Assembly (NCBI RefSeq): GCF_003335585.1
Contig: NZ_QBFD01000015.1
Span: 506,304 to 570,303 of the forward strand
Source of the DNA: Sulfitobacter sp. DFL-14
Lineage (GTDB): Bacteria; Pseudomonadota; Alphaproteobacteria; Rhodobacterales; Rhodobacteraceae
DNA length: 64,000 bases
Direction of reading: 5' to 3'
Shown piece by piece: positions 1-64,000 of the stretch; positions within the stretch are counted from its first letter, which is position 1; the number at the start of each line of letters is the position of its first letter. The notes beneath the pieces are model-generated. The model did no database searches. It was not told where the DNA came from and was given only the letters and a program-made list of their open reading frames with translations. The position numbers were made by a program, and so were the translations under genes.

Positions 1-518
1 TTCACACTGCCCGCGCGCTGGAATGCCGGATGCTCCAGCGGAATCACGTCATGAATCAGCACATGGACAGTGCCGCCCGCGGCTTTGACGGCCTCCAGGA
101 CGCGTTCAGTCAGATTGCTGTGCCCGGTGTTGAAATAGTCAAAACCCCCAGGAAAATGCCGCCGCAACATGCCCGGCAGGGCCGACCGCCAGGACCGCGC
201 CAGGGCAAGCCGCCGCAGATCGCTTTCTGCCCGCCGGACCGCATCCGGCCGCGACCGCCCCAGCCGGGACAGGATACCGCTGCGGCCCCAGGGCCTGCGC
301 CCTTCCAGCCGGGCGAGGAAACCTTCCAGCCCCTCCCGGTCCAGCAGTACATAGCCCAGCGCGGTACGCACCAGACCGAAACAGGGAGAGTCTTCTTGCA
401 GGAAACGGCGCAGATACGCCTGTTCGACACGGTCCACACCGGTCGCGACCCGGCCTGCCCGCCGCAATGAGCGGGTCAGGTCCAGCAGCCGTACAGGCGC
501 AGTATTATGTATCGTAAT
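1..518 (-). CDS. Glycosyltransferase, family 1/4-like, N-terminal part (runs off left edge)
   Basis: The leftward reading frame just after galE encodes RLLDLTRSLRRAGR followed by TGVDRVEQAYLRRFL, the usual opening of rhodobacterial family-1/4 glycosyltransferases. Later residues (DYFNTGHSNLT, HVLIHDVIPLEHP) also fit that family. About 165 residues are visible and the C-terminal nucleotide-sugar half lies outside the window. No ATG, GTG or TTG lies between the last upstream in-frame stop and the conserved segment. Possible starts are ATT at 518, CTG at 524 or, with loss of the LLDLTR motif, TTG at 467. The gene overlaps or abuts the galE stop, so it is probably co-translated as the last visible gene of a surface-polysaccharide operon. 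Family call is from recognition; the sugar is unknown. Confidence 0.65.
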   Translation of the reverse strand, partial: MTIHNTAPVRLLDLTRSLRRAGRVATGVDRVEQAYLRRFLQEDSPCFGLVRTALGYVLLDREGLEGFLARLEGRRPWGRSGILSRLGRSRPDAVRRAESDLRRLALARSWRSALPGMLRRHFPGGFDYFNTGHSNLTERVLEAVKAAGGTVHVLIHDVIPLEHPAFQRAGSV

Positions 519-1488
519 GGCCAGTTTGGTGCCATCTCCACGCGTCGGTGATCATTTGTCTGAGCGTGGATCGATGCGGTTTCCAGCCCAGTTCCGTCTC
601 TGCCCGCTGGGAACCTGACACCAGCTTGGTGCAATCCCCCGCACGGCGCGGCCCTTCGACATGGGGCACCTCGTGGTTGGTCACCTCGTGGCTGTGGGTC
701 AGCACCTCGCGCACCGAAAACCCCGACCCGGTGCCAAGGTTGAACACCCGGCTGCCATTGCCGTCTTCGAGCCATTTCAGACCCAGAACATGCGCATCGA
801 CCAGATCGCAGACATGCACATAGTCGCGGATGCAGGTGCCATCGGGCGTATCGTAATCGGTGCCATGGATCGTCAACGCATCGCGCTTGCCCGCAATCGC
901 ATCCAGCATCAGCGGCACCAGATGCGTCTCCGGCCGGTGGAATTCCCCGACTTCGCCATCCGGGTCTGCCCCGGCCACGTTGAAATAGCGAAAGATCACG
1001 TGGCGCAGACCATCGGAGGCTTCGAAATCGCGCAGAATATCCTCGATTGCACGTTTCGACGCGCCATAGGCGTTCAGCGGGTATTGGGCCGAATTTTCAT
1101 CCAGCACCACATTGTCCTGGTCGCCATAGGTGGCGCAGGTCGAGGAGAATACAAAATCCTTGCAACCCGCCGCCACTGCCGCCTCGATCAGGGTCAGCGA
1201 TCCCGAGACATTGTTGCGCCAGTATCTGCCGGGCTGGGCCATCGCCTCGCCCACCTGGCTCAGCGCCGCGAAATGCATCACTGCAACCGGCGCATAGGTC
1301 GCAAACACCTCGTCCAGACGCGCCCGGTCCAGCAGATCGCCCCGTTCGAACGGGCCGAACTTGACCGCATCCTGCCAGCCGGTTTCGAGGTTGTCATAGG
1401 TAACGGGCGTATAACCCGCATCCCGCAGCGCCTTGCAGGCATGCGACCCGATATAGCCCGCACCGCCTGTCACCAGAACATTGCTCAT
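505..1488 (-). CDS. galE: UDP-glucose 4-epimerase
   Basis: Interconverts UDP-glucose and UDP-galactose in the cytoplasm using tightly bound NAD+. The 327-residue protein has the family's usual length. It shows the Rossmann motif GGAGYIGS at residues 8-15, the SST catalytic serine segment at 115-117 and the YxxxK pair Y141/K145 (YGASK). It lies 20 bases downstream of galU in a leftward sugar-nucleotide operon, so the two enzymes supply UDP-Glc and UDP-Gal to the neighbouring glycosyltransferases. Related epimerases acting on other UDP sugars cannot be fully excluded, but length and motifs favour GalE. Confidence 0.93.
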   Translation of the reverse strand: MSNVLVTGGAGYIGSHACKALRDAGYTPVTYDNLETGWQDAVKFGPFERGDLLDRARLDEVFATYAPVAVMHFAALSQVGEAMAQPGRYWRNNVSGSLTLIEAAVAAGCKDFVFSSTCATYGDQDNVVLDENSAQYPLNAYGASKRAIEDILRDFEASDGLRHVIFRYFNVAGADPDGEVGEFHRPETHLVPLMLDAIAGKRDALTIHGTDYDTPDGTCIRDYVHVCDLVDAHVLGLKWLEDGNGSRVFNLGTGSGFSVREVLTHSHEVTNHEVPHVEGPRRAGDCTKLVSGSQRAETELGWKPHRSTLRQMITDAWRWHQTGHYDT

Positions 1489-1508
1489 GTCTTTCCTTTC
1501 CGGTGCGG

Positions 1509-2402
1509 CTATTGCGCGGCCTTGTCCACCTGCATGATGCTGCTGAGGTAGGAATGCAGATCGTCGCGCAGCTCTTCACGGGCAAGGCCAAAGGCGACGG
1601 TCGCCTGCAGGAATCCTGATTTGGAGCCGCAATCGAACCGCTGCCCCCGGAAACGATAGCCGTAAACCGCATTGCCCTGTTCGATGTCGCGGGCAATCGC
1701 ATCTGTCAGTTGAATTTCGCCACCGGACCCGGATTTCAACTGGTTCAGATTGCGCAGCACCGATGGCTCAAGGATATAGCGCCCGATCACCGCGAGGTTG
1801 GAGGGCGAATCCTCCGCCTTGGGTTTCTCCACCATGCCCTTGACCTTGACCATGTGGCCCATGTCTTCGGATACATCGAGCATCCCGTAAGACGACGCGC
1901 GCTCCGGCTCCACCTCCATCGCGGCGACCATGTTGCCGCCGGTTTCCGCATAGGCTTCGACCATCTGCTGCAGGCAGGGCTTTTCCGCCGCGATCACGTC
2001 ATCGGGCAACATCACCGCAAAGGGTTCGTTCCCGATCAGCCGCCGCGCGCACCACACCGCATGCCCCAGCCCCAACGCCTTGTGCTGGCGGATATATGCA
2101 ATCGCGCCGCTTTCCATGTTGGTGTCCTGAAGGGCCTGCAACAGGTCTTCCTTGCCCTTCTTGCGCAGTTCCTGTTCCAGTTGCGGCGCGTGGTCAAAGT
2201 AATCCTCCAACGCACCCTTGCCGCGGGATGTGACAAAGATGAATTCCTTGATCCCGGCGGCCCGCGCCTCGTCGATGGCATATTGCACCAACGGCCGGTC
2301 CACGAGGGTCATGATTTCCTTTGGTACCGATTTGGTTGCCGGCAAGAACCGGGTTCCGAGGCCCGCGACAGGGAAAATTGCTTTTGTGACCTTTTTACGC
2401 AT
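1509..2402 (-). CDS. galU: UTP-glucose-1-phosphate uridylyltransferase
   Basis: Makes UDP-glucose from UTP and glucose-1-phosphate, feeding galE and polysaccharide synthesis. The nucleotidyltransferase signature GLGTRFLPATK sits at residues 14-24 of the 297-residue form, and downstream segments (VPKEIM, VEKPKAEDSPSNLAVIGRY) are typical GalU. I chose the ATG at 2402 because it begins the conserved MRKKVTKAIFP segment and has an AGGA-like ribosome site about 6 bases upstream. An in-frame ATG at 2438 would add 12 residues, with its AAGAG site placed rather close. The 122-base gap to the upstream glycosyltransferase gene suggests galU may have its own promoter. Confidence 0.93.
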   Translation of the reverse strand: MRKKVTKAIFPVAGLGTRFLPATKSVPKEIMTLVDRPLVQYAIDEARAAGIKEFIFVTSRGKGALEDYFDHAPQLEQELRKKGKEDLLQALQDTNMESGAIAYIRQHKALGLGHAVWCARRLIGNEPFAVMLPDDVIAAEKPCLQQMVEAYAETGGNMVAAMEVEPERASSYGMLDVSEDMGHMVKVKGMVEKPKAEDSPSNLAVIGRYILEPSVLRNLNQLKSGSGGEIQLTDAIARDIEQGNAVYGYRFRGQRFDCGSKSGFLQATVAFGLAREELRDDLHSYLSSIMQVDKAAQ

Positions 2403-2466
2403 CTTGATCCTAAGTCCCTTCGAAACAGCTTTCGCCATTCTCTTTTACATTTTTCATCTCATTAAT

Positions 2467-2479
2467 ATCTGATTCAGAT
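2467..2479. promoter_or_regulatory. Short palindrome upstream of galU
   Basis: ATCTGA-T-TCAGAT is a perfect 6+6 inverted repeat in the 122-base gap before galU. It sits about 65 bases upstream of the chosen galU start, in an AT-richer stretch where a promoter would be expected. It could be an operator half-site pair, but nothing identifies a binding protein. Confidence 0.25.
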
Positions 2480-2524
2480 CAGCCAGAGCAAAATCATTTC
2501 CAGCCTTACGTTCTGGACCGCATG

Positions 2525-3760
2525 CTACTCTTCGCGCAAACCGCGCTGACTGGCAACGCGGTTTTGTTCCTTTTTCAGCCGTGACATGCGCGAAAAAGCG
2601 CTGAAAACCGGCATTTCACGATCAGATTTACCAAATATCCCGCCTCTTTGCATCCAAAAGCCATCCGGCTCGAAACTGACCCTGTGGTAGCGCGCTGTCA
2701 GGGAAAGGCAAATCAGGGTGATGATCTCGCCGTTTCGCACGCGCTGCGCGGCAATCTGCCGATCCCGGCGCAGCCGGAAGGGGCGCGTCGCGACAACGGC
2801 ACAGCGGCGGGGTACGGCGGGAAAGGGCGCAAAGGGGGTCTGCGGATGCGTGGCAATCCGGGCGGCTGTCAGTTCACGCAACTTGCCTTCGGCATAGCCC
2901 TGATCAAGCCGTTTCATCAGCCGCCGCAATTGCGCAGGTTCCAGCGGGCCGGAAACGAGATAACGCAACAGGCGCTGCCGCTCTGACCGGCGCAGCCGCG
3001 CCCATTGTCCGGCATGTCTGGACGGGTCGATGTGTTTGCGCTGAAATACCGCCCAGCTTGCCCCGATATCAAACAGATCCCGGGGCACCCTGTCAGGTCC
3101 GCGCAGCGCATTGGCGGCGAAACCATGATGCACCTCTGCCAGCGGCACGATCGCCGTGGCATGACCAGCCCGACCCAGACGCATGTTCAGGTCGGTCTCA
3201 TCCAGAAAGTAATGAAATGCCGGGTCGAATCCCCCCAGCGCCACCAGCACATCACGCCGGAACGCCATGTTCGTGCCTTCGGTCTTGATCGCGCGCCCCT
3301 TGGGCGGGTGCAGCACTGTCGGTTGGCGCGGATGCAGGTCCAGCTCCTGCGCCTCCCCCAGCGAATCAAGGCTGCGGGCGCGCCATTGAAAGGATATGCC
3401 GTTGCGCCCCCTTACATAGCCGCCCATCGCGGCAACCTCGGGTCTGCCGACCGGCTGAACCAGATGGCGCAGCCACTGCGGTTCCGGCACGGCATCGTCG
3501 TCAATAAAGGCAACGATCTCACCTGCGGCCTGACCGATGCCCAGATTTCGCGCGGCTGAGATATTGGCCTCATCAAAGGGCACAACTTTCAGATCATCGG
3601 CAAATCCGCCGGCCTGCACCGCATCGACCCCGGCAGGATCGGCGACAACCACGACCTCGAAAGCGGGATACTGAAGCTGTGAAACGCCGGTCAGGCAGCG
3701 TCGCAGGGCATCGGGACGGCCCCGGCTGACGATCACCACGCTGACCGTCGGATCGCTCAT
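2525..3760 (-). CDS. Glycosyltransferase family 2
   Basis: A 411-residue GT-A fold glycosyltransferase. Residues 5-12 (TVSVVIVS) start the nucleotide-binding fold, DDD at 87-89 (FIDDDAVPEP) is the metal and nucleotide-sugar motif, and DETD at 187-190 is the expected acceptor-side acidic motif. No transmembrane segments are evident, so it is cytoplasmic or peripheral. The C-terminal 150 residues are basic and not recognised. Its start overlaps the kdsB stop by ATGA, which implies translational coupling. Operon context points to capsule, exopolysaccharide or LPS assembly; the sugar and acceptor cannot be deduced. Confidence 0.85.
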   Translation of the reverse strand: MSDPTVSVVIVSRGRPDALRRCLTGVSQLQYPAFEVVVVADPAGVDAVQAGGFADDLKVVPFDEANISAARNLGIGQAAGEIVAFIDDDAVPEPQWLRHLVQPVGRPEVAAMGGYVRGRNGISFQWRARSLDSLGEAQELDLHPRQPTVLHPPKGRAIKTEGTNMAFRRDVLVALGGFDPAFHYFLDETDLNMRLGRAGHATAIVPLAEVHHGFAANALRGPDRVPRDLFDIGASWAVFQRKHIDPSRHAGQWARLRRSERQRLLRYLVSGPLEPAQLRRLMKRLDQGYAEGKLRELTAARIATHPQTPFAPFPAVPRRCAVVATRPFRLRRDRQIAAQRVRNGEIITLICLSLTARYHRVSFEPDGFWMQRGGIFGKSDREMPVFSAFSRMSRLKKEQNRVASQRGLREE

Positions 3761-4557
3761 TCAAGGCCCATCTGCGCCATCATGCCCTCGATCTTCGGCA
3801 CATCCTCGGGGTTGTTCAGTTCCCAGAAGGCACGCCCCCGCGCCTCTACCTCAACGCAAAGAACGGATTCGCCATGCTCCATGAACCGCAGCTGCTCCAA
3901 CCCCTCCAGCTGCTCCAGTTGGCCCGCGGGCCAGGTCGGATAGGCCGCCAGCGCCTCGGGCCGATAGGCATAGACACCGACATGGTGAAAAACCGGGGTC
4001 TGTTCAGTCTCTGCATAGGGCTTTGAGGTGAAGGGCACGACCTCCTTGGAAAAGTAGAGCGCCCGGTGATCCGCTGCGAAAACCGCAGTTGTACCGCCGA
4101 CGCGGCCTGCCTTGCGGTCGGCCAGCAGACTGTTCAGCGCGGCCCCGTCACAGCGCAGCACCGGCGTGGCGATGCCCGCTTCGGGCGCGTTGCGCAGCCC
4201 CGCGACCAGACCTTCGACAAACCAATGCGGTGTCAGCGGCGCATCGCCCTGCAGGTTGACGACAATATCAAAACCGCCGCCCAGCGCCTGATGCGCCTCG
4301 GCACATCGCTCGGTGCCATTGGCGCAATCGGCCGAGGTCATGACAACCTCCGCCCCGAATCCTTCGGCGGCCTGCCGGATCCGGTCATCATCCGTCGCCA
4401 CCACCACACGGTCCACACCCTGCACCGCGCTGGCAGCATGCCAGGACCGCTCGATCAGGCTCCGCGACACGCCGCTTGCTCCCTTCAGCGCCGCAAGCGG
4501 CTTGCCCGGATACCGCGTAGAGGCATAGCGCGCCGGAATGACAACCAGAACAGACAT
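3757..4557 (-). CDS. kdsB: 3-deoxy-manno-octulosonate cytidylyltransferase
   Basis: Activates Kdo to CMP-Kdo for LPS core or Kdo-linked capsule. The 266-residue protein begins MSVLVVIPARYASTRYPGKP, the classic KdsB N-terminus, with CTP-binding PARYASTRYPGKPL at residues 8-21. A GDAPLT-type loop (NLQGDAPLT) follows, where canonical KdsB has GDEP. The start is set by a TGATG overlap with the cysQ stop; an upstream in-frame start would run deep into cysQ. Because a KpsM-like permease lies nearby, this may be the capsule-specific paralogue (KpsU type). The GDAP loop hints at that or at an altered sugar, so exact specificity is uncertain. Confidence 0.85.
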   Translation of the reverse strand: MSVLVVIPARYASTRYPGKPLAALKGASGVSRSLIERSWHAASAVQGVDRVVVATDDDRIRQAAEGFGAEVVMTSADCANGTERCAEAHQALGGGFDIVVNLQGDAPLTPHWFVEGLVAGLRNAPEAGIATPVLRCDGAALNSLLADRKAGRVGGTTAVFAADHRALYFSKEVVPFTSKPYAETEQTPVFHHVGVYAYRPEALAAYPTWPAGQLEQLEGLEQLRFMEHGESVLCVEVEARGRAFWELNNPEDVPKIEGMMAQMGLE

Positions 4558-5354
4558 CAGGCCGGCTTCAGATCGACGCCCGGCGCATGGGCGATGAAGA
4601 ATGGATTGGCAAAGCCGCCCTTGCCATAGGTCAGGGGCGTCAGATCGTCGAAACGCACCACCGCACCGCCGGCACCCAGCAATACCGCATGGCCCGCAGC
4701 CGTATCCCATTCCATTGTGCGCCCGACCCGGGGGTAAAGGTCCGCCTCGCCGGTCGCCACCAGACAGAACTTCAGCGAGGACCCGGCGCTCTTCATGTCC
4801 TTGACCGCATATTTGGCGATATAATCATCCGTCGCCTGATCACGGTGCGACTTGGACGCCACCACCATCAGGGCCGAATTATCCGAATCAGAGACGGATA
4901 TGGGCGCGACCTGACCCACCGAGTCCTTGTTGAAATCACCTGTCTCCTCGACCGACTGCCCATCGGCCTGGGTAAAGAACATGCGCGATTTCGCCGGGGC
5001 ATAGACCACACCGCGCGTGGGCACACCGCCCTCGACCAGCGCGATGTTCACGGTGAAATCGCCCCGTCGGTGGATGAATTCCTTGGTGCCGTCCAGCGGG
5101 TCGACGATCAGAAAGGTATCGCCCTGTGCCGCATGTGTCGCCGCCTGTTCCTCGGTGACCAGTGCCACATCCGGAAATGCCGCCCGCAACCCCGCCGAGA
5201 TGATGGCATCAGCAGCTTCATCGGCGGCTGTGACCGGGCTGTCATCGGATTTGGCCTTCACGTCGAAGTCGTCCTGGCCGTAAATCTCCATGATCTTGTC
5301 CCCCGCCTCCAGCGAGAGTTTCCGCATCACAGTCACCAATTTATTGTAGTCCAT
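4557..5354 (-). CDS. cysQ: 3'(2'),5'-bisphosphate nucleotidase / inositol-phosphatase family
   Basis: A 265-residue Mg2+-dependent, Li+-sensitive-type phosphatase of the IMPase/CysQ family. It removes a phosphate from PAP or PAPS, or in some members from inositol phosphates. Metal ligands are visible as EE at 68-69 and DPLDGT at 85-90, and the C-terminal WDTAAGHAVL motif is present near residue 213. It is the first gene of the leftward polysaccharide operon and overlaps kdsB by one base pair of stop/start. CysQ beside capsule genes is common in Rhodobacterales; a role linked to sulfated polysaccharide would be inference. Confidence 0.87.
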   Translation of the reverse strand: MDYNKLVTVMRKLSLEAGDKIMEIYGQDDFDVKAKSDDSPVTAADEAADAIISAGLRAAFPDVALVTEEQAATHAAQGDTFLIVDPLDGTKEFIHRRGDFTVNIALVEGGVPTRGVVYAPAKSRMFFTQADGQSVEETGDFNKDSVGQVAPISVSDSDNSALMVVASKSHRDQATDDYIAKYAVKDMKSAGSSLKFCLVATGEADLYPRVGRTMEWDTAAGHAVLLGAGGAVVRFDDLTPLTYGKGGFANPFFIAHAPGVDLKPA

Positions 5355-5469
5355 AACAAGCTGCCTCTATCGCTTTCGTTGATTAGTCGGTCAGCCCCCC
5401 TTATGCTGCGGCACTAACGGAACGGCAAGAAATCCGTGTCAGCTTCGCGCAGATCAAAAGGCAGACCAA

Positions 5470-6294
5470 ATGTTCCAGTCTACCCGCAAACCCAAAGGCG
5501 GCTTCAGTTCCGCCATGGCGATGGCCGAACTGATCTATCATTCTGTCGTCCGATCCGTGCGCAAGCAACACAACAACGCCTTTGTCGCCATCTTCACCAA
5601 TATGCTTCAGGCGATCATGTTCGTCGCCGCCTTTTATGTGATGTTCTCCATCCTCGGCATGCGCAGTGCCGCGCTGCGCGGTGACTTTCTGGTCTACATC
5701 ATGTCGGGCATCTTTCTCTACCTGACCCATACCAAAGCGCTCGGCGCCGTCGCAGGCTCCGAAGGGCCCGCCAGCCCGATGATGCAGCACGCGCCGATGA
5801 ACACCATCATCGCGATCGCCTCCGCTGCGCTGGGCGCGCTCTACATCCAGGTCCTGTCGCTGTTCGTGATCCTGTTTGCCTACCATGTGGCCTGGACCCC
5901 CCTTGAAATTGATCAACCGATTGCCGCTTTCGGCATGCTGCTGATCGCCTGGTTCACCGGCTGCGCGCTGGGCCTTGTCCTGCTGGCGTTGAAACCATGG
6001 TTCCCCACGGTGGTCGGCATGTTCAGCATGGTCTACCAGCGCGCCAACATGATCGCCTCGGGCAAGATGTTCGTGGCCAACACGCTGCCCGGCTTCATGC
6101 TGGCAATGTTCGACTGGAACCCGCTGTTCCACGTCATCGACCAGGCGCGCGGCTATGCGTTCATCAACTACAATCCCCGCTACACGAACTGGGAATACGC
6201 CATGTGGGTCGGCCTGGCCTTTCTGGTCATCGGCCTGATGGGCGAGTTCTACACCCGCAGACACGCATCGCTCAGCTGGAACGCGCGGCGGTAA
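5470..6294 (+). CDS. ABC-2 type polysaccharide export permease (KpsM/Wzm-like)
   Basis: A 274-residue inner-membrane protein with about six hydrophobic helices (for example AIFTNMLQAIMFVAAFYVMF, IASAALGALYIQVLSLFVILFAY, and the last near WVGLAFLVIGLMGEF). Length and layout match ABC-2 permeases that export capsule or O-antigen. It diverges from cysQ across a 115-base gap, and no ATPase partner (KpsT) is next to it: dnaK follows after 285 bases. The partner must lie elsewhere, or this is a detached paralogue. Function as capsule exporter is supported by the Kdo and sugar-nucleotide genes alongside. Confidence 0.75.
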   Translation: MFQSTRKPKGGFSSAMAMAELIYHSVVRSVRKQHNNAFVAIFTNMLQAIMFVAAFYVMFSILGMRSAALRGDFLVYIMSGIFLYLTHTKALGAVAGSEGPASPMMQHAPMNTIIAIASAALGALYIQVLSLFVILFAYHVAWTPLEIDQPIAAFGMLLIAWFTGCALGLVLLALKPWFPTVVGMFSMVYQRANMIASGKMFVANTLPGFMLAMFDWNPLFHVIDQARGYAFINYNPRYTNWEYAMWVGLAFLVIGLMGEFYTRRHASLSWNARR

Positions 6295-6436
6295 GGCGGG
6301 CAGCCGGACAGCTGCCAGGACCGGCCTCCCGAACTTTCCGGCGCGCCGAACGCCTGAACGTGTCACCTGATGCCCATGATCCGGAAAAATTGCGCAAAAT
6401 CCGCCCAAAATCCTCCACACCGCCCCATTGAAACGG

Positions 6437-6465
6437 TTGCGAGGCCCTTGACCGCTCCCTATATA
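6437..6465 (+). promoter_or_regulatory. Putative dnaK promoter
   Basis: TTGCGA and TATATA are separated by exactly 17 bases in the 285-base gap before dnaK. The -10 is preceded by CCC (CCCTATATA), as in alphaproteobacterial heat-shock promoters, so it may be read by RpoH. It predicts a leader of about 105 bases ending in a GAGGG ribosome site. The rest of the gap (6295-6436 and 6466-6579) shows nothing else I can support. Confidence 0.45.
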
Positions 6466-6579
6466 CCCTCCGAACCGCTGGATGCAGCCGCATTCAGTCT
6501 CAACCAGATCGGGGCAAGGGTGCCGTAACGGGCCTGCGCCTCGTGTCATCGCCTTGAATAGCATGAGGGATCGAAAAAC

Positions 6580-8499
<1,920 letters not shown>

Positions 8500-8523
8500 T
8501 CCCGCGCGAGGGAACCACTGACA

Positions 8524-8552
8524 GGGCCGGTCCGATCCAGACGGGCCGGCCC
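8524..8552 (+). other. Stem-loop between dnaK and dnaJ
   Basis: GGGCCGG (8524-8530) and CCGGCCC (8546-8552) form a perfect 7-bp GC stem with a 15-base loop. Only two T residues follow, so it is a poor terminator. It is more likely an mRNA-processing or attenuation hairpin giving more dnaK than dnaJ message. Confidence 0.4.
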
Positions 8553-8580
8553 TTCACGTTCCAGCAAAAGGACATGATCC

Positions 8581-9747
8581 ATGGCAAAACGTGATTACTA
8601 CGAGGTGCTTGGTGTCTCCAAAGGCGCATCCGCCGACGAGATCAAGAAGGGCTATCGTCAGAAGGCCAAGGAATTTCACCCGGACCGGAACAAGGACAGC
8701 GCCGATTCCGAAGCGAAGTTCAAGGAAGCCAACGAAGCCTACGAAGTACTGAAAGACGCGGACAAGAAAGCAGCCTATGACCGTTTCGGACATGCCGCCT
8801 TTGAAGGTGGCATGGGTGGCGGCGGCGGCGGCAGACGCCCCGGCGGCGGCTTTGGCGGCGGTCAGGGCGATTTCTCTTCCGCTTTCTCGGATGTTTTCGA
8901 CGACCTCTTTGGCGACTTCATGGGCGGTCGCGGTGGCGCGGGCGGCGGTGGCCGTCGCGCGGCGCGCGGGGCCGACCTGCGCTACAACCTCGGCATCTCG
9001 CTGGAAGACGCCTATTCGGGCCTGCAAAAGTCGATCAATGTGCCAACCTCCGTGCAATGCGGATCCTGTAACGGCTCCGGCGCGGAAGGCGGCGCAGAGC
9101 CGACAACCTGTCCGACCTGTTCGGGCATGGGCAAGGTCCGCGCACAACAGGGCTTCTTCACGGTTGAACGCACCTGCCCCACCTGTTCCGGCATGGGCCA
9201 GATCGTCAAGAACCCTTGCAAGACCTGCCGTGGCGCCGGCCGGGTGGAGAAAGACCGCTCGCTCAGTGTCAACATCCCCGCCGGTGTCGAAACCGGCACC
9301 CGCATCCGCCTGGCAGGCGAGGGCGAGGCCGGGATGCGGGGCGGCCCCTCGGGCGACCTCTATATCTTCATCGAGGTAAAGGAGCACGAGCTCTTCGACC
9401 GCGACGGCCCGAACCTGTTCTGCCGTGTGCCCGTGTCGATGAGCACCGCGGCCCTGGGCGGCAACATCGAGGTGCCCACAATCGACGGCGGCCGTGGCCG
9501 GGTACAGATCCCCAGCGGCAGCCAGTCAGGCCGCCAGATGCGCCTGCGCGGCAAGGGCATGCCCCCCCTGCGCGGCGGCGGCACCGGCGACATGATCATC
9601 GAACTGGCGGTCGAAACTCCGGTGAACCTGACATCGCGGCAAAAGGAACTGCTGCGGGAATTCGAGGACCTGTCGTCCGAGAACAACCCCGAAAGCAGCA
9701 GCTTCTTTTCCAGCGTGAAAAACTTCTGGGATTCGATGAAGGGGTAA
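8581..9747 (+). CDS. dnaJ: Co-chaperone DnaJ (Hsp40)
   Basis: Stimulates DnaK ATPase and delivers substrates. The 388-residue type I DnaJ has a J-domain at residues 1-70 with HPD at 33-35 and a Gly/Phe-rich linker at about 75-125. Four CxxCxGxG zinc repeats follow ([16 protein letters not shown] twice, CKTCRGAG), then the substrate-binding C-terminal domains. Complete and of normal length. It forms an operon with dnaK. Confidence 0.99.
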
Positions 9748-9753
9748 GCTGCA

Positions 9754-9772
9754 CGCCGGACATCCTCCGGCG
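9754..9772 (+). terminator. Possible 3' hairpin after dnaJ
   Basis: CGCCGGA and TCCGGCG form a perfect 7-bp stem with a 5-base loop seven bases after the dnaJ stop codon. No T-run follows, so if it terminates it would need Rho, or it simply protects the 3' end. Confidence 0.35.
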
Positions 9773-9919
9773 GGCGCTCCGATCCGACAGATGCATGGCA
9801 CAGGCCCGCTTCGTATGCCAGACGGTGCACGGCCTGTGTACAGGTTGTGCAAAGGTTGTGCGCCCTGAATTCCGGGCTCCATTAACCCGTTGGTAACCAG
9901 ACTCAGGTGACCCTCGGGC

Positions 9920-10669
9920 ATGGCTCAATTCAATGAACAGCCCCTCCCCTACCTGCTGGACGAAGCGGCAGAAACCGCCCCGGTAACGGGCAGGCAACCC
10001 TCCTATATCAAGGATCACCGCCAGCGCCTGCGGGCGCGGTTCATGGCCGGCGGCCCCGCTGCCATGCCGGATTACGAACTGCTGGAACTGGTCCTTTTCC
10101 GCGCCATCCCCCGCCGCGATGTCAAACCCCTGGCTCATGCCCTGATGGACCGTTTCGGCGACTTCAACCGCGTCGTCTCTGCCTCTGAATCGCGGCTGCG
10201 CGACCTGCCAGGTGTCGGGGATGCCGTCATCATAGAGCTCAAGATAATCGAGGCGGCGGCGCAGCGTCTGGCCCGTGCCAAGGTGTTGAAACAACAGGTG
10301 GTTTCCAGTTGGGATGCGCTCTTGGACTATTGCCACACCACCATGGCTCACCGAGAGACGGAGCAGTTTCGCGTGCTTTACCTGGATCGCAAGAATGTCC
10401 TGATCGCGGATGAGGAACAGGCGAAAGGAACAGTGGATCACGTGCCCGTCTATCCCCGCGAGGTTGCGAAAAGGGCGCTGGAGCTTAACGCCTCCGCATT
10501 GATCCTTGTGCACAACCATCCCTCGGGCGATCCCACGCCGTCCAGCATGGACATTGACATGACCAACCAGATCTCGACGGCATGCGGGGCGCTTGGGCTC
10601 ACCCTGCACGATCACCTGATCATCGGGAAATCCACCGAACTCAGCTTTCGTTCGGAAGGATACTTGTAA
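9920..10669 (+). CDS. radC: RadC family JAMM-domain protein (UPF0758)
   Basis: A 249-residue protein with a helix-hairpin-helix-like N-terminal part (DLPGVGDAVIIELK, residues 95-108) and a C-terminal JAMM/MPN+ metalloprotease-like domain. The zinc motif HxH-x7-S-x2-D is intact (H198, H200, S208, D211). Despite the name, a role in DNA repair is not established, and the catalytic activity of the family is not settled. It stands alone, 172 bases after dnaJ and convergent with the next gene. The gap before it carries two GGTTGTGC repeats 11 bases apart. Confidence 0.9.
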   Translation: MAQFNEQPLPYLLDEAAETAPVTGRQPSYIKDHRQRLRARFMAGGPAAMPDYELLELVLFRAIPRRDVKPLAHALMDRFGDFNRVVSASESRLRDLPGVGDAVIIELKIIEAAAQRLARAKVLKQQVVSSWDALLDYCHTTMAHRETEQFRVLYLDRKNVLIADEEQAKGTVDHVPVYPREVAKRALELNASALILVHNHPSGDPTPSSMDIDMTNQISTACGALGLTLHDHLIIGKSTELSFRSEGYL

Positions 10670-10699
10670 AGGAAAACAGCGGCTTGGGTGCCGGGAACC

Positions 10700-12262
10700 T
10701 CATCGCACCCAGACTTCCACCCGCCGGTTCACCTGCCGCCCCCAGGCGGTATCGTCGCAGGCCATCGGCATCGCCTCGCCAAAGGCATCAACGCCAAGGT
10801 CAACGCGCTCCAGGTTGGCCGTGACCGCAGCGGCAGAGACTGCACGCAACACCGCCTCGGCCCGACGCAGGGCGATATCCCGGTTCGGCGCCGCGGCCCC
10901 CTGCCCGTCGCTGAAACCGACAAACAACATGCGCCGCGCATCATATTGCCCCTGCTCCAGCGCCCGCGCCAATTGCTGCACGTTTGACCGGCTCTGCGCA
11001 TCCAGCCGAATCGACCCTGCCTCGAAACGGAAGGACGTGGTCAGCCGGGCCATCGGCTGAAGCGTCGCGGTCATCCGCTGCAGTTCCTGAAGCGAAATTT
11101 CCTCGCCCGCCACGGTAATGGCATTGGTGAAACGGTTGCCCTGCTGCTCAACCGGGATCTCCTCGGGCGCCTGATCCACAAAGCCTGCGCGCCGGATGAC
11201 ATTCTGCGCCGCCGGCCCCCGCGTAAAGGCCAGAAACTCCCGCGCGATCAGGGGCAGGCGACGCGCCGGAAAATACAGGAACATCGGCGCCGTCAACGGA
11301 TAATCTTCCGTCTTGATCGTTCGCCGGGCGGCGTTCAGCGCAAAGCCGCAGGTGCCGCCCAGGGTCAGCACCATGGTGTCACGTTGTTCGGCATAGCTGG
11401 TGATGCCCAGCGACAGGCTGTCTTTGGCCACGGCCTTTGCCAGATCTTCAGGCAGGGCATGGCGCACAATCGTATCGGTCAGGGTCAGCCCCGCCGGCTT
11501 CATGACCTGATCCACGATCGCCTGGCTCAATCCGCTGGACGGGCTGGGCAGATGCAGTTCGATCGGCGCATCGGGTCCGCCAAGCTCCTGCCAGTTGGTC
11601 ACCTCCCCCGCAAAGGCGCGGGCCAGCATGAGCGGTGAAATCGCCCGCAGGGGATTGGTCGGGGCCACAACCGGCACCACCGCATCCAGGGCCAGAACCC
11701 GGCTGCGGTTTGCACCGGTCAGATCCCCCATCCCGGCGTCGCGGGCATTGATGCGTTCCTCGCGCCCGATCTCGCGCAGCGCCATGACGATATCGGCCTC
11801 ATCCGCCAGAAGGTCGGCAAACCCCTCATCCGTGTTGGTCGCGCGGAAATAAAACCGGGCCGCAAGTTTGCCCGTGTCCCGCCGCGACAACAGATAGGTG
11901 AACCGGGTCGCGTCCTCGCCGTCTTCGCGGGTGACAAGGTAATCCGCACGCTGGCCATAGGCGTCAATCAGCGCCGGCATCAGAACCGCACCCATTGTCG
12001 CGGAACCGGACAATTGCACCTCGGCCACGAAATCTTCGAGGTTGGGGCAGCCGGGCCCGGCACAGAGCACGCCCGACCCGTCTATCGTCAGCTCGCCATA
12101 CTCCGTCTGGACGCGGTAGAATTCCCCGTCAAAGCCCAGCAACATGCCGCTGATTTCGACCTTGCCATCGCGCGAGGTCAGGGAAACATCCTGCGCGGCG
12201 GCCGGATGGTGCCAGAAAAGTAAAAGTGCGGCGATGAACGCCGCACATCTGAGCAAGATCAT
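10700..12262 (-). CDS. Periplasmic PstS-like substrate-binding domain fused to OmpA domain
   Basis: A 520-residue exported protein with a signal peptide at residues 1-23 ending AAA-Q. The middle part resembles PstS-type solute-binding domains (about 90-350: LVTREDGED, RAISPLMLARAFAGEVTNWQELGG). The C-terminal 120 residues are OmpA-like (RMLFVGFSDGQG, then NRDIALRRAEAVLRAV), the peptidoglycan-binding fold. So it is a periplasmic binding module anchored to the cell wall, with no transporter genes nearby. It ends a leftward group after secA and an unknown anchored protein. Phosphate as ligand is a guess from family similarity. Confidence 0.75.
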   Translation of the reverse strand: MILLRCAAFIAALLLFWHHPAAAQDVSLTSRDGKVEISGMLLGFDGEFYRVQTEYGELTIDGSGVLCAGPGCPNLEDFVAEVQLSGSATMGAVLMPALIDAYGQRADYLVTREDGEDATRFTYLLSRRDTGKLAARFYFRATNTDEGFADLLADEADIVMALREIGREERINARDAGMGDLTGANRSRVLALDAVVPVVAPTNPLRAISPLMLARAFAGEVTNWQELGGPDAPIELHLPSPSSGLSQAIVDQVMKPAGLTLTDTIVRHALPEDLAKAVAKDSLSLGITSYAEQRDTMVLTLGGTCGFALNAARRTIKTEDYPLTAPMFLYFPARRLPLIAREFLAFTRGPAAQNVIRRAGFVDQAPEEIPVEQQGNRFTNAITVAGEEISLQELQRMTATLQPMARLTTSFRFEAGSIRLDAQSRSNVQQLARALEQGQYDARRMLFVGFSDGQGAAAPNRDIALRRAEAVLRAVSAAAVTANLERVDLGVDAFGEAMPMACDDTAWGRQVNRRVEVWVR

Positions 12263-12281
12263 GGGACCTCTGAGTGCGGTT

Positions 12282-13292
12282 TTAGTTTCCCGCGACTTTC
12301 AGGTCTTGGAGCAGATTATTCAACACCAGAAAGCTGCCAACCGCATCGCATTCCGGGACGGAGAGCATCAGGTCCTGTGTTCTGATCTGACCGTCGCCGG
12401 TCAGTTGAAGCGATTGCGCCTCGGCCTCGATGCCGCAATTGGCTTTGGTGACCTCGGTTTCGACGCTCAGTGCAATGGTGCCAGCCCGCTCCGATCCGGC
12501 CTTGGGAAAGGTATAGACCTCGGCCAGCAAGGGATCAGCCGCTGCGATATCCCCATGCCGCGTCAGCACCCCACCGCGTCCGATCACGGCATCGGCCACC
12601 TCGCCGGGGGCTTCTTTCCAGTGGTGACCGGCATCGCCATAGTTTGCGCCGAATTCGCGGGCGTGAATTTCAAAACCGGCATTGCCTTTCCACTGCACCA
12701 CAGCGCGATCATAGTCGATCAGTTCCTCAACCTCGGTCTGTGCAACCGCACCTTCCCCGTTGCCGAAGGCCAGGATGAACATGGCGTCACGCGCCAGAGC
12801 GGGAACAGTGGTGTTCAGCGCGCCCTTTGCATCGGTGGTTTCGGTAAAGATCATGCCGTTGTGGTGCACGGTGACGCGCTCATTCGGGAAACAGGGCGCA
12901 TCCAATCTCAGGTTGACCATGGCCGCCGCAATGGCCTGGGCTTCGGCGGTGATGTCACAGTCCGGGACCGGGTCCGCAGAGCCTGGCGCGGGCGGGCCTT
13001 CCAGAACGCTTTGCGGTGCGCGCACCTTGATCACATTCGCATCGGGCTCTGATGCGGCAAAGGCGGATGTCGCAGGCAGATCATCGGCACCCTTGAACTC
13101 GCCCGAGGTCAGCCTGATCTGCTGCACATCCAGCAGGGCGCTGGTGGCGGAATCCTCCAGCTCTCTGGGCGCGGGCCTGTCCTGGTTGCCGTATCGCGCT
13201 TTGGCCGTATCGGAATTCTGCATGACAAAGCCGATACCGATGGCACAGGCCAGCGTGCCTGCAACCGTCAGAACTTCCTTCATACGCGCCAT
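12282..13292 (-). CDS. Uncharacterised membrane-anchored exported protein
   Basis: I do not recognise a named family. The 336-residue protein has an N-terminal hydrophobic segment (VLTVAGTLACAIGIGFVM, residues 7-24) that looks like a signal anchor. A Pro/Ala-rich linker follows, then a soluble part with four cysteines (PDCDITAEA, DAPCFPNER, KANCGIEAEA, VPECDAVGS) that could form two disulfides in the periplasm. A segment near the middle (RVTVHHNGMIFTETTDAKGAL) resembles a small beta-domain. It lies between secA (115 bases upstream) and the PstS-OmpA protein (19 bases downstream), so it may be transcribed with either. Confidence 0.7.
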   Translation of the reverse strand: MARMKEVLTVAGTLACAIGIGFVMQNSDTAKARYGNQDRPAPRELEDSATSALLDVQQIRLTSGEFKGADDLPATSAFAASEPDANVIKVRAPQSVLEGPPAPGSADPVPDCDITAEAQAIAAAMVNLRLDAPCFPNERVTVHHNGMIFTETTDAKGALNTTVPALARDAMFILAFGNGEGAVAQTEVEELIDYDRAVVQWKGNAGFEIHAREFGANYGDAGHHWKEAPGEVADAVIGRGGVLTRHGDIAAADPLLAEVYTFPKAGSERAGTIALSVETEVTKANCGIEAEAQSLQLTGDGQIRTQDLMLSVPECDAVGSFLVLNNLLQDLKVAGN

Positions 13293-13383
13293 TACCTGTC
13301 CTCCAGAAAAGGAATCGTTCAGGGAATGAGTGCCTTGGAATCTGGGCTAGCGTATGACGCTGACGTGCTGGGAATTGGGCGAA

Positions 13384-13401
13384 ATCGGGACAAGACCCGA
13401 T
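13384..13401 (-). terminator. Weak hairpin after secA
   Basis: ATCGGG and CCCGAT pair around a 6-base loop seven bases after the secA stop. On the leftward transcript it is followed by TTTCGCCC, a poor T-run, so read-through into the next gene is likely. Confidence 0.3.
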
Positions 13402-13407
13402 GTCACC

Positions 13408-16119
13408 TCAGGACAGGCGGCCGTGACAATGCTTGAATTTCTTGCCCGATCCACAAGGGCAGGCGTCATTGCGCGACGGGTTGCCCCATGTGGTTGGATC
13501 GTCCTCCACAAAGCCCTCTGCAGCAGCAACCGGGGAGGGCGCCGGCACATTCGGTTCCTGCGCGCCCGCATCTGCGGCCTTTTGCATTGCGGCCTGTCGC
13601 TGCGCGATCTCCTGCATGAAGGCGTTGCGCTCTTCCGCGGACATCGGCTGCGCCTGACACAGTTTCTGAGTCACGTCCTGGCGCAGGCTATCCAGCATGC
13701 TTTCGAACAGCTGAAAGCTCTCGTTCTTGTATTCGTTCAACGGGTCACGCTGGGCGTAACCCCGGAACCCGACAACGGACCGTAGATGCTCAAGGGTCAT
13801 CAGATGGTCGCGCCATTTGCCGTCAATCGATTGCAACAAAAGCTGTTTTTCGATGGTGCGCATGTTTTCCGGGCCAAAGGCTTCGGTTTTTTGCGCCATC
13901 ATCTTGTCGGTCGCCTCGATCAGGCGTTCGCGGATCACCTCATCGTCCACGCCGTCTTCCTCGCACCAGGCGATGATCGGCAGGTCGATGTTCAGATGTT
14001 CGATCACGGCCGCATAGAACCCTTGTGTGTCCCATTGATCCGCATAGGTGCGCGGCGGCATATAGGTGTCGATCAGATCGTCGATCACCTGATGGCGCAT
14101 ATCGGTGACGATCTCGTTCAGGTCCTCCGCTTCCATGATGTCCCGGCGCTGGCCAAAGATGACCTTGCGCTGTTCGTTCATCACATCGTCGAATTTGAGC
14201 AGCTGTTTGCGGATGTCAAAATTGCGCCCCTCGACCTTGGCCTGTGCGCGTTCCAGCGACTTGTTGACCCAGGGGTGAATGATCGCTTCGCCCTCTTTCA
14301 GGCCAAGTGTGGTCAGAACCTTTTCCAGCCGTTCAGAGCCAAAGATGCGCATCAGGTCGTCTTCCAACGACAGGAAAAACGACGTGCGTCCCGGATCACC
14401 CTGACGGCCCGAGCGGCCGCGCAACTGGTTGTCGATCCGGCGGCTTTCGTGCCGTTCAGAGGCCAGAACGTAAAGCCCCCCCGCCTCAAGCACCTTTTGC
14501 TTTTCGTCCGCATGCTGGGCTTCGATCTCTGCCCGGATCTGTTCCGGATCCGCTTCGGGGTCATTGTCCAGTGCTTCAAGCACCTTCAGTTCCACGTTGC
14601 CGCCCAACTGGATGTCGGTGCCGCGCCCGGCCATGTTGGTGGCGATGGTCACGGCCCCGAACTTGCCTGCATCGGCGATGATCTGCGCTTCCTGTTCGTG
14701 CTGGCGCGCGTTCAGGACGTTGTGTTCAATGCCGGCAGCCGTCAGCAGCTGGCTCAACTGTTCGGATTTCTCGATAGAGGTGGTGCCAACAAGGCAAGGC
14801 TGCCCCTTGGCATTTGCTTCTTTCACCTTTTCGATCATCGCATCGTATTTTTCCTGAACGCTGCGATACACGGCATCATCTTCGTCGACACGGGCGATGG
14901 GCAGGTTTGTCGGCACTTCGACCACGCCCAGGCCATAGATTTCCTGGAATTCCTCGGCTTCGGTCAGCGCGGTGCCGGTCATCCCGGCCAGCTTGTCATA
15001 AAGCCGGAAATAGTTCTGGAAGGTCACCGAAGCCAGGGTCACGTTCTCTGGCTGGATCGTGGTGCCTTCCTTGGCTTCGATCGCCTGGTGCAGCCCGTCC
15101 GACAGGCGGCGGCCCTGCATCATCCGGCCGGTGAATTCGTCGATCAACATCACTTCGCCGTCGCGCACGATGTAGTCGCGGTCTTTCAGGAACAGCTTGT
15201 GTGCGCGCAGGCCCTGGTTGACGTGGTGCACGATGGTGGTGCTTTCGGGGTCATAGAGGGTCTGACCGTCCTCCAGCAGCGACCGGGCGCGCAGTTGTTC
15301 TTCCAGGAATTCGTTGCCCTCGTCGGTGAAGGTGACGTTGCGGGTCTTTTCGTCCAGCTCATAATGTTCGGGCTGCAGCAGCGGGATCACCTTGTCGATG
15401 GTGACATACATCTCGGAACGGTCCTGCGCAGGACCGGAGATGATCAGCGGCGTCCGCGCCTCGTCGATCAGGATGCTGTCGACCTCGTCCACGATGGCAT
15501 AATTGTGATTCTTTTGCAGAATCTCGCCGAGGTTCGACTTCATGTTGTCGCGCAGATAGTCGAATCCGAGCTCGTTGTTGGTGGCATAGGTAATGTCGCA
15601 TTCATATGCCGCGCGCTTGGCGTCTTCGGGCATCTGAGACACGGCGGCACCACAGGTCAGGCCCAGCGCATTGAACACCTTGCCCATCCAGTCGGCGTCA
15701 CGTTTCACCAGGTATTCGTTGACAGTCACCACATGCACGCCCTTGCCGGACAATGCATTCAGATAGGCCGCCAGGGCCGCGGTCAGTGTCTTGCCTTCGC
15801 CCGTCTTCTGTTCTGAGATATTGCCCTGATGCAGGAAAATCGCCGCCATCAGCTGCGTGTCAAAGGCGCGCAGGCCCAGCGTGCGGCGGGCGGCCTCGCG
15901 GCAGTTGGCAAAGGCTTCGGGCAGGAGGTTGTCAAGATTTTCACCTGACAGGGCGCGTTTGGCCAGCTCCTCTGTCTTGTCCTTGATGCCGGCGTCGGTC
16001 AGCTTTTCAAAGTCTGGTTCCAGTGCATTGATCTGATCCACCAGCGGGCGGGTCGCCTTGATTTTGCGATCGTTTGGCGTGCCAAAGACCTTTTTGGCGA
16101 TTGTTCCGATACCCAGCAT
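13408..16119 (-). CDS. secA: Preprotein translocase ATPase SecA
   Basis: The motor that pushes unfolded preproteins through SecYEG. At 903 residues it is normal length. It has the helicase Walker A segment EQKTGEGKT at 103-111 (Q where many SecA have M), the [20 protein letters not shown] block and helicase motif [13 protein letters not shown]. The zinc-binding SecB-interaction tail [15 protein letters not shown] lies at 889-903. It diverges from a secreted parvulin across a 169-base gap, pairing translocation with periplasmic folding. Confidence 0.99.
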
Positions 16120-16288
16120 GTGCTCTCCAGCCGATTTTTATGTGTGGCAGCGATCTGCTTGCCCAGCGCTCAGTCAGACCATAGATGTATGGGGAAACGC
16201 CTGAGCCGCGCCTGATAGGCGATGTAAGGGCCGCACATAACACTGTCAATGTAGCAGCCCCTCCCGGGGCGTAACGATAGGACAATCC

Positions 16289-17137
16289 ATGCACAAACGA
16301 CTCACTTTCGTGGCCGCTCTGGCCGTTTCCGCCTGCCTCGGCCTGCCTGCGACCGCGCAGGACACGCCGCAGCTTGATACCGTGGTGGCAACGGTAAACG
16401 GCACCGATATTACGCTGGGCCACATGATCATCGCCCGCGCGCGCCTGCCCGAACAATATCAGCAACTTCCCGACGACGTGCTGTTCAAGGGTATCCTCGA
16501 ACAGCTCGTTCAGCAGACCGCCCTCAGCGACAATTTTGAGGGCGACTTGCCCGCCCGTGTCACGCTTTCACTGGAAAACGAGAGCCGCTCGCTCAAGGCC
16601 GGTGAAGTGATCGAAAAGATCATGGCGGAACCGCTGGACGAAGCGGAGGTTCAGGCCGCCTATGACGAACAATACGCCAGCGCCGAGCCGGAAAAGGAAT
16701 TCAACGCCGCGCATATCCTGGTCGAGACGCAGGAAGAGGCACAGGCGATCAAGACGCAACTGGATGAAGGTGCCGATTTTGCCGAACTCGCACGCGAGAA
16801 GTCGACCGGCCCCTCCGGTCCCGGTGGTGGTGCACTGGGCTGGTTTGGCAAGGGCATGATGGTGCCTGCCTTCGAGAACACCGTGATGGAGATGGAACCG
16901 GGCGCGGTTTCCGACCCGGTCGAGACACAATTCGGCTGGCACGTGATCAAGCTGAACGAGGTGCGCGACACCGAAGCGCCTGCGCTGGATGCAGTCCGCG
17001 AAGAGATCGAACTGCAATTGCGCCAGACCCGTGTTCAAACCGCCATCGAGGAAATCACCGAGAAGGCTGACGTGGATCAATCTGCCGCCGAAGGGATCGA
17101 CCCGTCGGTTCTCAAAAACGTCGAATGGCTGGAGTAA
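16289..17137 (+). CDS. Exported parvulin-type peptidyl-prolyl isomerase
   Basis: A periplasmic folding factor of the PpiC/SurA type, 282 residues. The signal peptide is residues 1-23 (ending ATAQD). An N-terminal chaperone-like helical part (about 30-125) precedes a rotamase domain at about 135-230. That domain carries AAHILVETQEEA, GGGALGWFGKGMMVPAFE and TQFGWHVIKL, the standard parvulin motifs. It diverges from secA and is followed three bases later by argJ, whose ribosome site overlaps its stop region. Whether it is the main PPIase for outer-membrane proteins cannot be told from sequence. Confidence 0.9.
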   Translation: MHKRLTFVAALAVSACLGLPATAQDTPQLDTVVATVNGTDITLGHMIIARARLPEQYQQLPDDVLFKGILEQLVQQTALSDNFEGDLPARVTLSLENESRSLKAGEVIEKIMAEPLDEAEVQAAYDEQYASAEPEKEFNAAHILVETQEEAQAIKTQLDEGADFAELAREKSTGPSGPGGGALGWFGKGMMVPAFENTVMEMEPGAVSDPVETQFGWHVIKLNEVRDTEAPALDAVREEIELQLRQTRVQTAIEEITEKADVDQSAAEGIDPSVLKNVEWLE

Positions 17138-17140
17138 GAA

Positions 17141-18367
17141 TTGGGCAAGATCACACAAGTCTCCCCGCTGGCCCCTGCGACCTTTCCGCAATTGCCGGTC
17201 ATTGGCGGTGTGCGTTTCGCCACCGCCTCTGCCGGGGTCAAATACCAGGGCCGCACTGATGTGATGCTGGCGGAACTGGCGCCGGGAACAGCGGTGGCCG
17301 GGGTCTTTACCCGGTCCAGAACCCGCGCCGCGCCGGTGCTGGATTGCCAGGACAAGATCGGCGGCGCCTGCGATGCGGGGGCCGCGATACTGGTGAACTC
17401 CGGCAACGCCAATGCCTTTACCGGTAAGAACGGTGTCGCCTCGGTGCAGGCCATCACATCGGCTGTGTCAGCCGCCTGCGATGTCCCGCAATCGCGTGTC
17501 TTCACCTCCTCCACCGGCGTGATCGGCGAACCCTTGCCGCATGAGCGGGTCACCGCCAGCCTTGCCGAACTGCAGTCCGGGCTGGATGCCGACGGCATCG
17601 CCGCCGCGGCCAAGGCCATCATGACGACCGACACCTTTCCAAAAGGCGCGTCAGCGGAAATAGAGGTTGGTGGCACAACGGTTAAGATTGCCGGGATCGC
17701 CAAGGGTTCCGGCATGATCGCCCCCGACATGGCCACGATGCTGGTCTATATCTTTACCGATGCCGCGATTGATCAGGCGGCGCTGCAGGCGATGATCAGC
17801 ACAAACGCGGACAAGACATTCAACTGTATCACCGTGGATAGCGATACATCGACATCGGACAGCCTGATCGTCGCCGCCACCGGCGCATCGGGCCAGAACG
17901 TGACGGGGAATGCGGAATTCGCCGCCGCCATGCATGGTGTGATGCGGGATCTCGCCCATCAGGTCGTGCGCGATGGCGAGGGTGCGACGAAATTCGTCGA
18001 GGTCGCTGTCACCGGTGCCGCATCGGATGCAGACGCCAGGACACATGCCATGGCAATCGCCAATTCACCCCTGATCAAGACCGCCATCGCGGGCGAAGAT
18101 CCGAACTGGGGCCGGGTTGTCATGGCCATCGGCAAATCCGGTGCCGATGCAGATCGCGACCGCCTGTCGATCCGTTTTGGAGAGGTGGAAGTCGCCAAGG
18201 ATGGCTGGCGCAGCCCCAGTTACTCCGAGGAAGCCGCAGCCGCGCATATGAAGGGCGAGAACATCGTGATCGTCGTGGATCTGGGGCTCGGGGCGGGCAC
18301 CGCCACGGTCTGGACCTGTGATCTGACGCACGGCTATATCGCGATCAATGCCGACTACCGCTCATGA
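17141..18367 (+). CDS. argJ: Bifunctional ornithine acetyltransferase / N-acetylglutamate synthase
   Basis: Recycles the acetyl group in arginine biosynthesis. The 408-residue pro-enzyme autocleaves before a threonine: the motif KGSGMIAPDMATML places T199 as nucleophile, with the substrate motif VNSGNANAFTG at 85-95. I kept the TTG start at 17141 because GGAG lies about 6 bases upstream and the conserved N-terminus (SPLAPATFPQLPVIGGVRFAT) begins soon after. It overlaps the downstream Nudix gene by 20 bases. argG lies about 30 kb away, so arginine genes are dispersed. Confidence 0.96.
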   Translation: MGKITQVSPLAPATFPQLPVIGGVRFATASAGVKYQGRTDVMLAELAPGTAVAGVFTRSRTRAAPVLDCQDKIGGACDAGAAILVNSGNANAFTGKNGVASVQAITSAVSAACDVPQSRVFTSSTGVIGEPLPHERVTASLAELQSGLDADGIAAAAKAIMTTDTFPKGASAEIEVGGTTVKIAGIAKGSGMIAPDMATMLVYIFTDAAIDQAALQAMISTNADKTFNCITVDSDTSTSDSLIVAATGASGQNVTGNAEFAAAMHGVMRDLAHQVVRDGEGATKFVEVAVTGAASDADARTHAMAIANSPLIKTAIAGEDPNWGRVVMAIGKSGADADRDRLSIRFGEVEVAKDGWRSPSYSEEAAAAHMKGENIVIVVDLGLGAGTATVWTCDLTHGYIAINADYRS

Positions 18368-18785
18368 CCCCTCAGAGCCGCCTGAAGTGAAGGTTGTTCT
18401 TGTCTCTGCCGTTGCGCTGATCGACGTCGACGGGCGTGTCCTGTTGGCGCAACGGCCCGAGGGCAAGGAAATGGCGGGCCTGTGGGAGTTTCCGGGCGGC
18501 AAGGTCGAACCGGGCGAAACACCTGAAATGGCGCTGATCCGCGAGTTGCAGGAGGAATTGGGGATCAATACCTGGTCTTCCTGTCTGGCGCCACTGACCT
18601 TTGCCAGCCACAGCTATGACAGGTTTCACCTGCTGATGCCCTTGTTTGCCTGCCGCAAATGGGAAGGCACGCCGCGCTCCAACGAAGGTCAATCGCTGAA
18701 ATGGGTGCGCCCGAACGATTTGCGCAACTACCCGATGCCAGCGGCCGATATCCCGCTTATCCCCGTTCTCCGAGACTGGTTGTGA
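18348..18785 (+). CDS. mutT: 8-oxo-dGTP diphosphatase (MutT-like Nudix hydrolase)
   Basis: Sanitises oxidised nucleotides. The Nudix box GGKVEPGETPEMALIRELQEELG is complete, with the WEFPGG lead-in typical of MutT. The conserved fold begins at VKVVLVSAVALID, so translation may really start at the GTG at 18387, giving 132 residues and a 19-base gap to argJ. The ATG given here yields 145 residues and overlaps argJ. Neither start has a strong ribosome site, so coupling to argJ is likely. Confidence 0.85.
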   Translation: MPTTAHDPSEPPEVKVVLVSAVALIDVDGRVLLAQRPEGKEMAGLWEFPGGKVEPGETPEMALIRELQEELGINTWSSCLAPLTFASHSYDRFHLLMPLFACRKWEGTPRSNEGQSLKWVRPNDLRNYPMPAADIPLIPVLRDWL

Positions 18786-18788
18786 AAC

Positions 18789-18839
18789 AAATTTGCACAA
18801 TCGCCGTAAATTTGCGCACCAAAGTTAAGCTTTTGTAAA
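18789..18839 (+). promoter_or_regulatory. AT-rich upstream region with direct repeat and TTAA-type motif
   Basis: AAATTTGCACA and AAATTTGCGCA occur 19 bases apart (18789 and 18808), one mismatch in 11, followed by TTAA-N7-TAAA (18825-18839). The latter is close to the CtrA half-site pair TTAA-N7-TTAA known in alphaproteobacteria. They lie 65-115 bases before a small gene with an excellent ribosome site, so a regulated promoter is plausible but unproven. Confidence 0.3.
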
Positions 18840-18904
18840 ACAATTTTGTGGTAATGCACTTATTGTTTGGTAAACTGATTTCAACTTTCTGGGGAGGAAG
18901 CAGT

Positions 18905-19039
18905 ATGTTGCGTACGATTACAATCGGTTCCTGTATTTCCGTGCAGGGTATCTTTGTCGGCAACACACCAAACGGACAGATGACCGTGCAGGTGGACGAC
19001 AAGATTTATAGCGGAAAGCCAGTGAATCGGAGCAACTGA
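18905..19039 (+). CDS. Small orphan protein, 44 residues
   Basis: The ATG follows GGGGAGGAAGC, one of the best ribosome sites in the window. The frame gives 44 residues beginning MLRTITIGSCISVQGIFVG. A glycine-rich start, a Val/Thr beta-like middle (QMTVQVDDKIYSG) and a basic end suggest a small beta-structured cytoplasmic protein. No signal peptide or membrane helix is present. It stands alone between mutT and a lipid kinase, after an AT-rich promoter region and before a short hairpin. I do not recognise a family. Confidence 0.6.
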   Translation: MLRTITIGSCISVQGIFVGNTPNGQMTVQVDDKIYSGKPVNRSN

Positions 19040-19092
19040 CGGAATATTTTGGCGTCTGACGAACTTCGCCCGACCTTGGGCGTTGGCCTCTG

Positions 19093-19108
19093 GGGCATCT
19101 GCCCTTTT
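19093..19108 (+). terminator. Short hairpin with T-run after small orphan gene
   Basis: GGGC-ATCT-GCCC followed by TTTT lies about 55 bases after the small gene. The stem is only 4 bp. The same GCCC can instead pair with the GGGGC of the next gene's ribosome site, so termination and ribosome access may be mutually exclusive. Confidence 0.3.
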
Positions 19109-19124
19109 GTGATAGGGGCAGAAG

Positions 19125-20042
19125 ATGTCAGACCAACGAACAATCGTGATCCTTAATGCTGCCTCCGGCAGCCAGGATGGCGATGACAAGAGATCGGCAA
19201 TTACCGCCGCGTTCACCAAGCGTGGACGCGGCGTCGATTTTATCAATGTCCAGGATCATGACAGTGTGGAGGCCGCGGCAAATGCGGCGCTGGCCGACCC
19301 GGACGCTGCCCTGGCGATAGCGGGCGGTGACGGCACGATCTGCAGCGCGGCCTCTGTACTTGCGGGCAGCGGCCGTGCCATTGGCATCATCCCGGCGGGA
19401 ACTTTCAATTACTTTGCCCGCTCTCTGGGCCTGCCGCAGGAAATGGATGCGGCGGTGGAAACCCTGATCACGGGACAGTCCCGCGCGGTCAACGTTGCAA
19501 CCGTCAATGACCGGATGTTCCTCAACAACGCCAGCATCGGGGCCTATGCGGCAATCCTCCAGACCCGCGAGGGGACCTATCGCCGCTGGGGCCGCAGCAG
19601 GTTGGCAGCCTATTGGTCCGTGGTGAAAACTCTTGTGACCTTCCGTGCGCCGCTGCGTCTGAACATCAGGGTCGACGATCAGACCCTGACCCGCCGCACC
19701 CCGATCATCTTTGTCATCAACAACGCTTACCAACTGCAGCAAATGGGGCTGGATGGCGCGGAGGCCGTGGCGGCAGGTGAACTGGTGGTGCTGATCGCCC
19801 CCAATACCGGCCGGTTGGGTCTGTTTCGCCATGCAGCGGCCCTTGCGCTTGGCATTGCAAAATCTGAAACTGATTACGAGATGATCAGCGGGAAAAACAT
19901 CGAAATCGTGATGAAGCGGAAACGCCGTCCGGTTGCGCGGGATGGTGAGATCACCCGCATGGGTGGGCCCTTTACCCTGCGCCACGCGGCAGCCCCCTTG
20001 CGGATCATGGTGCCGCGCGACGCGCCGCCTTCCGTGCGATGA
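19125..20042 (+). CDS. Diacylglycerol kinase-family lipid kinase
   Basis: A 305-residue cytoplasmic lipid kinase of the DAGK catalytic family (YegS/DgkB/sphingosine-kinase-like). The nucleotide loop GGDGT is at residues 67-71 and the second motif PAGTFNYFAR at 90-99 (GTxNxFAR). The N-terminal VILNAASGS matches the start of the catalytic domain. Substrate may be diacylglycerol or another hydroxylated lipid. Its last bases overlap the start of a metallophosphoesterase by ATGA, so the two are co-translated and may act in the same lipid pathway. Confidence 0.85.
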   Translation: MSDQRTIVILNAASGSQDGDDKRSAITAAFTKRGRGVDFINVQDHDSVEAAANAALADPDAALAIAGGDGTICSAASVLAGSGRAIGIIPAGTFNYFARSLGLPQEMDAAVETLITGQSRAVNVATVNDRMFLNNASIGAYAAILQTREGTYRRWGRSRLAAYWSVVKTLVTFRAPLRLNIRVDDQTLTRRTPIIFVINNAYQLQQMGLDGAEAVAAGELVVLIAPNTGRLGLFRHAAALALGIAKSETDYEMISGKNIEIVMKRKRRPVARDGEITRMGGPFTLRHAAAPLRIMVPRDAPPSVR

Positions 20043-20845
20043 CCCGGCTGATCCACCTGTCCGATCTGCATTTCGGCAAGGACCGTGCCAATCTGATCGA
20101 GCCACTACTCAGGGCGCTGTCGGAACTCGGACCTGATCAGGTTGCGATCTCGGGTGATTTGACCCAGCGTGCGCGGCGGCGGGAATATGTGAGCGCCCGC
20201 GCGTTTATCGACCGGATCAACGCGCCGGTGCTGTGCATCCCCGGCAATCACGACATCCCCATCCACCGGCCTCTGACGCGTTTTTTCCGGCCTTTCGGGC
20301 ATTATCGCAGCTATATATCCCGCGATCTGACACCGCGTGTCGAAACCGAGCAGATGGTGATGGTCGGCCTGAACACCGTCGACCGCTTTCAATGGCAGGC
20401 AGGTCGCCTGTCCGCGTCCCGGTTGCTCAGAGCCTGCAATGCCATGCGGGGCGCGCCTGCCCACAAGCTGCGCGTGCTGGTCGCCCATCACCCGCTTGAG
20501 CACCCCAGAGGCGTCAGAAAGAAACCCATCCCAGGTGCCGCTGCTGCGCTGGAGCGCCTGATCGGCTGCGGTGCCGATCTGATCCTGTCGGGACATCTGC
20601 ACCTGTGGCACGCCGGAGAATTCGCCCACCGCGCCGGGAAAGAATTGCACCGCAACGCGATCCAGCTGCATGCCGGCACCAGCCTGTCGTCACGGATGCG
20701 AGGCGAACCCAATGATTTCAATCTGATCGACATCTCGCCAGATGCAATTCACGTCGCCCGGCAAAGCTTTGACGAGGACAAGGGCCGGTTCGAAACGAAA
20801 GAGACCCGGCAATTCAGCCGGGTCCCTGACAATTCTCAAAACTGA
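20039..20845 (+). CDS. Metallophosphoesterase (class III cyclic-nucleotide phosphodiesterase-like)
   Basis: A 268-residue calcineurin-like enzyme. All metal motifs are visible: DLHFG (D9, H11), GDLTQ (GD at 39-40), GNHD at 69-72, VAHHP near 150 and GHLH near 195. This arrangement is that of CpdA-like phosphodiesterases, but many members act on lipids or other phosphodiesters. Coupling to the preceding lipid kinase favours a lipid-head-group role as an alternative to cAMP hydrolysis. It converges on infB with only six bases between stop codons. Confidence 0.8.
   Translation: MTRLIHLSDLHFGKDRANLIEPLLRALSELGPDQVAISGDLTQRARRREYVSARAFIDRINAPVLCIPGNHDIPIHRPLTRFFRPFGHYRSYISRDLTPRVETEQMVMVGLNTVDRFQWQAGRLSASRLLRACNAMRGAPAHKLRVLVAHHPLEHPRGVRKKPIPGAAAALERLIGCGADLILSGHLHLWHAGEFAHRAGKELHRNAIQLHAGTSLSSRMRGEPNDFNLIDISPDAIHVARQSFDEDKGRFETKETRQFSRVPDNSQN
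20803..20824 (-). terminator. Probable infB operon terminator
   Basis: GACCCGGC and GCCGGGTC form a perfect 8-bp stem with a 6-base loop. On the leftward transcript it is followed by TCTTTCGTTTC, an interrupted T-rich tail. It lies inside the 3' end of the convergent metallophosphoesterase gene. Confidence 0.5.
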
Positions 20846-20851
20846 ACGCGA

Positions 20852-23323
20852 TCAGCTCAACGTCCGGGTGACTTCTTCACGTTCGAAGATTTCGATCACG
20901 TCATCGGGACGGATATCATCGTAGTTCTCGAAGGCCATGCCGCATTCCTGACCGGACTGCACTTCGGGCACTTCATCCTTGAACCGCTTAAGCGTTTTCA
21001 GCGTCCCTTCGTGAATCACGACGTTGTCGCGCAGCAGACGCACACCGGCAGAGCGCCTTGCGACACCTTCGGTGACCAGACAACCGGCAACCTTGCCCAC
21101 ACCGGTGACCTTGAAGACTTCCTTGATGGTTGCATAACCAATGAAGTTCTCCTTGATCTCGTTGCTGAGCAGTCCGGAGGCCGCGGCCTTCACATCGTCC
21201 ACAAGATCGTAGATCACCGAATAATACCGGATCTCCACACCCTTCTGGTTGGCTGTGTTGCGCGCGGATGCGTTGGCACGGACGTTGAAGCCCATGATCG
21301 GGGCACCGGATGCTTCGGCCAGGCCCACATCCGTCTCGGTGATCGCACCGACACCGGAGTGAAGAACCCGCACGCGCACCTCGTCGTTGCCGATCTTTTC
21401 CATCGCCTGAACGATGGCTTCGGCAGAACCCTGCACGTCGGCCTTGACCAGAATCGGCAGTTCGGAAACATCCTCGTCCGCCTTGGCGTTGGCCATCAGC
21501 TGTTCAAGAGTGGTCGCCGCACCCGCCGCAGCGCGTTTGTCCTTGGCAGCTTTCTCGCGGTAGTTGGCAATTTCGCGGGCCTGTGCTTCGGTGCTGGTCA
21601 CGTTCAGCACGTCGCCTGCTTCGGGTGTGCCGTTCAGGCCCAGAACCTCGACGGGAACAGATGGCCCGGCTTCCTTCACACGCTCGCCCTGATCGTTGAT
21701 CAGCGCACGCACCTTGCCGTATTGTTCGCCCACGACAAAGATGTCGCCCTGGCGCAGCGTGCCATTCTGGATCAGAACCGTCGCCACGGGGCCACGGCCC
21801 ACGTCAAGCTGCGCTTCGATCACGGCACCAACAGCGGCACGGTCCGGGTTCGCCTTGAGCTCCAGGATCTCGGCCTGCAGCGCGATGGCCTCAAGCAGTT
21901 GATCCAGACCCTGACCAGTGGTCGCGGAAACCTCCACGTCCTGAACGTCGCCCGACAACTTCTCCACGATGACCTCGTGTTGCAGCAGATCGGTACGGAC
22001 CTTGTCCGGGTTCGCGGCAGGCTTGTCGATCTTGTTGATCGCCACGATCATCGGCACCTTGGCCGCTTTCGCGTGGTTGATCGCCTCGATGGTCTGCGGC
22101 ATCACCGCATCATCCGCAGCCACAACCAGCACCACGATGTCCGTCACCTGAGCACCGCGCGACCGCATCGACGTAAACGCCGCGTGGCCCGGTGTATCGA
22201 GGAAAGACAGCACAGCACCGTTTTCGGTGGTAACCTGATAGGCCCCGATGTGCTGGGTGATCCCGCCAGCTTCGCCCGCGACGACCTTGGCGTTGCGGAT
22301 CGCATCCAGCAGCGATGTCTTGCCGTGGTCGACGTGACCCATGATCGTGATGACCGGCGGACGGCCGACCAGATCCTTGGGATCGTCGATGACTTCCTTG
22401 ATGACATCCTCGACGTCGGAATCGGAAACGCGGACAACCTTGTGGCCGAATTCCTCGATGATCAGTTCGGCGGTATCGGCATCAATGGTTTCATTCTGTG
22501 TCACCATCATGCCGTTGTTCATCAACGCCTTGACGACTTCGCCCACGCGCTCGGCCATACGGTTGGCCAGTTCGGAAACGACAATCGCCTCGGGCAGCTG
22601 CACATCGCGCACGACCTTTTCACGCTCGACAGAGCCACCCATGGCCTTCTGCCGTGCGCGTTCCTGCTTGCGCTTCATCGCAGCCATCGACCGCTGCCGT
22701 CCGCCTTCGCCGCCGGTCAGCGCCTGATTGACCGTCAGCTTGCCGGAGCGACGGTTGTCGTTGCCGCGGTTCTTCTTGTTGGTTTCCTCGCGGTCACGCT
22801 CGGTCTTGCGGGGGGCTTGCGCCGGTACCGCCTTGTTGTTCGGCGTGCGGGCAACGGCAGGTTCGGAAGGCGCTGCTGCCGCAGCTTCGGCAGCCGCAGC
22901 GGCCTCGCGGACCTTTGCGGCTTCTTCCTCGGCCTTCGCCTTGAGCGCTTCTTCGCGCTCTTTTTCCTCGCGTTCTTTCTCTTCCTGTTCAGCCCTGCGG
23001 CGCTCGCGGTCTTCCGCGCGGGCCTTTTCTTCGGCTTCGCGGGCAGCGGCCTCTTCGGACTCGCGGGCCTTGGCGGCCTGAACAGCCCTCAGGCGGCGAT
23101 CCATTTCCGCATCGGTGATCCCCGCAGGACGCTTGGAAGGGTCCCCAACCGGAGATCCGCCAGCACCTGCCTTACCGGCACCCGGCTTGGGCACCACAAC
23201 GCGCTTGCGCTTGGTTTCGACTACGACGTTCTTGGTCCGCCCATGGCTAAAGCTTTGCTTTACATTACCCGGACGCGCGCCTCCGCGCAGACCCAATGTT
23301 TTCTTGCCGTCACTATCGCTCAT
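20852..23323 (-). CDS. infB: Translation initiation factor IF-2
   Basis: GTPase that brings initiator tRNA to the ribosome. The 823-residue protein has a charged Ala/Glu/Arg-rich N-terminal region (about 70-190), an IF2 N-domain near 245-300 and G1 GHVDHGKT at 329-336. DTPGHAAF and NKID follow, then domains II-IV. Complete. It is the last gene of the leftward rimP-nusA-ylxR-infB operon, the order conserved across bacteria. Confidence 0.99.
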
Positions 23324-23332
23324 CTAGCTCGT

Positions 23333-23953
23333 CTATCCTTTCGACTGGCCCTTGCCAGTCTCGTTTTTGCGCACGCCTTTAAGTCGTTGGGCTTCCTCTA
23401 CAACACGTAGCGTGAGTCCACCAGAGGCGAGCGCCCCATGTATCACAGTTTGACGTCCGAAAGCCAAACCCAATTCATCTGCCGTCAGCCATCCGATGTA
23501 ATGGCCGTAGTGCGGCGTGCTTAACTTGCTCTTGCCGCGACCCGATCCGTCTGACGCCTGGATCAGCACTTCTGCCTCCTCGGACTGCAGCCAGCTCTTT
23601 ACCTTTTCGTAGCCCGCAACGGCACGCCCGCCCTTGCGCTGCAACGAAATAAGGTCGACCACGCGCCGGGCAAGCTGCTTTTCCACTTCATCAGCCAACC
23701 CTTCAGGTACATTTACCTGCTGCTTGGCTGCACGGGTAAACAGCTTTTTCTTCACCGCCAGTTCAATCGCATCGCGATCCGCCGCGACATAGATGCCGCG
23801 CCCCGGCAGTTTGCCCAGAATATCGGGCACAACCTGCTGATCAGGGCCAACCACAAAACGCACAAGCCCGAACTTGGGTTGCACCTCTCCCGTCGAGATA
23901 CATTTGCGTTCGGGACCGTCAGACCGATCCTTGGTTGCGCCACCGCGACCCAT
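23333..23953 (-). CDS. YlxR-family RNA-binding protein (DUF448) with C-terminal extension
   Basis: A basic 206-residue protein. The N-terminal domain contains RKCISTGE and GRGIYVAADRDAIELAVKKKLF, the YlxR/DUF448 fold, here with one Cys (many relatives have more). The C-terminal half (YIGWLTADELGLAFGR, VIHGALASGGLT) resembles an L7Ae-type RNA-binding domain, the fused form usual in alphaproteobacteria. I chose the ATG at 23953, which leaves 22 bases after nusA; an upstream in-frame ATG at 24034 would overlap nusA. Role is probably ribosome- or RNase-P-related RNA binding; exact function is unsettled. Confidence 0.88.
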   Translation of the reverse strand: MGRGGATKDRSDGPERKCISTGEVQPKFGLVRFVVGPDQQVVPDILGKLPGRGIYVAADRDAIELAVKKKLFTRAAKQQVNVPEGLADEVEKQLARRVVDLISLQRKGGRAVAGYEKVKSWLQSEEAEVLIQASDGSGRGKSKLSTPHYGHYIGWLTADELGLAFGRQTVIHGALASGGLTLRVVEEAQRLKGVRKNETGKGQSKG

Positions 23954-23975
23954 CAGGTGCTTCCGAGGCCTGCGA

Positions 23976-25595
23976 TCAGGCCCCGGCCTCCTCGGCTGCT
24001 TCGCCGTCTTCGTCGGTTTCTTCAGCCGTTTCAAGATCCGCAGGATCGACCCAGCCCAGCATGACGCGGGCGGTCATGATCATGTCCTGCGCTTCCTCCA
24101 GCGAGATGTCGAAGGGTTCAAGCGTGCCATCGTCCTTTACACGCTCGCCATTCACGGTTGTCCAACCGCCGGCCAGTTCCCAGTCGGCGCAGGTTGCAAA
24201 GTCTTCCAGTGTCTTCACGTCATCCTTTGCCAGCGCTTCAATCATCTGGGGTGTCAGACCCTCGAATTCAACCAGGCTGTCTTCGACACCCAATGCGCGG
24301 GCGGCTTCCAGGGCTGCCTTGTTCTGCGCTTCCAGCACGTCACGGGCACGGGCCTGAAGCTCGGCGGCGGTATCTTCGTCCACACCGTCGATCACCAGAA
24401 GCTCGTCAACCTCGACGTAAGCCACTTCCTCAAGGTTGGTGAACCCTTCGGAGACCAGAAGCTGGGCAAAGAATTCGTCCAGGTCCAGATTGTCCATGAA
24501 CAGCTTGGTGCGCAGCTCGAACTCGGCCTGACGGCGCTGGCTTTCCTGCTCTTCTGTCATGATGTCGATATCAAGACCGGTCAGCTGGCTGGCCAGACGC
24601 ACGTTCTGACCGCGACGGCCGATGGCAAGCGACAGCTGCTCTTCGGGGACGACGACTTCGATCTTGCCGGCTTCTTCATCCAGAACAACCTTGGACACTT
24701 CCGCAGGCTGCAGCGCGTTCACCAGGAAGGTCGGCTGGTCTTCGTTCCAGGGGATGATGTCGATCTTTTCGCCCTGAAGCTCGTTTACCACGGCCTGCAC
24801 ACGGCTGCCGCGCATACCGACGCAGGCGCCAACCGGGTCGATCGAGCTGTCATAGGAGATGACGGCGATCTTGGCGCGCGAACCGGGGTCGCGGGCCACG
24901 GCCTTGATCTCGATGATGCCGTCATAGATTTCGGGCACTTCCATCTTGAACAGTTCGGCCATGAACTCGGGCGCTGTGCGCGACAGGAAAATCTGCGGCC
25001 CGCGCTGCTCGCGGCGCACGTCCTTGATATAGACGCGGATACGGTCGTTGGGCCGGTAGCTTTCGCGGCCGATCTTTTCGTTCCGGCGCAGGATCGCTTC
25101 GCCAGCGCCCACATCGACGATGACGTTGCCGTATTCCTCGCGCTTGACCAGACCGTTGATGATGGTGCCTGCGCGGTCCTTGAATTCTTCGTACTGGCGG
25201 TCACGCTCGGCTTCGCGGACCTTCTGCAGGATCACCTGCTTGGCCGATTGTGCGGCGATGCGGCCCATTTCAACGGGGGGCACTTCCTCAACCAGCGTAT
25301 CGCCGACCTTGGGATCGTCCATGTACTGCCGGGCTTGCTCAACCGTGAACTCGGCCTGGTAGTTTTCCAGTTCCTCATCCTCGACTACCGTGCGGACGCG
25401 GGTAAAGGTGGCGCGCCCGGTCTTGCGGTCGATGGACACACGGATGTCCATTTCCGCGCCGTAGCGGGACTTGGCCGCCCGGGCGAGCGATTCTTCCATC
25501 GCTTCGACCACCAGACTGGGGTCGATCATCTTTTCACGCGCCACCGCTTCGGCGGTTTGCAGCAGCTCAAGCTGGTTGGCAGATGTAATGGCCAT
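23976..25595 (-). CDS. nusA: Transcription termination/antitermination factor NusA
   Basis: Binds RNA polymerase, slows it and modulates intrinsic termination and antitermination. The 539-residue protein has an N-terminal polymerase-binding domain (1-125), an S1 domain (about 135-200, with [13 protein letters not shown]), two KH domains (about 230-345, with [12 protein letters not shown] and [15 protein letters not shown]) and acidic helix-hairpin-helix repeats to the end. Its start abuts the rimP stop. NusA is known to favour intrinsic terminators, and this operon has one in its leader. Confidence 0.98.
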
Positions 25596-26176
25596 TAGTC
25601 TTCTCCCTCAGCAGACCCGTCATCGGTCTGAACTTCATCGAAATCTTCTTCATTCAGCGCGCCGGCCGCCTTGCGTTGGCGCAACATTTCCTTGATCAGC
25701 TCGTCCGTCAGCACCAGCTTGGCGTCCGACAGCCAGTCAAAGTTGAGCCCGATGGTCCCCTCTTCGACGTTGATCAGCACTTCGTTCCCGTCGATCCCGG
25801 CCAGCTCGCCCTTGAAACGGCGGCGGCCATCGATCAGCTCGTCCGTCTCGATCTTGGCCTCGTAGCCTTCGAACATGTCGAAATCCTTGAGCCGGGTCAG
25901 CGGACGGTCGATGCCGGGGCTTGAGACCTCCAGCGTGTATTCATCGAGGATCGGGTCCTCGACATCCAGCACGGTGCCGATGGCCTGATTGATCAGCGCA
26001 AGGTCATCAACCTCGATCCCGCCCTCGGGCCTGTCGGCCATGATCTGAAGGATCGTGTTCTTGCCCGACATCAGTCGTACACGCACCAGTTCAAACCCCA
26101 TGTCCTCGATCACCGGGGTGATGATCTCGGCCAGGCGGCGGTCAATGGCGGCTTTTGCTATCAGATCGTTGGACAT
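25595..26176 (-). CDS. rimP: Ribosome maturation factor RimP
   Basis: Helps 30S subunit assembly. The 193-residue protein has the RimP N-domain ([27 protein letters not shown]) and the [14 protein letters not shown] hallmark near residue 95, followed by the SH3-like C-domain. The start [12 protein letters not shown] was chosen because upstream in-frame residues correspond to the terminator and promoter region. Its start codon lies only 15 bases after the T-run of an intrinsic terminator. It is the first gene of the nusA-infB operon. Confidence 0.95.
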
Positions 26177-26191
26177 GGTTCTTTCAGACAC

Positions 26192-26214
26192 AAAAAAACG
26201 GGCGCGCGGCCCGT
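26192..26214 (-). terminator. Intrinsic terminator in rimP leader (possible attenuator)
   Basis: On the leftward transcript ACGGGC-CGCGC-GCCCGT is followed directly by a run of seven T (counting the stem's last base). It is a textbook terminator with a perfect 6-bp stem. It lies after a promoter-like element and just before rimP, so besides ending the upstream operon it can cut off the rimP-nusA-infB message. A GGCGCG stretch early in the leader can pair with CGCGCC of the terminator, offering an antiterminator. Confidence 0.8.
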
Positions 26215-26268
26215 GTTCAAGATCGGTGGAGCGTTTGGTGTGGACCCGAACGCGCCGCTGTTGGCAAC

Positions 26269-26297
26269 CATATACGCCGGGTTGCCGCCAATCGCAA
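26269..26297 (-). promoter_or_regulatory. Putative rimP operon promoter
   Basis: Read leftward, TTGCGA and TATATG are 17 bases apart. The -35 and the first five -10 bases match the candidate upstream of dnaK. It predicts a transcript start near 26262, about 48 bases ahead of the terminator hairpin and 86 ahead of rimP. Confidence 0.45.
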
Positions 26298-26314
26298 GGC
26301 CCCCCGCGCAAGGC

Positions 26315-27175
26315 TCATCCGAACCACCAGCGTTCCGCCGCGCGCAGGTTGTCCAGCGGGCGCAGGGGGCTGACCTGCGCGGGCTGGGCGACGGCGGCGC
26401 TGACGGCCTGCACCGGGTGGCGCGCGTCGGGTATCAGATGAATATCCGGCAAACCGGCAAGCGCACCCGCGTCGCGGATATCCACCGCGTCGACCAGGTA
26501 TTCGCCCAACGCCTGGCCACGCACAGGTTCGGAAGGGATCGAGGTCAGCTCGACCTCGTCAAACCAGCCCGCCGTGCCGTCGCGGTAGTGGCTGGCTGTT
26601 CGCGTCGCCAGAACCTGCTGGCCGGGCCGGAACCGGCGCAGCTGGTAAAGCCCGGTGCCGATGCCTGCCTCCGGTGCATGGGCGGGCCGGATCACGTACT
26701 CAGGCCCCGACAGCATCAGCGGCAGCCCGACGTTCGGTACTTCCAGGGTGATTCTCAGCTGGTCGGGGCGCATTGCACGCACCTCTCCCGCAACCAGCCG
26801 GTGCAGGCTGGCCACCGCATCCGCCGCCGTAAAGGCGGCACCGTCATGGAACCGTACCCCGCGACGCAGATCGAAATCCCAGATCCGCGCATCGTCCGAG
26901 GCCTGCCAGCCCAGCGCGAGTTCGGCGCGCAGGGTGCCATCTGCGGCCACTTCGGTCAGGGTGTCATAGATCAGCCCCTGCCGCGCCACCTGCATGAACA
27001 ACCCATCACCCTGCGACCACGAATCGCTGCGGGACCCGCCCGACAGCGCCATCCGCAAACGCCCGCCACGCGCGGGCACGCCCGCCGCGCCAACGCCCGT
27101 CGCGGCCAGCAGGGCCGCCGCCGCGGCACTGGAAAAGACCGCGCGGCGGTCAAGAAGGGTGGTCCTGCGGCTCAT
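26315..27175 (-). CDS. Short family-5 ABC solute-binding protein lacking the second lobe
   Basis: A 286-residue protein with a signal-like N-terminus containing paired arginines (RRTTLLDRRAVF) and an Ala-rich core. The first lobe of oligopeptide-binding proteins is clear (IYDTLTEV, WDFDLRRGVRFHDGAAFTAADAV, GTGLYQLRRFRPGQQV, ASHYRDG). After GALAGLPDI the sequence jumps to PLDNLRAAERWWFG, which is the normal C-terminal end of these proteins. About 200 residues of the second lobe are therefore missing, with no frameshift visible. It overlaps the peptidase gene by ATGA. Either a conserved short variant or an in-frame deletion product. Confidence 0.75.
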   Translation of the reverse strand: MSRRTTLLDRRAVFSSAAAAALLAATGVGAAGVPARGGRLRMALSGGSRSDSWSQGDGLFMQVARQGLIYDTLTEVAADGTLRAELALGWQASDDARIWDFDLRRGVRFHDGAAFTAADAVASLHRLVAGEVRAMRPDQLRITLEVPNVGLPLMLSGPEYVIRPAHAPEAGIGTGLYQLRRFRPGQQVLATRTASHYRDGTAGWFDEVELTSIPSEPVRGQALGEYLVDAVDIRDAGALAGLPDIHLIPDARHPVQAVSAAVAQPAQVSPLRPLDNLRAAERWWFG

Positions 27176-28143
27176 AGCTTTGCGATCCTGTCCATGGCGC
27201 GCACCAGTTCCGCACTGATCCCCGGTTCCGAGAGGGCATGGCCCGCATTCCGCACCATCAACAGCTCCACACCGGGCCAGCGTTCCGCGATCCTGTGGGC
27301 GCTGACCGGCGGACAGATCATGTCATACCGCCCCTGCACGATGGTGCCGGGGATATGCGCGATACGCGGCATGTGTTCCACGATCTGGCCGTCGAACTCC
27401 AGAAAGCCCGCGTTGGTGAAATAGTGATTCTCCAACCGGGAAAAGGCACGGGCATAGTCGGACGGCCCCTCATGCGATGCCCCGGACGACTGGATCGACG
27501 CCAGCGCGTTTTCCCATGCGGCCCAGGCCCTGCCAAAGCGCTGCTCAATCGGCAGATCGCCCGAAAACAGACGCCTGTGGTAGGCCTTGATCAGGTCGTC
27601 CTGTTCCTCCTTGGGAATCAGGGACACGAAGCGGTCCCAGACCTCGGGCCAGAATTTCCCGGCGCCGCCGCCATAAAACCAATCCAGCTCCGACTGCGTC
27701 ATCAGGAATACACCGCGCAAGACCATGTGGCGCACGGCATCCGGGTGCGTCTGGGCATAGACCAGCGCCAAAGTCGCCCCCCAGGACCCGCCAAAGACGA
27801 TCCAGCGGTCGATCTTCAACTCTTTGCGAATCATCTCGATGTCAGCGACCAGGTGCCAGGTGGTGTTGTCCGTCACGCTCGCGTGGGGGCGCGACCGGCC
27901 ACAGCCGCGCTGATCAAACAGAATCACCCGGTAGACGGAGGGATCGAAATACCGGCGCATCGACGGGCTGCAGCCGCCGCCGGGTCCGCCATGCAGGACC
28001 ACAACCGGAAGCCCATCCGGGTTGCCGCATTGCTCGTAATAAACCCTATGCCCCTGCCCGACCGACATCATCCCCTGATCGAAGGGGTCAATGGGCGGAT
28101 AAAGATACTGCGCCGCGCGCATTTGGTCGGGATACTTGTCCAT
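27172..28143 (-). CDS. pip: Proline iminopeptidase
   Basis: Removes N-terminal proline from peptides; alpha/beta-hydrolase of peptidase family S33, 323 residues. The oxyanion motif HGGPGGG is at 51-57, FDQRGCGRS at 76-84 and the nucleophile elbow GGSWGA has S120. Asp and His of the triad are expected near the C-terminus (RYDMICPP, NAGHALSEPG). It is cytoplasmic, with no signal peptide. It is translationally coupled to a peptide-binding-like protein, suggesting peptide use, and diverges from ubiG. Confidence 0.93.
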   Translation of the reverse strand: MDKYPDQMRAAQYLYPPIDPFDQGMMSVGQGHRVYYEQCGNPDGLPVVVLHGGPGGGCSPSMRRYFDPSVYRVILFDQRGCGRSRPHASVTDNTTWHLVADIEMIRKELKIDRWIVFGGSWGATLALVYAQTHPDAVRHMVLRGVFLMTQSELDWFYGGGAGKFWPEVWDRFVSLIPKEEQDDLIKAYHRRLFSGDLPIEQRFGRAWAAWENALASIQSSGASHEGPSDYARAFSRLENHYFTNAGFLEFDGQIVEHMPRIAHIPGTIVQGRYDMICPPVSAHRIAERWPGVELLMVRNAGHALSEPGISAELVRAMDRIAKL

Positions 28144-28191
28144 GGGGGACCTATATAGTGTCCAAGTCTACAAGAACATAGGAAGCGGAAA

Positions 28192-28938
28192 ATGCAAATG
28201 TCTCGAACAACAGTTGATCCGTCAGAAATTTCCAAATTCGAAGCCATGGCCGCCGAATGGTGGGATCTGAACGGAAAGTTCAAGCCGCTGCACATGCTCA
28301 ATCCCTGTCGGCTGGATTATATCACCAGCCAGATTGCCGGGGAATTCGACCGCGACCTGAAAGCTGCCGACCCTTTCAAGGGCCTGCGAATCCTCGATAT
28401 CGGCTGCGGCGGCGGGTTGCTGGCAGAACCGATGGCGCGGCTGGGTGCGGATGTGGTCGGCGCCGATGCGGCGGAAGGGAATATTCCCGTGGCACGGGTT
28501 CACGCAGAACAATCCGGCCTCGATATCGACTACCGCCACACCACTGCCGAAGCGATGGCAGAGGCGGGCGAACAGTTCGATGTGGTCCTCAACATGGAAG
28601 TGGTCGAACACGTCGCCTCCCCCATTGATTATCTGACCGCCTGCCATGACCTGTTGAAGCCGGGCGGGCTGCACATCTGTTCGACAATTAACCGAAACCC
28701 GAAATCCTTTGCCATGGCGATCGTGGGGGCGGAACACATCATGCGTTGGCTGCCGAAAGGGACGCATGAATGGTCCAAGTTCATCACCCCCGACGAATTG
28801 TTCGACCTGCTGCGGCAGGCGGGGCTAGAGCCGGTGGACCGCAAGGGGTTCGTATTCAACCCCATCGCCTGGACCTGGCGGCTGTCCGACAAAGACCTGA
28901 GCGTGAACTACGTGACGGCAAGCCTCAGGAAAGCTTGA
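28192..28938 (+). CDS. ubiG: Ubiquinone biosynthesis O-methyltransferase UbiG
   Basis: Performs both O-methylations in ubiquinone synthesis. The 248-residue protein has [17 protein letters not shown] near residue 22 (UbiG hallmark), SAM motif ILDIGCGGG at 67-75 and the C-terminal [14 protein letters not shown]. The ATG at 28198 (third codon) is an alternative start. It diverges from pip, with 48 bases between, and its 3' end overlaps the convergent marR by 14 bases. Confidence 0.96.
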
Positions 28939-29359
28939 TCCGGATCTCGCGCAGGATCGGCAGGGCCGCGCGGGTCTGTTCTTCGCCCAGGCTTTCCACC
29001 ACCTCGTTGATCATCGGCGCGATGGCAGCCACCGCATCGTCGCGTGCCTGCCGCCCCGCCGGGCTGATCGCGACCATCTTGCGCCGCGCATCGTCCCAGT
29101 CCGGGCGGATGTGGACATAGCCGGACCATTCCAGCTTGGTCAGGGTGTTGGTCATCGCCCCGCGGGTAACACCGAACCGTTCGGCCAGCCGCGCCGGGCT
29201 GCTTTCATCGCCCTGCCAGGAAAGATGGTTCAGCACCGAGAAATGCGAAATCTCCATCCCCTTCGGCAACACCCGCGTCAGACGACTGCGCACAGCGTGA
29301 TCGGCCGCCAGCAACTCGCTGAACAGCATGATCGCAACTGTCTGACTGTCATCACTCAT
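28925..29359 (-). CDS. MarR-family transcriptional regulator
   Basis: A 144-residue winged-helix protein. Residues about 50-105 ([46 protein letters not shown]) contain the recognition helix and DxR wing of the MarR family. The N- and C-terminal helices would form the dimer. It lies 12 bases upstream of a nitrilase-family gene on the same strand. The ligand is not predictable. Its 3' end overlaps ubiG head-on. Confidence 0.88.
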
Positions 29360-29371
29360 TTACCGACCTGA

Positions 29372-30217
29372 TCAAGAAGCCACTTGAGGCGCATCGAACA
29401 TGCGCGCGTTTGCCATGCTGGGGACCTTTCCCCGTGCTTTCGCGAGATCATCCATATCCAGAGCAAAGTTGTAAACGCCGGCTGTGTCGCCTGCATCCAG
29501 CAGCACCTCGCCCCAGGGCGACACCACCAGCGAATGACCATAGCAATCCCGCGTCTTGTGTTCGGCGCTGGCATGGGTGCCCGTCTGCGCCGGGGCTATC
29601 ACGAAACAGCCTGTCTCAATCGCCCGCGCCCTGAGCAGCGCGTGCCAGTGGGCCGCACCGGTCACCGGCGAAAACGCCGCCGGCACGGTGATGATCTGCG
29701 CCCCGGCGCGGGCCAATGCGTTGTAAAGCAGCGGAAACCGGACATCGTAACAGATGCTCAACCCGATCTTGCCAAAGGGCGTGTCGGCCACCACGGCCTG
29801 CGTGCCCGGACGGTAGCCCGCCGATTCGCGATAGGTCTCGCTCTCGTTTATCTGCACGTCGAACATGTGGATCTTGTCGTATCGCGCCACGATCCCGCCC
29901 TGCGGGTCGATCAGAAAGGACCGATTGGCAAAACGTCCGTCCGCGTCCCCGGTCTTGAGCCCGAGTGACCCGATCAACAGCCAGATCCCCGCATCCGCCG
30001 CCGCCTTGCGCAGAGCGGCCAGAGTGATGTCCTCGTCTTCATGCAACAGCACGTCCTGCTGGTGGCTGCGGCTGGTCGACACACAATTGGTCACTTCCGG
30101 CGTCAGAACAAACTCTGCCCCGGCGCGCACCGCCTCATCCAGCATGGCCAGCGTCTTGCCAAGGTTGTCCCTAGGGTCATCCGTGACATTCAGTTGCAGG
30201 ATCGCACCTTGCATCAT
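29372..30217 (-). CDS. Carbon-nitrogen hydrolase (Nit2-like omega-amidase family)
   Basis: A 281-residue nitrilase-superfamily amidase. The Glu-Lys-Cys triad is visible: E41 (FVLTPE), K115 (YDKIHMFDV) and C156 (LSICYDVRFP). The DKIHMFDV and ICYDVRFP segments are those of Nit1/Nit2 enzymes, which hydrolyse alpha-ketoglutaramate or deaminated glutathione. It overlaps glutaredoxin grxC by ATGA, which favours a link to glutathione metabolism such as deaminated-glutathione repair. The precise substrate is inference. Confidence 0.9.
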   Translation of the reverse strand: MMQGAILQLNVTDDPRDNLGKTLAMLDEAVRAGAEFVLTPEVTNCVSTSRSHQQDVLLHEDEDITLAALRKAAADAGIWLLIGSLGLKTGDADGRFANRSFLIDPQGGIVARYDKIHMFDVQINESETYRESAGYRPGTQAVVADTPFGKIGLSICYDVRFPLLYNALARAGAQIITVPAAFSPVTGAAHWHALLRARAIETGCFVIAPAQTGTHASAEHKTRDCYGHSLVVSPWGEVLLDAGDTAGVYNFALDMDDLAKARGKVPSMANARMFDAPQVAS

Positions 30218-30471
30218 GCAGCCAGCAAGCCATCCAGCTTGCCCTCGCGTTCAAGCGCGAAAAGATCGTCACATCCGCCCACATGGGTCTCCCCGATAAA
30301 GATCTGTGGAACGGTGCGCCCTCCGTTTGCCCGCTGGATCATTTCGGGTTTCCGGTCGGGGTTGGCCAAGATGTCGACCTCGGAAAAGCTGACACCCTTC
30401 TGGTTCAGCAACCGTTTGGCGGCATGACAGAAACCGCAAAGCGGCGATGTGTAGATTTCGACGGGTTTCAT
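30214..30471 (-). CDS. grxC: Glutaredoxin 3
   Basis: A small glutathione-dependent disulfide reductase, 85 residues, with the dithiol site C12-G-F-C15, the cis-proline TVP at 53-55 and the glutathione-binding GGCDD. The active site CGFC differs from the common CPYC but is usual in alphaproteobacterial GrxC. It heads the nitrilase gene (ATGA overlap), forming a glutathione-linked pair with it. Confidence 0.95.
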   Translation of the reverse strand: MKPVEIYTSPLCGFCHAAKRLLNQKGVSFSEVDILANPDRKPEMIQRANGGRTVPQIFIGETHVGGCDDLFALEREGKLDGLLAA

Positions 30472-30508
30472 TCGATATCCCTCTCAACAAGAAACGCTTA
30501 AAGGGGAT

Positions 30509-31243
30509 TTAGGTGTCTTTGGCCACGCGCGCCAGTGTTACCACACATACAGGTCCCGAACCTGCCGAAAGACAGGCCTCCGTCGCGGCGGCCAATGTCG
30601 CGCCGGAGGTCATCACGTCATCCACCAGCAACACCGGCCGGTCACGGACCACGTCCCGCCGGGCCGGGTTGAGACGGATGGCATTTTCAAGGGTCTTGCG
30701 CCGTTCCTCCCGGCCCAGACCGTCCAGCGTGGGGGTCGCACGATACCGTTGAAGCAGATCGACACAGCTCAGATGCCCCGATTCCCGTGCCATTGCGCGG
30801 GCCAGCAAAGCCGACTGGTTGTACCTGCGCCGGAGCCTGCGCCGCCAATGAAGCGGAACCGGGGCGATCAGGGTGTCGGGCTGCAGTACAGGTCGCGCAG
30901 CTGTTGTCATCCAGCGGCCTGCGGGCCGCGCGATTTCCTGACGATCCCCGTGTTTCAGCGCCAGCACCAGCTTGCGCCCGGTATTGGCGTACAACAGTGC
31001 CGCGCGCCCCTGCACCCAGGGGCGCGGGCTTTGCAGGCAGGAATCGCAGAATAACACGTCGCCCCCCGACAGGCCGGGCAATGGCGCGCCGCATTGGTCA
31101 CAGATCGTGCCGCCGATGAAAGACGTGTCGCGCCAACATGGTCCGCAGAGGCCAAAGTCGCTGTCCACGATTTCACCGCAAGTCAGGCATCGCGCAGGAT
31201 AGATGGCGTTCAACGCGGTTTGCAGTCTTTCCAACAACGGCAT
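30509..31243 (-). CDS. comF: ComF family phosphoribosyltransferase-like protein
   Basis: A 244-residue protein with an N-terminal four-cysteine zinc module (CLTCG, CGPCW, CDQCG, CDSCL) and a C-terminal PRTase fold carrying the PRPP loop VLLVDDVMTSGATLAAA. ComF homologues function in natural transformation in some bacteria; the role here is unknown. The start MPLLERLQ has a GGGAGG site 4-9 bases upstream and sits 11 bases from the start of the divergent methyltransferase gene. Upstream in-frame ATGs would overlap that gene. Confidence 0.88.
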   Translation of the reverse strand: MPLLERLQTALNAIYPARCLTCGEIVDSDFGLCGPCWRDTSFIGGTICDQCGAPLPGLSGGDVLFCDSCLQSPRPWVQGRAALLYANTGRKLVLALKHGDRQEIARPAGRWMTTAARPVLQPDTLIAPVPLHWRRRLRRRYNQSALLARAMARESGHLSCVDLLQRYRATPTLDGLGREERRKTLENAIRLNPARRDVVRDRPVLLVDDVMTSGATLAAATEACLSAGSGPVCVVTLARVAKDT

Positions 31244-31254
31244 ATTGACCTCCC

Positions 31255-32073
31255 ATGACCACGCCATCGCCCCTGACCGACCTGACTGCACTGGCTTTTC
31301 GCCGCGCGCGCGCAACGCCCGAGGCGCTGTTCCTGCATCAACAGGCCATCGACGAGATTCAGGATCGGCTCGGGATGGTTAACAAATCCTTTACCGCGCC
31401 AGCCGTGGTCACGGATTTTCCCGCCGTCTGGGGTGACCTGCTGCCAGAAGCGACGGTTGTTCCCGCCTCGGATGTCCTGTCGCTGGAGGTGGGGGCGCAT
31501 GACCTTGTGATCCACGGCATGTCACTTCATTGGGCCAATGACCCTGTCGGGCAGCTGATCCAGTGCCGCCGGGCGCTGCGCGCGGACGGTCTGTTTGTCT
31601 CTGCCGCTTTTGGTGGGCAGACCCTGCAGGAATTGCGCGCCTGTCTGGGCCAGGCCGAAGCCTCGGTCACCGGTGGCATGTCCCCTCGCGTCGCGCCCAT
31701 GGCCGAACTCCGCGACATGGGCGGGCTGCTGCAGCGGGCCGGTTTTGCGTTGCCGGTGGCGGATGCCGTGCCTCTGACCGTATCCTACCAGGACGCCTGG
31801 GCCCTGATGCGCGACCTGCGCGCGATGGGAGAATCCAACGCCCTGTCAGCACGCCTGCGACGGCCCACCGCCCGCGCCGTGATTGAAACCGCGGCAGAGC
31901 TTTATCAAAGCCATTTCAATGATGGCGAAGGCCGTGTGATCGCCACCTTCGAGCTGATTTTCCTGACCGGCTGGGCCCCGGACGAAAGCCAGCAGAAACC
32001 GCTGCGACCCGGTTCCGCACAGCAGCGCCTGGCAGATGCCCTGAACACGGATGAGACAAAGTTGCGCAATTGA
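31255..32073 (+). CDS. SAM-dependent methyltransferase-like protein (BioC/NDUFAF5-like)
   Basis: A 272-residue class I methyltransferase-like protein. Its opening AFRRARATPEALFLHQQAIDEIQDRL and the later HDLVIHGMSLHWANDPVG with LRADGLFVSAAFGG match the mitochondrial complex I assembly factor NDUFAF5 and BioC-like proteins. The glycine-rich SAM loop is weak (no clear DxGxGxG), as also noted for relatives. NDUFAF5 hydroxylates an arginine of complex I; a similar role is a reasonable guess. The ATG has no ribosome site and a stop lies just upstream, so it may be leaderless. Confidence 0.72.
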   Translation: MTTPSPLTDLTALAFRRARATPEALFLHQQAIDEIQDRLGMVNKSFTAPAVVTDFPAVWGDLLPEATVVPASDVLSLEVGAHDLVIHGMSLHWANDPVGQLIQCRRALRADGLFVSAAFGGQTLQELRACLGQAEASVTGGMSPRVAPMAELRDMGGLLQRAGFALPVADAVPLTVSYQDAWALMRDLRAMGESNALSARLRRPTARAVIETAAELYQSHFNDGEGRVIATFELIFLTGWAPDESQQKPLRPGSAQQRLADALNTDETKLRN

Positions 32074-32109
32074 CCCTGCGTTGAAACCGGCTATTTCAGC
32101 ACGACACTG

Positions 32110-33174
32110 GTGACCAAGGACAGAATTATGCAACCCGCGCGCCCGCAACATGCCAACGCCGACCATCCCGCTGTCCCCAGGGAACGTGTCGGCGTTCTGC
32201 TGGCGAACCTCGGCACGCCTGACAATTATGACTACTGGTCGATGCGCCGGTACCTCGGCGAATTCCTGTCGGATCGCCGGGTCATCGACTATTCCCCATG
32301 GCTCTGGCAGCCGCTGCTGCAACTGGTCATCCTCAGCAAACGCCCCTTCACCAGCGGTGCCGCCTACAAGAGCATCTGGAACCATGCCGCCGGCGAAAGC
32401 CCGTTGATGACCATTACCAAGGCGCAGACCGCCAAGATGGCGGCAGCGCTGAAAGAACGTTACGGCGATGACGTGATGGTTGATTTCTGCATGCGTTACG
32501 GAAACCCGTCAACGCAGTCCAAGGTTGCCGAAATGACCGCGGCAGGCTGCACGAAGATCCTGTTCTTTCCGCTTTATCCGCAATACGCAGGGGCAACATC
32601 AGCCACCGCCTGCGACGCGTTCTTTACCGCTTTGGGCAAGGAAAAATGGCAACCGATCGCGCGGGTCGTCGAACCCTACTTTGACCGCCCCGACTATATC
32701 GAGGCGCTCGCCCAATCTGTCGAGCGCGCCTATGCCGCGGCGGAGAAGCGGCCGGATATACTGATCTGTTCTTATCATGGTGTCCCCATCCGCTACCTGA
32801 TGGAGGGCGACCCCTACCATTGCCAATGCCAGAAAACGACGCGCCTGCTGAAAGAACGGCTGGGCTGGGACGACACCCAGATCATGACGACTTTCCAATC
32901 GAAATTCGGCCCCGAGGAATGGCTGCAGCCCTACACCGTGGAAGAAGTTGCCCGGCAGGCCAAAGCAGGCAAAAAGACCATCGCGGTCTGCGCTCCCGCC
33001 TTTTCAGCGGATTGCATCGAAACGCTGGAAGAGATCAACGAAGAGATCAAGGACAGCTTTGAAGAGGCGGGGGGCGAAAGCTTTACCTATATCCCCTGCC
33101 TCAACGATGAAGACGCGCATATCGCGGCGCTGTCGAACGCGGTTCAAGAGAATCTGAAGGGCTGGCTGGACTGA
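32110..33174 (+). CDS. hemH: Ferrochelatase
   Basis: Inserts Fe2+ into protoporphyrin IX, the last step of haem synthesis. The 354-residue protein has VLLANLGTPDN at 29-39, YPQYAGAT and the active-site histidine segment ICSYHGVPIRY, with CAPAFSADCIETLEEI near the C-terminus. Some ferrochelatases carry a C-terminal 2Fe-2S cluster; the cysteines needed are not obvious here. It follows the methyltransferase gene by 36 bases and ends at a strong bidirectional terminator. Confidence 0.97.
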   Translation: MTKDRIMQPARPQHANADHPAVPRERVGVLLANLGTPDNYDYWSMRRYLGEFLSDRRVIDYSPWLWQPLLQLVILSKRPFTSGAAYKSIWNHAAGESPLMTITKAQTAKMAAALKERYGDDVMVDFCMRYGNPSTQSKVAEMTAAGCTKILFFPLYPQYAGATSATACDAFFTALGKEKWQPIARVVEPYFDRPDYIEALAQSVERAYAAAEKRPDILICSYHGVPIRYLMEGDPYHCQCQKTTRLLKERLGWDDTQIMTTFQSKFGPEEWLQPYTVEEVARQAKAGKKTIAVCAPAFSADCIETLEEINEEIKDSFEEAGGESFTYIPCLNDEDAHIAALSNAVQENLKGWLD

Positions 33175-33181
33175 CTGGCTG

Positions 33182-33198
33182 AACTTGCGACGCAAGTT
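33182..33198 (+). repeat. 17-base palindrome after hemH
   Basis: AACTTGCG-A-CGCAAGTT is a perfect 8-bp inverted repeat with a single central base, seven bases past the hemH stop. With a CCGGG/CCCGG pair (33207-33222) and the terminator it forms three hairpins in a row. Confidence 0.5.
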
Positions 33199-33228
33199 GC
33201 CCTTGCCGGGAACCATGCCCCGGAACGC

Positions 33229-33258
33229 AAAAAAGGCGGTGCAGAACACCGCCTTTTT
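33229..33258. terminator. Bidirectional intrinsic terminator (hemH / small membrane protein)
   Basis: GGCGGTG (33235-33241) and CACCGCC (33247-33253) form a perfect 7-bp stem with a 5-base loop. Rightward it is followed by five T; leftward the six A before it become six T. It ends both hemH and the convergent small gene. Confidence 0.85.
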
Positions 33259-33279
33259 CGATTTAGATGTCGCTCTGAA

Positions 33280-33462
33280 TTAGTCAGCAGCAACAGCAGC
33301 GGCAACAACAGCCAGCAGCAGCAGAGGAACCAGAACACCGGAAGAAGAAGAAGATGCTTCTTCAACGATGACGGGTGCTTCCACGATCGGCTCTGCCAGC
33401 GAACCAGCGTAAGCAGTCGATGCAGCGGCTGTCAGAGCAGCGGCGAGAACGAGTTTTTTCAT
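33280..33462 (-). CDS. Tiny exported membrane-anchored protein, 60 residues
   Basis: Starts MKKLVLAAALTAAASTAYAG, a clear signal peptide cleaved near residue 19. An acidic proline-containing stretch (AEPIVEAPVIVEE), five consecutive Ser and a C-terminal hydrophobic helix (GVLVPLLLLAVVAAAVAAD) follow. The mature product of about 40 residues would sit in the inner membrane. GGAGG lies 9 bases before the ATG. Similar small proteins are common in Rhodobacterales by my recollection, without known function. It has its own terminator and a palindrome upstream, so it is likely well expressed. Confidence 0.75.
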   Translation of the reverse strand: MKKLVLAAALTAAASTAYAGSLAEPIVEAPVIVEEASSSSSGVLVPLLLLAVVAAAVAAD

Positions 33463-33487
33463 AGTATAACCTCCAGAAAAGGCGTGT

Positions 33488-33501
33488 TGCACAATTGTGC
33501 A
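33488..33501. promoter_or_regulatory. 14-base perfect palindrome upstream of small membrane protein
   Basis: TGCACAATTGTGCA is a perfect palindrome 25 bases before the start codon of the tiny exported protein. A promoter-like TTGCAA-N17-TTAGAA lies further upstream on the same strand, so it could be an operator or a 5'-leader hairpin. The rest of the 141-base gap to the L,D-transpeptidase shows nothing else. Confidence 0.4.
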
Positions 33502-33603
33502 CGCACGCACCCAAGACTTACCTCGTAAAACTTTCTAAACAGCATAACCGGGGGATTGCAAACCCGGATTCCGTTTTTGCGCCTTACAAGTCCTGAAATG
33601 TCG

Positions 33604-34215
33604 TCAAATAAGCAACACTTGCGTGCCGACCTTGGTCATGCTGAACAATTCCGCAATGTGTTCATTATAAAGACCAATACAGCCGTTCGACGACCGCCGC
33701 CCGATCTTGCGGGTGTCGTGGGTGCCGTGGATCCGGTAGTAGGTCCAGCTCAGGTACAGCGCGTGGGTGCCAAGGGGGTTATCCGGGCCCGGTCCGATGA
33801 ATTCGGGCCACTCCGGATTGCGCTGCAACATGGACGGCGTCGGCCGCCAGCTTGGCCCCACGACCTTTTGCACAACACTTGTCCGGCCCCGCCGCGTCAG
33901 GTCTTCTGTCAGGGGAACCGACGAGGGGTAAAGCTTGTAGACACTCTGATCTTCCGACCAGAAATGCACTGCGCGGCTGTCGATATCGACCAGAACCGCG
34001 CCGTTGCGGGTGTTGTCGAAATAGGGGCGCCAATCCAGCGTCCGGAAGCTGGAGATGTTGCGGCGGACCGTCTCGGTAAGATCACGTTCGGTCTGGGTTG
34101 TCGCCTCGGAGTTCACGTTTGACGAGGTCTGTGCCAAAGCGGGCGAAGCGATCAAGGCGGCGGATCCTGCAAGGAAGGCCCGACGGCTGCTTAATTTTTG
34201 GTGCTTGTCGGACAT
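33604..34215 (-). CDS. L,D-transpeptidase (YkuD domain), Tat-exported
   Basis: Builds 3-3 peptidoglycan crosslinks or links proteins to the wall. The 203-residue protein has a twin-arginine signal (SSRRAFLAGSAALIASPALAQ, start at residue 9). The YkuD catalytic motif is H163 (RIHGTHD) and C179 (SSNGCIGLYNEH). Start MSDKHQKL was chosen for its Tat layout and a GGAGAC site about 12 bases upstream. It is one of two L,D-transpeptidases within 2 kb, on either side of a CAP-domain lipoprotein. Confidence 0.92.
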   Translation of the reverse strand: MSDKHQKLSSRRAFLAGSAALIASPALAQTSSNVNSEATTQTERDLTETVRRNISSFRTLDWRPYFDNTRNGAVLVDIDSRAVHFWSEDQSVYKLYPSSVPLTEDLTRRGRTSVVQKVVGPSWRPTPSMLQRNPEWPEFIGPGPDNPLGTHALYLSWTYYRIHGTHDTRKIGRRSSNGCIGLYNEHIAELFSMTKVGTQVLLI

Positions 34216-34382
34216 TATCATGTCTCCATCAAAAAGGAATTTTGAGATTCTTCCCGATATATGACCCCAAAGCCTCAGTATCAAATCAAAGACCCGTCAT
34301 CAGGCAAGGTAACGCCGATGTGCGTTTGAACTGCAACGCTGTCCGCTGTAGGAGGGGCAAAACAAACTCGTGGAGCTATGCC

Positions 34383-34892
34383 GTGATCCGTATCCTGTCC
34401 GTCCTGATGGCAATCTGCCTCGCCTTGTCTGCCTGTGCGCCAGTCACCCCCCAAATTGGCTCTGATGGCAAACCGCTGCCCAAGGCCTATCGCATCCGCG
34501 CCGGCGAAACTGGCAAGATTCAGTTCAGAATGCTTGATTCCGTCAATGCCCTGCGCAGCGCCGCCGGACAGGCGACCGTGGAACTGAACCCGCAGTTGAA
34601 CGCTGCCGCCGCCACCCATTCCCGTGACATGTCGGTACAGAATCGGCCCTGGCACTTCGGCTCTGACGGATCCTCCCCGATCGACCGGATCGCCCGCGTC
34701 GGCTATACCGGTCATCTGATTGGCGAAACGATTTCCGAGACCTACGAATCGGAGCTGGAGACCCTGGCCGCCTGGATGGAGCAACCGGATACGCGCCGCG
34801 TCATCATGTCGCCGGATGCGCGCAACATGGGCTTTTCCTGGTTTCAGGAAGCGGGTGGCAAGATCTGGTGGACGCTGGTGATGGGGAACTGA
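34383..34892 (+). CDS. CAP/SCP-domain lipoprotein
   Basis: A 169-residue lipoprotein with GTG start. The lipobox LSA-C places the lipidated cysteine at residue 18. The CAP domain (about 45-169) shows MLDSVNALRSAAGQATVELNPQLNAAA-type helix 1 and SRDMS, with W-H-F-G and the closing MGFSWFQEAGGKIWWTLVMG. Bacterial CAP proteins are mostly of unknown function in the envelope. GGAG stands 8-11 bases upstream of the GTG. It converges with an L,D-transpeptidase and lies close to a second one. Confidence 0.85.
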   Translation: MIRILSVLMAICLALSACAPVTPQIGSDGKPLPKAYRIRAGETGKIQFRMLDSVNALRSAAGQATVELNPQLNAAAATHSRDMSVQNRPWHFGSDGSSPIDRIARVGYTGHLIGETISETYESELETLAAWMEQPDTRRVIMSPDARNMGFSWFQEAGGKIWWTLVMGN

Positions 34893-34905
34893 TCAGCAGT
34901 TCCCC
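34883..34905. terminator. Hairpin at convergent CAP / L,D-transpeptidase ends
   Basis: GGGGAACTG and CAGTTCCCC form a perfect 9-bp stem with a 5-base loop, overlapping the CAP stop codon. Neither side has a real T-run, so terminator function is plausible but not certain. Confidence 0.45.
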
Positions 34906-34911
34906 TGCCCT

Positions 34912-35409
34912 TCACGGGTTCAGCAGGATCGGTGTACCGTCCCGCACCATCGCATAGATGTTTTCGATATCCTTGTTCCGGACAGCGATGCAGCCCCAGG
35001 TCCAATCGCCCTTGTCCTTGTGCGACGGGTCCTTCTGGCCGTGGATGAAGATGTCGCCGCCGGGCTTCTGACCCAGCTCTTCCGCGCGCCTGCGGTCCAC
35101 TTCGTTGGGATATGAAATCCCGATCGACAAGTGGAAACGGCTGTTCGGATTGCGGCGGTCGATGATGTAGGTGCCTTCCGGCGTCTTGCCGTCGCCTTCG
35201 ACCGTCTTGTGCCCGACCGGAGCAAATCCAAGACGAATCGGATACTCCTCCAGCACCCTGTCATGATGCAGCAACCACATCTTGCGATCCTGCTTGTTCA
35301 CGACGACATAGGTGACTTCGGGGCCGTTATAGCGCTTGAACTTGCTGTTGCTGCACGCACCCAGTGCCACCAGCGCGGTGCCGCCCAGAATAAGTGTTCT
35401 GCGTTTCAT
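34912..35409 (-). CDS. L,D-transpeptidase (YkuD domain) lipoprotein
   Basis: A 165-residue lipoprotein: MKRRTLILGGTALVALGAC places lipidated C19. The YkuD fold follows (VVVNKQDRKMWLLHHD, TPEGTYIIDRRNPNSRFH), with H123 (FIHGQ) and catalytic C140 (TWGCIAV). This is the ErfK-like form that may act as transpeptidase or as a hydrolytic relative. It is distinct in length and anchor from the Tat-exported one nearby. The 131-base gap upstream (35410-35540) shows no further gene. Confidence 0.9.
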   Translation of the reverse strand: MKRRTLILGGTALVALGACSNSKFKRYNGPEVTYVVVNKQDRKMWLLHHDRVLEEYPIRLGFAPVGHKTVEGDGKTPEGTYIIDRRNPNSRFHLSIGISYPNEVDRRRAEELGQKPGGDIFIHGQKDPSHKDKGDWTWGCIAVRNKDIENIYAMVRDGTPILLNP

Positions 35410-35540
35410 TTGTTTTCGATCCTGCCTGACGGGTCAAATGTATCTTTGTTCCCCGCTATCACATACCCCAAAACGGGCCGTTCAAAAAGTGGTGAGACAC
35501 AAGAATTTTCACACTGCGGCATCAGAACCGGGCGCAGACG

Positions 35541-36755
35541 CTATCTGGAGAAACTCGCGGCAAGTTCAACATGTGACGACCAGCGAAACTGGTCCACGAC
35601 CTGCACCCAATCCAGCGTATATCCACCGCCCACCAATATTGCGGCATCGCGCGCAAAGGTCACCGGATTGCAGGAAACATAGGCAATACGCGGCACTTTG
35701 GCCGGAATGATTTCCACCACCTGCCGCTCGGCTCCTGCGCGCGGCGGGTCCAGCACGATGGCATCCATCCTGGCCAGTTCATCCGGCAGCATCGGACGCC
35801 GGTAGAGGTCGCGCGCCTGCGTTGTGACCGGTTTCAGCCCCTCGGCCATGCGCCAGCCGTGATCGAGCGCTTCCAGCATTTCCGCTGCGCTTTCCACCGC
35901 CAGGACACTGGCGTTTTCCGCCAGGGGCAATGTGAATGTCCCGCATCCGGCGAACAGGTCGGCAATCCGGGCCGCCGGGCCAACCGCCTCCCTGACCGCA
36001 GCGCAAAGCGCCGCTTCACCCTCTTTGGTGGCCTGCAGGAATGCGCCTGGCGGTGGCGTCACCTTCGCCCTGCCGAAATGCTGCACCGGGGGCACGCGCA
36101 TCGCGACGGTCTCATTATCCCAGCTCAACCGCGCAAGCCCAAGCTCTTCGGTCACCTGTGCCAAGGCCTGGCGGAGGGACCCATCCAGCGGTTTGCCCTG
36201 CGCAGCCGCAACATCCAGCCCCGCATCGCTTTGCGTGACCGTCACGGCCAGCGCCGCCTTGCGGCTGGTGCCGATCATGGCCAGCCGTTCCGCAATGGCC
36301 AGACCAGCCATGAGATCGGGATGCAGCAGCTTGCAGTCGGGAATCTCGACGATCACGTCGGATGCACGGCCGTGGAACCCGGCCATGGCACCCTTCTTGG
36401 TTCGGCGCGCGGCGAAAGCAGCCCTGCGGCGTGACTGCGGCGGGGAGGTGACGATGGGACGAAATTCAGTCTCTAACCCATGGGCATTCAACGAGATCCG
36501 AACGAATTCCTGTTTCCAGCCCGCAACGAAATCATCCGAGGCATGTTGCAACTGACACCCGCCGCAGGACTTGTAATGGCGGCAGGGTGGCGACACCCGT
36601 TGATCCGATGGCGTCACGATCCGGACATTGGTAAGCGTCTCGCCCTCGACCTCGCCGGAAACGATCTCGCCCGGCAGGGTCATGGGCGCGTAAATCGGGC
36701 CACTTGCGATACCGTCACCGTGGTGACCCAAACGAATGATCTGATGTTCTGTCAT
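35541..36755 (-). CDS. 23S rRNA (uracil-C5)-methyltransferase, RumA/RlmD-like
   Basis: A 404-residue iron-sulfur methylase. Cluster ligands C58, C64, C67 (CRHYKSCGGCQLQH) and C141 (DCKLLHP) match the RlmD pattern. The SAM site is ADLFAGCGTFTLPLAE, and the catalytic DPPRAG and SCNPVTFARD motifs are present near the C-terminus. The N-terminal TRAM-like part is short. Likely makes m5U in 23S rRNA; RlmC/RlmD or TrmA-like specificity cannot be separated here. Confidence 0.93.
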   Translation of the reverse strand: MTEHQIIRLGHHGDGIASGPIYAPMTLPGEIVSGEVEGETLTNVRIVTPSDQRVSPPCRHYKSCGGCQLQHASDDFVAGWKQEFVRISLNAHGLETEFRPIVTSPPQSRRRAAFAARRTKKGAMAGFHGRASDVIVEIPDCKLLHPDLMAGLAIAERLAMIGTSRKAALAVTVTQSDAGLDVAAAQGKPLDGSLRQALAQVTEELGLARLSWDNETVAMRVPPVQHFGRAKVTPPPGAFLQATKEGEAALCAAVREAVGPAARIADLFAGCGTFTLPLAENASVLAVESAAEMLEALDHGWRMAEGLKPVTTQARDLYRRPMLPDELARMDAIVLDPPRAGAERQVVEIIPAKVPRIAYVSCNPVTFARDAAILVGGGYTLDWVQVVDQFRWSSHVELAASFSR

Positions 36756-36794
36756 ACCAGCGCCATATCCTGTGCACGGGCATAGAAAAAGGGC

Positions 36795-38624
36795 CTATTC
36801 CGCCGCCGCCAGATCAAGAAACCCGCCAGACTGCCGGTGCCAGTAGCGGGCATAAAGCCCATCCTCGGCCAACAGGCTCTCATGCGTCCCCTCTTCAACG
36901 ATCCGGCCCGCGTCCATCACGATGATCCGGTCCATATCCGTGAGCGTGGACAGGCGGTGCGCCACGGCCAGCACCGTCTTGCCCTCCATCACACGGGTCA
37001 AAGCGGACTGGATCGACGCTTCGACCTCACTGTCGAGCGCGCTGGTCGCTTCATCCAGCACAAGGATCGGTGCGTCCTTGAGAATGGCGCGGGCCAAAGC
37101 GATCCGCTGGCGCTGACCGCCCGAAAGCTTCACGCCCCGCTCACCCAGATGCGCATCGTATCCCTTGCGGCCCTTGTGGTCCTGCATGTTCTCGATGAAC
37201 TCATGCGCCTCGGCCTTGCGCGCGGCGGCGATAACCTCGTCGCGGGTCGCGTCAGGCTTGCCGTATCTGATGTTGTCAAAGGCAGAGCGGTTGAACATCG
37301 CGGTTTCCTGCGTGACCATGCCAATCTGCCGCCGCAGGCTTTCCTGCGTCACATGGGCAATGTCCTGACCATCGATCAGAATACGGCCCTTCTCCAGCGG
37401 ATAGAGCCGCAAAAGAAGCGAAACCAGGCTGGACTTGCCCGCACCCGACGCCCCGACCACACCCAGTTTCTCCCCCGGTGCAATGGTCAGTGACAAATGC
37501 TCGACCCCGCCGCCGCCGCGCCCATAGGTGTAACGCACATCGTCAAAGACGATATCGCCCTGCGCCGCCTCAAGGTCGGTCGCGTCCTTGGCATCAAGAA
37601 GGGTCTGCGCCGGGGTCAGGGTGCGCATCCCGTCCTCGACCTCGCCCAGGTTGGCATAAAGCGCCATCAGCGTGAAACTGACCCAGCCGGTCATCTGCGC
37701 CAGACGCAGTGACACGGCGCCGGTGGCAGCGATGTCGCCGGCAGTCACCAGCCCCAGCGACCAGTACCAAAGCGCGCCACCCACCAGCAGCACGGGCAAC
37801 AAGCCTGCAATTGTCATCAGCCAGAACCGGAACGAAACGCTGACCCAGCCAAAGGCCAGCGAGGTATCGCGAAATCTGCTCATCGCGCCCAGCGCGGCGC
37901 GGTCCTCATGCTCGGCATGGGCAAACAGCTTGACCGTTTTGATATTGGTGATCGTGTCGACCACCTGCCCCGTCACCATGGCGCGGGCAGAAGCGCGCGC
38001 CTTTGACCGGCTCCGCACAAGCGGCATGTAGCGGCGGATCAAAAGGACATAGCCGCCCATCCACACCACCAGTCCCAGCGCGATGCGCCAGTCCACTGTG
38101 CCCAGCAGCATCACCGCCCCGATGAAGGAGGCCAGCGCAAATAGCACCGTGTGGATCATCTCGATCACCACATCGGTCAGGGCGCGCCCGGTCTGCATTT
38201 CCTTTTGCGAGATGCGGCCGGCAAAATCGTTGTCAAAGAAGGTGACCGCCTGCCCCAGCGTATAGCGATGCAACCGCGACAGGACGAGGTTGAACACATT
38301 CGGCCCGATGACGATGGACTGCATGAAGGAGCTGGCACCAAAGAGCGCCGGGCGCAGGATCACAAAGAAGGCCAGAGACAGCAGCAAGATACCCGATTGA
38401 TCCCGAAAGACCGACCCCGCGTCAGAAGACAGCGCCGCATCCACGACCATGCCGAGGATCAACGCTGCCATCACCTCGACCACGCCAGCCAGGATCGACA
38501 GCACCGATGCTGTAGCCAGCGCCGGCCCGGATCCCTTGAGGGTCCAGCGGAAGAATCCCATCAGGTGCCGCGGCGGCGGGCTGTCGCTTTTGGAGAATGG
38601 GTCGATCCAGTTGGCAAGTCTCAC
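36795..38624 (-). CDS. ABC exporter half-transporter (membrane + ATPase), second of pair
   Basis: A 609-residue fused half-transporter: six-helix membrane domain (about 20-330) followed by an ATPase with Walker A GASGAGKSSL (near 395), signature LSGGQRQRI and Walker B ILVLDEATSALD. Multidrug/lipid exporter type (MsbA/MdlB-like). Its start overlaps the stop of the upstream paralogue by ATGA, so the two most likely form a heterodimer. Substrate unknown. Confidence 0.9.
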   Translation of the reverse strand: MRLANWIDPFSKSDSPPPRHLMGFFRWTLKGSGPALATASVLSILAGVVEVMAALILGMVVDAALSSDAGSVFRDQSGILLLSLAFFVILRPALFGASSFMQSIVIGPNVFNLVLSRLHRYTLGQAVTFFDNDFAGRISQKEMQTGRALTDVVIEMIHTVLFALASFIGAVMLLGTVDWRIALGLVVWMGGYVLLIRRYMPLVRSRSKARASARAMVTGQVVDTITNIKTVKLFAHAEHEDRAALGAMSRFRDTSLAFGWVSVSFRFWLMTIAGLLPVLLVGGALWYWSLGLVTAGDIAATGAVSLRLAQMTGWVSFTLMALYANLGEVEDGMRTLTPAQTLLDAKDATDLEAAQGDIVFDDVRYTYGRGGGGVEHLSLTIAPGEKLGVVGASGAGKSSLVSLLLRLYPLEKGRILIDGQDIAHVTQESLRRQIGMVTQETAMFNRSAFDNIRYGKPDATRDEVIAAARKAEAHEFIENMQDHKGRKGYDAHLGERGVKLSGGQRQRIALARAILKDAPILVLDEATSALDSEVEASIQSALTRVMEGKTVLAVAHRLSTLTDMDRIIVMDAGRIVEEGTHESLLAEDGLYARYWHRQSGGFLDLAAAE

Positions 38625-40468
38625 GCGGGTGTCTCTTCCATATCCATCGCCAGGAAGCCGCCGGACTGGCGGTTCCAGAAATCTGCATATAGTCCGCCCT
38701 GCGCCAAAAGCGCGTCATGAGTGCCGTCTTCGACGATAGCACCTTGATCCAGAACGATAATCCGATCCATTTCCGCAATTGTGGACAGCCGGTGTGCAAT
38801 CGCGATCACCGTTTTTCCCGCCATCATGCCATAGAGCGTCTCCTGAATGGCCGCTTCCACCTCGCTGTCAAGCGCGCTTGTCGCTTCGTCCAGCAACAGA
38901 ATTGGCGCATCTTTCAGGATCACCCGGGCCAGCGTGATCCGCTGGCGCTGCCCGCCGGACAGCTTTACGCCACGCTCGCCCACACGCGAATCGTAACCAT
39001 GCCGCCCTTCGGGGTCGACGAGATCCTGGATGAACTCATGCGCCTGCGCCTGTTTCGACGCGGCAATCATCTGGGCTTCGGATGCTTCAGGTTTGCCGTA
39101 GATGATATTGTCACGCACCGACCGGTGCAGCAGCGAACTGTCCTGCTGGACCATGCCGATCTGCCGCCGCAGGCTGTCCTGGCGGACGGTCGTGATGTCC
39201 TGCCCGTCGATCAGGATCTGGCCTGCCTCCGGGTCATAGAACCGCAGCAACAGCTTTACCAAGGTCGACTTTCCCGCACCGGAACGACCAACAAGGCCAA
39301 TCCGCTCCCCCGGTTTGATGGTCAGGGAAATGTCGTTCAGCCCGCCCGAATAGCGCCCATAGTGATGCGACAGGCCCTTGATCTCGATACGGCCGTGTTC
39401 CAGCATCAGGGGTGCCGCGCCCTTCTGGTCGGTCAGCGTGACGGGTTGCGCAATCGTCTCCATTCCCTCCGCGACCACGCCAAGCTCGCGGAAGAATGAC
39501 GACAGCGCCCACATGATCCAGCCGGTCATGGAGTTAAGCCGCAATGTCAGCGCAGAGGCCGCTGCAACGACACCGACACTGGCCTCGCCCGCGATCCACA
39601 GCGCCAGAGCCCAGCCGACAACGCCCACGATCAACACGCCATTCAGGGCCACCAGAACGACATCCATGACCGTAAAGATCCGCATCTCATTCTGAATGGT
39701 GACGCGGGTCTTCTCGATGGCTTCCTTGGCAAAGCTGACTTCCATGTCGTGATGCGCGAACATCTTGACCGAATGGATGTTGGTATAGGCATCCACCACG
39801 CGCCCGGTCACCATGGACCGCGCATCAGATGCGGCCTTGGACGCCGGCCCGACACGGGTGACAGTCCATTTCACAAGTGCCGCATAAAGGGCAAACCAGA
39901 TCAAAAGCGGCACTAACAAACGCCAATCAGAGGTGGACAGCAGTACCGCCGCGCCGATCATATAGGCCAGCGCATAAGACATCGCATCGAACACCTGGAA
40001 CACCACTTCACCCGCCGCGGGCGGCGTCTGCATGATGCGGTTGGCGATCCGGCCGGCAAAATCGTTCTCGAACCAGCCGACGGACTGCCGCAGCACATGC
40101 CGATGGGCGCGCCAACGGATCAGCGTGCCAAAGTTCGGCAGAATGGCATTGTTCAGCAAGGCCACATCGAACCCCTGCAGAAGCGGGCGCAGGATCAGCA
40201 CGAAGGCCGCAACGCAGATAAATTCGATGCCGTGATCGGCCCAGATCTGTGCGGGATCGCTATCCAGCAGATCAACAAGACGGCCCATGTAATAGATCAG
40301 TCCGATCTCGATCGCGGCAACAATGATGGACATCACCCCGGTGAGCAGGAAGACCTTTTTGAAAGGGATGGAATACTCACGCAGAAACGGCCAGAGCTTG
40401 CGTGGCGGCGTATCAGACTCTGAATAGGCAATATAAGGGTCAACGAGATTCTCGAAAAAACGAAACAT
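38621..40468 (-). CDS. ABC exporter half-transporter (membrane + ATPase), first of pair
   Basis: A 615-residue half-transporter with the same layout as its downstream partner: membrane domain, Walker A GRSGAGKSTLV, signature LSGGQRQRI and Walker B ILLLDEATSALD. Both have consensus catalytic glutamate after Walker B, so neither nucleotide site looks degenerate by that test. Start MFRFFENLVDPYIAY was chosen because conserved residues begin there. No clear ribosome site; upstream GGCC-rich bases. An 80-base inverted-repeat element lies upstream. Confidence 0.9.
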   Translation of the reverse strand: MFRFFENLVDPYIAYSESDTPPRKLWPFLREYSIPFKKVFLLTGVMSIIVAAIEIGLIYYMGRLVDLLDSDPAQIWADHGIEFICVAAFVLILRPLLQGFDVALLNNAILPNFGTLIRWRAHRHVLRQSVGWFENDFAGRIANRIMQTPPAAGEVVFQVFDAMSYALAYMIGAAVLLSTSDWRLLVPLLIWFALYAALVKWTVTRVGPASKAASDARSMVTGRVVDAYTNIHSVKMFAHHDMEVSFAKEAIEKTRVTIQNEMRIFTVMDVVLVALNGVLIVGVVGWALALWIAGEASVGVVAAASALTLRLNSMTGWIMWALSSFFRELGVVAEGMETIAQPVTLTDQKGAAPLMLEHGRIEIKGLSHHYGRYSGGLNDISLTIKPGERIGLVGRSGAGKSTLVKLLLRFYDPEAGQILIDGQDITTVRQDSLRRQIGMVQQDSSLLHRSVRDNIIYGKPEASEAQMIAASKQAQAHEFIQDLVDPEGRHGYDSRVGERGVKLSGGQRQRITLARVILKDAPILLLDEATSALDSEVEAAIQETLYGMMAGKTVIAIAHRLSTIAEMDRIIVLDQGAIVEDGTHDALLAQGGLYADFWNRQSGGFLAMDMEETPA

Positions 40469-40565
40469 GGCAGGGGCCTTAGGCAGAAACAGCAAAATGC
40501 ACCGGCGCGCCGAGCGAGCCAGTCGGGACGTGGGTTATGTCAGACTTATCTGAACCAGATCCCGC

Positions 40566-40645
40566 GGTACATTTTGCAACCCTCCAAGTTTATGCATTTA
40601 CATTTATTGGATGCGCTCTGTTCTGTCGAGACCTCAAAATGTACC
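40566..40645. repeat. 80-base AT-rich segment bounded by 11-bp inverted repeats
   Basis: GGTACATTTTG (40566-40576) and CAAAATGTACC (40635-40645) are perfect inverted repeats around 58 bases that are clearly AT-richer than their surroundings. The right repeat supplies the last codons and stop of cca. The layout resembles a miniature inverted-repeat element, though I see no target-site duplication. It could also fold as a long hairpin in the cca transcript. The remaining gap (40469-40565) has only a CGGCGCGCCG palindrome. Confidence 0.5.
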
Positions 40646-41812
40646 AATCAATGCCTCGCGGCTCAGGGCAAACCCCGAGGCGATCCATTTGCTTTCCAGT
40701 TCCGCCAGGCGCGCGCCCAGCGCGGGCCCCTGATATGCCGGCATGAGGTCACGGGCGGAGACCGGAAACACCGCCCGGGCGGCGCTCTGAATCGTCTCTA
40801 AGCAACCTTTTTCCGGCAGTTCACCGTTCATGGCACAGCGCATCAGCATCACCTGTTCGGCAATGCAGCGGCCATGGCGATAGGCGACCTCCGCCAGGGG
40901 CGGCCCCATCCATCCGATCTGATGCAGCAAGGCGAGATTCCGCGCATCCGACTTGCTGAGGCGCAACCGTGCCGCGATGTCATCGCCGCCCAGAACGGCA
41001 AGTCGGCCAGACCAGTCGGGCGTAATGCTGCAGATCGATTCCAGATGTACGAAGGGTGCCAGGAACCTGTCATCACTCCCCGGCAGGATGGCGTGCAAAA
41101 CGCCAATTGTCCGCATGACGGCAACCGCCTGCGACGGGTCGGGCGCACCCAGCAGCTTGATGATCTCCTGCCCGACCCGCTCTGCCGAAAGCGTCTCTAA
41201 ACCGTGCAAATTCTCTGAAATGCTTGCCAGCGTGTCCGGCTCGAAACCACCCTCCAGGTCCGCGTAATAGGCGCAGAAACGAAAGTACCGCAGGATGCGC
41301 AGGTAATCTTCCCGGATGCGGGCGGCGGGGTCTTCGATGAACCGGACACGGCGCGCCCAAAGGTCCGGCAGACCGCCCAGCGGATCCACCACCACCCCCT
41401 GCGGCGTGGCATAAAGCGCGTTCATGGTGAAATCGCGCCGCCGCGCATCATCCGCGATATCCGTGGAAAAGGCGACAACCGCACGACGCCCGTCTGTTTC
41501 CACATCCCGCCTGAAAGTCGTCACCTCGAAAGCGGTTCCATCCTGCACGACAGTCACGGTGCCGTGGTCGATCCCCGTGGGAACGGCCCGCATCCCGGCC
41601 TTTTCGGCCAAGGCGATAACCTCCTCCGGGCGTGCATCCGTTGCCAGATCCACGTCACTGGCGGGTGCATGCAGCAAGGCGTTTCGCACGCAGCCACCCA
41701 CAAAATAGATATCGAAACCCGCCTCCGTCACGGCGTTGCACACCGCCTGAGCGGCGGGATCGCGCAGCCAATCGGTATCGGCTGGAATCAGGTTTTCATC
41801 CGCTCTGTCCAT
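40634..41812 (-). CDS. cca: tRNA nucleotidyltransferase / poly(A) polymerase family (CCA-adding)
   Basis: Adds or repairs the CCA end of tRNAs. The 392-residue class II enzyme has FVGGCVRNALLH at 37-48, catalytic DVDLAT at 53-58, the basic RRRDFTMNALY segment and REDYLRILRYFRF. The C-terminal helical domain is present. Start MDRADENL overlaps the upstream Nudix stop by 25 bases. The last residues (IGTF, stop) are encoded within one arm of an 11-bp inverted repeat, so the natural C-terminus may have been altered. Confidence 0.92.
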   Translation of the reverse strand: MDRADENLIPADTDWLRDPAAQAVCNAVTEAGFDIYFVGGCVRNALLHAPASDVDLATDARPEEVIALAEKAGMRAVPTGIDHGTVTVVQDGTAFEVTTFRRDVETDGRRAVVAFSTDIADDARRRDFTMNALYATPQGVVVDPLGGLPDLWARRVRFIEDPAARIREDYLRILRYFRFCAYYADLEGGFEPDTLASISENLHGLETLSAERVGQEIIKLLGAPDPSQAVAVMRTIGVLHAILPGSDDRFLAPFVHLESICSITPDWSGRLAVLGGDDIAARLRLSKSDARNLALLHQIGWMGPPLAEVAYRHGRCIAEQVMLMRCAMNGELPEKGCLETIQSAARAVFPVSARDLMPAYQGPALGARLAELESKWIASGFALSREALIGTF

Positions 41813-42387
41813 TCCCGCAACATACGCGCGGTTGCGCCCCAAATGTAATAGGGACCGTAAGGCACGGTGAAATAGTGCCGCAGGCTGCCGCGCCAACGCC
41901 GGGACTGCACCAGGTAATTGGCGGGGTCCAAGACATGCGACAGCGGAACAGAAAACACCTCTGCCACTTCGCCGGGTTCGGGCCTGATATCAAATCTGTC
42001 CCGGATCAGACCGATCACCGGCGTCACGGCAAAGCTGGTGACCGTATCATGCACCGGCAGCGTGCCCAGCACTTCTACATTTTCAGGCGGCAAGCCGATT
42101 TCCTCATGCGCTTCGCGCAGCGCCGCAGCGATGCTGTCAGCGTCACCCGGGTCCTGCTTGCCCCCCGGAAAGGCGATCTGTCCCGGATGATGTTTCAACG
42201 CGGAAGATCTTTTTGTCAGCAACAGTTCCAGCCGGCCATCGACCAGTTGGATTGGCGCCAGAACCCCGGCGGGCCGCGACACGCGCCCCTCGGGCAGGAC
42301 CACGTCGGGATTCAGGTCGAAATCTGATGTCGCCGCGCCCGGATGCAGCAAGGCTGCCCGGATGCGGTCAATCTGATCATTTGCCAT
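41788..42387 (-). CDS. CoA pyrophosphatase-like Nudix hydrolase
   Basis: A 199-residue Nudix protein of the CoAse type: LLLTKRSSALKHHPGQIAFPGG, then the box with D in place of the first Glu and REAHEEIGL. SALKHHPGQIAFPGGK is the family-specific stretch (UPF0035) before the box. It probably hydrolyses CoA or related diphosphates. It overlaps hslO upstream by 11 bases and cca downstream by 25, indicating tight co-translation. Confidence 0.88.
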   Translation of the reverse strand: MANDQIDRIRAALLHPGAATSDFDLNPDVVLPEGRVSRPAGVLAPIQLVDGRLELLLTKRSSALKHHPGQIAFPGGKQDPGDADSIAAALREAHEEIGLPPENVEVLGTLPVHDTVTSFAVTPVIGLIRDRFDIRPEPGEVAEVFSVPLSHVLDPANYLVQSRRWRGSLRHYFTVPYGPYYIWGATARMLREWTERMKT

Positions 42388-43375
42388 TCTGCCCTTCCGC
42401 CTCGAAACCGACTGTGGCCGGGTCGAGATCGTAATGGGCGCCGCAAAACTGGCAGTCCGCCGTGACGCGCCCCTGATCCGTGGTCATCTTTTCGATGTCC
42501 CGGGCCGAATAGATCGAAAGGCTCTGGCGCACCTTTTCCTCTGAGCAGCTGCAGCCAAAGCGAACGGCCTGCGCGTCAAACACCCTGGGCTGTTCCTCAT
42601 GAAACAGCCGCAGCAAAAGGTCCGTGGGCGGGACGCTGGGCCCGATCAGCTCCAGGTCTTCAACCGTGTCGAGCAGGACATTCACCCGGTTCCAGTTTTC
42701 CTCGTCCTCACCATCGACAAGGTCATGGGCCTGCAGCACCTCGCCCGATCCTTCGCCCTTGGCCGCAAAAGGCGACGCCTTGGGCATATGTTGCAGCATC
42801 ACACCGCCCGCGCGCCAGTGTTCTGCCACGTCAGGGCCGGAGGACCGGCCAAAGCTGAGTGAGAACCGTGTCGGCAGCTGCTCTGACTGGGCGAAATACG
42901 CCTCGGCACAGGCCGCAAGGGAAGCGCCGTTCAAGGGTGTGATGCCCTGATAGGGGGTCATCCCCTTGCCCTGGTCAATCATGATTGCAAAATACCCTTC
43001 GCCCACCTGTTCGAAGGGCGCCGCATCTGTCAGCCGATCCGCATCATAGCTTGCATAGGCTCTGATACGGGCCGATTTACCGTCAGCCTCCGGCGCATAG
43101 TAATCGGTGGCAATCATCCGCACCGCGCCTTTCGACTGCACCTGAAGGGACAGTTTCCACCGCAGTTTGATCGTCTGGCCGATCAGGGCGGTCAGCAATG
43201 CCATCTCGGCCACAAGCGCCTCGACCTGCGGCGGATAGTTGTGCTGGCGCAGCACCCCTTCCAACACGCCATCCAGACGGGCCACCCGACCACGAATGTT
43301 CGAATGGTCCAGTTGAAACGGCAATACGCTGTCATCCCAGGCGATCTTGTTTCCTGGCAGGGTTGGAGAAGTCAT
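42377..43375 (-). CDS. hslO: Redox-regulated chaperone Hsp33
   Basis: A 332-residue holdase chaperone activated by oxidation. The N-terminal domain includes GRVARLDGVL and the C-terminal zinc switch has CSC (FGCSCSEEKV) and CQFC (ADCQFCGAHYD), the four required cysteines. The protein ends soon after in an ordinary tail. It is first in the hslO-Nudix-cca group, and a 77-base gap separates it from the divergent Nudix gene. Confidence 0.95.
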   Translation of the reverse strand: MTSPTLPGNKIAWDDSVLPFQLDHSNIRGRVARLDGVLEGVLRQHNYPPQVEALVAEMALLTALIGQTIKLRWKLSLQVQSKGAVRMIATDYYAPEADGKSARIRAYASYDADRLTDAAPFEQVGEGYFAIMIDQGKGMTPYQGITPLNGASLAACAEAYFAQSEQLPTRFSLSFGRSSGPDVAEHWRAGGVMLQHMPKASPFAAKGEGSGEVLQAHDLVDGEDEENWNRVNVLLDTVEDLELIGPSVPPTDLLLRLFHEEQPRVFDAQAVRFGCSCSEEKVRQSLSIYSARDIEKMTTDQGRVTADCQFCGAHYDLDPATVGFEAEGQNGK

Positions 43376-43452
43376 GGGGGTTTCCTTATCGCGGGTCGCT
43401 TGGCATACCGCGTCTATATAGGAGCAGCAACCCGGGGATAAAGGGGACGGTC

Positions 43453-43899
43453 ATGATCAGGCGTATGGGCATGCCACCGCAAAAGAACCGTACCTACCGT
43501 CTGCGGCCGGGAGCATATGCCATTCTGCCCCTCAAGACCCGTTTCCTGATGACCGCGCAGGTGACCCCGGAAATCGATGTGCAACTGCCGGGCGGCGGCA
43601 TAGATCCGGGCGAATCGCCAATGCACGCGCTGCACCGCGAAGTGATGGAGGAAATCGGATGGCGCATCGCGGCACCCCGCAGGCTGGGCGCCTTCCGGCG
43701 GTTCGTCTTCATGCCGGAATACGACCTCTGGGCCGAAAAGCTGTGCACCGTCTATGTCGCCCGTCCGGTGAGAGAGATCGCACCGCCGACAGAACCGGAT
43801 CATGTCACCCTGGTTCTCTCTGCCTCGGAATGTATCGAAAACCTGGGGAACGACGGCGACCGGCTGATGTTCCAGCGGTATCTGGCGCTGCTGACCTGA
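43453..43899 (+). CDS. Nudix hydrolase
   Basis: A 148-residue Nudix protein. The box GGGIDPGESPMHALHREVMEEIGW is complete, preceded by EIDVQLPGGG. Substrate class is unclear; the N-terminal RLRPGAYAILPL suggests a general nucleotide or sugar-nucleotide diphosphatase. The start MIRRMGMPPQKN has GGGGAC 8 bases upstream. It converges with the phosphatase gene with two bases between stops. Confidence 0.83.
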   Translation: MIRRMGMPPQKNRTYRLRPGAYAILPLKTRFLMTAQVTPEIDVQLPGGGIDPGESPMHALHREVMEEIGWRIAAPRRLGAFRRFVFMPEYDLWAEKLCTVYVARPVREIAPPTEPDHVTLVLSASECIENLGNDGDRLMFQRYLALLT

Positions 43900-43901
43900 G
43901 C

Positions 43902-45182
43902 CTATGGCGGTGCATCGCCATTGAACTGGAACATGATGCCCGACAGGTCGTCAGAGAAATCAATCGCGCCTGCGAATTCGGACAATTTCCATAAAAGTCC
44001 CGATAAAAACGCCTCATCATGCATGTCGCCAAGGCTGGTTATGATCTCCTCCAGCCCGGCTTCTCCCAGCATCTGGCCGGTCTGGTCAGGGCATTCCGTA
44101 AATCCGTCCGACAGGATCAGCAGCCGGTCCCCCGGGTGCATCTGAACCTCGAATTGCTGATATGATACGCCGCTGATCAGCCCGACCGGGAAACCACCTG
44201 TGCCGAATTGTTCGATATTCCCGTTCCGGCGGCGAATGACGGGGTGCGGGTGCCCGGCCTGCGCAATCTGGACCAGGCCGCTGTCCAGATCGACGATGGC
44301 CAGCATCAGCGTAAAGTAGTGCTCCGTCTCCATCTCGTTCAGCACCAGCTCGTTGATTGCCTGAATCGCCTGGGCCGGTGGCCTGGCAACAAAGCTGTCC
44401 TCACCATCCGGGATCAAGGCCACGTTCTGACCCGGAGACGACGCAGAAAGGTAACCGGCCAGGCGCGCGGTCATCAGGGCAGAGCTGATGCCGTGACCGG
44501 ACACATCTATCCCGAACAGGCCCAGTTTTCGCGGCCCGGCTTCGAAAAAGCCGACCAGATCGCCGCCAACATGCCCGCTGGACCGCAGCAACAAGGACAG
44601 GGTGCCGCCCCGAAAGACCCTGTGCCGTTCGGGCAAAAGCGATTGCTGCAGCTTCTTGGCTTCCAGCAGGTCCTTGTCGAGTGAATCATAGAGGCCCTGA
44701 AGCTCGGCAAGGGTGTCGCGGATCATCTGGTTGCTGTGGCACAGCTGCCGCTGCGTGTTGATAATGCGCTCTCCCGCCGTGATGCGCGCCCGCAGCTCGG
44801 CATTGTCCACGGGTTTGGACAGGAAATCATCCGCGCCGGAGTGCAAGCCCACCGCCACTTCCTCCTTCTCCTTTTTGGAGGTCAGCAGAATGAAATAGGC
44901 AAACTGTTCGCCCGGCAGATCCCGCAGGGCGCGGCAAAACTCCAGCCCGGTCATGCCCGGCATCATCCAGTCGCTCAGGATCAGATCCGGAAGGTTGTCG
45001 GCGCAAAGCTTCAACGCTTCCTCGCCCGAGGCTGCCTCGATCACCTCGTAGCCCCATTTCACCAATGAACCGGTCAGAAGACGCCGCTGAAGACGGCTGT
45101 CATCGACAACAAGGATCCGGGTCTTTGCAACAGGGTTGTCGGCCAGCGTTTCGGGATGTCTGGCCGCGGTGAATTTCCGCAT
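43902..45182 (-). CDS. Response regulator with PP2C/SpoIIE phosphatase domain (RbaY-like)
   Basis: A 426-residue REC-PP2C protein. The receiver domain (about 20-140) has acidic D27/D28, phospho-acceptor D71 (LSDWMMPG) and the KP motif (SKPVDN). A short coiled linker (residues about 150-190) precedes the SpoIIE phosphatase (GGDLVGFF, GIDVSGHG, LSDGFTE). Such proteins dephosphorylate an anti-sigma antagonist in partner switching; RbaY of Rhodobacter capsulatus, affecting gene transfer agent production, has this architecture. No antagonist or anti-sigma gene is adjacent. An Hpt protein is encoded divergently, a possible phosphate source. Confidence 0.88.
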   Translation of the reverse strand: MRKFTAARHPETLADNPVAKTRILVVDDSRLQRRLLTGSLVKWGYEVIEAASGEEALKLCADNLPDLILSDWMMPGMTGLEFCRALRDLPGEQFAYFILLTSKKEKEEVAVGLHSGADDFLSKPVDNAELRARITAGERIINTQRQLCHSNQMIRDTLAELQGLYDSLDKDLLEAKKLQQSLLPERHRVFRGGTLSLLLRSSGHVGGDLVGFFEAGPRKLGLFGIDVSGHGISSALMTARLAGYLSASSPGQNVALIPDGEDSFVARPPAQAIQAINELVLNEMETEHYFTLMLAIVDLDSGLVQIAQAGHPHPVIRRRNGNIEQFGTGGFPVGLISGVSYQQFEVQMHPGDRLLILSDGFTECPDQTGQMLGEAGLEEIITSLGDMHDEAFLSGLLWKLSEFAGAIDFSDDLSGIMFQFNGDAPP

Positions 45183-45249
45183 TTTCTGATAGGTTCTCTG
45201 CTTCTGTTGCGTTCACTGGTCCGGAATGCCCACCATTGGACCAAACAGG

Positions 45250-45263
45250 TTAAGAGCTCTTAA
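45250..45263. promoter_or_regulatory. Palindrome TTAA-N6-TTAA between phosphatase and hpt
   Basis: TTAAGAGCTCTTAA is a perfect 14-base palindrome in the 185-base divergent region. It resembles the CtrA pair TTAA-N7-TTAA but with 6-base spacing. It may be an operator for one or both genes. The rest of that gap shows no gene. Confidence 0.4.
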
Positions 45264-45350
45264 AAGGTAAAATCCGTGTCAAAGGGCCCCGGTCTGCAAA
45301 GACATTTTTAATCTCTGAGCCTCATCCTGCCCGGGCCGGAGGAACAGGTG

Positions 45351-45379
45351 AATGATTGACTGGAAAAATGATTGACTGG
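45351..45379 (+). repeat. Tandem duplication of the hpt start region
   Basis: AATGATTGACTGG occurs twice, separated by AAA. Only the second copy continues into the Hpt frame. The first gives ATG with a good GGAGG site nine bases upstream but encodes just MIDWKND before a stop that overlaps the true start. Confidence 0.9.
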
Positions 45380-45712
45380 GATCAGGTCGCAAGGCTGCGT
45401 GATGAGGTCGGGGCAGAAGATTTTGACGACATCGTCGCTCTTTTCATCGAGGAGGTTGAAGAAGTGACGGCGCGGCTGGCCAAGGGGCAGTCGCCCCTGT
45501 CCGTGGAGGAAGACCTTCATCTCCTCAAGGGCAGCGCGCTGAACCTGGGCTTCACCAGGTTCTCCGACCTCTGTCAGACTGGTGAGACTCTGGCCGCGCA
45601 GGGTGACACCAGCCAGGTCGATCTTCATCCGATCCTGTCAGCCTACGCAATGTCCAAGGCGGCTTTCCTGCATGCCTTGCCTACGGCCTTTGACAGTCAG
45701 ACCAGTTTGTAA
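45368..45712 (+). CDS. Histidine phosphotransfer (Hpt) domain protein
   Basis: A 114-residue single-domain phosphotransfer protein: the motif HLLKGSALNLG puts the phosphorylated histidine at H51. It would relay phosphate between a hybrid sensor kinase and a response regulator. It diverges from the REC-PP2C gene, which has a receiver with D71, so the two probably form a relay. The start is at the second copy of a duplicated 13-base start region; a TTG at 45356 would extend it by four residues. Its 3' end overlaps the convergent SDR gene by 16 bases. Confidence 0.85.
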   Translation: MIDWDQVARLRDEVGAEDFDDIVALFIEEVEEVTARLAKGQSPLSVEEDLHLLKGSALNLGFTRFSDLCQTGETLAAQGDTSQVDLHPILSAYAMSKAAFLHALPTAFDSQTSL

Positions 45713-46509
45713 AACTCCTGAACCCTGATTTCACCAAAGGTATCCAGCGCCTTTGCCCGCAGCGCCTGCATCCCGGCAATCCAGCGATCATGATCCTTTG
45801 CCCGATGCACCGCAAAGCCCTGTACAGCCGGATGCGACAGGATCAGAAACCGGTTCTCCTCCACGCCCGCAACCACTGCCTCCGCCACCTCATCGGCGGT
45901 CAGCAGCGACGCACCCGGATCCGCGTCTGCATCGCTCATCCCCAACAGGGGTGTCGCGACATATTGCGGGCAGACCACCGACGCCCCGATGCCATCCGCC
46001 CCATGGGTAATCGCAAGGGATTCCGCAAAGCTGACCGCCGCGTGTTTGGTCGCCGAATAGGCAGCATCGCCAATCTGGTTCAGCAGCCCCGCCGCCGAGG
46101 CCACGTTGACAAGGTGGCCGCGGCCCCGCGCGATCATCTCGGGCAGCAGCGCGCGGGCGGCATAGACATGCGCCATCACATGCACGTTCCAGTTCAACAT
46201 CCAGTCCGCATTCGACTGCGAGGCCGCATGAGAGGGGTCACCCCGCCCAAGCCCCGCGTTAGAGACATAGATGTCCACCGGGCCATGCACCGCACTGGCG
46301 GTTTCGATCAGATTTTGTATCGCCGCCTCATCCGTGACATCGCAGGCAAGCGCAATGCCGCCGATTTCCTTTGCGACCTGCAGCGCCTTGTCACCATCAA
46401 TGTCGGAAACGCAGACCCGTGCGCCCCTTGCCGCTGCCGCACGCGCAATCGCTGCACCAATGCCGCCGCCTGCGCCGGTGATGACAACGGAACTTCCCTT
46501 GAACTGCAT
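45697..46509 (-). CDS. Short-chain dehydrogenase/reductase
   Basis: A 270-residue classical SDR: TGAGGGIGAA at 11-20 (NADP/NAD site), NAG at 84-86 and the triad S138, Y151, K155 (YSATK). Substrate unknown; EFYKLV-type tails occur in many. It follows ilvA by 11 bases on the same strand, so it may be co-transcribed. Confidence 0.88.
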   Translation of the reverse strand: MQFKGSSVVITGAGGGIGAAIARAAAARGARVCVSDIDGDKALQVAKEIGGIALACDVTDEAAIQNLIETASAVHGPVDIYVSNAGLGRGDPSHAASQSNADWMLNWNVHVMAHVYAARALLPEMIARGRGHLVNVASAAGLLNQIGDAAYSATKHAAVSFAESLAITHGADGIGASVVCPQYVATPLLGMSDADADPGASLLTADEVAEAVVAGVEENRFLILSHPAVQGFAVHRAKDHDRWIAGMQALRAKALDTFGEIRVQEFYKLV

Positions 46510-46520
46510 CTGCTCGCCCC

Positions 46521-47753
46521 TCAGATCACGAATTGCGCCAGTGTTTCATCATTGGTGATGTCGGTATAGGTGAAACCGGCCTCGTCGATCCGCCGGAACA
46601 TGGCCGGGAAATTCTCCGGCGCATCCGTCTCTATCCCGATCAGAACAGAGCCGAAGTTGCGCGCCGATTTCTTCATGTACTCAAACCGGGTGATGTTGTC
46701 GGCAGGACCAAGCCGGTCCAGAAAATCGCGCAGCGCGCCCGGACGCTGCGGCAGGCGCAGGATAAAGTACTTCTTCAGCCCCGCATAACGCTGCGCACGT
46801 TCCTTGACCTCTGGCAGGCGCTCAAAATCGAAATTGCCGCCGGATGCGATACAGACAACCGTCTTTCCCTTGATCGCCTCTGCCACATCGCCCAGCGCCT
46901 CGATCGCCATGGCGCCTGCAGGTTCCAGCACGATCCCCTCAACATTCAGCATTTCAATGATGGTCTGGCAGATGCGGTCCTCCGGCAGGTCGATCACGTC
47001 ATCCTGCGACACATCTGCCAGACGCGCAAAGGTGCGCGCGCCGATCCGCGCAACTGCTGCGCCATCTACGAAGGAATTGATCGGGGACACATCCACCGGC
47101 TTGCCCTCCGCCAGGGCGGCGGCAAGGCTTTTCGCGCCAGAGGGTTCGACAAAAGTATAGGCACAATCAGTCCCGAAATAGCTGCGCGTGCCGGCAGACA
47201 GGCCGCCGCCACCAACCGGCAGGATGATGTGATCCGGCACGCGGCCCAGTTCCTGTTCGATCTCGACCGCGACCGATGCCTGCCCCTCGATCACGTCCTC
47301 ATCGTCAAACGGAGACAGGAAATGTGCCCCCTCCCGCGCACAAAACTCCTGTGCGGCCGTCAGAGTCTTGTCGAAATAATCTCCGACGAGCTTTACCTCC
47401 ACTGCGCTGCCGCCGAACATCCGCGTCTTCAGGATCTTTTGTTCGGGCGTGGTTACCGGCATGAAGATGACACCACGCACATTGAAATGACGGCACATGA
47501 ACGCGACGCCTTGGGCATGATTGCCCGCCGAGGCGCAGACAAAAAGCTGCTGATCGGGAATGACCTTTCGCATGGCGTTGAAGGCCCCGCGCAGTTTGTA
47601 GGACCGGACCGGGCTCAGGTCTTCGCGTTTGAGCCAGATGTCCGCCCCGAACCGCTCCGACAACAGCTCATTGCGCAAAAGCGGCGTGGCGGGAAATACC
47701 TGCCGCATCCTGGCCGTCGCCAATGTGGCCATCGCCTGAAAATTCTCTGTCAT
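46521..47753 (-). CDS. ilvA: Threonine ammonia-lyase (threonine dehydratase)
   Basis: Deaminates threonine to 2-oxobutanoate for isoleucine synthesis. The 410-residue PLP enzyme has the lysine motif SYKLRGAFNA (K53), the glycine-rich PLP loop VGGGGLSAGT and a short C-terminal ACT-like regulatory domain (YFILRLPQRPGALRDFLDRL). At this length it has one regulatory domain. Start MTENFQAMATL has GGTGG four to eight bases upstream; an in-frame ATG at 47810 is unlikely. It diverges from argG. Confidence 0.92.
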   Translation of the reverse strand: MTENFQAMATLATARMRQVFPATPLLRNELLSERFGADIWLKREDLSPVRSYKLRGAFNAMRKVIPDQQLFVCASAGNHAQGVAFMCRHFNVRGVIFMPVTTPEQKILKTRMFGGSAVEVKLVGDYFDKTLTAAQEFCAREGAHFLSPFDDEDVIEGQASVAVEIEQELGRVPDHIILPVGGGGLSAGTRSYFGTDCAYTFVEPSGAKSLAAALAEGKPVDVSPINSFVDGAAVARIGARTFARLADVSQDDVIDLPEDRICQTIIEMLNVEGIVLEPAGAMAIEALGDVAEAIKGKTVVCIASGGNFDFERLPEVKERAQRYAGLKKYFILRLPQRPGALRDFLDRLGPADNITRFEYMKKSARNFGSVLIGIETDAPENFPAMFRRIDEAGFTYTDITNDETLAQFVI

Positions 47754-47881
47754 GCCACCTGTCTCCGGCTTGCGTTCAAACTCGATAGGCGCGCGGGCGG
47801 CACAGGTCAACGTGGCAAGCTGATCTTGCCCGTGACCGCAAAACCGGATACCCCGCGATCCAAGTCAGAAAGGAACCATCC

Positions 47882-49102
47882 ATGTCCGCGCCCAAGAAAG
47901 TCGTGCTCGCCTACTCCGGCGGCCTAGATACCTCGATCATCCTGAAGTGGCTGCAAACCGAATACGGCTGCGAGGTCGTGACCTTTACCGCTGACCTTGG
48001 TCAGGGAGAGGAACTGGAACCGGCCCGGAAGAAAGCCGAGATGATGGGCGCTTCCGAGATCTATGTCGAAGACGTACGCGAGGAATTCGTGCGCGACTTC
48101 GTCTTCCCGATGTTCCGCGCCAATGCCGTATACGAGGGGCTCTACCTGCTCGGCACCTCCATCGCCCGCCCGCTGATCTCCAAGCGTCTGGTGGAAATTG
48201 CCGCCGAGACAGGGGCCGATGCCGTGGCACATGGTGCAACCGGCAAGGGCAATGACCAGGTACGGTTCGAGCTGGCCGCCTATGCGCTGAACCCGGACAT
48301 CAAGGTGATCGCCCCCTGGCGCGAATGGGATCTTTCCAGCCGGACAAAGCTGCTGGAGTTTGCCGAAAAGCACCAGATCCCCGTCGCCAAGGACAAGCGC
48401 GGAGAGGCCCCCTTCAGTGTCGATGCCAACCTGCTGCACACTTCCTCCGAGGGCAAGGTGCTGGAAGACCCGGCCATTGACGCGCCCGATTACGTCTATC
48501 AGCGCACCGTCGATCCGGAAAAGGCACCGGATCAGCCCGAATATGTCGAAATCGGATTTGAACGCGGCGATGCGGTCAGCATCAATGGCGAGGCGATGTC
48601 GCCTGCCACCATCCTGACCAGGCTCAACGAACTGGGCGGCAAGCACGGCTGCGGGCGGCTCGACCTGGTCGAGGGGCGTTTTGTCGGGATGAAATCCCGT
48701 GGGATCTATGAAACCCCCGGCGGCACCCTGCTGCTTGAGGCTCATCGCGGCATCGAATCCATCACGCTCGACCGCGGTGCCATGCACCTCAAGGACGAGT
48801 TGATGCCGCGCTATGCCGAACTGATCTACAACGGTTTCTGGTTCAGCCCCGAACGCACCATGCTGCAGGCCGCCATTGACGCCAGCCAGACCCATGTCAC
48901 CGGCACCGTGCGTCTGAAACTCTACAAGGGTCACGTCCGGACCGTCGGCCGCTGGTCCGATCACTCGCTCTATTCAGAGGCCCATGTGACTTTCGAGGAT
49001 GATGCCGGTGCCTATGACCAGAAAGATGCGGCAGGTTTCATCCAGCTCAATGCGCTGCGCCTGAAACTTCTGGCCGCCCGCGACAAGCGCATGAAGGGCT
49101 AA
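47882..49102 (+). CDS. argG: Argininosuccinate synthase
   Basis: Joins citrulline and aspartate using ATP. The 406-residue protein begins [18 protein letters not shown], the PP-loop motif at 10-18, and includes [13 protein letters not shown] and the typical C-terminal ...GVYxTVG-like [13 protein letters not shown]. Complete. It diverges from ilvA across 128 bases and is followed by a strong hairpin whose T-run serves the opposite strand. Confidence 0.98.
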
Positions 49103-49120
49103 GGCCCCGACGCCAACACC

Positions 49121-49150
49121 AAAAGGGCCCGGATCCTGCGATCCGGGCCC
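49121..49150 (-). terminator. Strong intrinsic terminator, leftward
   Basis: GGGCCCGGATC and GATCCGGGCCC form a perfect 11-bp stem with a 4-base loop. Leftward it is followed by TTTT, so it ends the small exported protein gene. Rightward there is no T-run, but it may still shield argG mRNA. Confidence 0.8.
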
Positions 49151-49209
49151 GCCACTGGTGAAAATACGCTTCAAGTTACCAAAACCGGAAACTCGTTACG
49201 CGGCTGGTA

Positions 49210-49623
49210 TCACTTGGCCTTGACGACCGTCATAACGAGGTTGCCATCCGGCTTGATCGGGCCGTCTTCCTTGGCGCCGAGCGTATATTCGAATACGCCG
49301 GTTTTCATGCCACCCGCTTCGGAGTGAACCATCAGCATCAGCATGTCGCCCGATGCGACATCTTCCTGAAGGATCGCGGCGACATCCATGTTCTCGCCAC
49401 CGCGCAGGGGGGCGTAACCTACCACAGGGCCCGGCTTCATGTCGGCATCGGTGCGGTGCACCACCAGCCAGCCGTTTTCGCCCGCGACGACCTTGTCCGC
49501 GCTGACAACGCCATTCGACACATCCTGATCAGATGCCTCGACCATCGGCGTGGCATGCGCTGCGGCAAAAGCCACACCTGCGGTCAGGGTCAGTGCGGCA
49601 ATCGAACTCGTTACATATTTCAT
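49210..49623 (-). CDS. Exported protein, DUF7282-like
   Basis: A 136-residue secreted protein: signal peptide at 1-20 (MKYVTSSIAALTLTAGVAFA). The mature part reads SADKVVAGENGWLVVHRTD, VVGYAPLRGGENMDVAAILQEDV and GDMLMLMVHSEAG, the pattern of DUF7282 domains. Function unknown; these are soluble periplasmic beta-proteins. Start MKYVTSS was chosen for the signal peptide. It precedes its own terminator and stands after, not in, the uptake operon. Confidence 0.7.
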   Translation of the reverse strand: MKYVTSSIAALTLTAGVAFAAAHATPMVEASDQDVSNGVVSADKVVAGENGWLVVHRTDADMKPGPVVGYAPLRGGENMDVAAILQEDVASGDMLMLMVHSEAGGMKTGVFEYTLGAKEDGPIKPDGNLVMTVVKAK

Positions 49624-49693
49624 CTCTGTCTCCCTCTTGATGTATGCCGCAGCCACGAAACGGGAGACGCAGAAGTTTCACGAAAACCGGATT

Positions 49694-50389
49694 CTATTTT
49701 CCGAGCCGCTGATTCCACAGTTTTTCGTAATGTGGCATCGCCCTTTCAGCCAGGGCGGCCTGTTCAGCGTCGAGCCTGGGCAACGGCCCTTCCGCTCCGG
49801 CAAACCCCGTGCTCTGATGCACCGCGCCGTACCAATGACTGGCCCAGATTCCATCTTCCGCCCGTGGCCCTGCCGGCCATTTCAACATTGCGGGATCAAA
49901 CGGCAGATCAATTGCGGTACAGAGACCGCGCAGCGCCTGCTCGGGATTGGCACGAATATCCGTGCTGTCGATTACAAGCCCGCCGATCCTGTCAAACAGA
50001 CGCGCCTGCTGGACAAATCCGATGTCATCCAGCGTCGGCGCCTCGCGTTTGGCCGCATAGCTGGCAATCACCCGCACGGGATGGCGCAGCAGGTGGACAT
50101 GCACACATCCCTCGGCCCAGTCCATCGGCATGCCCGGCAACATGTGATGCGGCATATGCTTCATGTAAAGATGCGGTGAACCGCCCCGGGAACAGGCCGC
50201 CGAAACCTTTTCAGGGTCGGTTTCGTGGTGGTTGATGATGTCGTCCCGCATCGGATGGTCCAATTCGGACTGCACCAGATAGGCCGCGTAAAAGGGCTCG
50301 TCCATGACGGCAAAATCGGCTCTTGCGCCAAAACTGTACATCATCGCCGTGCTCAGATTGCGCGGCCCGGACCACATCGCGATGCGCAT
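49694..50389 (-). CDS. Sulfotransferase-fold protein
   Basis: A 231-residue cytoplasmic protein with the PAPS-binding-like loop MWSGPRNLSTAMMYSF at residues 5-20 and VHLLRHPVRVIASY, the second conserved P-loop-fold motif. Such proteins are annotated as sulfotransferase-like or branched-chain-aminotransferase-associated; activity is not established. It lies 14 bases after the class V aminotransferase, so it ends the leftward uptake operon. Missing typical 5'-PSB lysine would argue against true sulfotransfer; the loop here has SGPRNLS instead of KSGT. Confidence 0.7.
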   Translation of the reverse strand: MRIAMWSGPRNLSTAMMYSFGARADFAVMDEPFYAAYLVQSELDHPMRDDIINHHETDPEKVSAACSRGGSPHLYMKHMPHHMLPGMPMDWAEGCVHVHLLRHPVRVIASYAAKREAPTLDDIGFVQQARLFDRIGGLVIDSTDIRANPEQALRGLCTAIDLPFDPAMLKWPAGPRAEDGIWASHWYGAVHQSTGFAGAEGPLPRLDAEQAALAERAMPHYEKLWNQRLGK

Positions 50390-50403
50390 GGCAAATCCCT
50401 GTC

Positions 50404-51522
50404 TCAGATCAACGCTGCAAGCCCTTCGAACAGGCGCTGGACATGCGTTTCATCAGTCACTGTACCGGGTGAAATGCGCAAAATCCGCCCCCTTGCGTCA
50501 ACATGGACAGACCTGGCGCGCAACCCGTCTACAATGGCGACAGGATCACTTTCACCGGGCAATTGCAACATCACCGATCCGCCCCGGCGGTCCTCGTTTT
50601 CCGGGCTGGCAAGGGGCAGACCTGCTTCTTCTGCGCATGCGATCACCTGCCGCGCCAGGCTGCGGTTATGATCCAGCAATCCGGTTTGCCCCGCCTGCCA
50701 TTTCAGCGCGGGCACCGAGCCGACACAGGCCATGACAGAGGGCGTCCCATGTTCGAACCGCCGCGCATCAGGTGCATATTCGAACCTGTCCAGATCCCAG
50801 GAGAACGGGTTGTCCTGCGAGAACCAGCCCCGCAATTCCGGCTGACACCGCGCGATCAGATCGCTGCGCATCTGGATGATGCCGGCACCCGGGGTGCCGC
50901 AGAGCCATTTGAGGGAGGTCGAAACCACAAAATCCACAGGGGTTTCGGCCAGTGAAAAGGGCAAGATGCCAATGCCCTGGGTCAGATCGACCCCGACAAT
51001 GGACCCCATGCGCGCACCATGGGCGCTGAGCGCCTCAAGATCGCAACGATGCGATGCCGTGGAGGTGACGAACGTCAGCAGCGCCAGCCCGACGTCTGGC
51101 CCCCAGGATGCCATCATGTCTTCGTCCCGAACCCAGAATTCGCCTTGCCGCAGCGGTACTGTCTCAAGCGTGTATCCCAGCCGGTCCGCCATCCCGTTCA
51201 GCAGGAAATGCAGCGAAGGAAAGCAATCCGCCCCGACCAGCACCCGTCTGCCGCGCAAGACTTCATCGGGCAAACCGCCAAGGACTGAGAACAGTCCGGT
51301 TGTCACATTCTCTGCCGAAGTCAGCGTTCCCTCCGGCGCATCGATCAGGTCGCGCCAGAGGTCCAGAAATTCGGCGCGCGCGGTCAGCACCCTGGGCCAT
51401 TGCGCATCGTCATGACGGCCCCAATCTTCGGCAAAACCCGTCAATGCAGCGGCCATATCCTTGGCCTTGCCCGGATATTGTCCGATCGAATGATACAGGA
51501 AATAGGCGGGATCAGCGGTCAT
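50404..51522 (-). CDS. Class V aminotransferase-fold PLP enzyme, kynureninase-like
   Basis: A 372-residue PLP enzyme of aminotransferase class V. The internal aldimine lysine is K205 (STSLKWLCGTPG) with D179 (GVDLTQGIG) pairing the PLP nitrogen. The layout is that of kynureninases, which cleave kynurenine to anthranilate and alanine, but cysteine desulfurase- or isopenicillin-epimerase-like activity is also possible. It follows the ABC ATPase by 41 bases. With a kynurenine-formamidase/isatin-hydrolase-like enzyme in the divergent operon it hints at tryptophan- or indole-derived substrates. Confidence 0.8.
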   Translation of the reverse strand: MTADPAYFLYHSIGQYPGKAKDMAAALTGFAEDWGRHDDAQWPRVLTARAEFLDLWRDLIDAPEGTLTSAENVTTGLFSVLGGLPDEVLRGRRVLVGADCFPSLHFLLNGMADRLGYTLETVPLRQGEFWVRDEDMMASWGPDVGLALLTFVTSTASHRCDLEALSAHGARMGSIVGVDLTQGIGILPFSLAETPVDFVVSTSLKWLCGTPGAGIIQMRSDLIARCQPELRGWFSQDNPFSWDLDRFEYAPDARRFEHGTPSVMACVGSVPALKWQAGQTGLLDHNRSLARQVIACAEEAGLPLASPENEDRRGGSVMLQLPGESDPVAIVDGLRARSVHVDARGRILRISPGTVTDETHVQRLFEGLAALI

Positions 51523-51563
51523 GTTCAGTCTCTAATAAAGGATAACGGGCAGGTTCGGCGTGA

Positions 51564-52358
51564 TTACAGCCACTTCTGGAAAGGGTCTGGCAAGGGGATC
51601 GCCTGCAACAACTCCTGCGTATAACGCGCCTTGGGTGCATCGAAAAGCCGTGCCGTTTCTGCCTCTTCGACGATGACACCCTGATGCAGGACAACCACCC
51701 GGTTGCACAGACGCCGGATGACAGAGAGGTCATGGCTGATGAAAGCCAGCGTCAGGCCCAGATCACGTACCAACTCCCCAAGCAGATTCAGGACCTGCGC
51801 CTGAGACGACACATCAAGGCCGGAAACAATTTCATCGGCGAGGATGAAATCGGGTTGCAGCGCAATGGCCCGCGCGATGCCGACCCTCTGGCGCTGACCA
51901 CCGGACAATTCATGCGGATAGCGGCGCGAAAAATGGCGCGGCAGCCCCACCATATCCAATGCTTCGGCCACGCGGCCGGGAACCCCGTCGAACCCATGCA
52001 GGTGCAGCGGCCCCGCGATGATCCCGCCCACCCGGCGGCGCGGGTTCAGCGATGACATCGGGTCCTGGAATATCATCTGGAAGCGCCGCCGCAGGGGCCG
52101 CAGGGCATTTTCGCTCAGATGCGTGATGGTCTGCCCGTCAAAAACAACTTCGCCCGCAGTCGGCTCCAACAGCCGCAACATGGCACGGCCCAGGGTCGAC
52201 TTGCCGGATCCCGATCCGCCAACAATGCCCAGGACGGCCCCCTTGGGCACATCGAACGTCAGCCCTTTCAGGATCTCGATGCGCGGAGCAGGCCCTAACA
52301 AAGGCTTTCGGGTCATGTCCGGCAGGGACAGATGCAGATCCTTGATCTGGTACATCAT
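51564..52358 (-). CDS. Oligopeptide/dipeptide ABC transporter ATPase (DppF/OppF-like)
   Basis: A 264-residue cytoplasmic ATPase: Walker A GGSGSGKS at 47-54, LSGGQRQRVGIARA, Walker B ILADEIVSGLDVSSQ. It is the second of two ATPases of the uptake system, with IILxP-type tail. Its start overlaps the other ATPase by ATGA. Typical OppF proteins run longer at the C-terminus; this is slightly short but ends in the expected peptide-importer region. Confidence 0.9.
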   Translation of the reverse strand: MMYQIKDLHLSLPDMTRKPLLGPAPRIEILKGLTFDVPKGAVLGIVGGSGSGKSTLGRAMLRLLEPTAGEVVFDGQTITHLSENALRPLRRRFQMIFQDPMSSLNPRRRVGGIIAGPLHLHGFDGVPGRVAEALDMVGLPRHFSRRYPHELSGGQRQRVGIARAIALQPDFILADEIVSGLDVSSQAQVLNLLGELVRDLGLTLAFISHDLSVIRRLCNRVVVLHQGVIVEEAETARLFDAPKARYTQELLQAIPLPDPFQKWL

Positions 52359-53224
52359 CGCGCGCGCCTCGCGTCATGCTGGGCCACTTCGGCCTCCACC
52401 CCGTCAATGACCTCCTGCGACACGGGCGTCAGGCTCCCGGTCGGGTCGGTATAGGTCGGCGTTGCCGCCAGCAGCGCCGCCGAATAGGGATGGATCGGAC
52501 GCATGAAGAACCGATGCATCCGCGCCTCTTCCACCACTTTTCCGGCATAAAGAACGCTGAGCGTATCGCAGACTTTCGACACCACACCGAGATCATGGGT
52601 CACAAAAAGCAGCGCAGTCCCGTGGCGCGTCTGCATGTCCGCGATCAGGCGCAAGATCTGTTTTTGTACCGTGACATCAAGTGCGGTTGTCGGTTCATCG
52701 GCAATGATCAGACGCGGTTCTGCGGCAAAGGCCGAAGCAATCAGAATGCGCTGCCGCATGCCGCCTGACAGTTCATGCGGGTAATTCCGCATCACGCGCG
52801 CAGGGTCGGGGATGTGGACCTCTCCCAACAGCTCCAGCGCGCGGTCCTGCGCATCCTGCTTCGACCAGCCCAGGATATCGACCAGACGGCGTGTGATCTG
52901 CGGCCCGATCCGTTTCGACGGGTTCAGCGCGGTCAGCGGATCCTGCGGGATCAGCGCCGCCGTGGCCCCGATGCGCCTGCGCCGTTCAGCCGGAGGCAGG
53001 GACATCAGGTCGGTACCATCCAGCCATATCTCACCGCCCGATACGCTCAGTGCCCGCGGCAGGGTGCCCAGCACGGCCTTGCCGATCATGGATTTGCCCG
53101 CACCGGATTCACCGACCAGCCCATGCACCTGCCCGGCGGCGACATCCAGCGAAACCGACCGCAGGATCGGGCTGCCGTTCTTCAACCGGACCGACAGGTT
53201 GCGGATCGACAGGAAACTTTTCAT
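52355..53224 (-). CDS. Oligopeptide/dipeptide ABC transporter ATPase (DppD/OppD-like)
   Basis: A 289-residue ATPase: Walker A GESGAGKS at 38-45, LSGGMRQRILIA, Walker B LIIADEPTTALDVT, and the C-terminal HPYSAALLAATP segment typical of DppD/OppD. It overlaps the permease gene upstream by ATGA and the other ATPase downstream by ATGA. Confidence 0.93.
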   Translation of the reverse strand: MKSFLSIRNLSVRLKNGSPILRSVSLDVAAGQVHGLVGESGAGKSMIGKAVLGTLPRALSVSGGEIWLDGTDLMSLPPAERRRRIGATAALIPQDPLTALNPSKRIGPQITRRLVDILGWSKQDAQDRALELLGEVHIPDPARVMRNYPHELSGGMRQRILIASAFAAEPRLIIADEPTTALDVTVQKQILRLIADMQTRHGTALLFVTHDLGVVSKVCDTLSVLYAGKVVEEARMHRFFMRPIHPYSAALLAATPTYTDPTGSLTPVSQEVIDGVEAEVAQHDARRAR

Positions 53225-54072
53225 CTCAGCACCGGATCAAAGCGGTCTTTCAACCCTTCGCCCAATTGCGAGAAACTGAGCACCGTCAGGAACAGGGCGA
53301 TCAGCGGGAAGACCAGCACCCACCAGGCCTGATGGACCGATGTGCGCCCCTCTGCGATCATGCCGCCCCATGTCGGGCTGTCGGTCGAGATCGACAGGTT
53401 CACGAAGGACAGGATCGCCTCGACGATCACGGCGATCCCCATTTCCAGGGTCAGCAGCACAACGATGGTGGGCAGGACATTCGGCAGGATTTCCGTCAGC
53501 ATGGTGCCAAACCTCTTGCGCCCGGCCACCTGGGCAGAGGCGACGTAATCCATCGCGCCCTGGCTCATTGCTTCGGCGCGGATCACCCGGGCAAAACGGG
53601 TCCAGTCGATCACGACGATGGCAATGATGATCGACCACAGCCCCGGCCCCAGGACCGCAATCAGCAGAATGGCAAAAAGCACCGGCGGAAAGGCCATCCA
53701 GATGTCCACGAAACGGCTGATGATCCGGTCCGGCCAGCCACGATAATATCCCGCGATCAGGCCAAGGGCCGCGCCAATGATGCAGGTCAGCGTGCCTGCG
53801 ATCATTGCCACCTCCAGCGCCAGACGCGCACCATAAAGCATGCGCGACAGCACGTCCCGGCCAAGCGAATCCGTCCCCAGCCAGAAGCCCGGTTCTGTCC
53901 CGCTTTCCCAGAATGGCGGCAACCGGCCCAGGAACAGATCCTGCATCAGCGGATCCTTGGGCGCGATCCAGGGGGCGAATACCGCCCCCAGCACCAGCAG
54001 GGTCAGCCATCCTCCGGATAGCCAAAGCCGCAGACCCACAGGGCGGCGCAGATCTCCGCGGGCGTCACGCAT
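53221..54072 (-). CDS. Dipeptide-type ABC transporter permease (DppC-like)
   Basis: A 283-residue permease with about six membrane helices and the EAA loop (RAEAMSQGAMDYVASAQVAG) that contacts the ATPase. The N-terminal LFAPWIAPKDP-like segment is typical of DppC. It overlaps the upstream permease by 8 bases. Confidence 0.92.
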   Translation of the reverse strand: MRDARGDLRRPVGLRLWLSGGWLTLLVLGAVFAPWIAPKDPLMQDLFLGRLPPFWESGTEPGFWLGTDSLGRDVLSRMLYGARLALEVAMIAGTLTCIIGAALGLIAGYYRGWPDRIISRFVDIWMAFPPVLFAILLIAVLGPGLWSIIIAIVVIDWTRFARVIRAEAMSQGAMDYVASAQVAGRKRFGTMLTEILPNVLPTIVVLLTLEMGIAVIVEAILSFVNLSISTDSPTWGGMIAEGRTSVHQAWWVLVFPLIALFLTVLSFSQLGEGLKDRFDPVLR

Positions 54073-55075
54073 GGCGCAGCCTCGGGTTCAGCACGACATA
54101 AAGCATATCGACGGCAAGGTTCACGAGGGTGAACAGCATGGCAAACAGGATCACGATGCCCTGTATCAAAGGCAGATCGCGATTGATCACGGCATCAATC
54201 GCCATGTTGCCCAGCCCCTCATAGCTGAACAGGCGCTCGATGATCACGGTGCCGCCGATCAGAAAGGTGAACTGCACCCCGACCAGCGTCAGCGTCGGCA
54301 GGATCGCATTCGGCAATGCTTCGCGGGTGATGACATGATTCTCGCCATACCCTTTGGTTCTGGCCAGGGTCACGTAATCCAGATGCATGGTTTCCTTCAG
54401 CGATTGCTTGAGCAGTTGCGAGACGATTGCAGCCAGCGGGATCGCCAGGGCCAAGGCCGGCATGAACATATGCGCGGCAAGGTCGGCCATCACGTCGAAG
54501 CGCAGCCGCGCGATGGCCTCGAACAGGTAGAAGTTGGTGGTGAAATCGACATTGAGCGCGGGCGAAATGCGCCCCGATATGTGGAACACCGGCCAGAACA
54601 CCCCAAACAGCAGGATCAACACGAGCCCCCAGAGGAAATCAGGGATCGAAAGCGCCATTCCGGCAGTCACGTCGACCACGCCTTCGGTCTTGCCGTCGCG
54701 GAACCGGGTGCCGATCAATGCCAGGGTCACGCCCATCAGCACCGCCATCAGCAGCGCCATGATGGACAGTTCCAGCGTGGCCGGAAGCCGGTTGAGGACA
54801 AGCTTTGAAACTGGCTGGCGCAGGGAGATGGAGGTGCCGAAATCACCCTGCAAAACACCGCTCAGCCAGATCAGGAACTGGTCAAAGATGGATTTGTCGA
54901 AACCGTATTGCGCCTGCAACCGCGCAATATCGGCTTCGGTGGCCCCGGGCGGCAGCATCATCGCGATGGGATTGCCCGGCACCACCCGGATCACGACAAA
55001 GACAATCACCGCCACGCCAAACAGCGTGATGGCGGTGGTCAGCAGCCGCAGAAAGATCGTGCGCAGAAGTGTCAT
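54065..55075 (-). CDS. Dipeptide-type ABC transporter permease (DppB-like)
   Basis: A 336-residue permease: N-terminal helix (TAITLFGVAVIVFVVIRVVPGNP), PGD-like PGATEADIARLQAQYGFDK, about six helices and an EAA loop (LDYVTLARTKGYGE). Start MTLLRTIFLRLL was preferred; the upstream in-frame ATG at 55117 would add 14 unrelated residues. Confidence 0.92.
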   Translation of the reverse strand: MTLLRTIFLRLLTTAITLFGVAVIVFVVIRVVPGNPIAMMLPPGATEADIARLQAQYGFDKSIFDQFLIWLSGVLQGDFGTSISLRQPVSKLVLNRLPATLELSIMALLMAVLMGVTLALIGTRFRDGKTEGVVDVTAGMALSIPDFLWGLVLILLFGVFWPVFHISGRISPALNVDFTTNFYLFEAIARLRFDVMADLAAHMFMPALALAIPLAAIVSQLLKQSLKETMHLDYVTLARTKGYGENHVITREALPNAILPTLTLVGVQFTFLIGGTVIIERLFSYEGLGNMAIDAVINRDLPLIQGIVILFAMLFTLVNLAVDMLYVVLNPRLRHA

Positions 55076-55133
55076 GGAAACCCGGAAAAAGGGGTGGGGC
55101 CGCGCAGGCGACCCCACCAGTCAGGAAGAAGCC

Positions 55134-56660
55134 TCAGGCACGGGTCATCAGATGCGGCAACAGCGCGCCCGACCGGTGCGGCGTCACCTTGACGCCCGAC
55201 ACGAAAAGGATCGGCTGAACATATTGCAACAGCGGGATCACCTCGGCGTTTTCGGCAATCAAGCGGTCGACCGCCCTCCAGCCTTCGATTCGCTTCTCCT
55301 CGTCCGCTTCAGCCCAGAGCGGGAGGATCGCGTCGAAAGTTTCCTGGCCGTCCCAGACCGAGTGCGGCGAGGGCCCGAACATGGCATGGCCGGTGGAGGT
55401 TGACGGGTCGCCAATCGAATTGCCCCAATTGTAGAAAGCCGCGGGCGCAAGCGTGTCGGCGGCACGCAATTCATAGTGTTTGGCGATCTCATAGACCTCG
55501 ATCTCGGCCTCGATCCCGACACGACGCCAGAGCCCGACAATCGCCTGGATCATCTCGTAATCCTTGGGCTTGAACCCCTTTGTTGTCTGGATCTTGAACT
55601 TTACCGGGTTGTCGGGGCCGTAACCGCTGTCAGCCAGCAGCTTCTTTGACAGTTCCGGGTCAAAGGGAACCTTGGTGGTTTCGTCATAGGCGGTGTAATC
55701 CGGCGTCTGCAACGTGTCGATCGGAATGCCGTAACCCGACAGCAAACGGTCAATGATCAGCTTCTTGTCGATGGCATGTGCAGCCGCCTTGCGCACGTTC
55801 GGATCGGTCATCACCTCAATGTCATTCAGGAAGATCATGCCGATGTCCGAAATCGGCTCTGCCACGCCATTGATACCGTCCTTGGCCTTCAGCCGGTCGA
55901 ACTCTTCATAGGGCACTTCAAGCGTCACATGGGAATTGCCGGATTCAATCTCGGCGACGCGGCTGGCCGCATCGGTCACGAACTTGATCGTCACAGACTT
56001 GAACTCCGGCGCCCCGCCCCAGTAGTTTTCATTGGCCTTCAGCCGGACAAAGGCGTTGCGTTCGAATTTTTCCACCATGTAGGGGCCGGTGCCGATGGGT
56101 GCTGCCTCGAACCCTTCTGCGCCTACTTCCTCGTAATATTTCTTGGGCAGGACATAGCCGGTGAGAAAGCTCATCCACTTGAAGAAGGTCGGCTCAAATT
56201 CCTTGACGTCCGCCGTCACGCGACTGCCTTCGGCGGTGATGTTATCAACCTTGCCCCAGATGAACTGGATGGGGTTGCCGGTTTCCGGATTTGCCGCCCG
56301 TTGCAGCGACCATGCGACATCCTCGGCAGTGAAAGGATCACCGTTGTGCCATGTCACACCCTCGCGCACATCCATCCACAGTTTTGTGTTGTCCTCGTTC
56401 CAGCCCCAGTCGGTGATCAGACCGGACCCGAAGGACAGGTCGGGGTTCTGGTGGATGAAAAGATCGAAAACCGATTGATAGAAACCCTGGATGGTCGGGT
56501 TGACCGCAGATGGCCCGACAGTCGGGTCCCAGCTGGGTAGGTTTACGTTATAGGCGATCACCAACTCGTCGATCTCCTGGGCAAAGCTGGGCAGACCGAC
56601 AGTTGCAAAAGCAGCGGCCGCCGCTGATGTCTTGAGCAGACTTCTTCTTGAAAGTGACAT
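55134..56660 (-). CDS. Family-5 ABC solute-binding protein
   Basis: A 508-residue periplasmic binding protein. The Tat-type signal SRRSLLKTSAAAAAFA begins at residue 4, and cleavage would follow SFA. Two full lobes are present (WMDVREGVTWHNGDPFTAEDV; NDIEVMTDPNVRKAAAHAIDKKL). It supplies the substrate to the DppBCDF-like importer. GGGGAAGAACA precedes the ATG. Substrate may be an oligopeptide or another amino-acid-like compound; family-5 proteins often take non-peptides. Confidence 0.93.
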   Translation of the reverse strand: MSLSRRSLLKTSAAAAAFATVGLPSFAQEIDELVIAYNVNLPSWDPTVGPSAVNPTIQGFYQSVFDLFIHQNPDLSFGSGLITDWGWNEDNTKLWMDVREGVTWHNGDPFTAEDVAWSLQRAANPETGNPIQFIWGKVDNITAEGSRVTADVKEFEPTFFKWMSFLTGYVLPKKYYEEVGAEGFEAAPIGTGPYMVEKFERNAFVRLKANENYWGGAPEFKSVTIKFVTDAASRVAEIESGNSHVTLEVPYEEFDRLKAKDGINGVAEPISDIGMIFLNDIEVMTDPNVRKAAAHAIDKKLIIDRLLSGYGIPIDTLQTPDYTAYDETTKVPFDPELSKKLLADSGYGPDNPVKFKIQTTKGFKPKDYEMIQAIVGLWRRVGIEAEIEVYEIAKHYELRAADTLAPAAFYNWGNSIGDPSTSTGHAMFGPSPHSVWDGQETFDAILPLWAEADEEKRIEGWRAVDRLIAENAEVIPLLQYVQPILFVSGVKVTPHRSGALLPHLMTRA

Positions 56661-56685
56661 TGTTCTTCCCCTGTTTTTCAATTTT

Positions 56686-58254
56686 TTAGTTTCCGACAAG
56701 TTTTCTGGCCAGAAGGGTGCCGGGTCCCGCTCCTGTGCCGCCACCGGGCCAGACTGCAGCGCCGGTGTGATAAAGATTTCTGATCGGCGTTGTCCCGTCG
56801 GCATAACCGCGTGCGGGACGGTTCATGAAATGCTGGTGCAGATGATGGCTGCCACAGACCTGATCGCCCCCTACGAGGTTGGGATTGTCCGCCTCGAACA
56901 TATCCGGGGTCACCACGTGTTTTCCGATGATGTTTTCACGGGTGCCGGGTGCGTAACGCTCCAGGATATCCAGCGCGCGTTCCGCAAAGGGTTCTGCGGC
57001 ATCCTGCCAGTTTCTGGCATCAATGGTGCCCGCTGCATCCCCCTTTATCTGGCCGGGAGCCATCCGCACCTGAAGCCATAGGATATGTTTGCCCGCCGGT
57101 GCGCGCGATGGGTCGACAACTGTCGGCTGCCCGCAGACGATCACCGGCTCCTCCGGCAATTGCCCGGCCATGGCCTGCGCATAGGTTCGCGCCATCTGGT
57201 CCATTGAGGGCGCCAGATGAACATAGGCAAATCGTTTCAACTCGGCGGCGGGCCAGTTCGGCAAACTGTCCATGGCCAGATGGATCATCATCGTGCCCGG
57301 CGCATGCTGGAACGTCTTCATCGCGCGCTCGTGGCGGGGGTCGCCCGTGCCACCGGTCAATTTCATCAGGCCGCGCGGTGACAGATTGGCGATCACCGCC
57401 TTTTCCGCCCGGACCACCGTGCCATCGGACAGTGTAATCCCAATCGCCCGCCCGGCGACCTGTTCGATGCTGCTGACAGATGTGCCGCACTGCACCGACC
57501 CGCCGCGCGCCTCGATCATCGCGACCATGGCGCTGGTAATCGTATCGGCGCCACCCTGCCCCAGCACCATGCCAAAGGCCTGGCCTGCCATCCCCTCCAG
57601 ATAGGGAAAGACAGCACCGCCCGCGATGTCGGGTGCAAAGTCCAGATGCATGCCCCAGGCGGCCAAAGTCGCCTTGACGTGATCATTCTCAAATGTCTGA
57701 TCCAGCCAGGCCCGCGACGACATCGTGAGGAACCGCGCCAGATCAAGCGATCCTGCCGTGCCGCGACGCCACCATGTCTTGCCCATAAGGGTGCCCAGCG
57801 CCCGCAGGCTCATCGGGCTGCCCAACACGCCGAGGATCGCCTCTGCGTCGGCGGGAAAACTTTCGGTCAGCTGAGTCCATGCCGCCGCATCCGCATCGGA
57901 AAACCCGCGTATCCGCGCGGTCGTGAGTGCCGTGTCGCTCGACACGCCAAGCCACTTTCCATCGGGAAACAGACTGGCAAACGGATTGGCTGTGGGCGCA
58001 AAGGCCAGCCCGTGCTGCGCCAGTTCCGCGCCGTGTTGCTGGTGAAAGGCAGAGCCGGCGAACAGCGACAGGTTCATCGCCGCCCAATCGTGACGGAAGC
58101 CCGGCAAGGTATATTCGCCGGTTTTCACCGCACCCCCCGGGTTGGCGTTCTGTTCGTAGATGGCAACCTTCCAGCCGCGCGACACAAGATGACACGCACA
58201 GGCAAGACTATTGTGTCCTGCGCCGATGATAATAGCGTCGGGATTCTGCGTCAT
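56686..58254 (-). CDS. FAD-dependent oxidoreductase, phytoene-desaturase superfamily (leftward copy)
   Basis: A 522-residue flavoprotein of COG1233 type. The FAD motif GAGHNSLACA starts at residue 11 and the C-terminal HTGAAVWPGGGTGAGPG closes the FAD site. This broad family includes carotenoid desaturases, but there are no carotenoid genes here. A second, divergent member lies 0.9 kb away. Its start MTQNPDAIIIG has AGGAG about 10 bases upstream. It leads the ABC-importer operon, so it probably oxidises the imported substrate or a derivative. Confidence 0.82.
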   Translation of the reverse strand: MTQNPDAIIIGAGHNSLACACHLVSRGWKVAIYEQNANPGGAVKTGEYTLPGFRHDWAAMNLSLFAGSAFHQQHGAELAQHGLAFAPTANPFASLFPDGKWLGVSSDTALTTARIRGFSDADAAAWTQLTESFPADAEAILGVLGSPMSLRALGTLMGKTWWRRGTAGSLDLARFLTMSSRAWLDQTFENDHVKATLAAWGMHLDFAPDIAGGAVFPYLEGMAGQAFGMVLGQGGADTITSAMVAMIEARGGSVQCGTSVSSIEQVAGRAIGITLSDGTVVRAEKAVIANLSPRGLMKLTGGTGDPRHERAMKTFQHAPGTMMIHLAMDSLPNWPAAELKRFAYVHLAPSMDQMARTYAQAMAGQLPEEPVIVCGQPTVVDPSRAPAGKHILWLQVRMAPGQIKGDAAGTIDARNWQDAAEPFAERALDILERYAPGTRENIIGKHVVTPDMFEADNPNLVGGDQVCGSHHLHQHFMNRPARGYADGTTPIRNLYHTGAAVWPGGGTGAGPGTLLARKLVGN

Positions 58255-58279
58255 GCGCTCAAGGCTCCTTGCATAAGAT

Positions 58280-58299
58280 AATTGCAAACGCATGTAATT
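58280..58299. promoter_or_regulatory. Candidate MarR operator between divergent operons
   Basis: AATTGCA-AACGCA-TGTAATT is a 20-base pseudo-palindrome (6 of 7 arm bases pair), the size and AT-rich edge pattern typical of MarR-family sites. It lies in the 110-base divergent gap, adjoining the rightward promoter-like element. A second TTGCAT/TTGCAA arrangement overlaps its left side. Confidence 0.45.
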
Positions 58300-58328
58300 T
58301 TGTCTAGCATTGATTCATCTACTATAGC
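58300..58328 (+). promoter_or_regulatory. Putative rightward promoter of cyclase-ior operon
   Basis: TTGTCT and TATAGC are 17 bases apart and match the consensus at 4 of 6 positions each. The pseudo-palindrome abuts the -35, so a bound MarR protein could exclude RNA polymerase. Confidence 0.4.
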
Positions 58329-58364
58329 GTGAAGCCAAGCACGCAGATCCAGGGAGACGATCAA

Positions 58365-59156
58365 ATGAATGCGACGGATGTTGTAAGCAATCTGGGGGCA
58401 ATGCTGGCCTCCGGCGGTGTTGAGGTGGTTGATTGCACGGGTGTTCTCGGGCCGAATACCCCGATCCTGCAATTGCCACCGGATTTCGCCAAAAACACGC
58501 CGAAAGTCGAAATTCACAAGATTTCCGAATATGACAGCGACGGCCCGTTCTTTGCATGGAACTGGATGGTTCTGGGCGAGCATACGGGCACCCATTTCGA
58601 TGCGCCGCACCACTGGATCACCGGCAAGGACCACGCCGACGGATATACCGACAAGCTGGATGTGCAGCGCCTGATCGCGCCGGTCAACGTGATCGACTGC
58701 TCCAGCGAAGCGGCAGAGAACGAAGACTTCCTCCTGACCGCCGACCACATCAAGGCCTGGGAAAAGGAACACGGAGAGATCAAGGCAGGCGAATGGGTGG
58801 TGATGCGCACCGACTGGGATTCGCGTGCCGATGACGAAGCCCGCTTTCTGAACGCGGACGACACCGGCCCGCACAGCCCCGGACCAACACCTGAAGCCAT
58901 CGAATACCTGCTTGGCAAGAAGATCGTCGGATGGGGCACGCAATGCATCGGCACCGACGCCGGTCAGGCCGGCGGGATGGAACCGCCCTTCCCTGCCCAT
59001 AACCTGCTGCACCGTGACAATTGCTTTGGCCTCGCATCCCTGGCCAATCTGTCCAAGCTGCCGGCCAAGGGTGCCGTACTGATCGCAGCCCCGCTCAAGA
59101 TCGAGAACGGCACAGGCAGCCCCATTCGCGCGCTGGCACTTGTACCCAAGGGTTAA
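58365..59156 (+). CDS. Cyclase-family metal hydrolase (kynurenine formamidase / isatin hydrolase-like)
   Basis: A 263-residue cytoplasmic metallohydrolase of the cyclase family. The metal motif HxGTHxDxPxH is complete (H73, H77, D79, H83), a pattern shared by kynurenine formamidase and isatin hydrolase. The ATG at 58365 follows GGGAG by 7 bases; a GTG at 58329 would add 12 residues. The protein ends in LALVPKG. It leads the rightward operon, so it probably opens a cyclic amide or lactam. Known relatives also act on other amides; substrate is unproven. Confidence 0.85.
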   Translation: MNATDVVSNLGAMLASGGVEVVDCTGVLGPNTPILQLPPDFAKNTPKVEIHKISEYDSDGPFFAWNWMVLGEHTGTHFDAPHHWITGKDHADGYTDKLDVQRLIAPVNVIDCSSEAAENEDFLLTADHIKAWEKEHGEIKAGEWVVMRTDWDSRADDEARFLNADDTGPHSPGPTPEAIEYLLGKKIVGWGTQCIGTDAGQAGGMEPPFPAHNLLHRDNCFGLASLANLSKLPAKGAVLIAAPLKIENGTGSPIRALALVPKG

Positions 59157-59159
59157 AGG

Positions 59160-60722
59160 GTGGCGACGGTCGATCATCTGATCATCGGATCAGGCATCAA
59201 TGCCCTGGTCGCGGCGGCCATGCTGTCGCGCAAGGGTGACTCCGTGCTGATGATCGAACGTGAGGACAGGATCGGGGGCTGCATGTTCACCTCCGATCAG
59301 GTCACGCTGCCGGGGTTCCACCATGATGTGATGGCCGCGACCTTCGTTCTGTTCCTGACCGGCCCCGCGCATGAGGCTTTGGGCAGCGACCTGGCAAAAC
59401 ACGGGCTTGAGTTTTGTCATACCCCACACCCCACGGCCGTGCTCAGGCCGGATGGCAGTGCGCTGACCCTGACAATGGACCGCGACAGCAACATCAGAAC
59501 CTTCAATAGCCGTTGCGCCAGTGACGGTGACCAGCATGGCGCGGATGTGAGCGGGGTCGAACAGGACGCAGCCTTCCTTTTTGCCCTTCTGGGTCAGCCG
59601 CTCTGGTCCGGAAAAACGGCTCTGTTGCTGGCAAAACAGGCATGGAAGCGCGGTGTTGGCCCGCTGAAGACATGGTTCGGGGAGGCCTTGGAACCGACGC
59701 GTGGCTGGCTTGAGACGCGCTATCAAAGCGCCGATGTGCAGGCGCTTTGGGCGCCCTGGGTGCTGCACGTCGGCCTGACGCCGGAAGCCAGCTACAGCGG
59801 TCAGATGACCCGCGTGATTGCATTCGCGCTGGAGGCTGCGGGCGCGCCCGTGGTCAAGGGCGGCGCGGGACAGGCCGCTGCCGCATTTGCGTCTCTGATA
59901 AAGGCAAACGGTGGGGAAATCCGCACCGGGGTGGAGGCCGCCAGCATCCTGACAGAGGGCGGCAAAGCCATTGGCGTGCGCACCAGTGAGGGTGAAGAAC
60001 TGCGGGCCCGCAACGTGATCGCCAGCACCGCACCTGGCCAGCTTTACGACGATCTGCTCAAGGCAGAACCACTGCCTGAACCGACAAAGAAATTCCGCCA
60101 CGGGCGGGGCAACTTCCAGCTCCACTATGCGCTCGACGGACCGGTTGAGTGGGAGGCCGAAGGGCTCGAAGATGTCGCGCTGATCCACCTCGCCGACGGG
60201 ATAGATTCCGTATCCAAATCAAGCAACGAGGCGGAGCGGGGCATGTTGCCCGAAACGCCCACGATCTGTGTCGGGCAACCGCACCGGCTGGACCCGACCC
60301 GTTGCCCCGAGGGCAAGGCGATCCTCTGGCTGCAGATCCCCGATGCCCCCCGCGTGATCAAGGGCGATGCAGCGGCAGAGATCGACACCAATCCCGACTG
60401 GACCGAGACCATGCGCGAGGCCTATGCCGACCGGATCGAGAACATCCTGAAACGGCATATCCGGAATTGGGATGACATCCGCCTCGCCCGCAGGGCCTAT
60501 TCCCCGGCGGACCTGGAAGGCATGAACATCAACCTCGTCGGCGGCGACCCCTATGGCGGTGCCTGCACGATTGACCAATTCTTTGTCTGGCGCCCCTACG
60601 CCACGCAGTCTAACAACGCCACGCCGATCAAGGGGCTTTACCACATCGGTGCATCGACTCATCCCGGGCCGGGCCTGGGCGGCGGTTCGGGCTTCAACAT
60701 TGCGAAAGGTCTGGGCGCATGA
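59160..60722 (+). CDS. FAD-dependent oxidoreductase, phytoene-desaturase superfamily (rightward copy)
   Basis: A 520-residue COG1233 flavoprotein, GTG start three bases after the cyclase stop with AAAGG just upstream. FAD motif IIGSGINALVAA at 8-19; C-terminal HIGASTHPGPGLGGGSG. It is clearly homologous in plan to the leftward copy but divergent in sequence, so each may catalyse a different oxidation step. It overlaps marR by ATGA. Confidence 0.82.
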   Translation: MATVDHLIIGSGINALVAAAMLSRKGDSVLMIEREDRIGGCMFTSDQVTLPGFHHDVMAATFVLFLTGPAHEALGSDLAKHGLEFCHTPHPTAVLRPDGSALTLTMDRDSNIRTFNSRCASDGDQHGADVSGVEQDAAFLFALLGQPLWSGKTALLLAKQAWKRGVGPLKTWFGEALEPTRGWLETRYQSADVQALWAPWVLHVGLTPEASYSGQMTRVIAFALEAAGAPVVKGGAGQAAAAFASLIKANGGEIRTGVEAASILTEGGKAIGVRTSEGEELRARNVIASTAPGQLYDDLLKAEPLPEPTKKFRHGRGNFQLHYALDGPVEWEAEGLEDVALIHLADGIDSVSKSSNEAERGMLPETPTICVGQPHRLDPTRCPEGKAILWLQIPDAPRVIKGDAAAEIDTNPDWTETMREAYADRIENILKRHIRNWDDIRLARRAYSPADLEGMNINLVGGDPYGGACTIDQFFVWRPYATQSNNATPIKGLYHIGASTHPGPGLGGGSGFNIAKGLGA

Positions 60723-61195
60723 AGCCACAGGATACGGAAAAGGAATCTCTTCGATTGGGCGAAATGGGCCTGGAAAACTTCGCCCCCTATCTGATGAACC
60801 GCATAATTGGCCGCTACAATGCCTCGCTGTCTTCGGAAATGGCAGAGCTGGGGCTGACGACGCCGCAGATGCGGTCACTGGCGGTGCTGTCCGTCATCGA
60901 CGGGATCCTTATTCGCGAACTTGCGGTCTATGCCGTGGTTCAGCAATCGACACTCAGCCGCGCGCTGGACGCGCTGGCCGTGTCCGGACTGATCCGCCGC
61001 GAGACCGACGAAAAAGACAGCCGCGCGACACGGGTGTTCCTGACCGACGCGGGGCGCGAGGCCTATGACCGGCTCTGGCCCCATATGTCCGCCTCCTACG
61101 AGGCGATGTTCAAGGGCATCAGCGCGCCTGAACAACGCAACTTTGTCGCCACGCTGCAAACCATGCTGCGCAACATACGAAAACACGACTTTTAA
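60719..61195 (+). CDS. MarR-family transcriptional regulator
   Basis: A 158-residue winged-helix regulator. Residues about 55-110 (IRELAVYAVVQQSTLSRALDALAVSGLIRRETDEKDSRATRVFLT) carry the recognition helix and the DxR wing. It sits inside the rightward catabolic operon (ATGA overlap with the FAD gene, 12 bases before iorA), which fits a ligand-responsive local repressor. The candidate operator lies in the divergent promoter region. Confidence 0.9.
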   Translation: MKPQDTEKESLRLGEMGLENFAPYLMNRIIGRYNASLSSEMAELGLTTPQMRSLAVLSVIDGILIRELAVYAVVQQSTLSRALDALAVSGLIRRETDEKDSRATRVFLTDAGREAYDRLWPHMSASYEAMFKGISAPEQRNFVATLQTMLRNIRKHDF

Positions 61196-61207
61196 GAGGA
61201 TACTTCG

Positions 61208-63358
61208 ATGGCTGAACGATCCTTCAAGGCGGAGGTGGAACACCTGCGCAAAGGCAACGGTGACGTGTTCACCGGCGAAGGAATCCTGGCGATCACCAAG
61301 GCGCTTCTGGAAAACGGCGTTGGATACGTGGGCGGCTATCAGGGCGCACCGATCTCTCACCTGATGGACGTTCTCGCCGATGCCGAAGAGCTGATGGCGG
61401 AGCTGGGCGTGCGGTTCGAGGCCAACGCCTCCGAAGCGGCCGCCGCCGCGATGCTGGCCGCCTCCGTCCATTATCCGATCCGTGGCGCGGTGACCTTCAA
61501 GGGTCCGGTCGGCGTCAATGTCGCGTCAGATGCGCTGGCCAATCTGTCTTCATCCGGCGTGAATGGCGGCGCGTTGGTGATCGTCGGCGAAGACTATGGC
61601 GAAGGCTCCTCCATCATGCAGGAGCGGTCGCATGCCTTTGCCATGAAGTCGCAGTTCTGGATGCTGGACCCACGCCCCAACCTGCCCAGCATCACCAAGG
61701 CGGTCAAAGACGGCTTTGAGCTGAGCGAGGCATCGAACACCCCCGTGATGCTGATGGTGCGGATCCGGTCCTGTCACGTCACCGGCAGCTTTGCGACCAA
61801 GGACAATGTTCCGCCCCCGCTGACAGTGAAACAGGCCATCGCGAACCCGCAATCTGATTTCAACCGCGTCGTCCTGCCACCGATGAGCTACATGCACGAA
61901 CAGGACAAGATCAAGAACCGCTGGCCGGCGGCGGAAAAGTTCATCGTGGAAAACCAGCTGAACGAACACTTCGGCCCAAAGGATGCCAAGATCGGCATCG
62001 TCGTGCAGGGCGGCATGTACAACGGCCTGATCCGGGCGCTGCAACGCCTGGGGCTGGCCGACCTCTTTGGCCGGACTGACGTGCCGATCTATTGCCTGAA
62101 TGTCACATACCCCCTTGTCAGAGACGAATTTGACGCCTTTTGCGAAGGCAAGGATCACATTCTGGTCGTCGAGGAAGGGCAGCCCGAACACATCGAACAG
62201 CACCTTGGTTCGTTTCTTTACAAGGTTGGCCGGCGGCTAAAGCTTTATGGCAAGGACCTATTGCCGATGGCGGGCGAATACACCGGACAGGTGATGCTGG
62301 ACGGCGTTACCGGATTCCTCAAAGCCGCGGCGCCCGAGATGTTGCCGGGGAAGGTCCGCGCACCGAATGCCGAAGAACCCAGGATCCCTGACCTGAGCAA
62401 GACCGTGCCGATCCGGCCGCCCGGCTTTTGCACCGGCTGTCCAGAACGCCCGATCTTTGCGGGGATGAAGCTGGTCGAACAGGAATTGGGCAAGCACCAG
62501 ATCACCGGCGACATCGGATGTCACCTGTTCGGGTCGCTGCCGCCGTTCGAGATCGGGGGCGCGACAATGGGCTATGGTCTTGGTCCGGCCTCAAACGCCG
62601 CTTTTGACGGCGGTGGCGAACGCAGGGCAATCTCCATGCTGGGGGACGGGGGTTTCTGGCACAACGGGCTGTCATCCTCGATCGGGAACATGGTGTTCAA
62701 CAAGTCCGACAATGTGGTCGTGATCGTGGACAATTACTATTCCGCTGCCACCGGCGGCCAGGATGTGCTGTCATCCCGCGCGCATAACGACACGAAAGCT
62801 ACCAACAACCCGATCTCCGCCGCGCTCAAGGGCGTCGGTGTGGAATGGATCAGGCAGATTGACCATACCTATGACGTGGGCAAGGTGCGCGACACCCTGC
62901 GCGAGGCGCTGACAACGGACTTCAAAGGTCCGAAGGTGATCGTCGCCTCCTCCGAATGCATGCTGAACAAACAGCGTCGGGAAAAGCCCATCCGGAACAA
63001 GGCGTTCAAGGATGGACGGCGCGTCGATGTGCCTCGCTTCGGGGTCGACAGCGATGTCTGCACCGGCGATCACGCCTGCATCCGGCTGTCGGGATGTCCT
63101 TCGCTGTCATTGAAACGGCTCGACGATCCGCTGCGTGACGATCCGATCGCCCATATCGACCAGACCTGTGTCGGCTGCGGCAATTGCGGAGAGGTGGCAG
63201 ATGCCGCCGTGCTGTGCCCCTCCTTTTACCGCGCGGATGTGGTGCACAACCCCGGTGGTTTCGAGACCTGGCGGGCCGGGTTGCGCAACCGGGTCATTTC
63301 CTGGCTTCAGGCCCGGCGTGATGCCAAACGGCTGCGCCTGACCGGGGCGCCCACATGA
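61208..63358 (+). CDS. iorA: Indolepyruvate:ferredoxin oxidoreductase-like, alpha subunit
   Basis: Oxidatively decarboxylates aryl-pyruvates to acyl-CoA with ferredoxin. The 716-residue subunit has an N-terminal pyrimidine-binding region (YQGAPISHLMDVL, FEANASEAAAAAM), a TPP motif GDGGFWHNGLSSSIGNMVFNK with DNYYSAATGG, and C-terminal iron-sulfur motifs. The second cluster is intact (C654, C657, C660, C670). The first reads C618-TG-D621-HA-C624 then C630, with Asp in place of one cysteine. It overlaps iorB by ATGA. Confidence 0.9.
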   Translation: MAERSFKAEVEHLRKGNGDVFTGEGILAITKALLENGVGYVGGYQGAPISHLMDVLADAEELMAELGVRFEANASEAAAAAMLAASVHYPIRGAVTFKGPVGVNVASDALANLSSSGVNGGALVIVGEDYGEGSSIMQERSHAFAMKSQFWMLDPRPNLPSITKAVKDGFELSEASNTPVMLMVRIRSCHVTGSFATKDNVPPPLTVKQAIANPQSDFNRVVLPPMSYMHEQDKIKNRWPAAEKFIVENQLNEHFGPKDAKIGIVVQGGMYNGLIRALQRLGLADLFGRTDVPIYCLNVTYPLVRDEFDAFCEGKDHILVVEEGQPEHIEQHLGSFLYKVGRRLKLYGKDLLPMAGEYTGQVMLDGVTGFLKAAAPEMLPGKVRAPNAEEPRIPDLSKTVPIRPPGFCTGCPERPIFAGMKLVEQELGKHQITGDIGCHLFGSLPPFEIGGATMGYGLGPASNAAFDGGGERRAISMLGDGGFWHNGLSSSIGNMVFNKSDNVVVIVDNYYSAATGGQDVLSSRAHNDTKATNNPISAALKGVGVEWIRQIDHTYDVGKVRDTLREALTTDFKGPKVIVASSECMLNKQRREKPIRNKAFKDGRRVDVPRFGVDSDVCTGDHACIRLSGCPSLSLKRLDDPLRDDPIAHIDQTCVGCGNCGEVADAAVLCPSFYRADVVHNPGGFETWRAGLRNRVISWLQARRDAKRLRLTGAPT

Positions 63359-64000
63359 ACCTGGTCCTTCCACAGAAATCGCCCGATCCCCGCGTCGGCG
63401 ACATCATCAAGCTTGCCGTGATGGCGGTGGGCGGTCAGGGCGGCGGTGTTTTGACCGGCTGGATCGAGGCGCTGGCCAGAGCCCAGGGATATGCCTGTCA
63501 GGCCACCTCTGTCGCCGGTGTTGCACAACGCACAGGGGCCACGATCTATTACGTTGAAATGGCGAAAAAATCTGAATTAGAGCCTGTTTTTGCGCTCGCA
63601 CCTGCAGGTGGTGACGTTGATGTGCTGATCGCTGCGGAAATGATGGAGGTCGGTCGCGCAGTGATGCGCGGCTTTGTCACCCCGGACCGGACGACGCTGA
63701 TCGGTTCCACCCACCGCGCCCTTGCGGTGTCGGAAAAGATGGCACCCGGCGACGGGATCGCGGACGCAGACGAAGTGCGCGCCGCAGCCGAAATCGCGGC
63801 GCAAAAGCTGATCCTGGCCGACATGGATGGTCTGGCCGTTGCCGAGGGTTCCGTGATTTCCTCCAGCCTGTTCGGCGCGCTTGCGGGGTCCCGGGCGCTG
63901 CCCTTCCCGCGCGAAGCCTTTGAGGATGCCATTCGCGCCAGCGGCAAGGGCGTAGATGCATCGCTCAGGGCCTTTGCCGCCGGTTATGACGCCGCGCAGA
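63355..64000 (+). CDS. iorB: Indolepyruvate:ferredoxin oxidoreductase-like, beta subunit (cut by right edge)
   Basis: Reads MNLVLPQKSPDPRVGDIIKLAVMAVGGQGGGVLTGWIEA and then SVAGVAQRTGATIYYVEM, the gamma/catalytic-type domain of 2-oxoacid oxidoreductases (GGQGG motif near residue 30, the V-A-Q-R-x-G segment near 60). About 215 residues are visible; the rest, including any DUF6537-like C-terminal extension, lies beyond the window. It starts within the iorA stop by ATGA. Confidence 0.88.
   Translation, partial: MNLVLPQKSPDPRVGDIIKLAVMAVGGQGGGVLTGWIEALARAQGYACQATSVAGVAQRTGATIYYVEMAKKSELEPVFALAPAGGDVDVLIAAEMMEVGRAVMRGFVTPDRTTLIGSTHRALAVSEKMAPGDGIADADEVRAAAEIAAQKLILADMDGLAVAEGSVISSSLFGALAGSRALPFPREAFEDAIRASGKGVDASLRAFAAGYDAAQ

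Follow-up and report, generated by a model that had tools for sequence, protein, structure and literature searches.

Two back-to-back operons in the genome of Sulfitobacter sp. DFL-14 raise the question of whether their genes serve one catabolic pathway and, if so, which compound this pathway consumes. The window analyzed here (the whole stretch of 64,000 nucleotides) contains every gene that the initial annotation had named for this island—a Dpp importer, two COG1233 flavoproteins, a cyclase-family protein, a MarR regulator and IorAB—as well as the 110-bp promoter region that it had placed between the divergent operons (intergenic positions 58255-58364). The features are as follows.

49694..50389, minus strand: PF19798 sulfotransferase-fold protein, outside the unit
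50404..51522, minus strand: class-V PLP enzyme, remotely kynureninase-like, accessory
51564..52358, minus strand: dppF-like ABC ATPase, core; Pfam PF00005, oligo_HPY below cut-off
52355..53224, minus strand: dppD-like ABC ATPase, core; name assigned by eye
53221..54072, minus strand: dppC-like permease, core; named by eye, homologues annotated as ABC transporter permease
54065..55075, minus strand: dppB-like permease, core; named by eye, homologues annotated as ABC transporter permease
55134..56660, minus strand: dppA-like substrate-binding protein, family 5, core; PF00496 244 bits, TAT signal match below cut-off
56686..58254, minus strand: FAD1, COG1233/CrtO-like flavoprotein, core; NF045689 200 bits, cut-off 1000
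58278..58308, no strand: conserved 31-bp element, putative promoter/operator; promoter-like TAGACA-17-AATTAT leftward and, by eye, TTGCAA-17-TAGCAT rightward
58365..59156, plus strand: isatin hydrolase B (IH-B), 263 aa, core; profile match to 4j0n
59160..60722, plus strand: FAD2, COG1233/CrtO-like flavoprotein, proposed to convert dioxindole to isatin, core; NF045689 164 bits
60719..61195, plus strand: MarR regulator, core; closest solved structure 3cjn
61208..63358, plus strand: iorA, 716 aa, proposed isatinate oxidoreductase alpha subunit, core; TIGR03336 280 bits
63355..64000, plus strand: iorB, 5' part, core; 511-aa protein with POR domain and DUF6537, cut by the window end (stop at position 64890 of the window numbering, which is position 6194 of the flanking stretch L005, 890 bp past the end)

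Eleven of these genes—FAD1, dppA, dppB, dppC, dppD, dppF, the cyclase gene, FAD2, the MarR gene, iorA and iorB—are a unit. A single conserved catabolic unit had been proposed beforehand, with co-occurrence in homologous neighborhoods as its check, and the comparison bears this out: within the 80 named loci, which are the best 80 of at least 548 FAD2 relatives and are dominated by close kin, the genes stay together, with the complete 11-gene core present in 55 of the 58 loci that have adequate flanks (8.5 kb or more to either side; the 22 shorter ones were left out of this count). Homologues of dppA, dppB, dppC, dppD, dppF and FAD1 were each found in 57 of these 58 loci, drawn from the same best 80 of at least 548. 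The conservation counts cover 102 loci (the 80 named ones included), with some genomes counted twice, and the neighbor-gene clustering covers 94 loci from partly repeated genomes. In the order sample, 7 of 21 loci reached the flank limit and all 11 genes were found in four of these seven, the remaining loci having some gene missing or lying past the end of the stretch or contig. Synteny of the block spans Rhodobacterales and Hyphomicrobiales, which argues against a chance arrangement. The PLP enzyme and the sulfotransferase, initially counted as pathway members, fall outside the core: among the best 80 of at least 548 FAD2 relatives, homologues occur in 16 loci and in one locus, respectively, the latter being that of the closest relative, Sulfitobacter sp. 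EhC04 (L059).

The promoter region points to joint control of the two operons. The 31-bp element has one match in the 5.7-Mb genome (G000; a reversed control pattern gave 0) and one in genome G002, and it is absent from two of the seven records searched. Its strict core pattern failed in 18 of 93 intergenic stretches; the 12 failing stretches inspected held mostly close variants, with L053 showing none. On a plasmid of Sulfitobacter indolifex, where the island is split, the element occurs twice, 66 kb apart—before FAD1/FAD2 and before cyc-marR-iorAB. Because it precedes both halves, the two operons are, judging from this promoter pattern, one regulon, and the accompanying element lends the joint unit further support. 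The MarR regulator, whose closest solved structures are 3cjn (190 bits) and then 7kym (85 bits; from a paper on an auxin regulator), belongs to the unit as initially suggested, and would act on the 31-bp element at the divergent promoter.

Which substrate class the unit handles is best read from the cyclase. The protein carries the HxGTHxDxPxH metal motif (HTGTHFDAPHH) and matches PDB 4j0n with 536.9 bits over its full length (profile match, residues 1-263), with 230 of 263 residues identical. By this homology it is an isatin hydrolase B of the LaIHB family—one of the cyclase-family options initially listed as leads. The gene for exactly 4j0n (LaIHB), from Roseibium aggregatum IAM 12614 (L081), lies inside the same 11-gene cluster; the enzyme of this species, also named Labrenzia aggregata (PDB 4j0n/4m8d), and the island protein are alike over their full length, in motif and in neighborhood. 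Mn-dependent isatin hydrolysis has been reported for LaIHA and LaIHB (PMC6117287); the portion of that paper available to us names no pathway genes, with 0 occurrences of 'operon' and of 'gene cluster'. Through these close homologues, isatin hydrolysis is the sole experimentally known step of the route, the remaining steps being deduced.

The genomic distribution of IorA suggests what follows hydrolysis. IorA proteins of the island clade (at least 60% identity) occur in 18 of 299 genomes of the phylum, eight of the 18 belonging to one genus; an isatin hydrolase gene is present in 16 of these 18, in 14 of them no more than 30 kb from iorA on one contig, and the other two (G492 and G262) gave no isatin hydrolase match in the 398-genome search, in which both were presumably included. 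Conversely, at least 22 of 25 genomes with isatin hydrolase have an IorA of this clade, with none found in the stretches of about 20 kb covered for the other three (G017, G468 and G551), and IorA lies within 11 of 20 isatin hydrolase stretches. Labels in the IorA tree were set by hand from gene maps, 'beside' extending to about 27 kb for L260, L263, L265 and L266. Contig C4 of the DFL-14 genome holds a second pair: in an iad-type locus, an IorA (64%) lies 11.7 kb from IH-A. A separate IorA clade with 50-54% identity (six rows, L254-L259) was excluded from the class defined by at least 60%; the stretches fetched for it contain neither isatin hydrolase nor the gene described next. No solved IorA relative was found with phmmer at E 1e-5.

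Several lineages add a gene of the 2-aminobenzoyl-CoA monooxygenase/reductase (ABMR) type, recognized by profile NF006101 (NCBI name salicylyl-CoA 5-hydroxylase), which we take to act on 2-aminobenzoyl-CoA. In L195-L197, such a gene (73-74%) is next to the cluster's dppF, and in L199, L202, L203 and L205 (46-56%) it is next to isatin hydrolase and/or IorAB; it appears in 7 of 20 isatin hydrolase stretches overall, likewise in L261 and L262 and on the actinobacterial plasmid L187. Just 9 of the 80 named loci (the best 80 of at least 548) have one near the cluster. The DFL-14 genome itself has one outside the island, on contig C12 (1306 bits, cut-off 1078). Because the IorA clade travels with isatin hydrolases, in several lineages together with an ABMR-type gene, the sequence from isatin over isatinate to 2-aminobenzoyl-CoA is, in our best reading of neighborhoods and chemistry, the one in which IorAB would take part, with isatinate rather than arylpyruvates as its substrate. 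The proposed reaction is much like that of phenylglyoxylate:acceptor oxidoreductase of anaerobic aromatic degraders, which converts an aryl 2-oxoacid and CoA to benzoyl-CoA and has a subunit set different from that of IorAB.

Upstream of isatin, the evidence comes from the two flavoproteins. Both score far below the cut-off for CrtO beta-carotene ketolase, and fold searches with their AF2 models (pLDDT 86.8 for FAD1 and 83.4 for FAD2) returned carotenoid desaturases first (4rep resembling both proteins and being closest to FAD1), followed by matches such as nicotine and amine oxidases, with no ligand indicated. FAD2 relatives adjoin monooxygenase, SDR and isatin hydrolase-type cyclase genes, without FAD1, in L183, L187 and L208. 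The indole-type clusters of Azospirillum thermophilum (L183) and L208, with a StyA-like monooxygenase, an SDR and a flavin reductase, share with the island a FAD2 relative (58% and 41%, respectively) and the cyclase. No StyA-like gene was matched in the window; nor, in a search run without positive control, did the Azospirillum one match the genome. In another phylum, the Tsukamurella plasmid L187 combines FAD2-like (40%), IorA (61%), IorB (40%), cyclase (42%) and ABMR-type genes, whereas an FMO-like monooxygenase, an SDR, a nitrilase-type gene and MFS transporters replace FAD1 and Dpp. From such neighborhoods and the chemistry, FAD2 probably converts dioxindole to isatin. The step of FAD1 and the imported compound are guesses. 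FAD1-like relatives in Cedecea, Agrobacterium leguminum, Salinirubellus and Dietzia lie in unlike neighborhoods that give no functional hint, the Neorhizobium region carries no annotation, and the solved binding proteins nearest to the dppA-like protein (5u4o closest, E 1.9e-38) indicate no ligand.

Alongside these direct observations (gene conservation, isatin hydrolase identity, the common promoter element and the genomic ABMR-type gene), the reading that we favor, with moderate confidence, is that the two operons form a single-regulon island that breaks down an indole- or oxindole-type compound via isatin; an indolic compound, within the substrate range initially suggested, is the most likely class. 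The Dpp-type ABC system of the leftward operon would import a precursor and FAD1 would start its oxidation; FAD2 would yield isatin, whose ring IH-B would open to isatinate (2-aminophenylglyoxylate, an aryl 2-oxoacid). IorAB would then convert isatinate and CoA by oxidative decarboxylation to 2-aminobenzoyl-CoA, which may pass to the ABMR-type enzyme encoded elsewhere in the genome or, by a thioesterase, to anthranilate. Besides isatin hydrolysis, we know of no measured activity for the enzymes of this chain. Less probably, the island would encode an undescribed isatin route in which Dpp imports an oxindole-type compound and the paralogous, carotenoid-ketolase-like FAD1 and FAD2 oxidize one ring carbon twice with no oxygenase involved (CH2 to CHOH to C=O, from oxindole through dioxindole to isatin), IH-B and IorAB, as 'isatinate oxidoreductase', then leading to 2-aminobenzoyl-CoA with free anthranilate bypassed; where a locus also has the kynureninase-like gene, oxidized tryptophan may be the starting compound (dioxindolylalanine, giving isatin and alanine by retro-aldol cleavage).

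A different indolic substrate, indole-3-acetate (auxin), would place FAD1/FAD2 where the iad pathway has its Rieske oxygenase. The iad loci of Variovorax, Bradyrhizobium and Ruegeria pomeroyi (in the latter on a megaplasmid) share with the island the cyclase-family IadI, IorAB homologues (IadA/IadB) and MarR (PMC9613470), all three of which are found here, and the iad pathway has isatin and isatinic acid as intermediates. Furthermore, cyc-MarR-IorAB genes adjoin iad-type genes in Paracoccus saliphilus; in Sulfitobacter sp. D7, roughly 20 kb separate them from a thiolase-SDR-cyclase set of the iad type. However, the island has FAD1, FAD2 and a Dpp importer—an importer of another kind—instead of Rieske oxygenase, CoA ligase and thiolase. 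Contig C15 contains no PF00848 match for the Rieske oxygenase IadDE (six in the genome, one of them on C4), and the C4 Rieske gene has no match in the window; by tblastn (1e-5), the genome's own iad-type CoA ligase and thiolase proteins (IadF, IadG; locus L189) match neither the window nor the L005 flanking stretch. Because its contig carries no Rieske oxygenase, the island is not an iad locus, and C4 already bears a separate Rieske iad-type locus with its own isatin hydrolase and IorAB. An auxin pathway is therefore unlikely.

Distinctly unlikely is the aromatic amino acid pathway suggested initially, in which IorAB would make aryl-acetyl-CoA from indolepyruvate, kynureninase would give anthranilate and the cyclase would be a kynurenine formamidase. 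IorA and IorB do bear IOR family names, but IorA falls under the curated cut-off of TIGR03336 (indolepyruvate ferredoxin oxidoreductase; 280 against 650.9 bits) and the genome has two other Ior proteins, both long, whose similarity to the island IorA is just 30%; arylpyruvates are probably not the substrates of IorAB. The cyclase is an unlikely kynurenine formamidase, its weak TIGR03035 match (34 bits) standing against a cut-off of 223.05. A kynureninase-like PLP gene is indeed present, yet the likeness is distant (TIGR01814, 45.8 against 246.4 bits; 27% over 272 residues to the kynureninase on C12), leaving no basis for kynureninase-made anthranilate here. A kynurenine pathway as the core was rejected because of this low score and because most of the best 80 of at least 548 loci lack the gene. 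Moreover, C12 already brings together an above-cut-off kynureninase (273.4 bits), a tryptophan dioxygenase (381.8 bits, just below its cut-off of 390.7) and the ABMR-type gene.

Quite improbable, too, is a plain decarboxylation of isatinate (perhaps in iad as well) that gives 2-aminobenzaldehyde, which is then oxidized to anthranilate, with IorAB catalyzing another oxidation. According to PMC12633357, a nine-gene set of Variovorax (iadC-K2), which does not include the iorAB homologues, is enough to reach anthranilate; in strains with this whole region, C7H7NO was detected, a formula fitting 2-aminobenzaldehyde. This finding fits plain decarboxylation and counts against the IorAB step. Against it, no decarboxylase-like gene was recognized in the 11-gene core, and IorA and isatin hydrolase genes co-occur as described (16/18 genomes). 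Least probable is detoxification instead of growth, i.e., removal of the isatin and indoxyl that arise from indole in mixed communities: isatin hydrolysis is the best-anchored step and StyA-like indole monooxygenase genes lie near 8 of the best 80 of at least 548 loci, but the five-gene importer, the CoA-type oxidoreductase and the ABMR-type gene nearby in some lineages would rather suggest a gain of carbon or nitrogen.

The isatin route favored here would give isatin hydrolase B, which has crystal structures and, in the consulted part of PMC6117287, no pathway, a pathway setting. For the step from isatinate to anthranilate when bacteria break down auxin and indole, the literature sampled names no enzyme, although iorAB homologues occur in iad loci, and IorAB is an assayable candidate for it. 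The island is retained by numerous Alphaproteobacteria of sea and soil. Marine algae and bacteria, Sulfitobacter among them, exchange indolic compounds as signals, and the island bears on who removes them.

The gene families and reading frames proposed in the initial annotation agreed with the gene calls and family searches of the window (G000:C15:506304-570303 in the 5.7-Mb genome of strain DFL-14), with a divergent intergenic region of 110 bp at 58255-58364. iorB extends beyond the window end, and its full product (511 aa) combines a POR domain with DUF6537. Since the first long ORF 3' of iorB encodes a glycosyltransferase protein, we read the rightward operon as cyclase-FAD2-MarR-iorA-iorB. 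Beyond the glycosyltransferase gene, ~12 kb past iorB, lie genes for both subunits (alpha and beta) of protocatechuate 3,4-dioxygenase, each above its cut-off (L005:18046-19400).

The island is a real, single catabolic unit, as the initial annotation had suggested, and its genes are very probably co-regulated. A FAD2 search of the order (E 1e-60) matched 23 of 244 genomes, G000 included, with a second match—the FAD1 gene—nearby in 22; the remaining genome, G108, carries a FAD1-like gene alone. Among the best 80 of at least 548 FAD2 relatives, which formed our named-locus sample, the closest was that of Sulfitobacter sp. EhC04 (93%). Counting was restricted to the 58 named loci with at least 8.5 kb on either side of FAD2, and 55 of them held the complete set of dppABCDF, FAD1, cyclase, FAD2, marR, iorA and iorB; the incomplete loci were L072 (without marR and iorAB), L078 (without iorAB) and L103 (without dpp, FAD1 and iorAB). 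FAD1 and the cyclase gene were divergent, 98-202 bp apart, in 89 of 102 mapped loci, same-strand in four, and one of the pair was not found in nine. The kynureninase-like and sulfotransferase genes occurred in 16 and one of the 80 best named loci, respectively.

The cyclase is an isatin hydrolase B. Its profile, built from 17 homologues, gave a full-length match of 536.9 bits to the isatin hydrolase B structures 4j0n and 4m8d; entries for isatin hydrolase A ranked next (318-322 bits), and kynurenine formamidases scored about 28 bits. The window cyclase shares 230 of 263 residues with 4j0n, and the exact 4j0n sequence is encoded inside the complete 11-gene cluster of Roseibium aggregatum IAM 12614 (L081), which anchors a structurally characterised enzyme in the island.

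Because isatinate is chemically 2-aminophenylglyoxylate, its oxidation by a 2-oxoacid oxidoreductase would be expected to yield 2-aminobenzoyl-CoA; on this chemistry, and with comparative support, we infer that IorAB performs this conversion. Isatin hydrolases of the LaIHB family (1e-50) were found in 25 of 398 phylum genomes, and IorA with at least 60% identity to the window protein in 18 of 299. Sixteen of these 18 were among the 25, and the two genes lay on one contig, at most 30 kb apart, in 14 (on separate contigs in G459 and G525); G492 and G262 gave no isatin hydrolase match in the phylum search at 1e-50. IorA was also present in 11 of 20 fetched isatin hydrolase stretches, six of which (L193, L196, L202, L204, L207 and L209) add further genomes, bringing IorA to at least 22 of the 25; the stretches fetched from G017, G468 and G551 contained no IorA. 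In a 37-row IorA tree, the six non-linked sequences of 50-54% identity formed a separate supported clade, and the label "beside isatin hydrolase" required 4 changes versus 10.3 in shuffles. The fetched stretches of that IorA/IorB clade (L254-L259) contained neither isatin hydrolase nor a gene of the 2-aminobenzoyl-CoA monooxygenase/reductase type.

DFL-14 itself carries a second pair on contig C4, with IorA (64%) and isatin hydrolase A 11.7 kb apart, inside an auxin degradation (iad)-type locus separate from the island (G000:C4:70000-89900 and 86000-105900, L260 and L189). This locus comprises a Rieske oxygenase, CoA ligase, thiolase, TRAP transporter, isatin hydrolase A, IorAB and two MarR genes, and a 4HBT thioesterase adjoins iorB; the two other Ior proteins of the genome, both long, show only 30% similarity to the window IorA. 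Published iad loci include iorAB homologues (PMC9613470). Counting against the IorAB step, a Variovorax study reports that nine iad genes, iorAB not among them, suffice for anthranilate, and that C7H7NO was detected (PMC12633357). In the mainly non-subscription literature searched, "indolepyruvate ferredoxin oxidoreductase" and "isatin" co-occurred only in PMC9613470, and "isatinate" occurred in none of the papers that one of the searches listed; prior description elsewhere is possible.

For the subsequent step, a protein of G000 scores 1306 bits (cut-off 1078) against NF006101, a family which we take to be 2-aminobenzoyl-CoA monooxygenase/reductase and which NCBI names salicylyl-CoA 5-hydroxylase/oxidoreductase. 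The neighbourhood of its gene includes a tryptophan dioxygenase, at 381.8 bits just below the cut-off of 390.7, and a kynureninase that reaches 273.4 bits against a cut-off of 246.4. NF006101-type homologues were present in seven of the 20 isatin hydrolase stretches—adjoining dppF in L195-L197 (73-74%) and near isatin hydrolase and/or IorAB in L199, L202, L203 and L205 (46-56%)—as well as in L261 and L262, and near the cluster in nine of the 80 best named loci. A Tsukamurella plasmid (L187) combines such a gene with an FMO-like oxygenase, an SDR, a FAD2-like gene, IorAB and a cyclase.

Upstream, FAD2 relatives without FAD1 were found in two indole-type clusters: that of Azospirillum thermophilum (L183), with an SDR, a StyA-like monooxygenase, flavin reductase, transporter, FAD2 (58%) and cyclase, and L208, with the same gene kinds (FAD2 41%). 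An SDR following the oxygenase should give dioxindole, the 3-hydroxyindolin-2-one of the iif pathway (PMC6221969), and FAD2 would then most simply oxidise dioxindole to isatin. An unassigned oxidoreductase (1613 bp) and a PF13557 transporter listed for a Providencia indole cluster (PMC9871250) resemble by description the FAD2-transporter pair of L183. StyA-like genes lie within about 10 kb of the island in eight of the 80 best named loci. FAD1 and the Dpp genes were both present in 57 of the 58 flanked named loci and both missing from the 58th; because they are kept together, FAD1 probably acts on a compound imported by the Dpp system. Structure models predict carotenoid-desaturase-like folds for both FAD1 and FAD2. 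Genes for a luciferase-like (LLM) monooxygenase and a flavin reductase occur near the island in 15 and 13 of 94 loci, respectively (including L099, L110, L111, L113, L118, L120-L122, L124, L130, L132 and L134), and perhaps provide a further entry step.

The intergenic regions of cluster loci share the element ATAWTTGCAAAYGCATNTAAATTTGTCTAGCAT, and the strict core used to align them fits 75 of 93. In the window it marks a leftward promoter-like site, with a rightward one by eye. Searching seven records with at most three mismatches recovered it once each in G000, G002, the R. aggregatum genome (G615) and a Sulfitobacter sp. M368 plasmid, and an S. indolifex plasmid held two copies; it was not found in the Tritonibacter and Paracoccus plasmids at this threshold, and the reversed control pattern matched none of the seven. 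MarR, whose closest solved structures are 3cjn and then 7kym (from an auxin-regulator paper), would bind this element. On the S. indolifex plasmid, which also carries a Rieske iad-type gene (64%), the island is split and both halves retain the element: one copy stands at 106.75 kb, between FAD1 and FAD2, and the other at 40.75 kb, ahead of cyc-marR-iorA-iorB. The latter half adjoins iad-type genes in Paracoccus saliphilus; in Sulfitobacter sp. D7 the distance to such genes is about 20 kb. Given this splitting and proximity, the genes for the isatin-to-CoA steps appear to form a portable lower module, with FAD1/FAD2/Dpp as one of several upper modules. On two Sulfitobacter plasmids a DHDPS-family gene directly precedes this lower module (L211:7860-8822, L267:20416-21378).

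The island belongs, as a variant, within isatin-route indole and auxin catabolism, and the IorAB assignment is the portion of this proposal that a specialist could test immediately.
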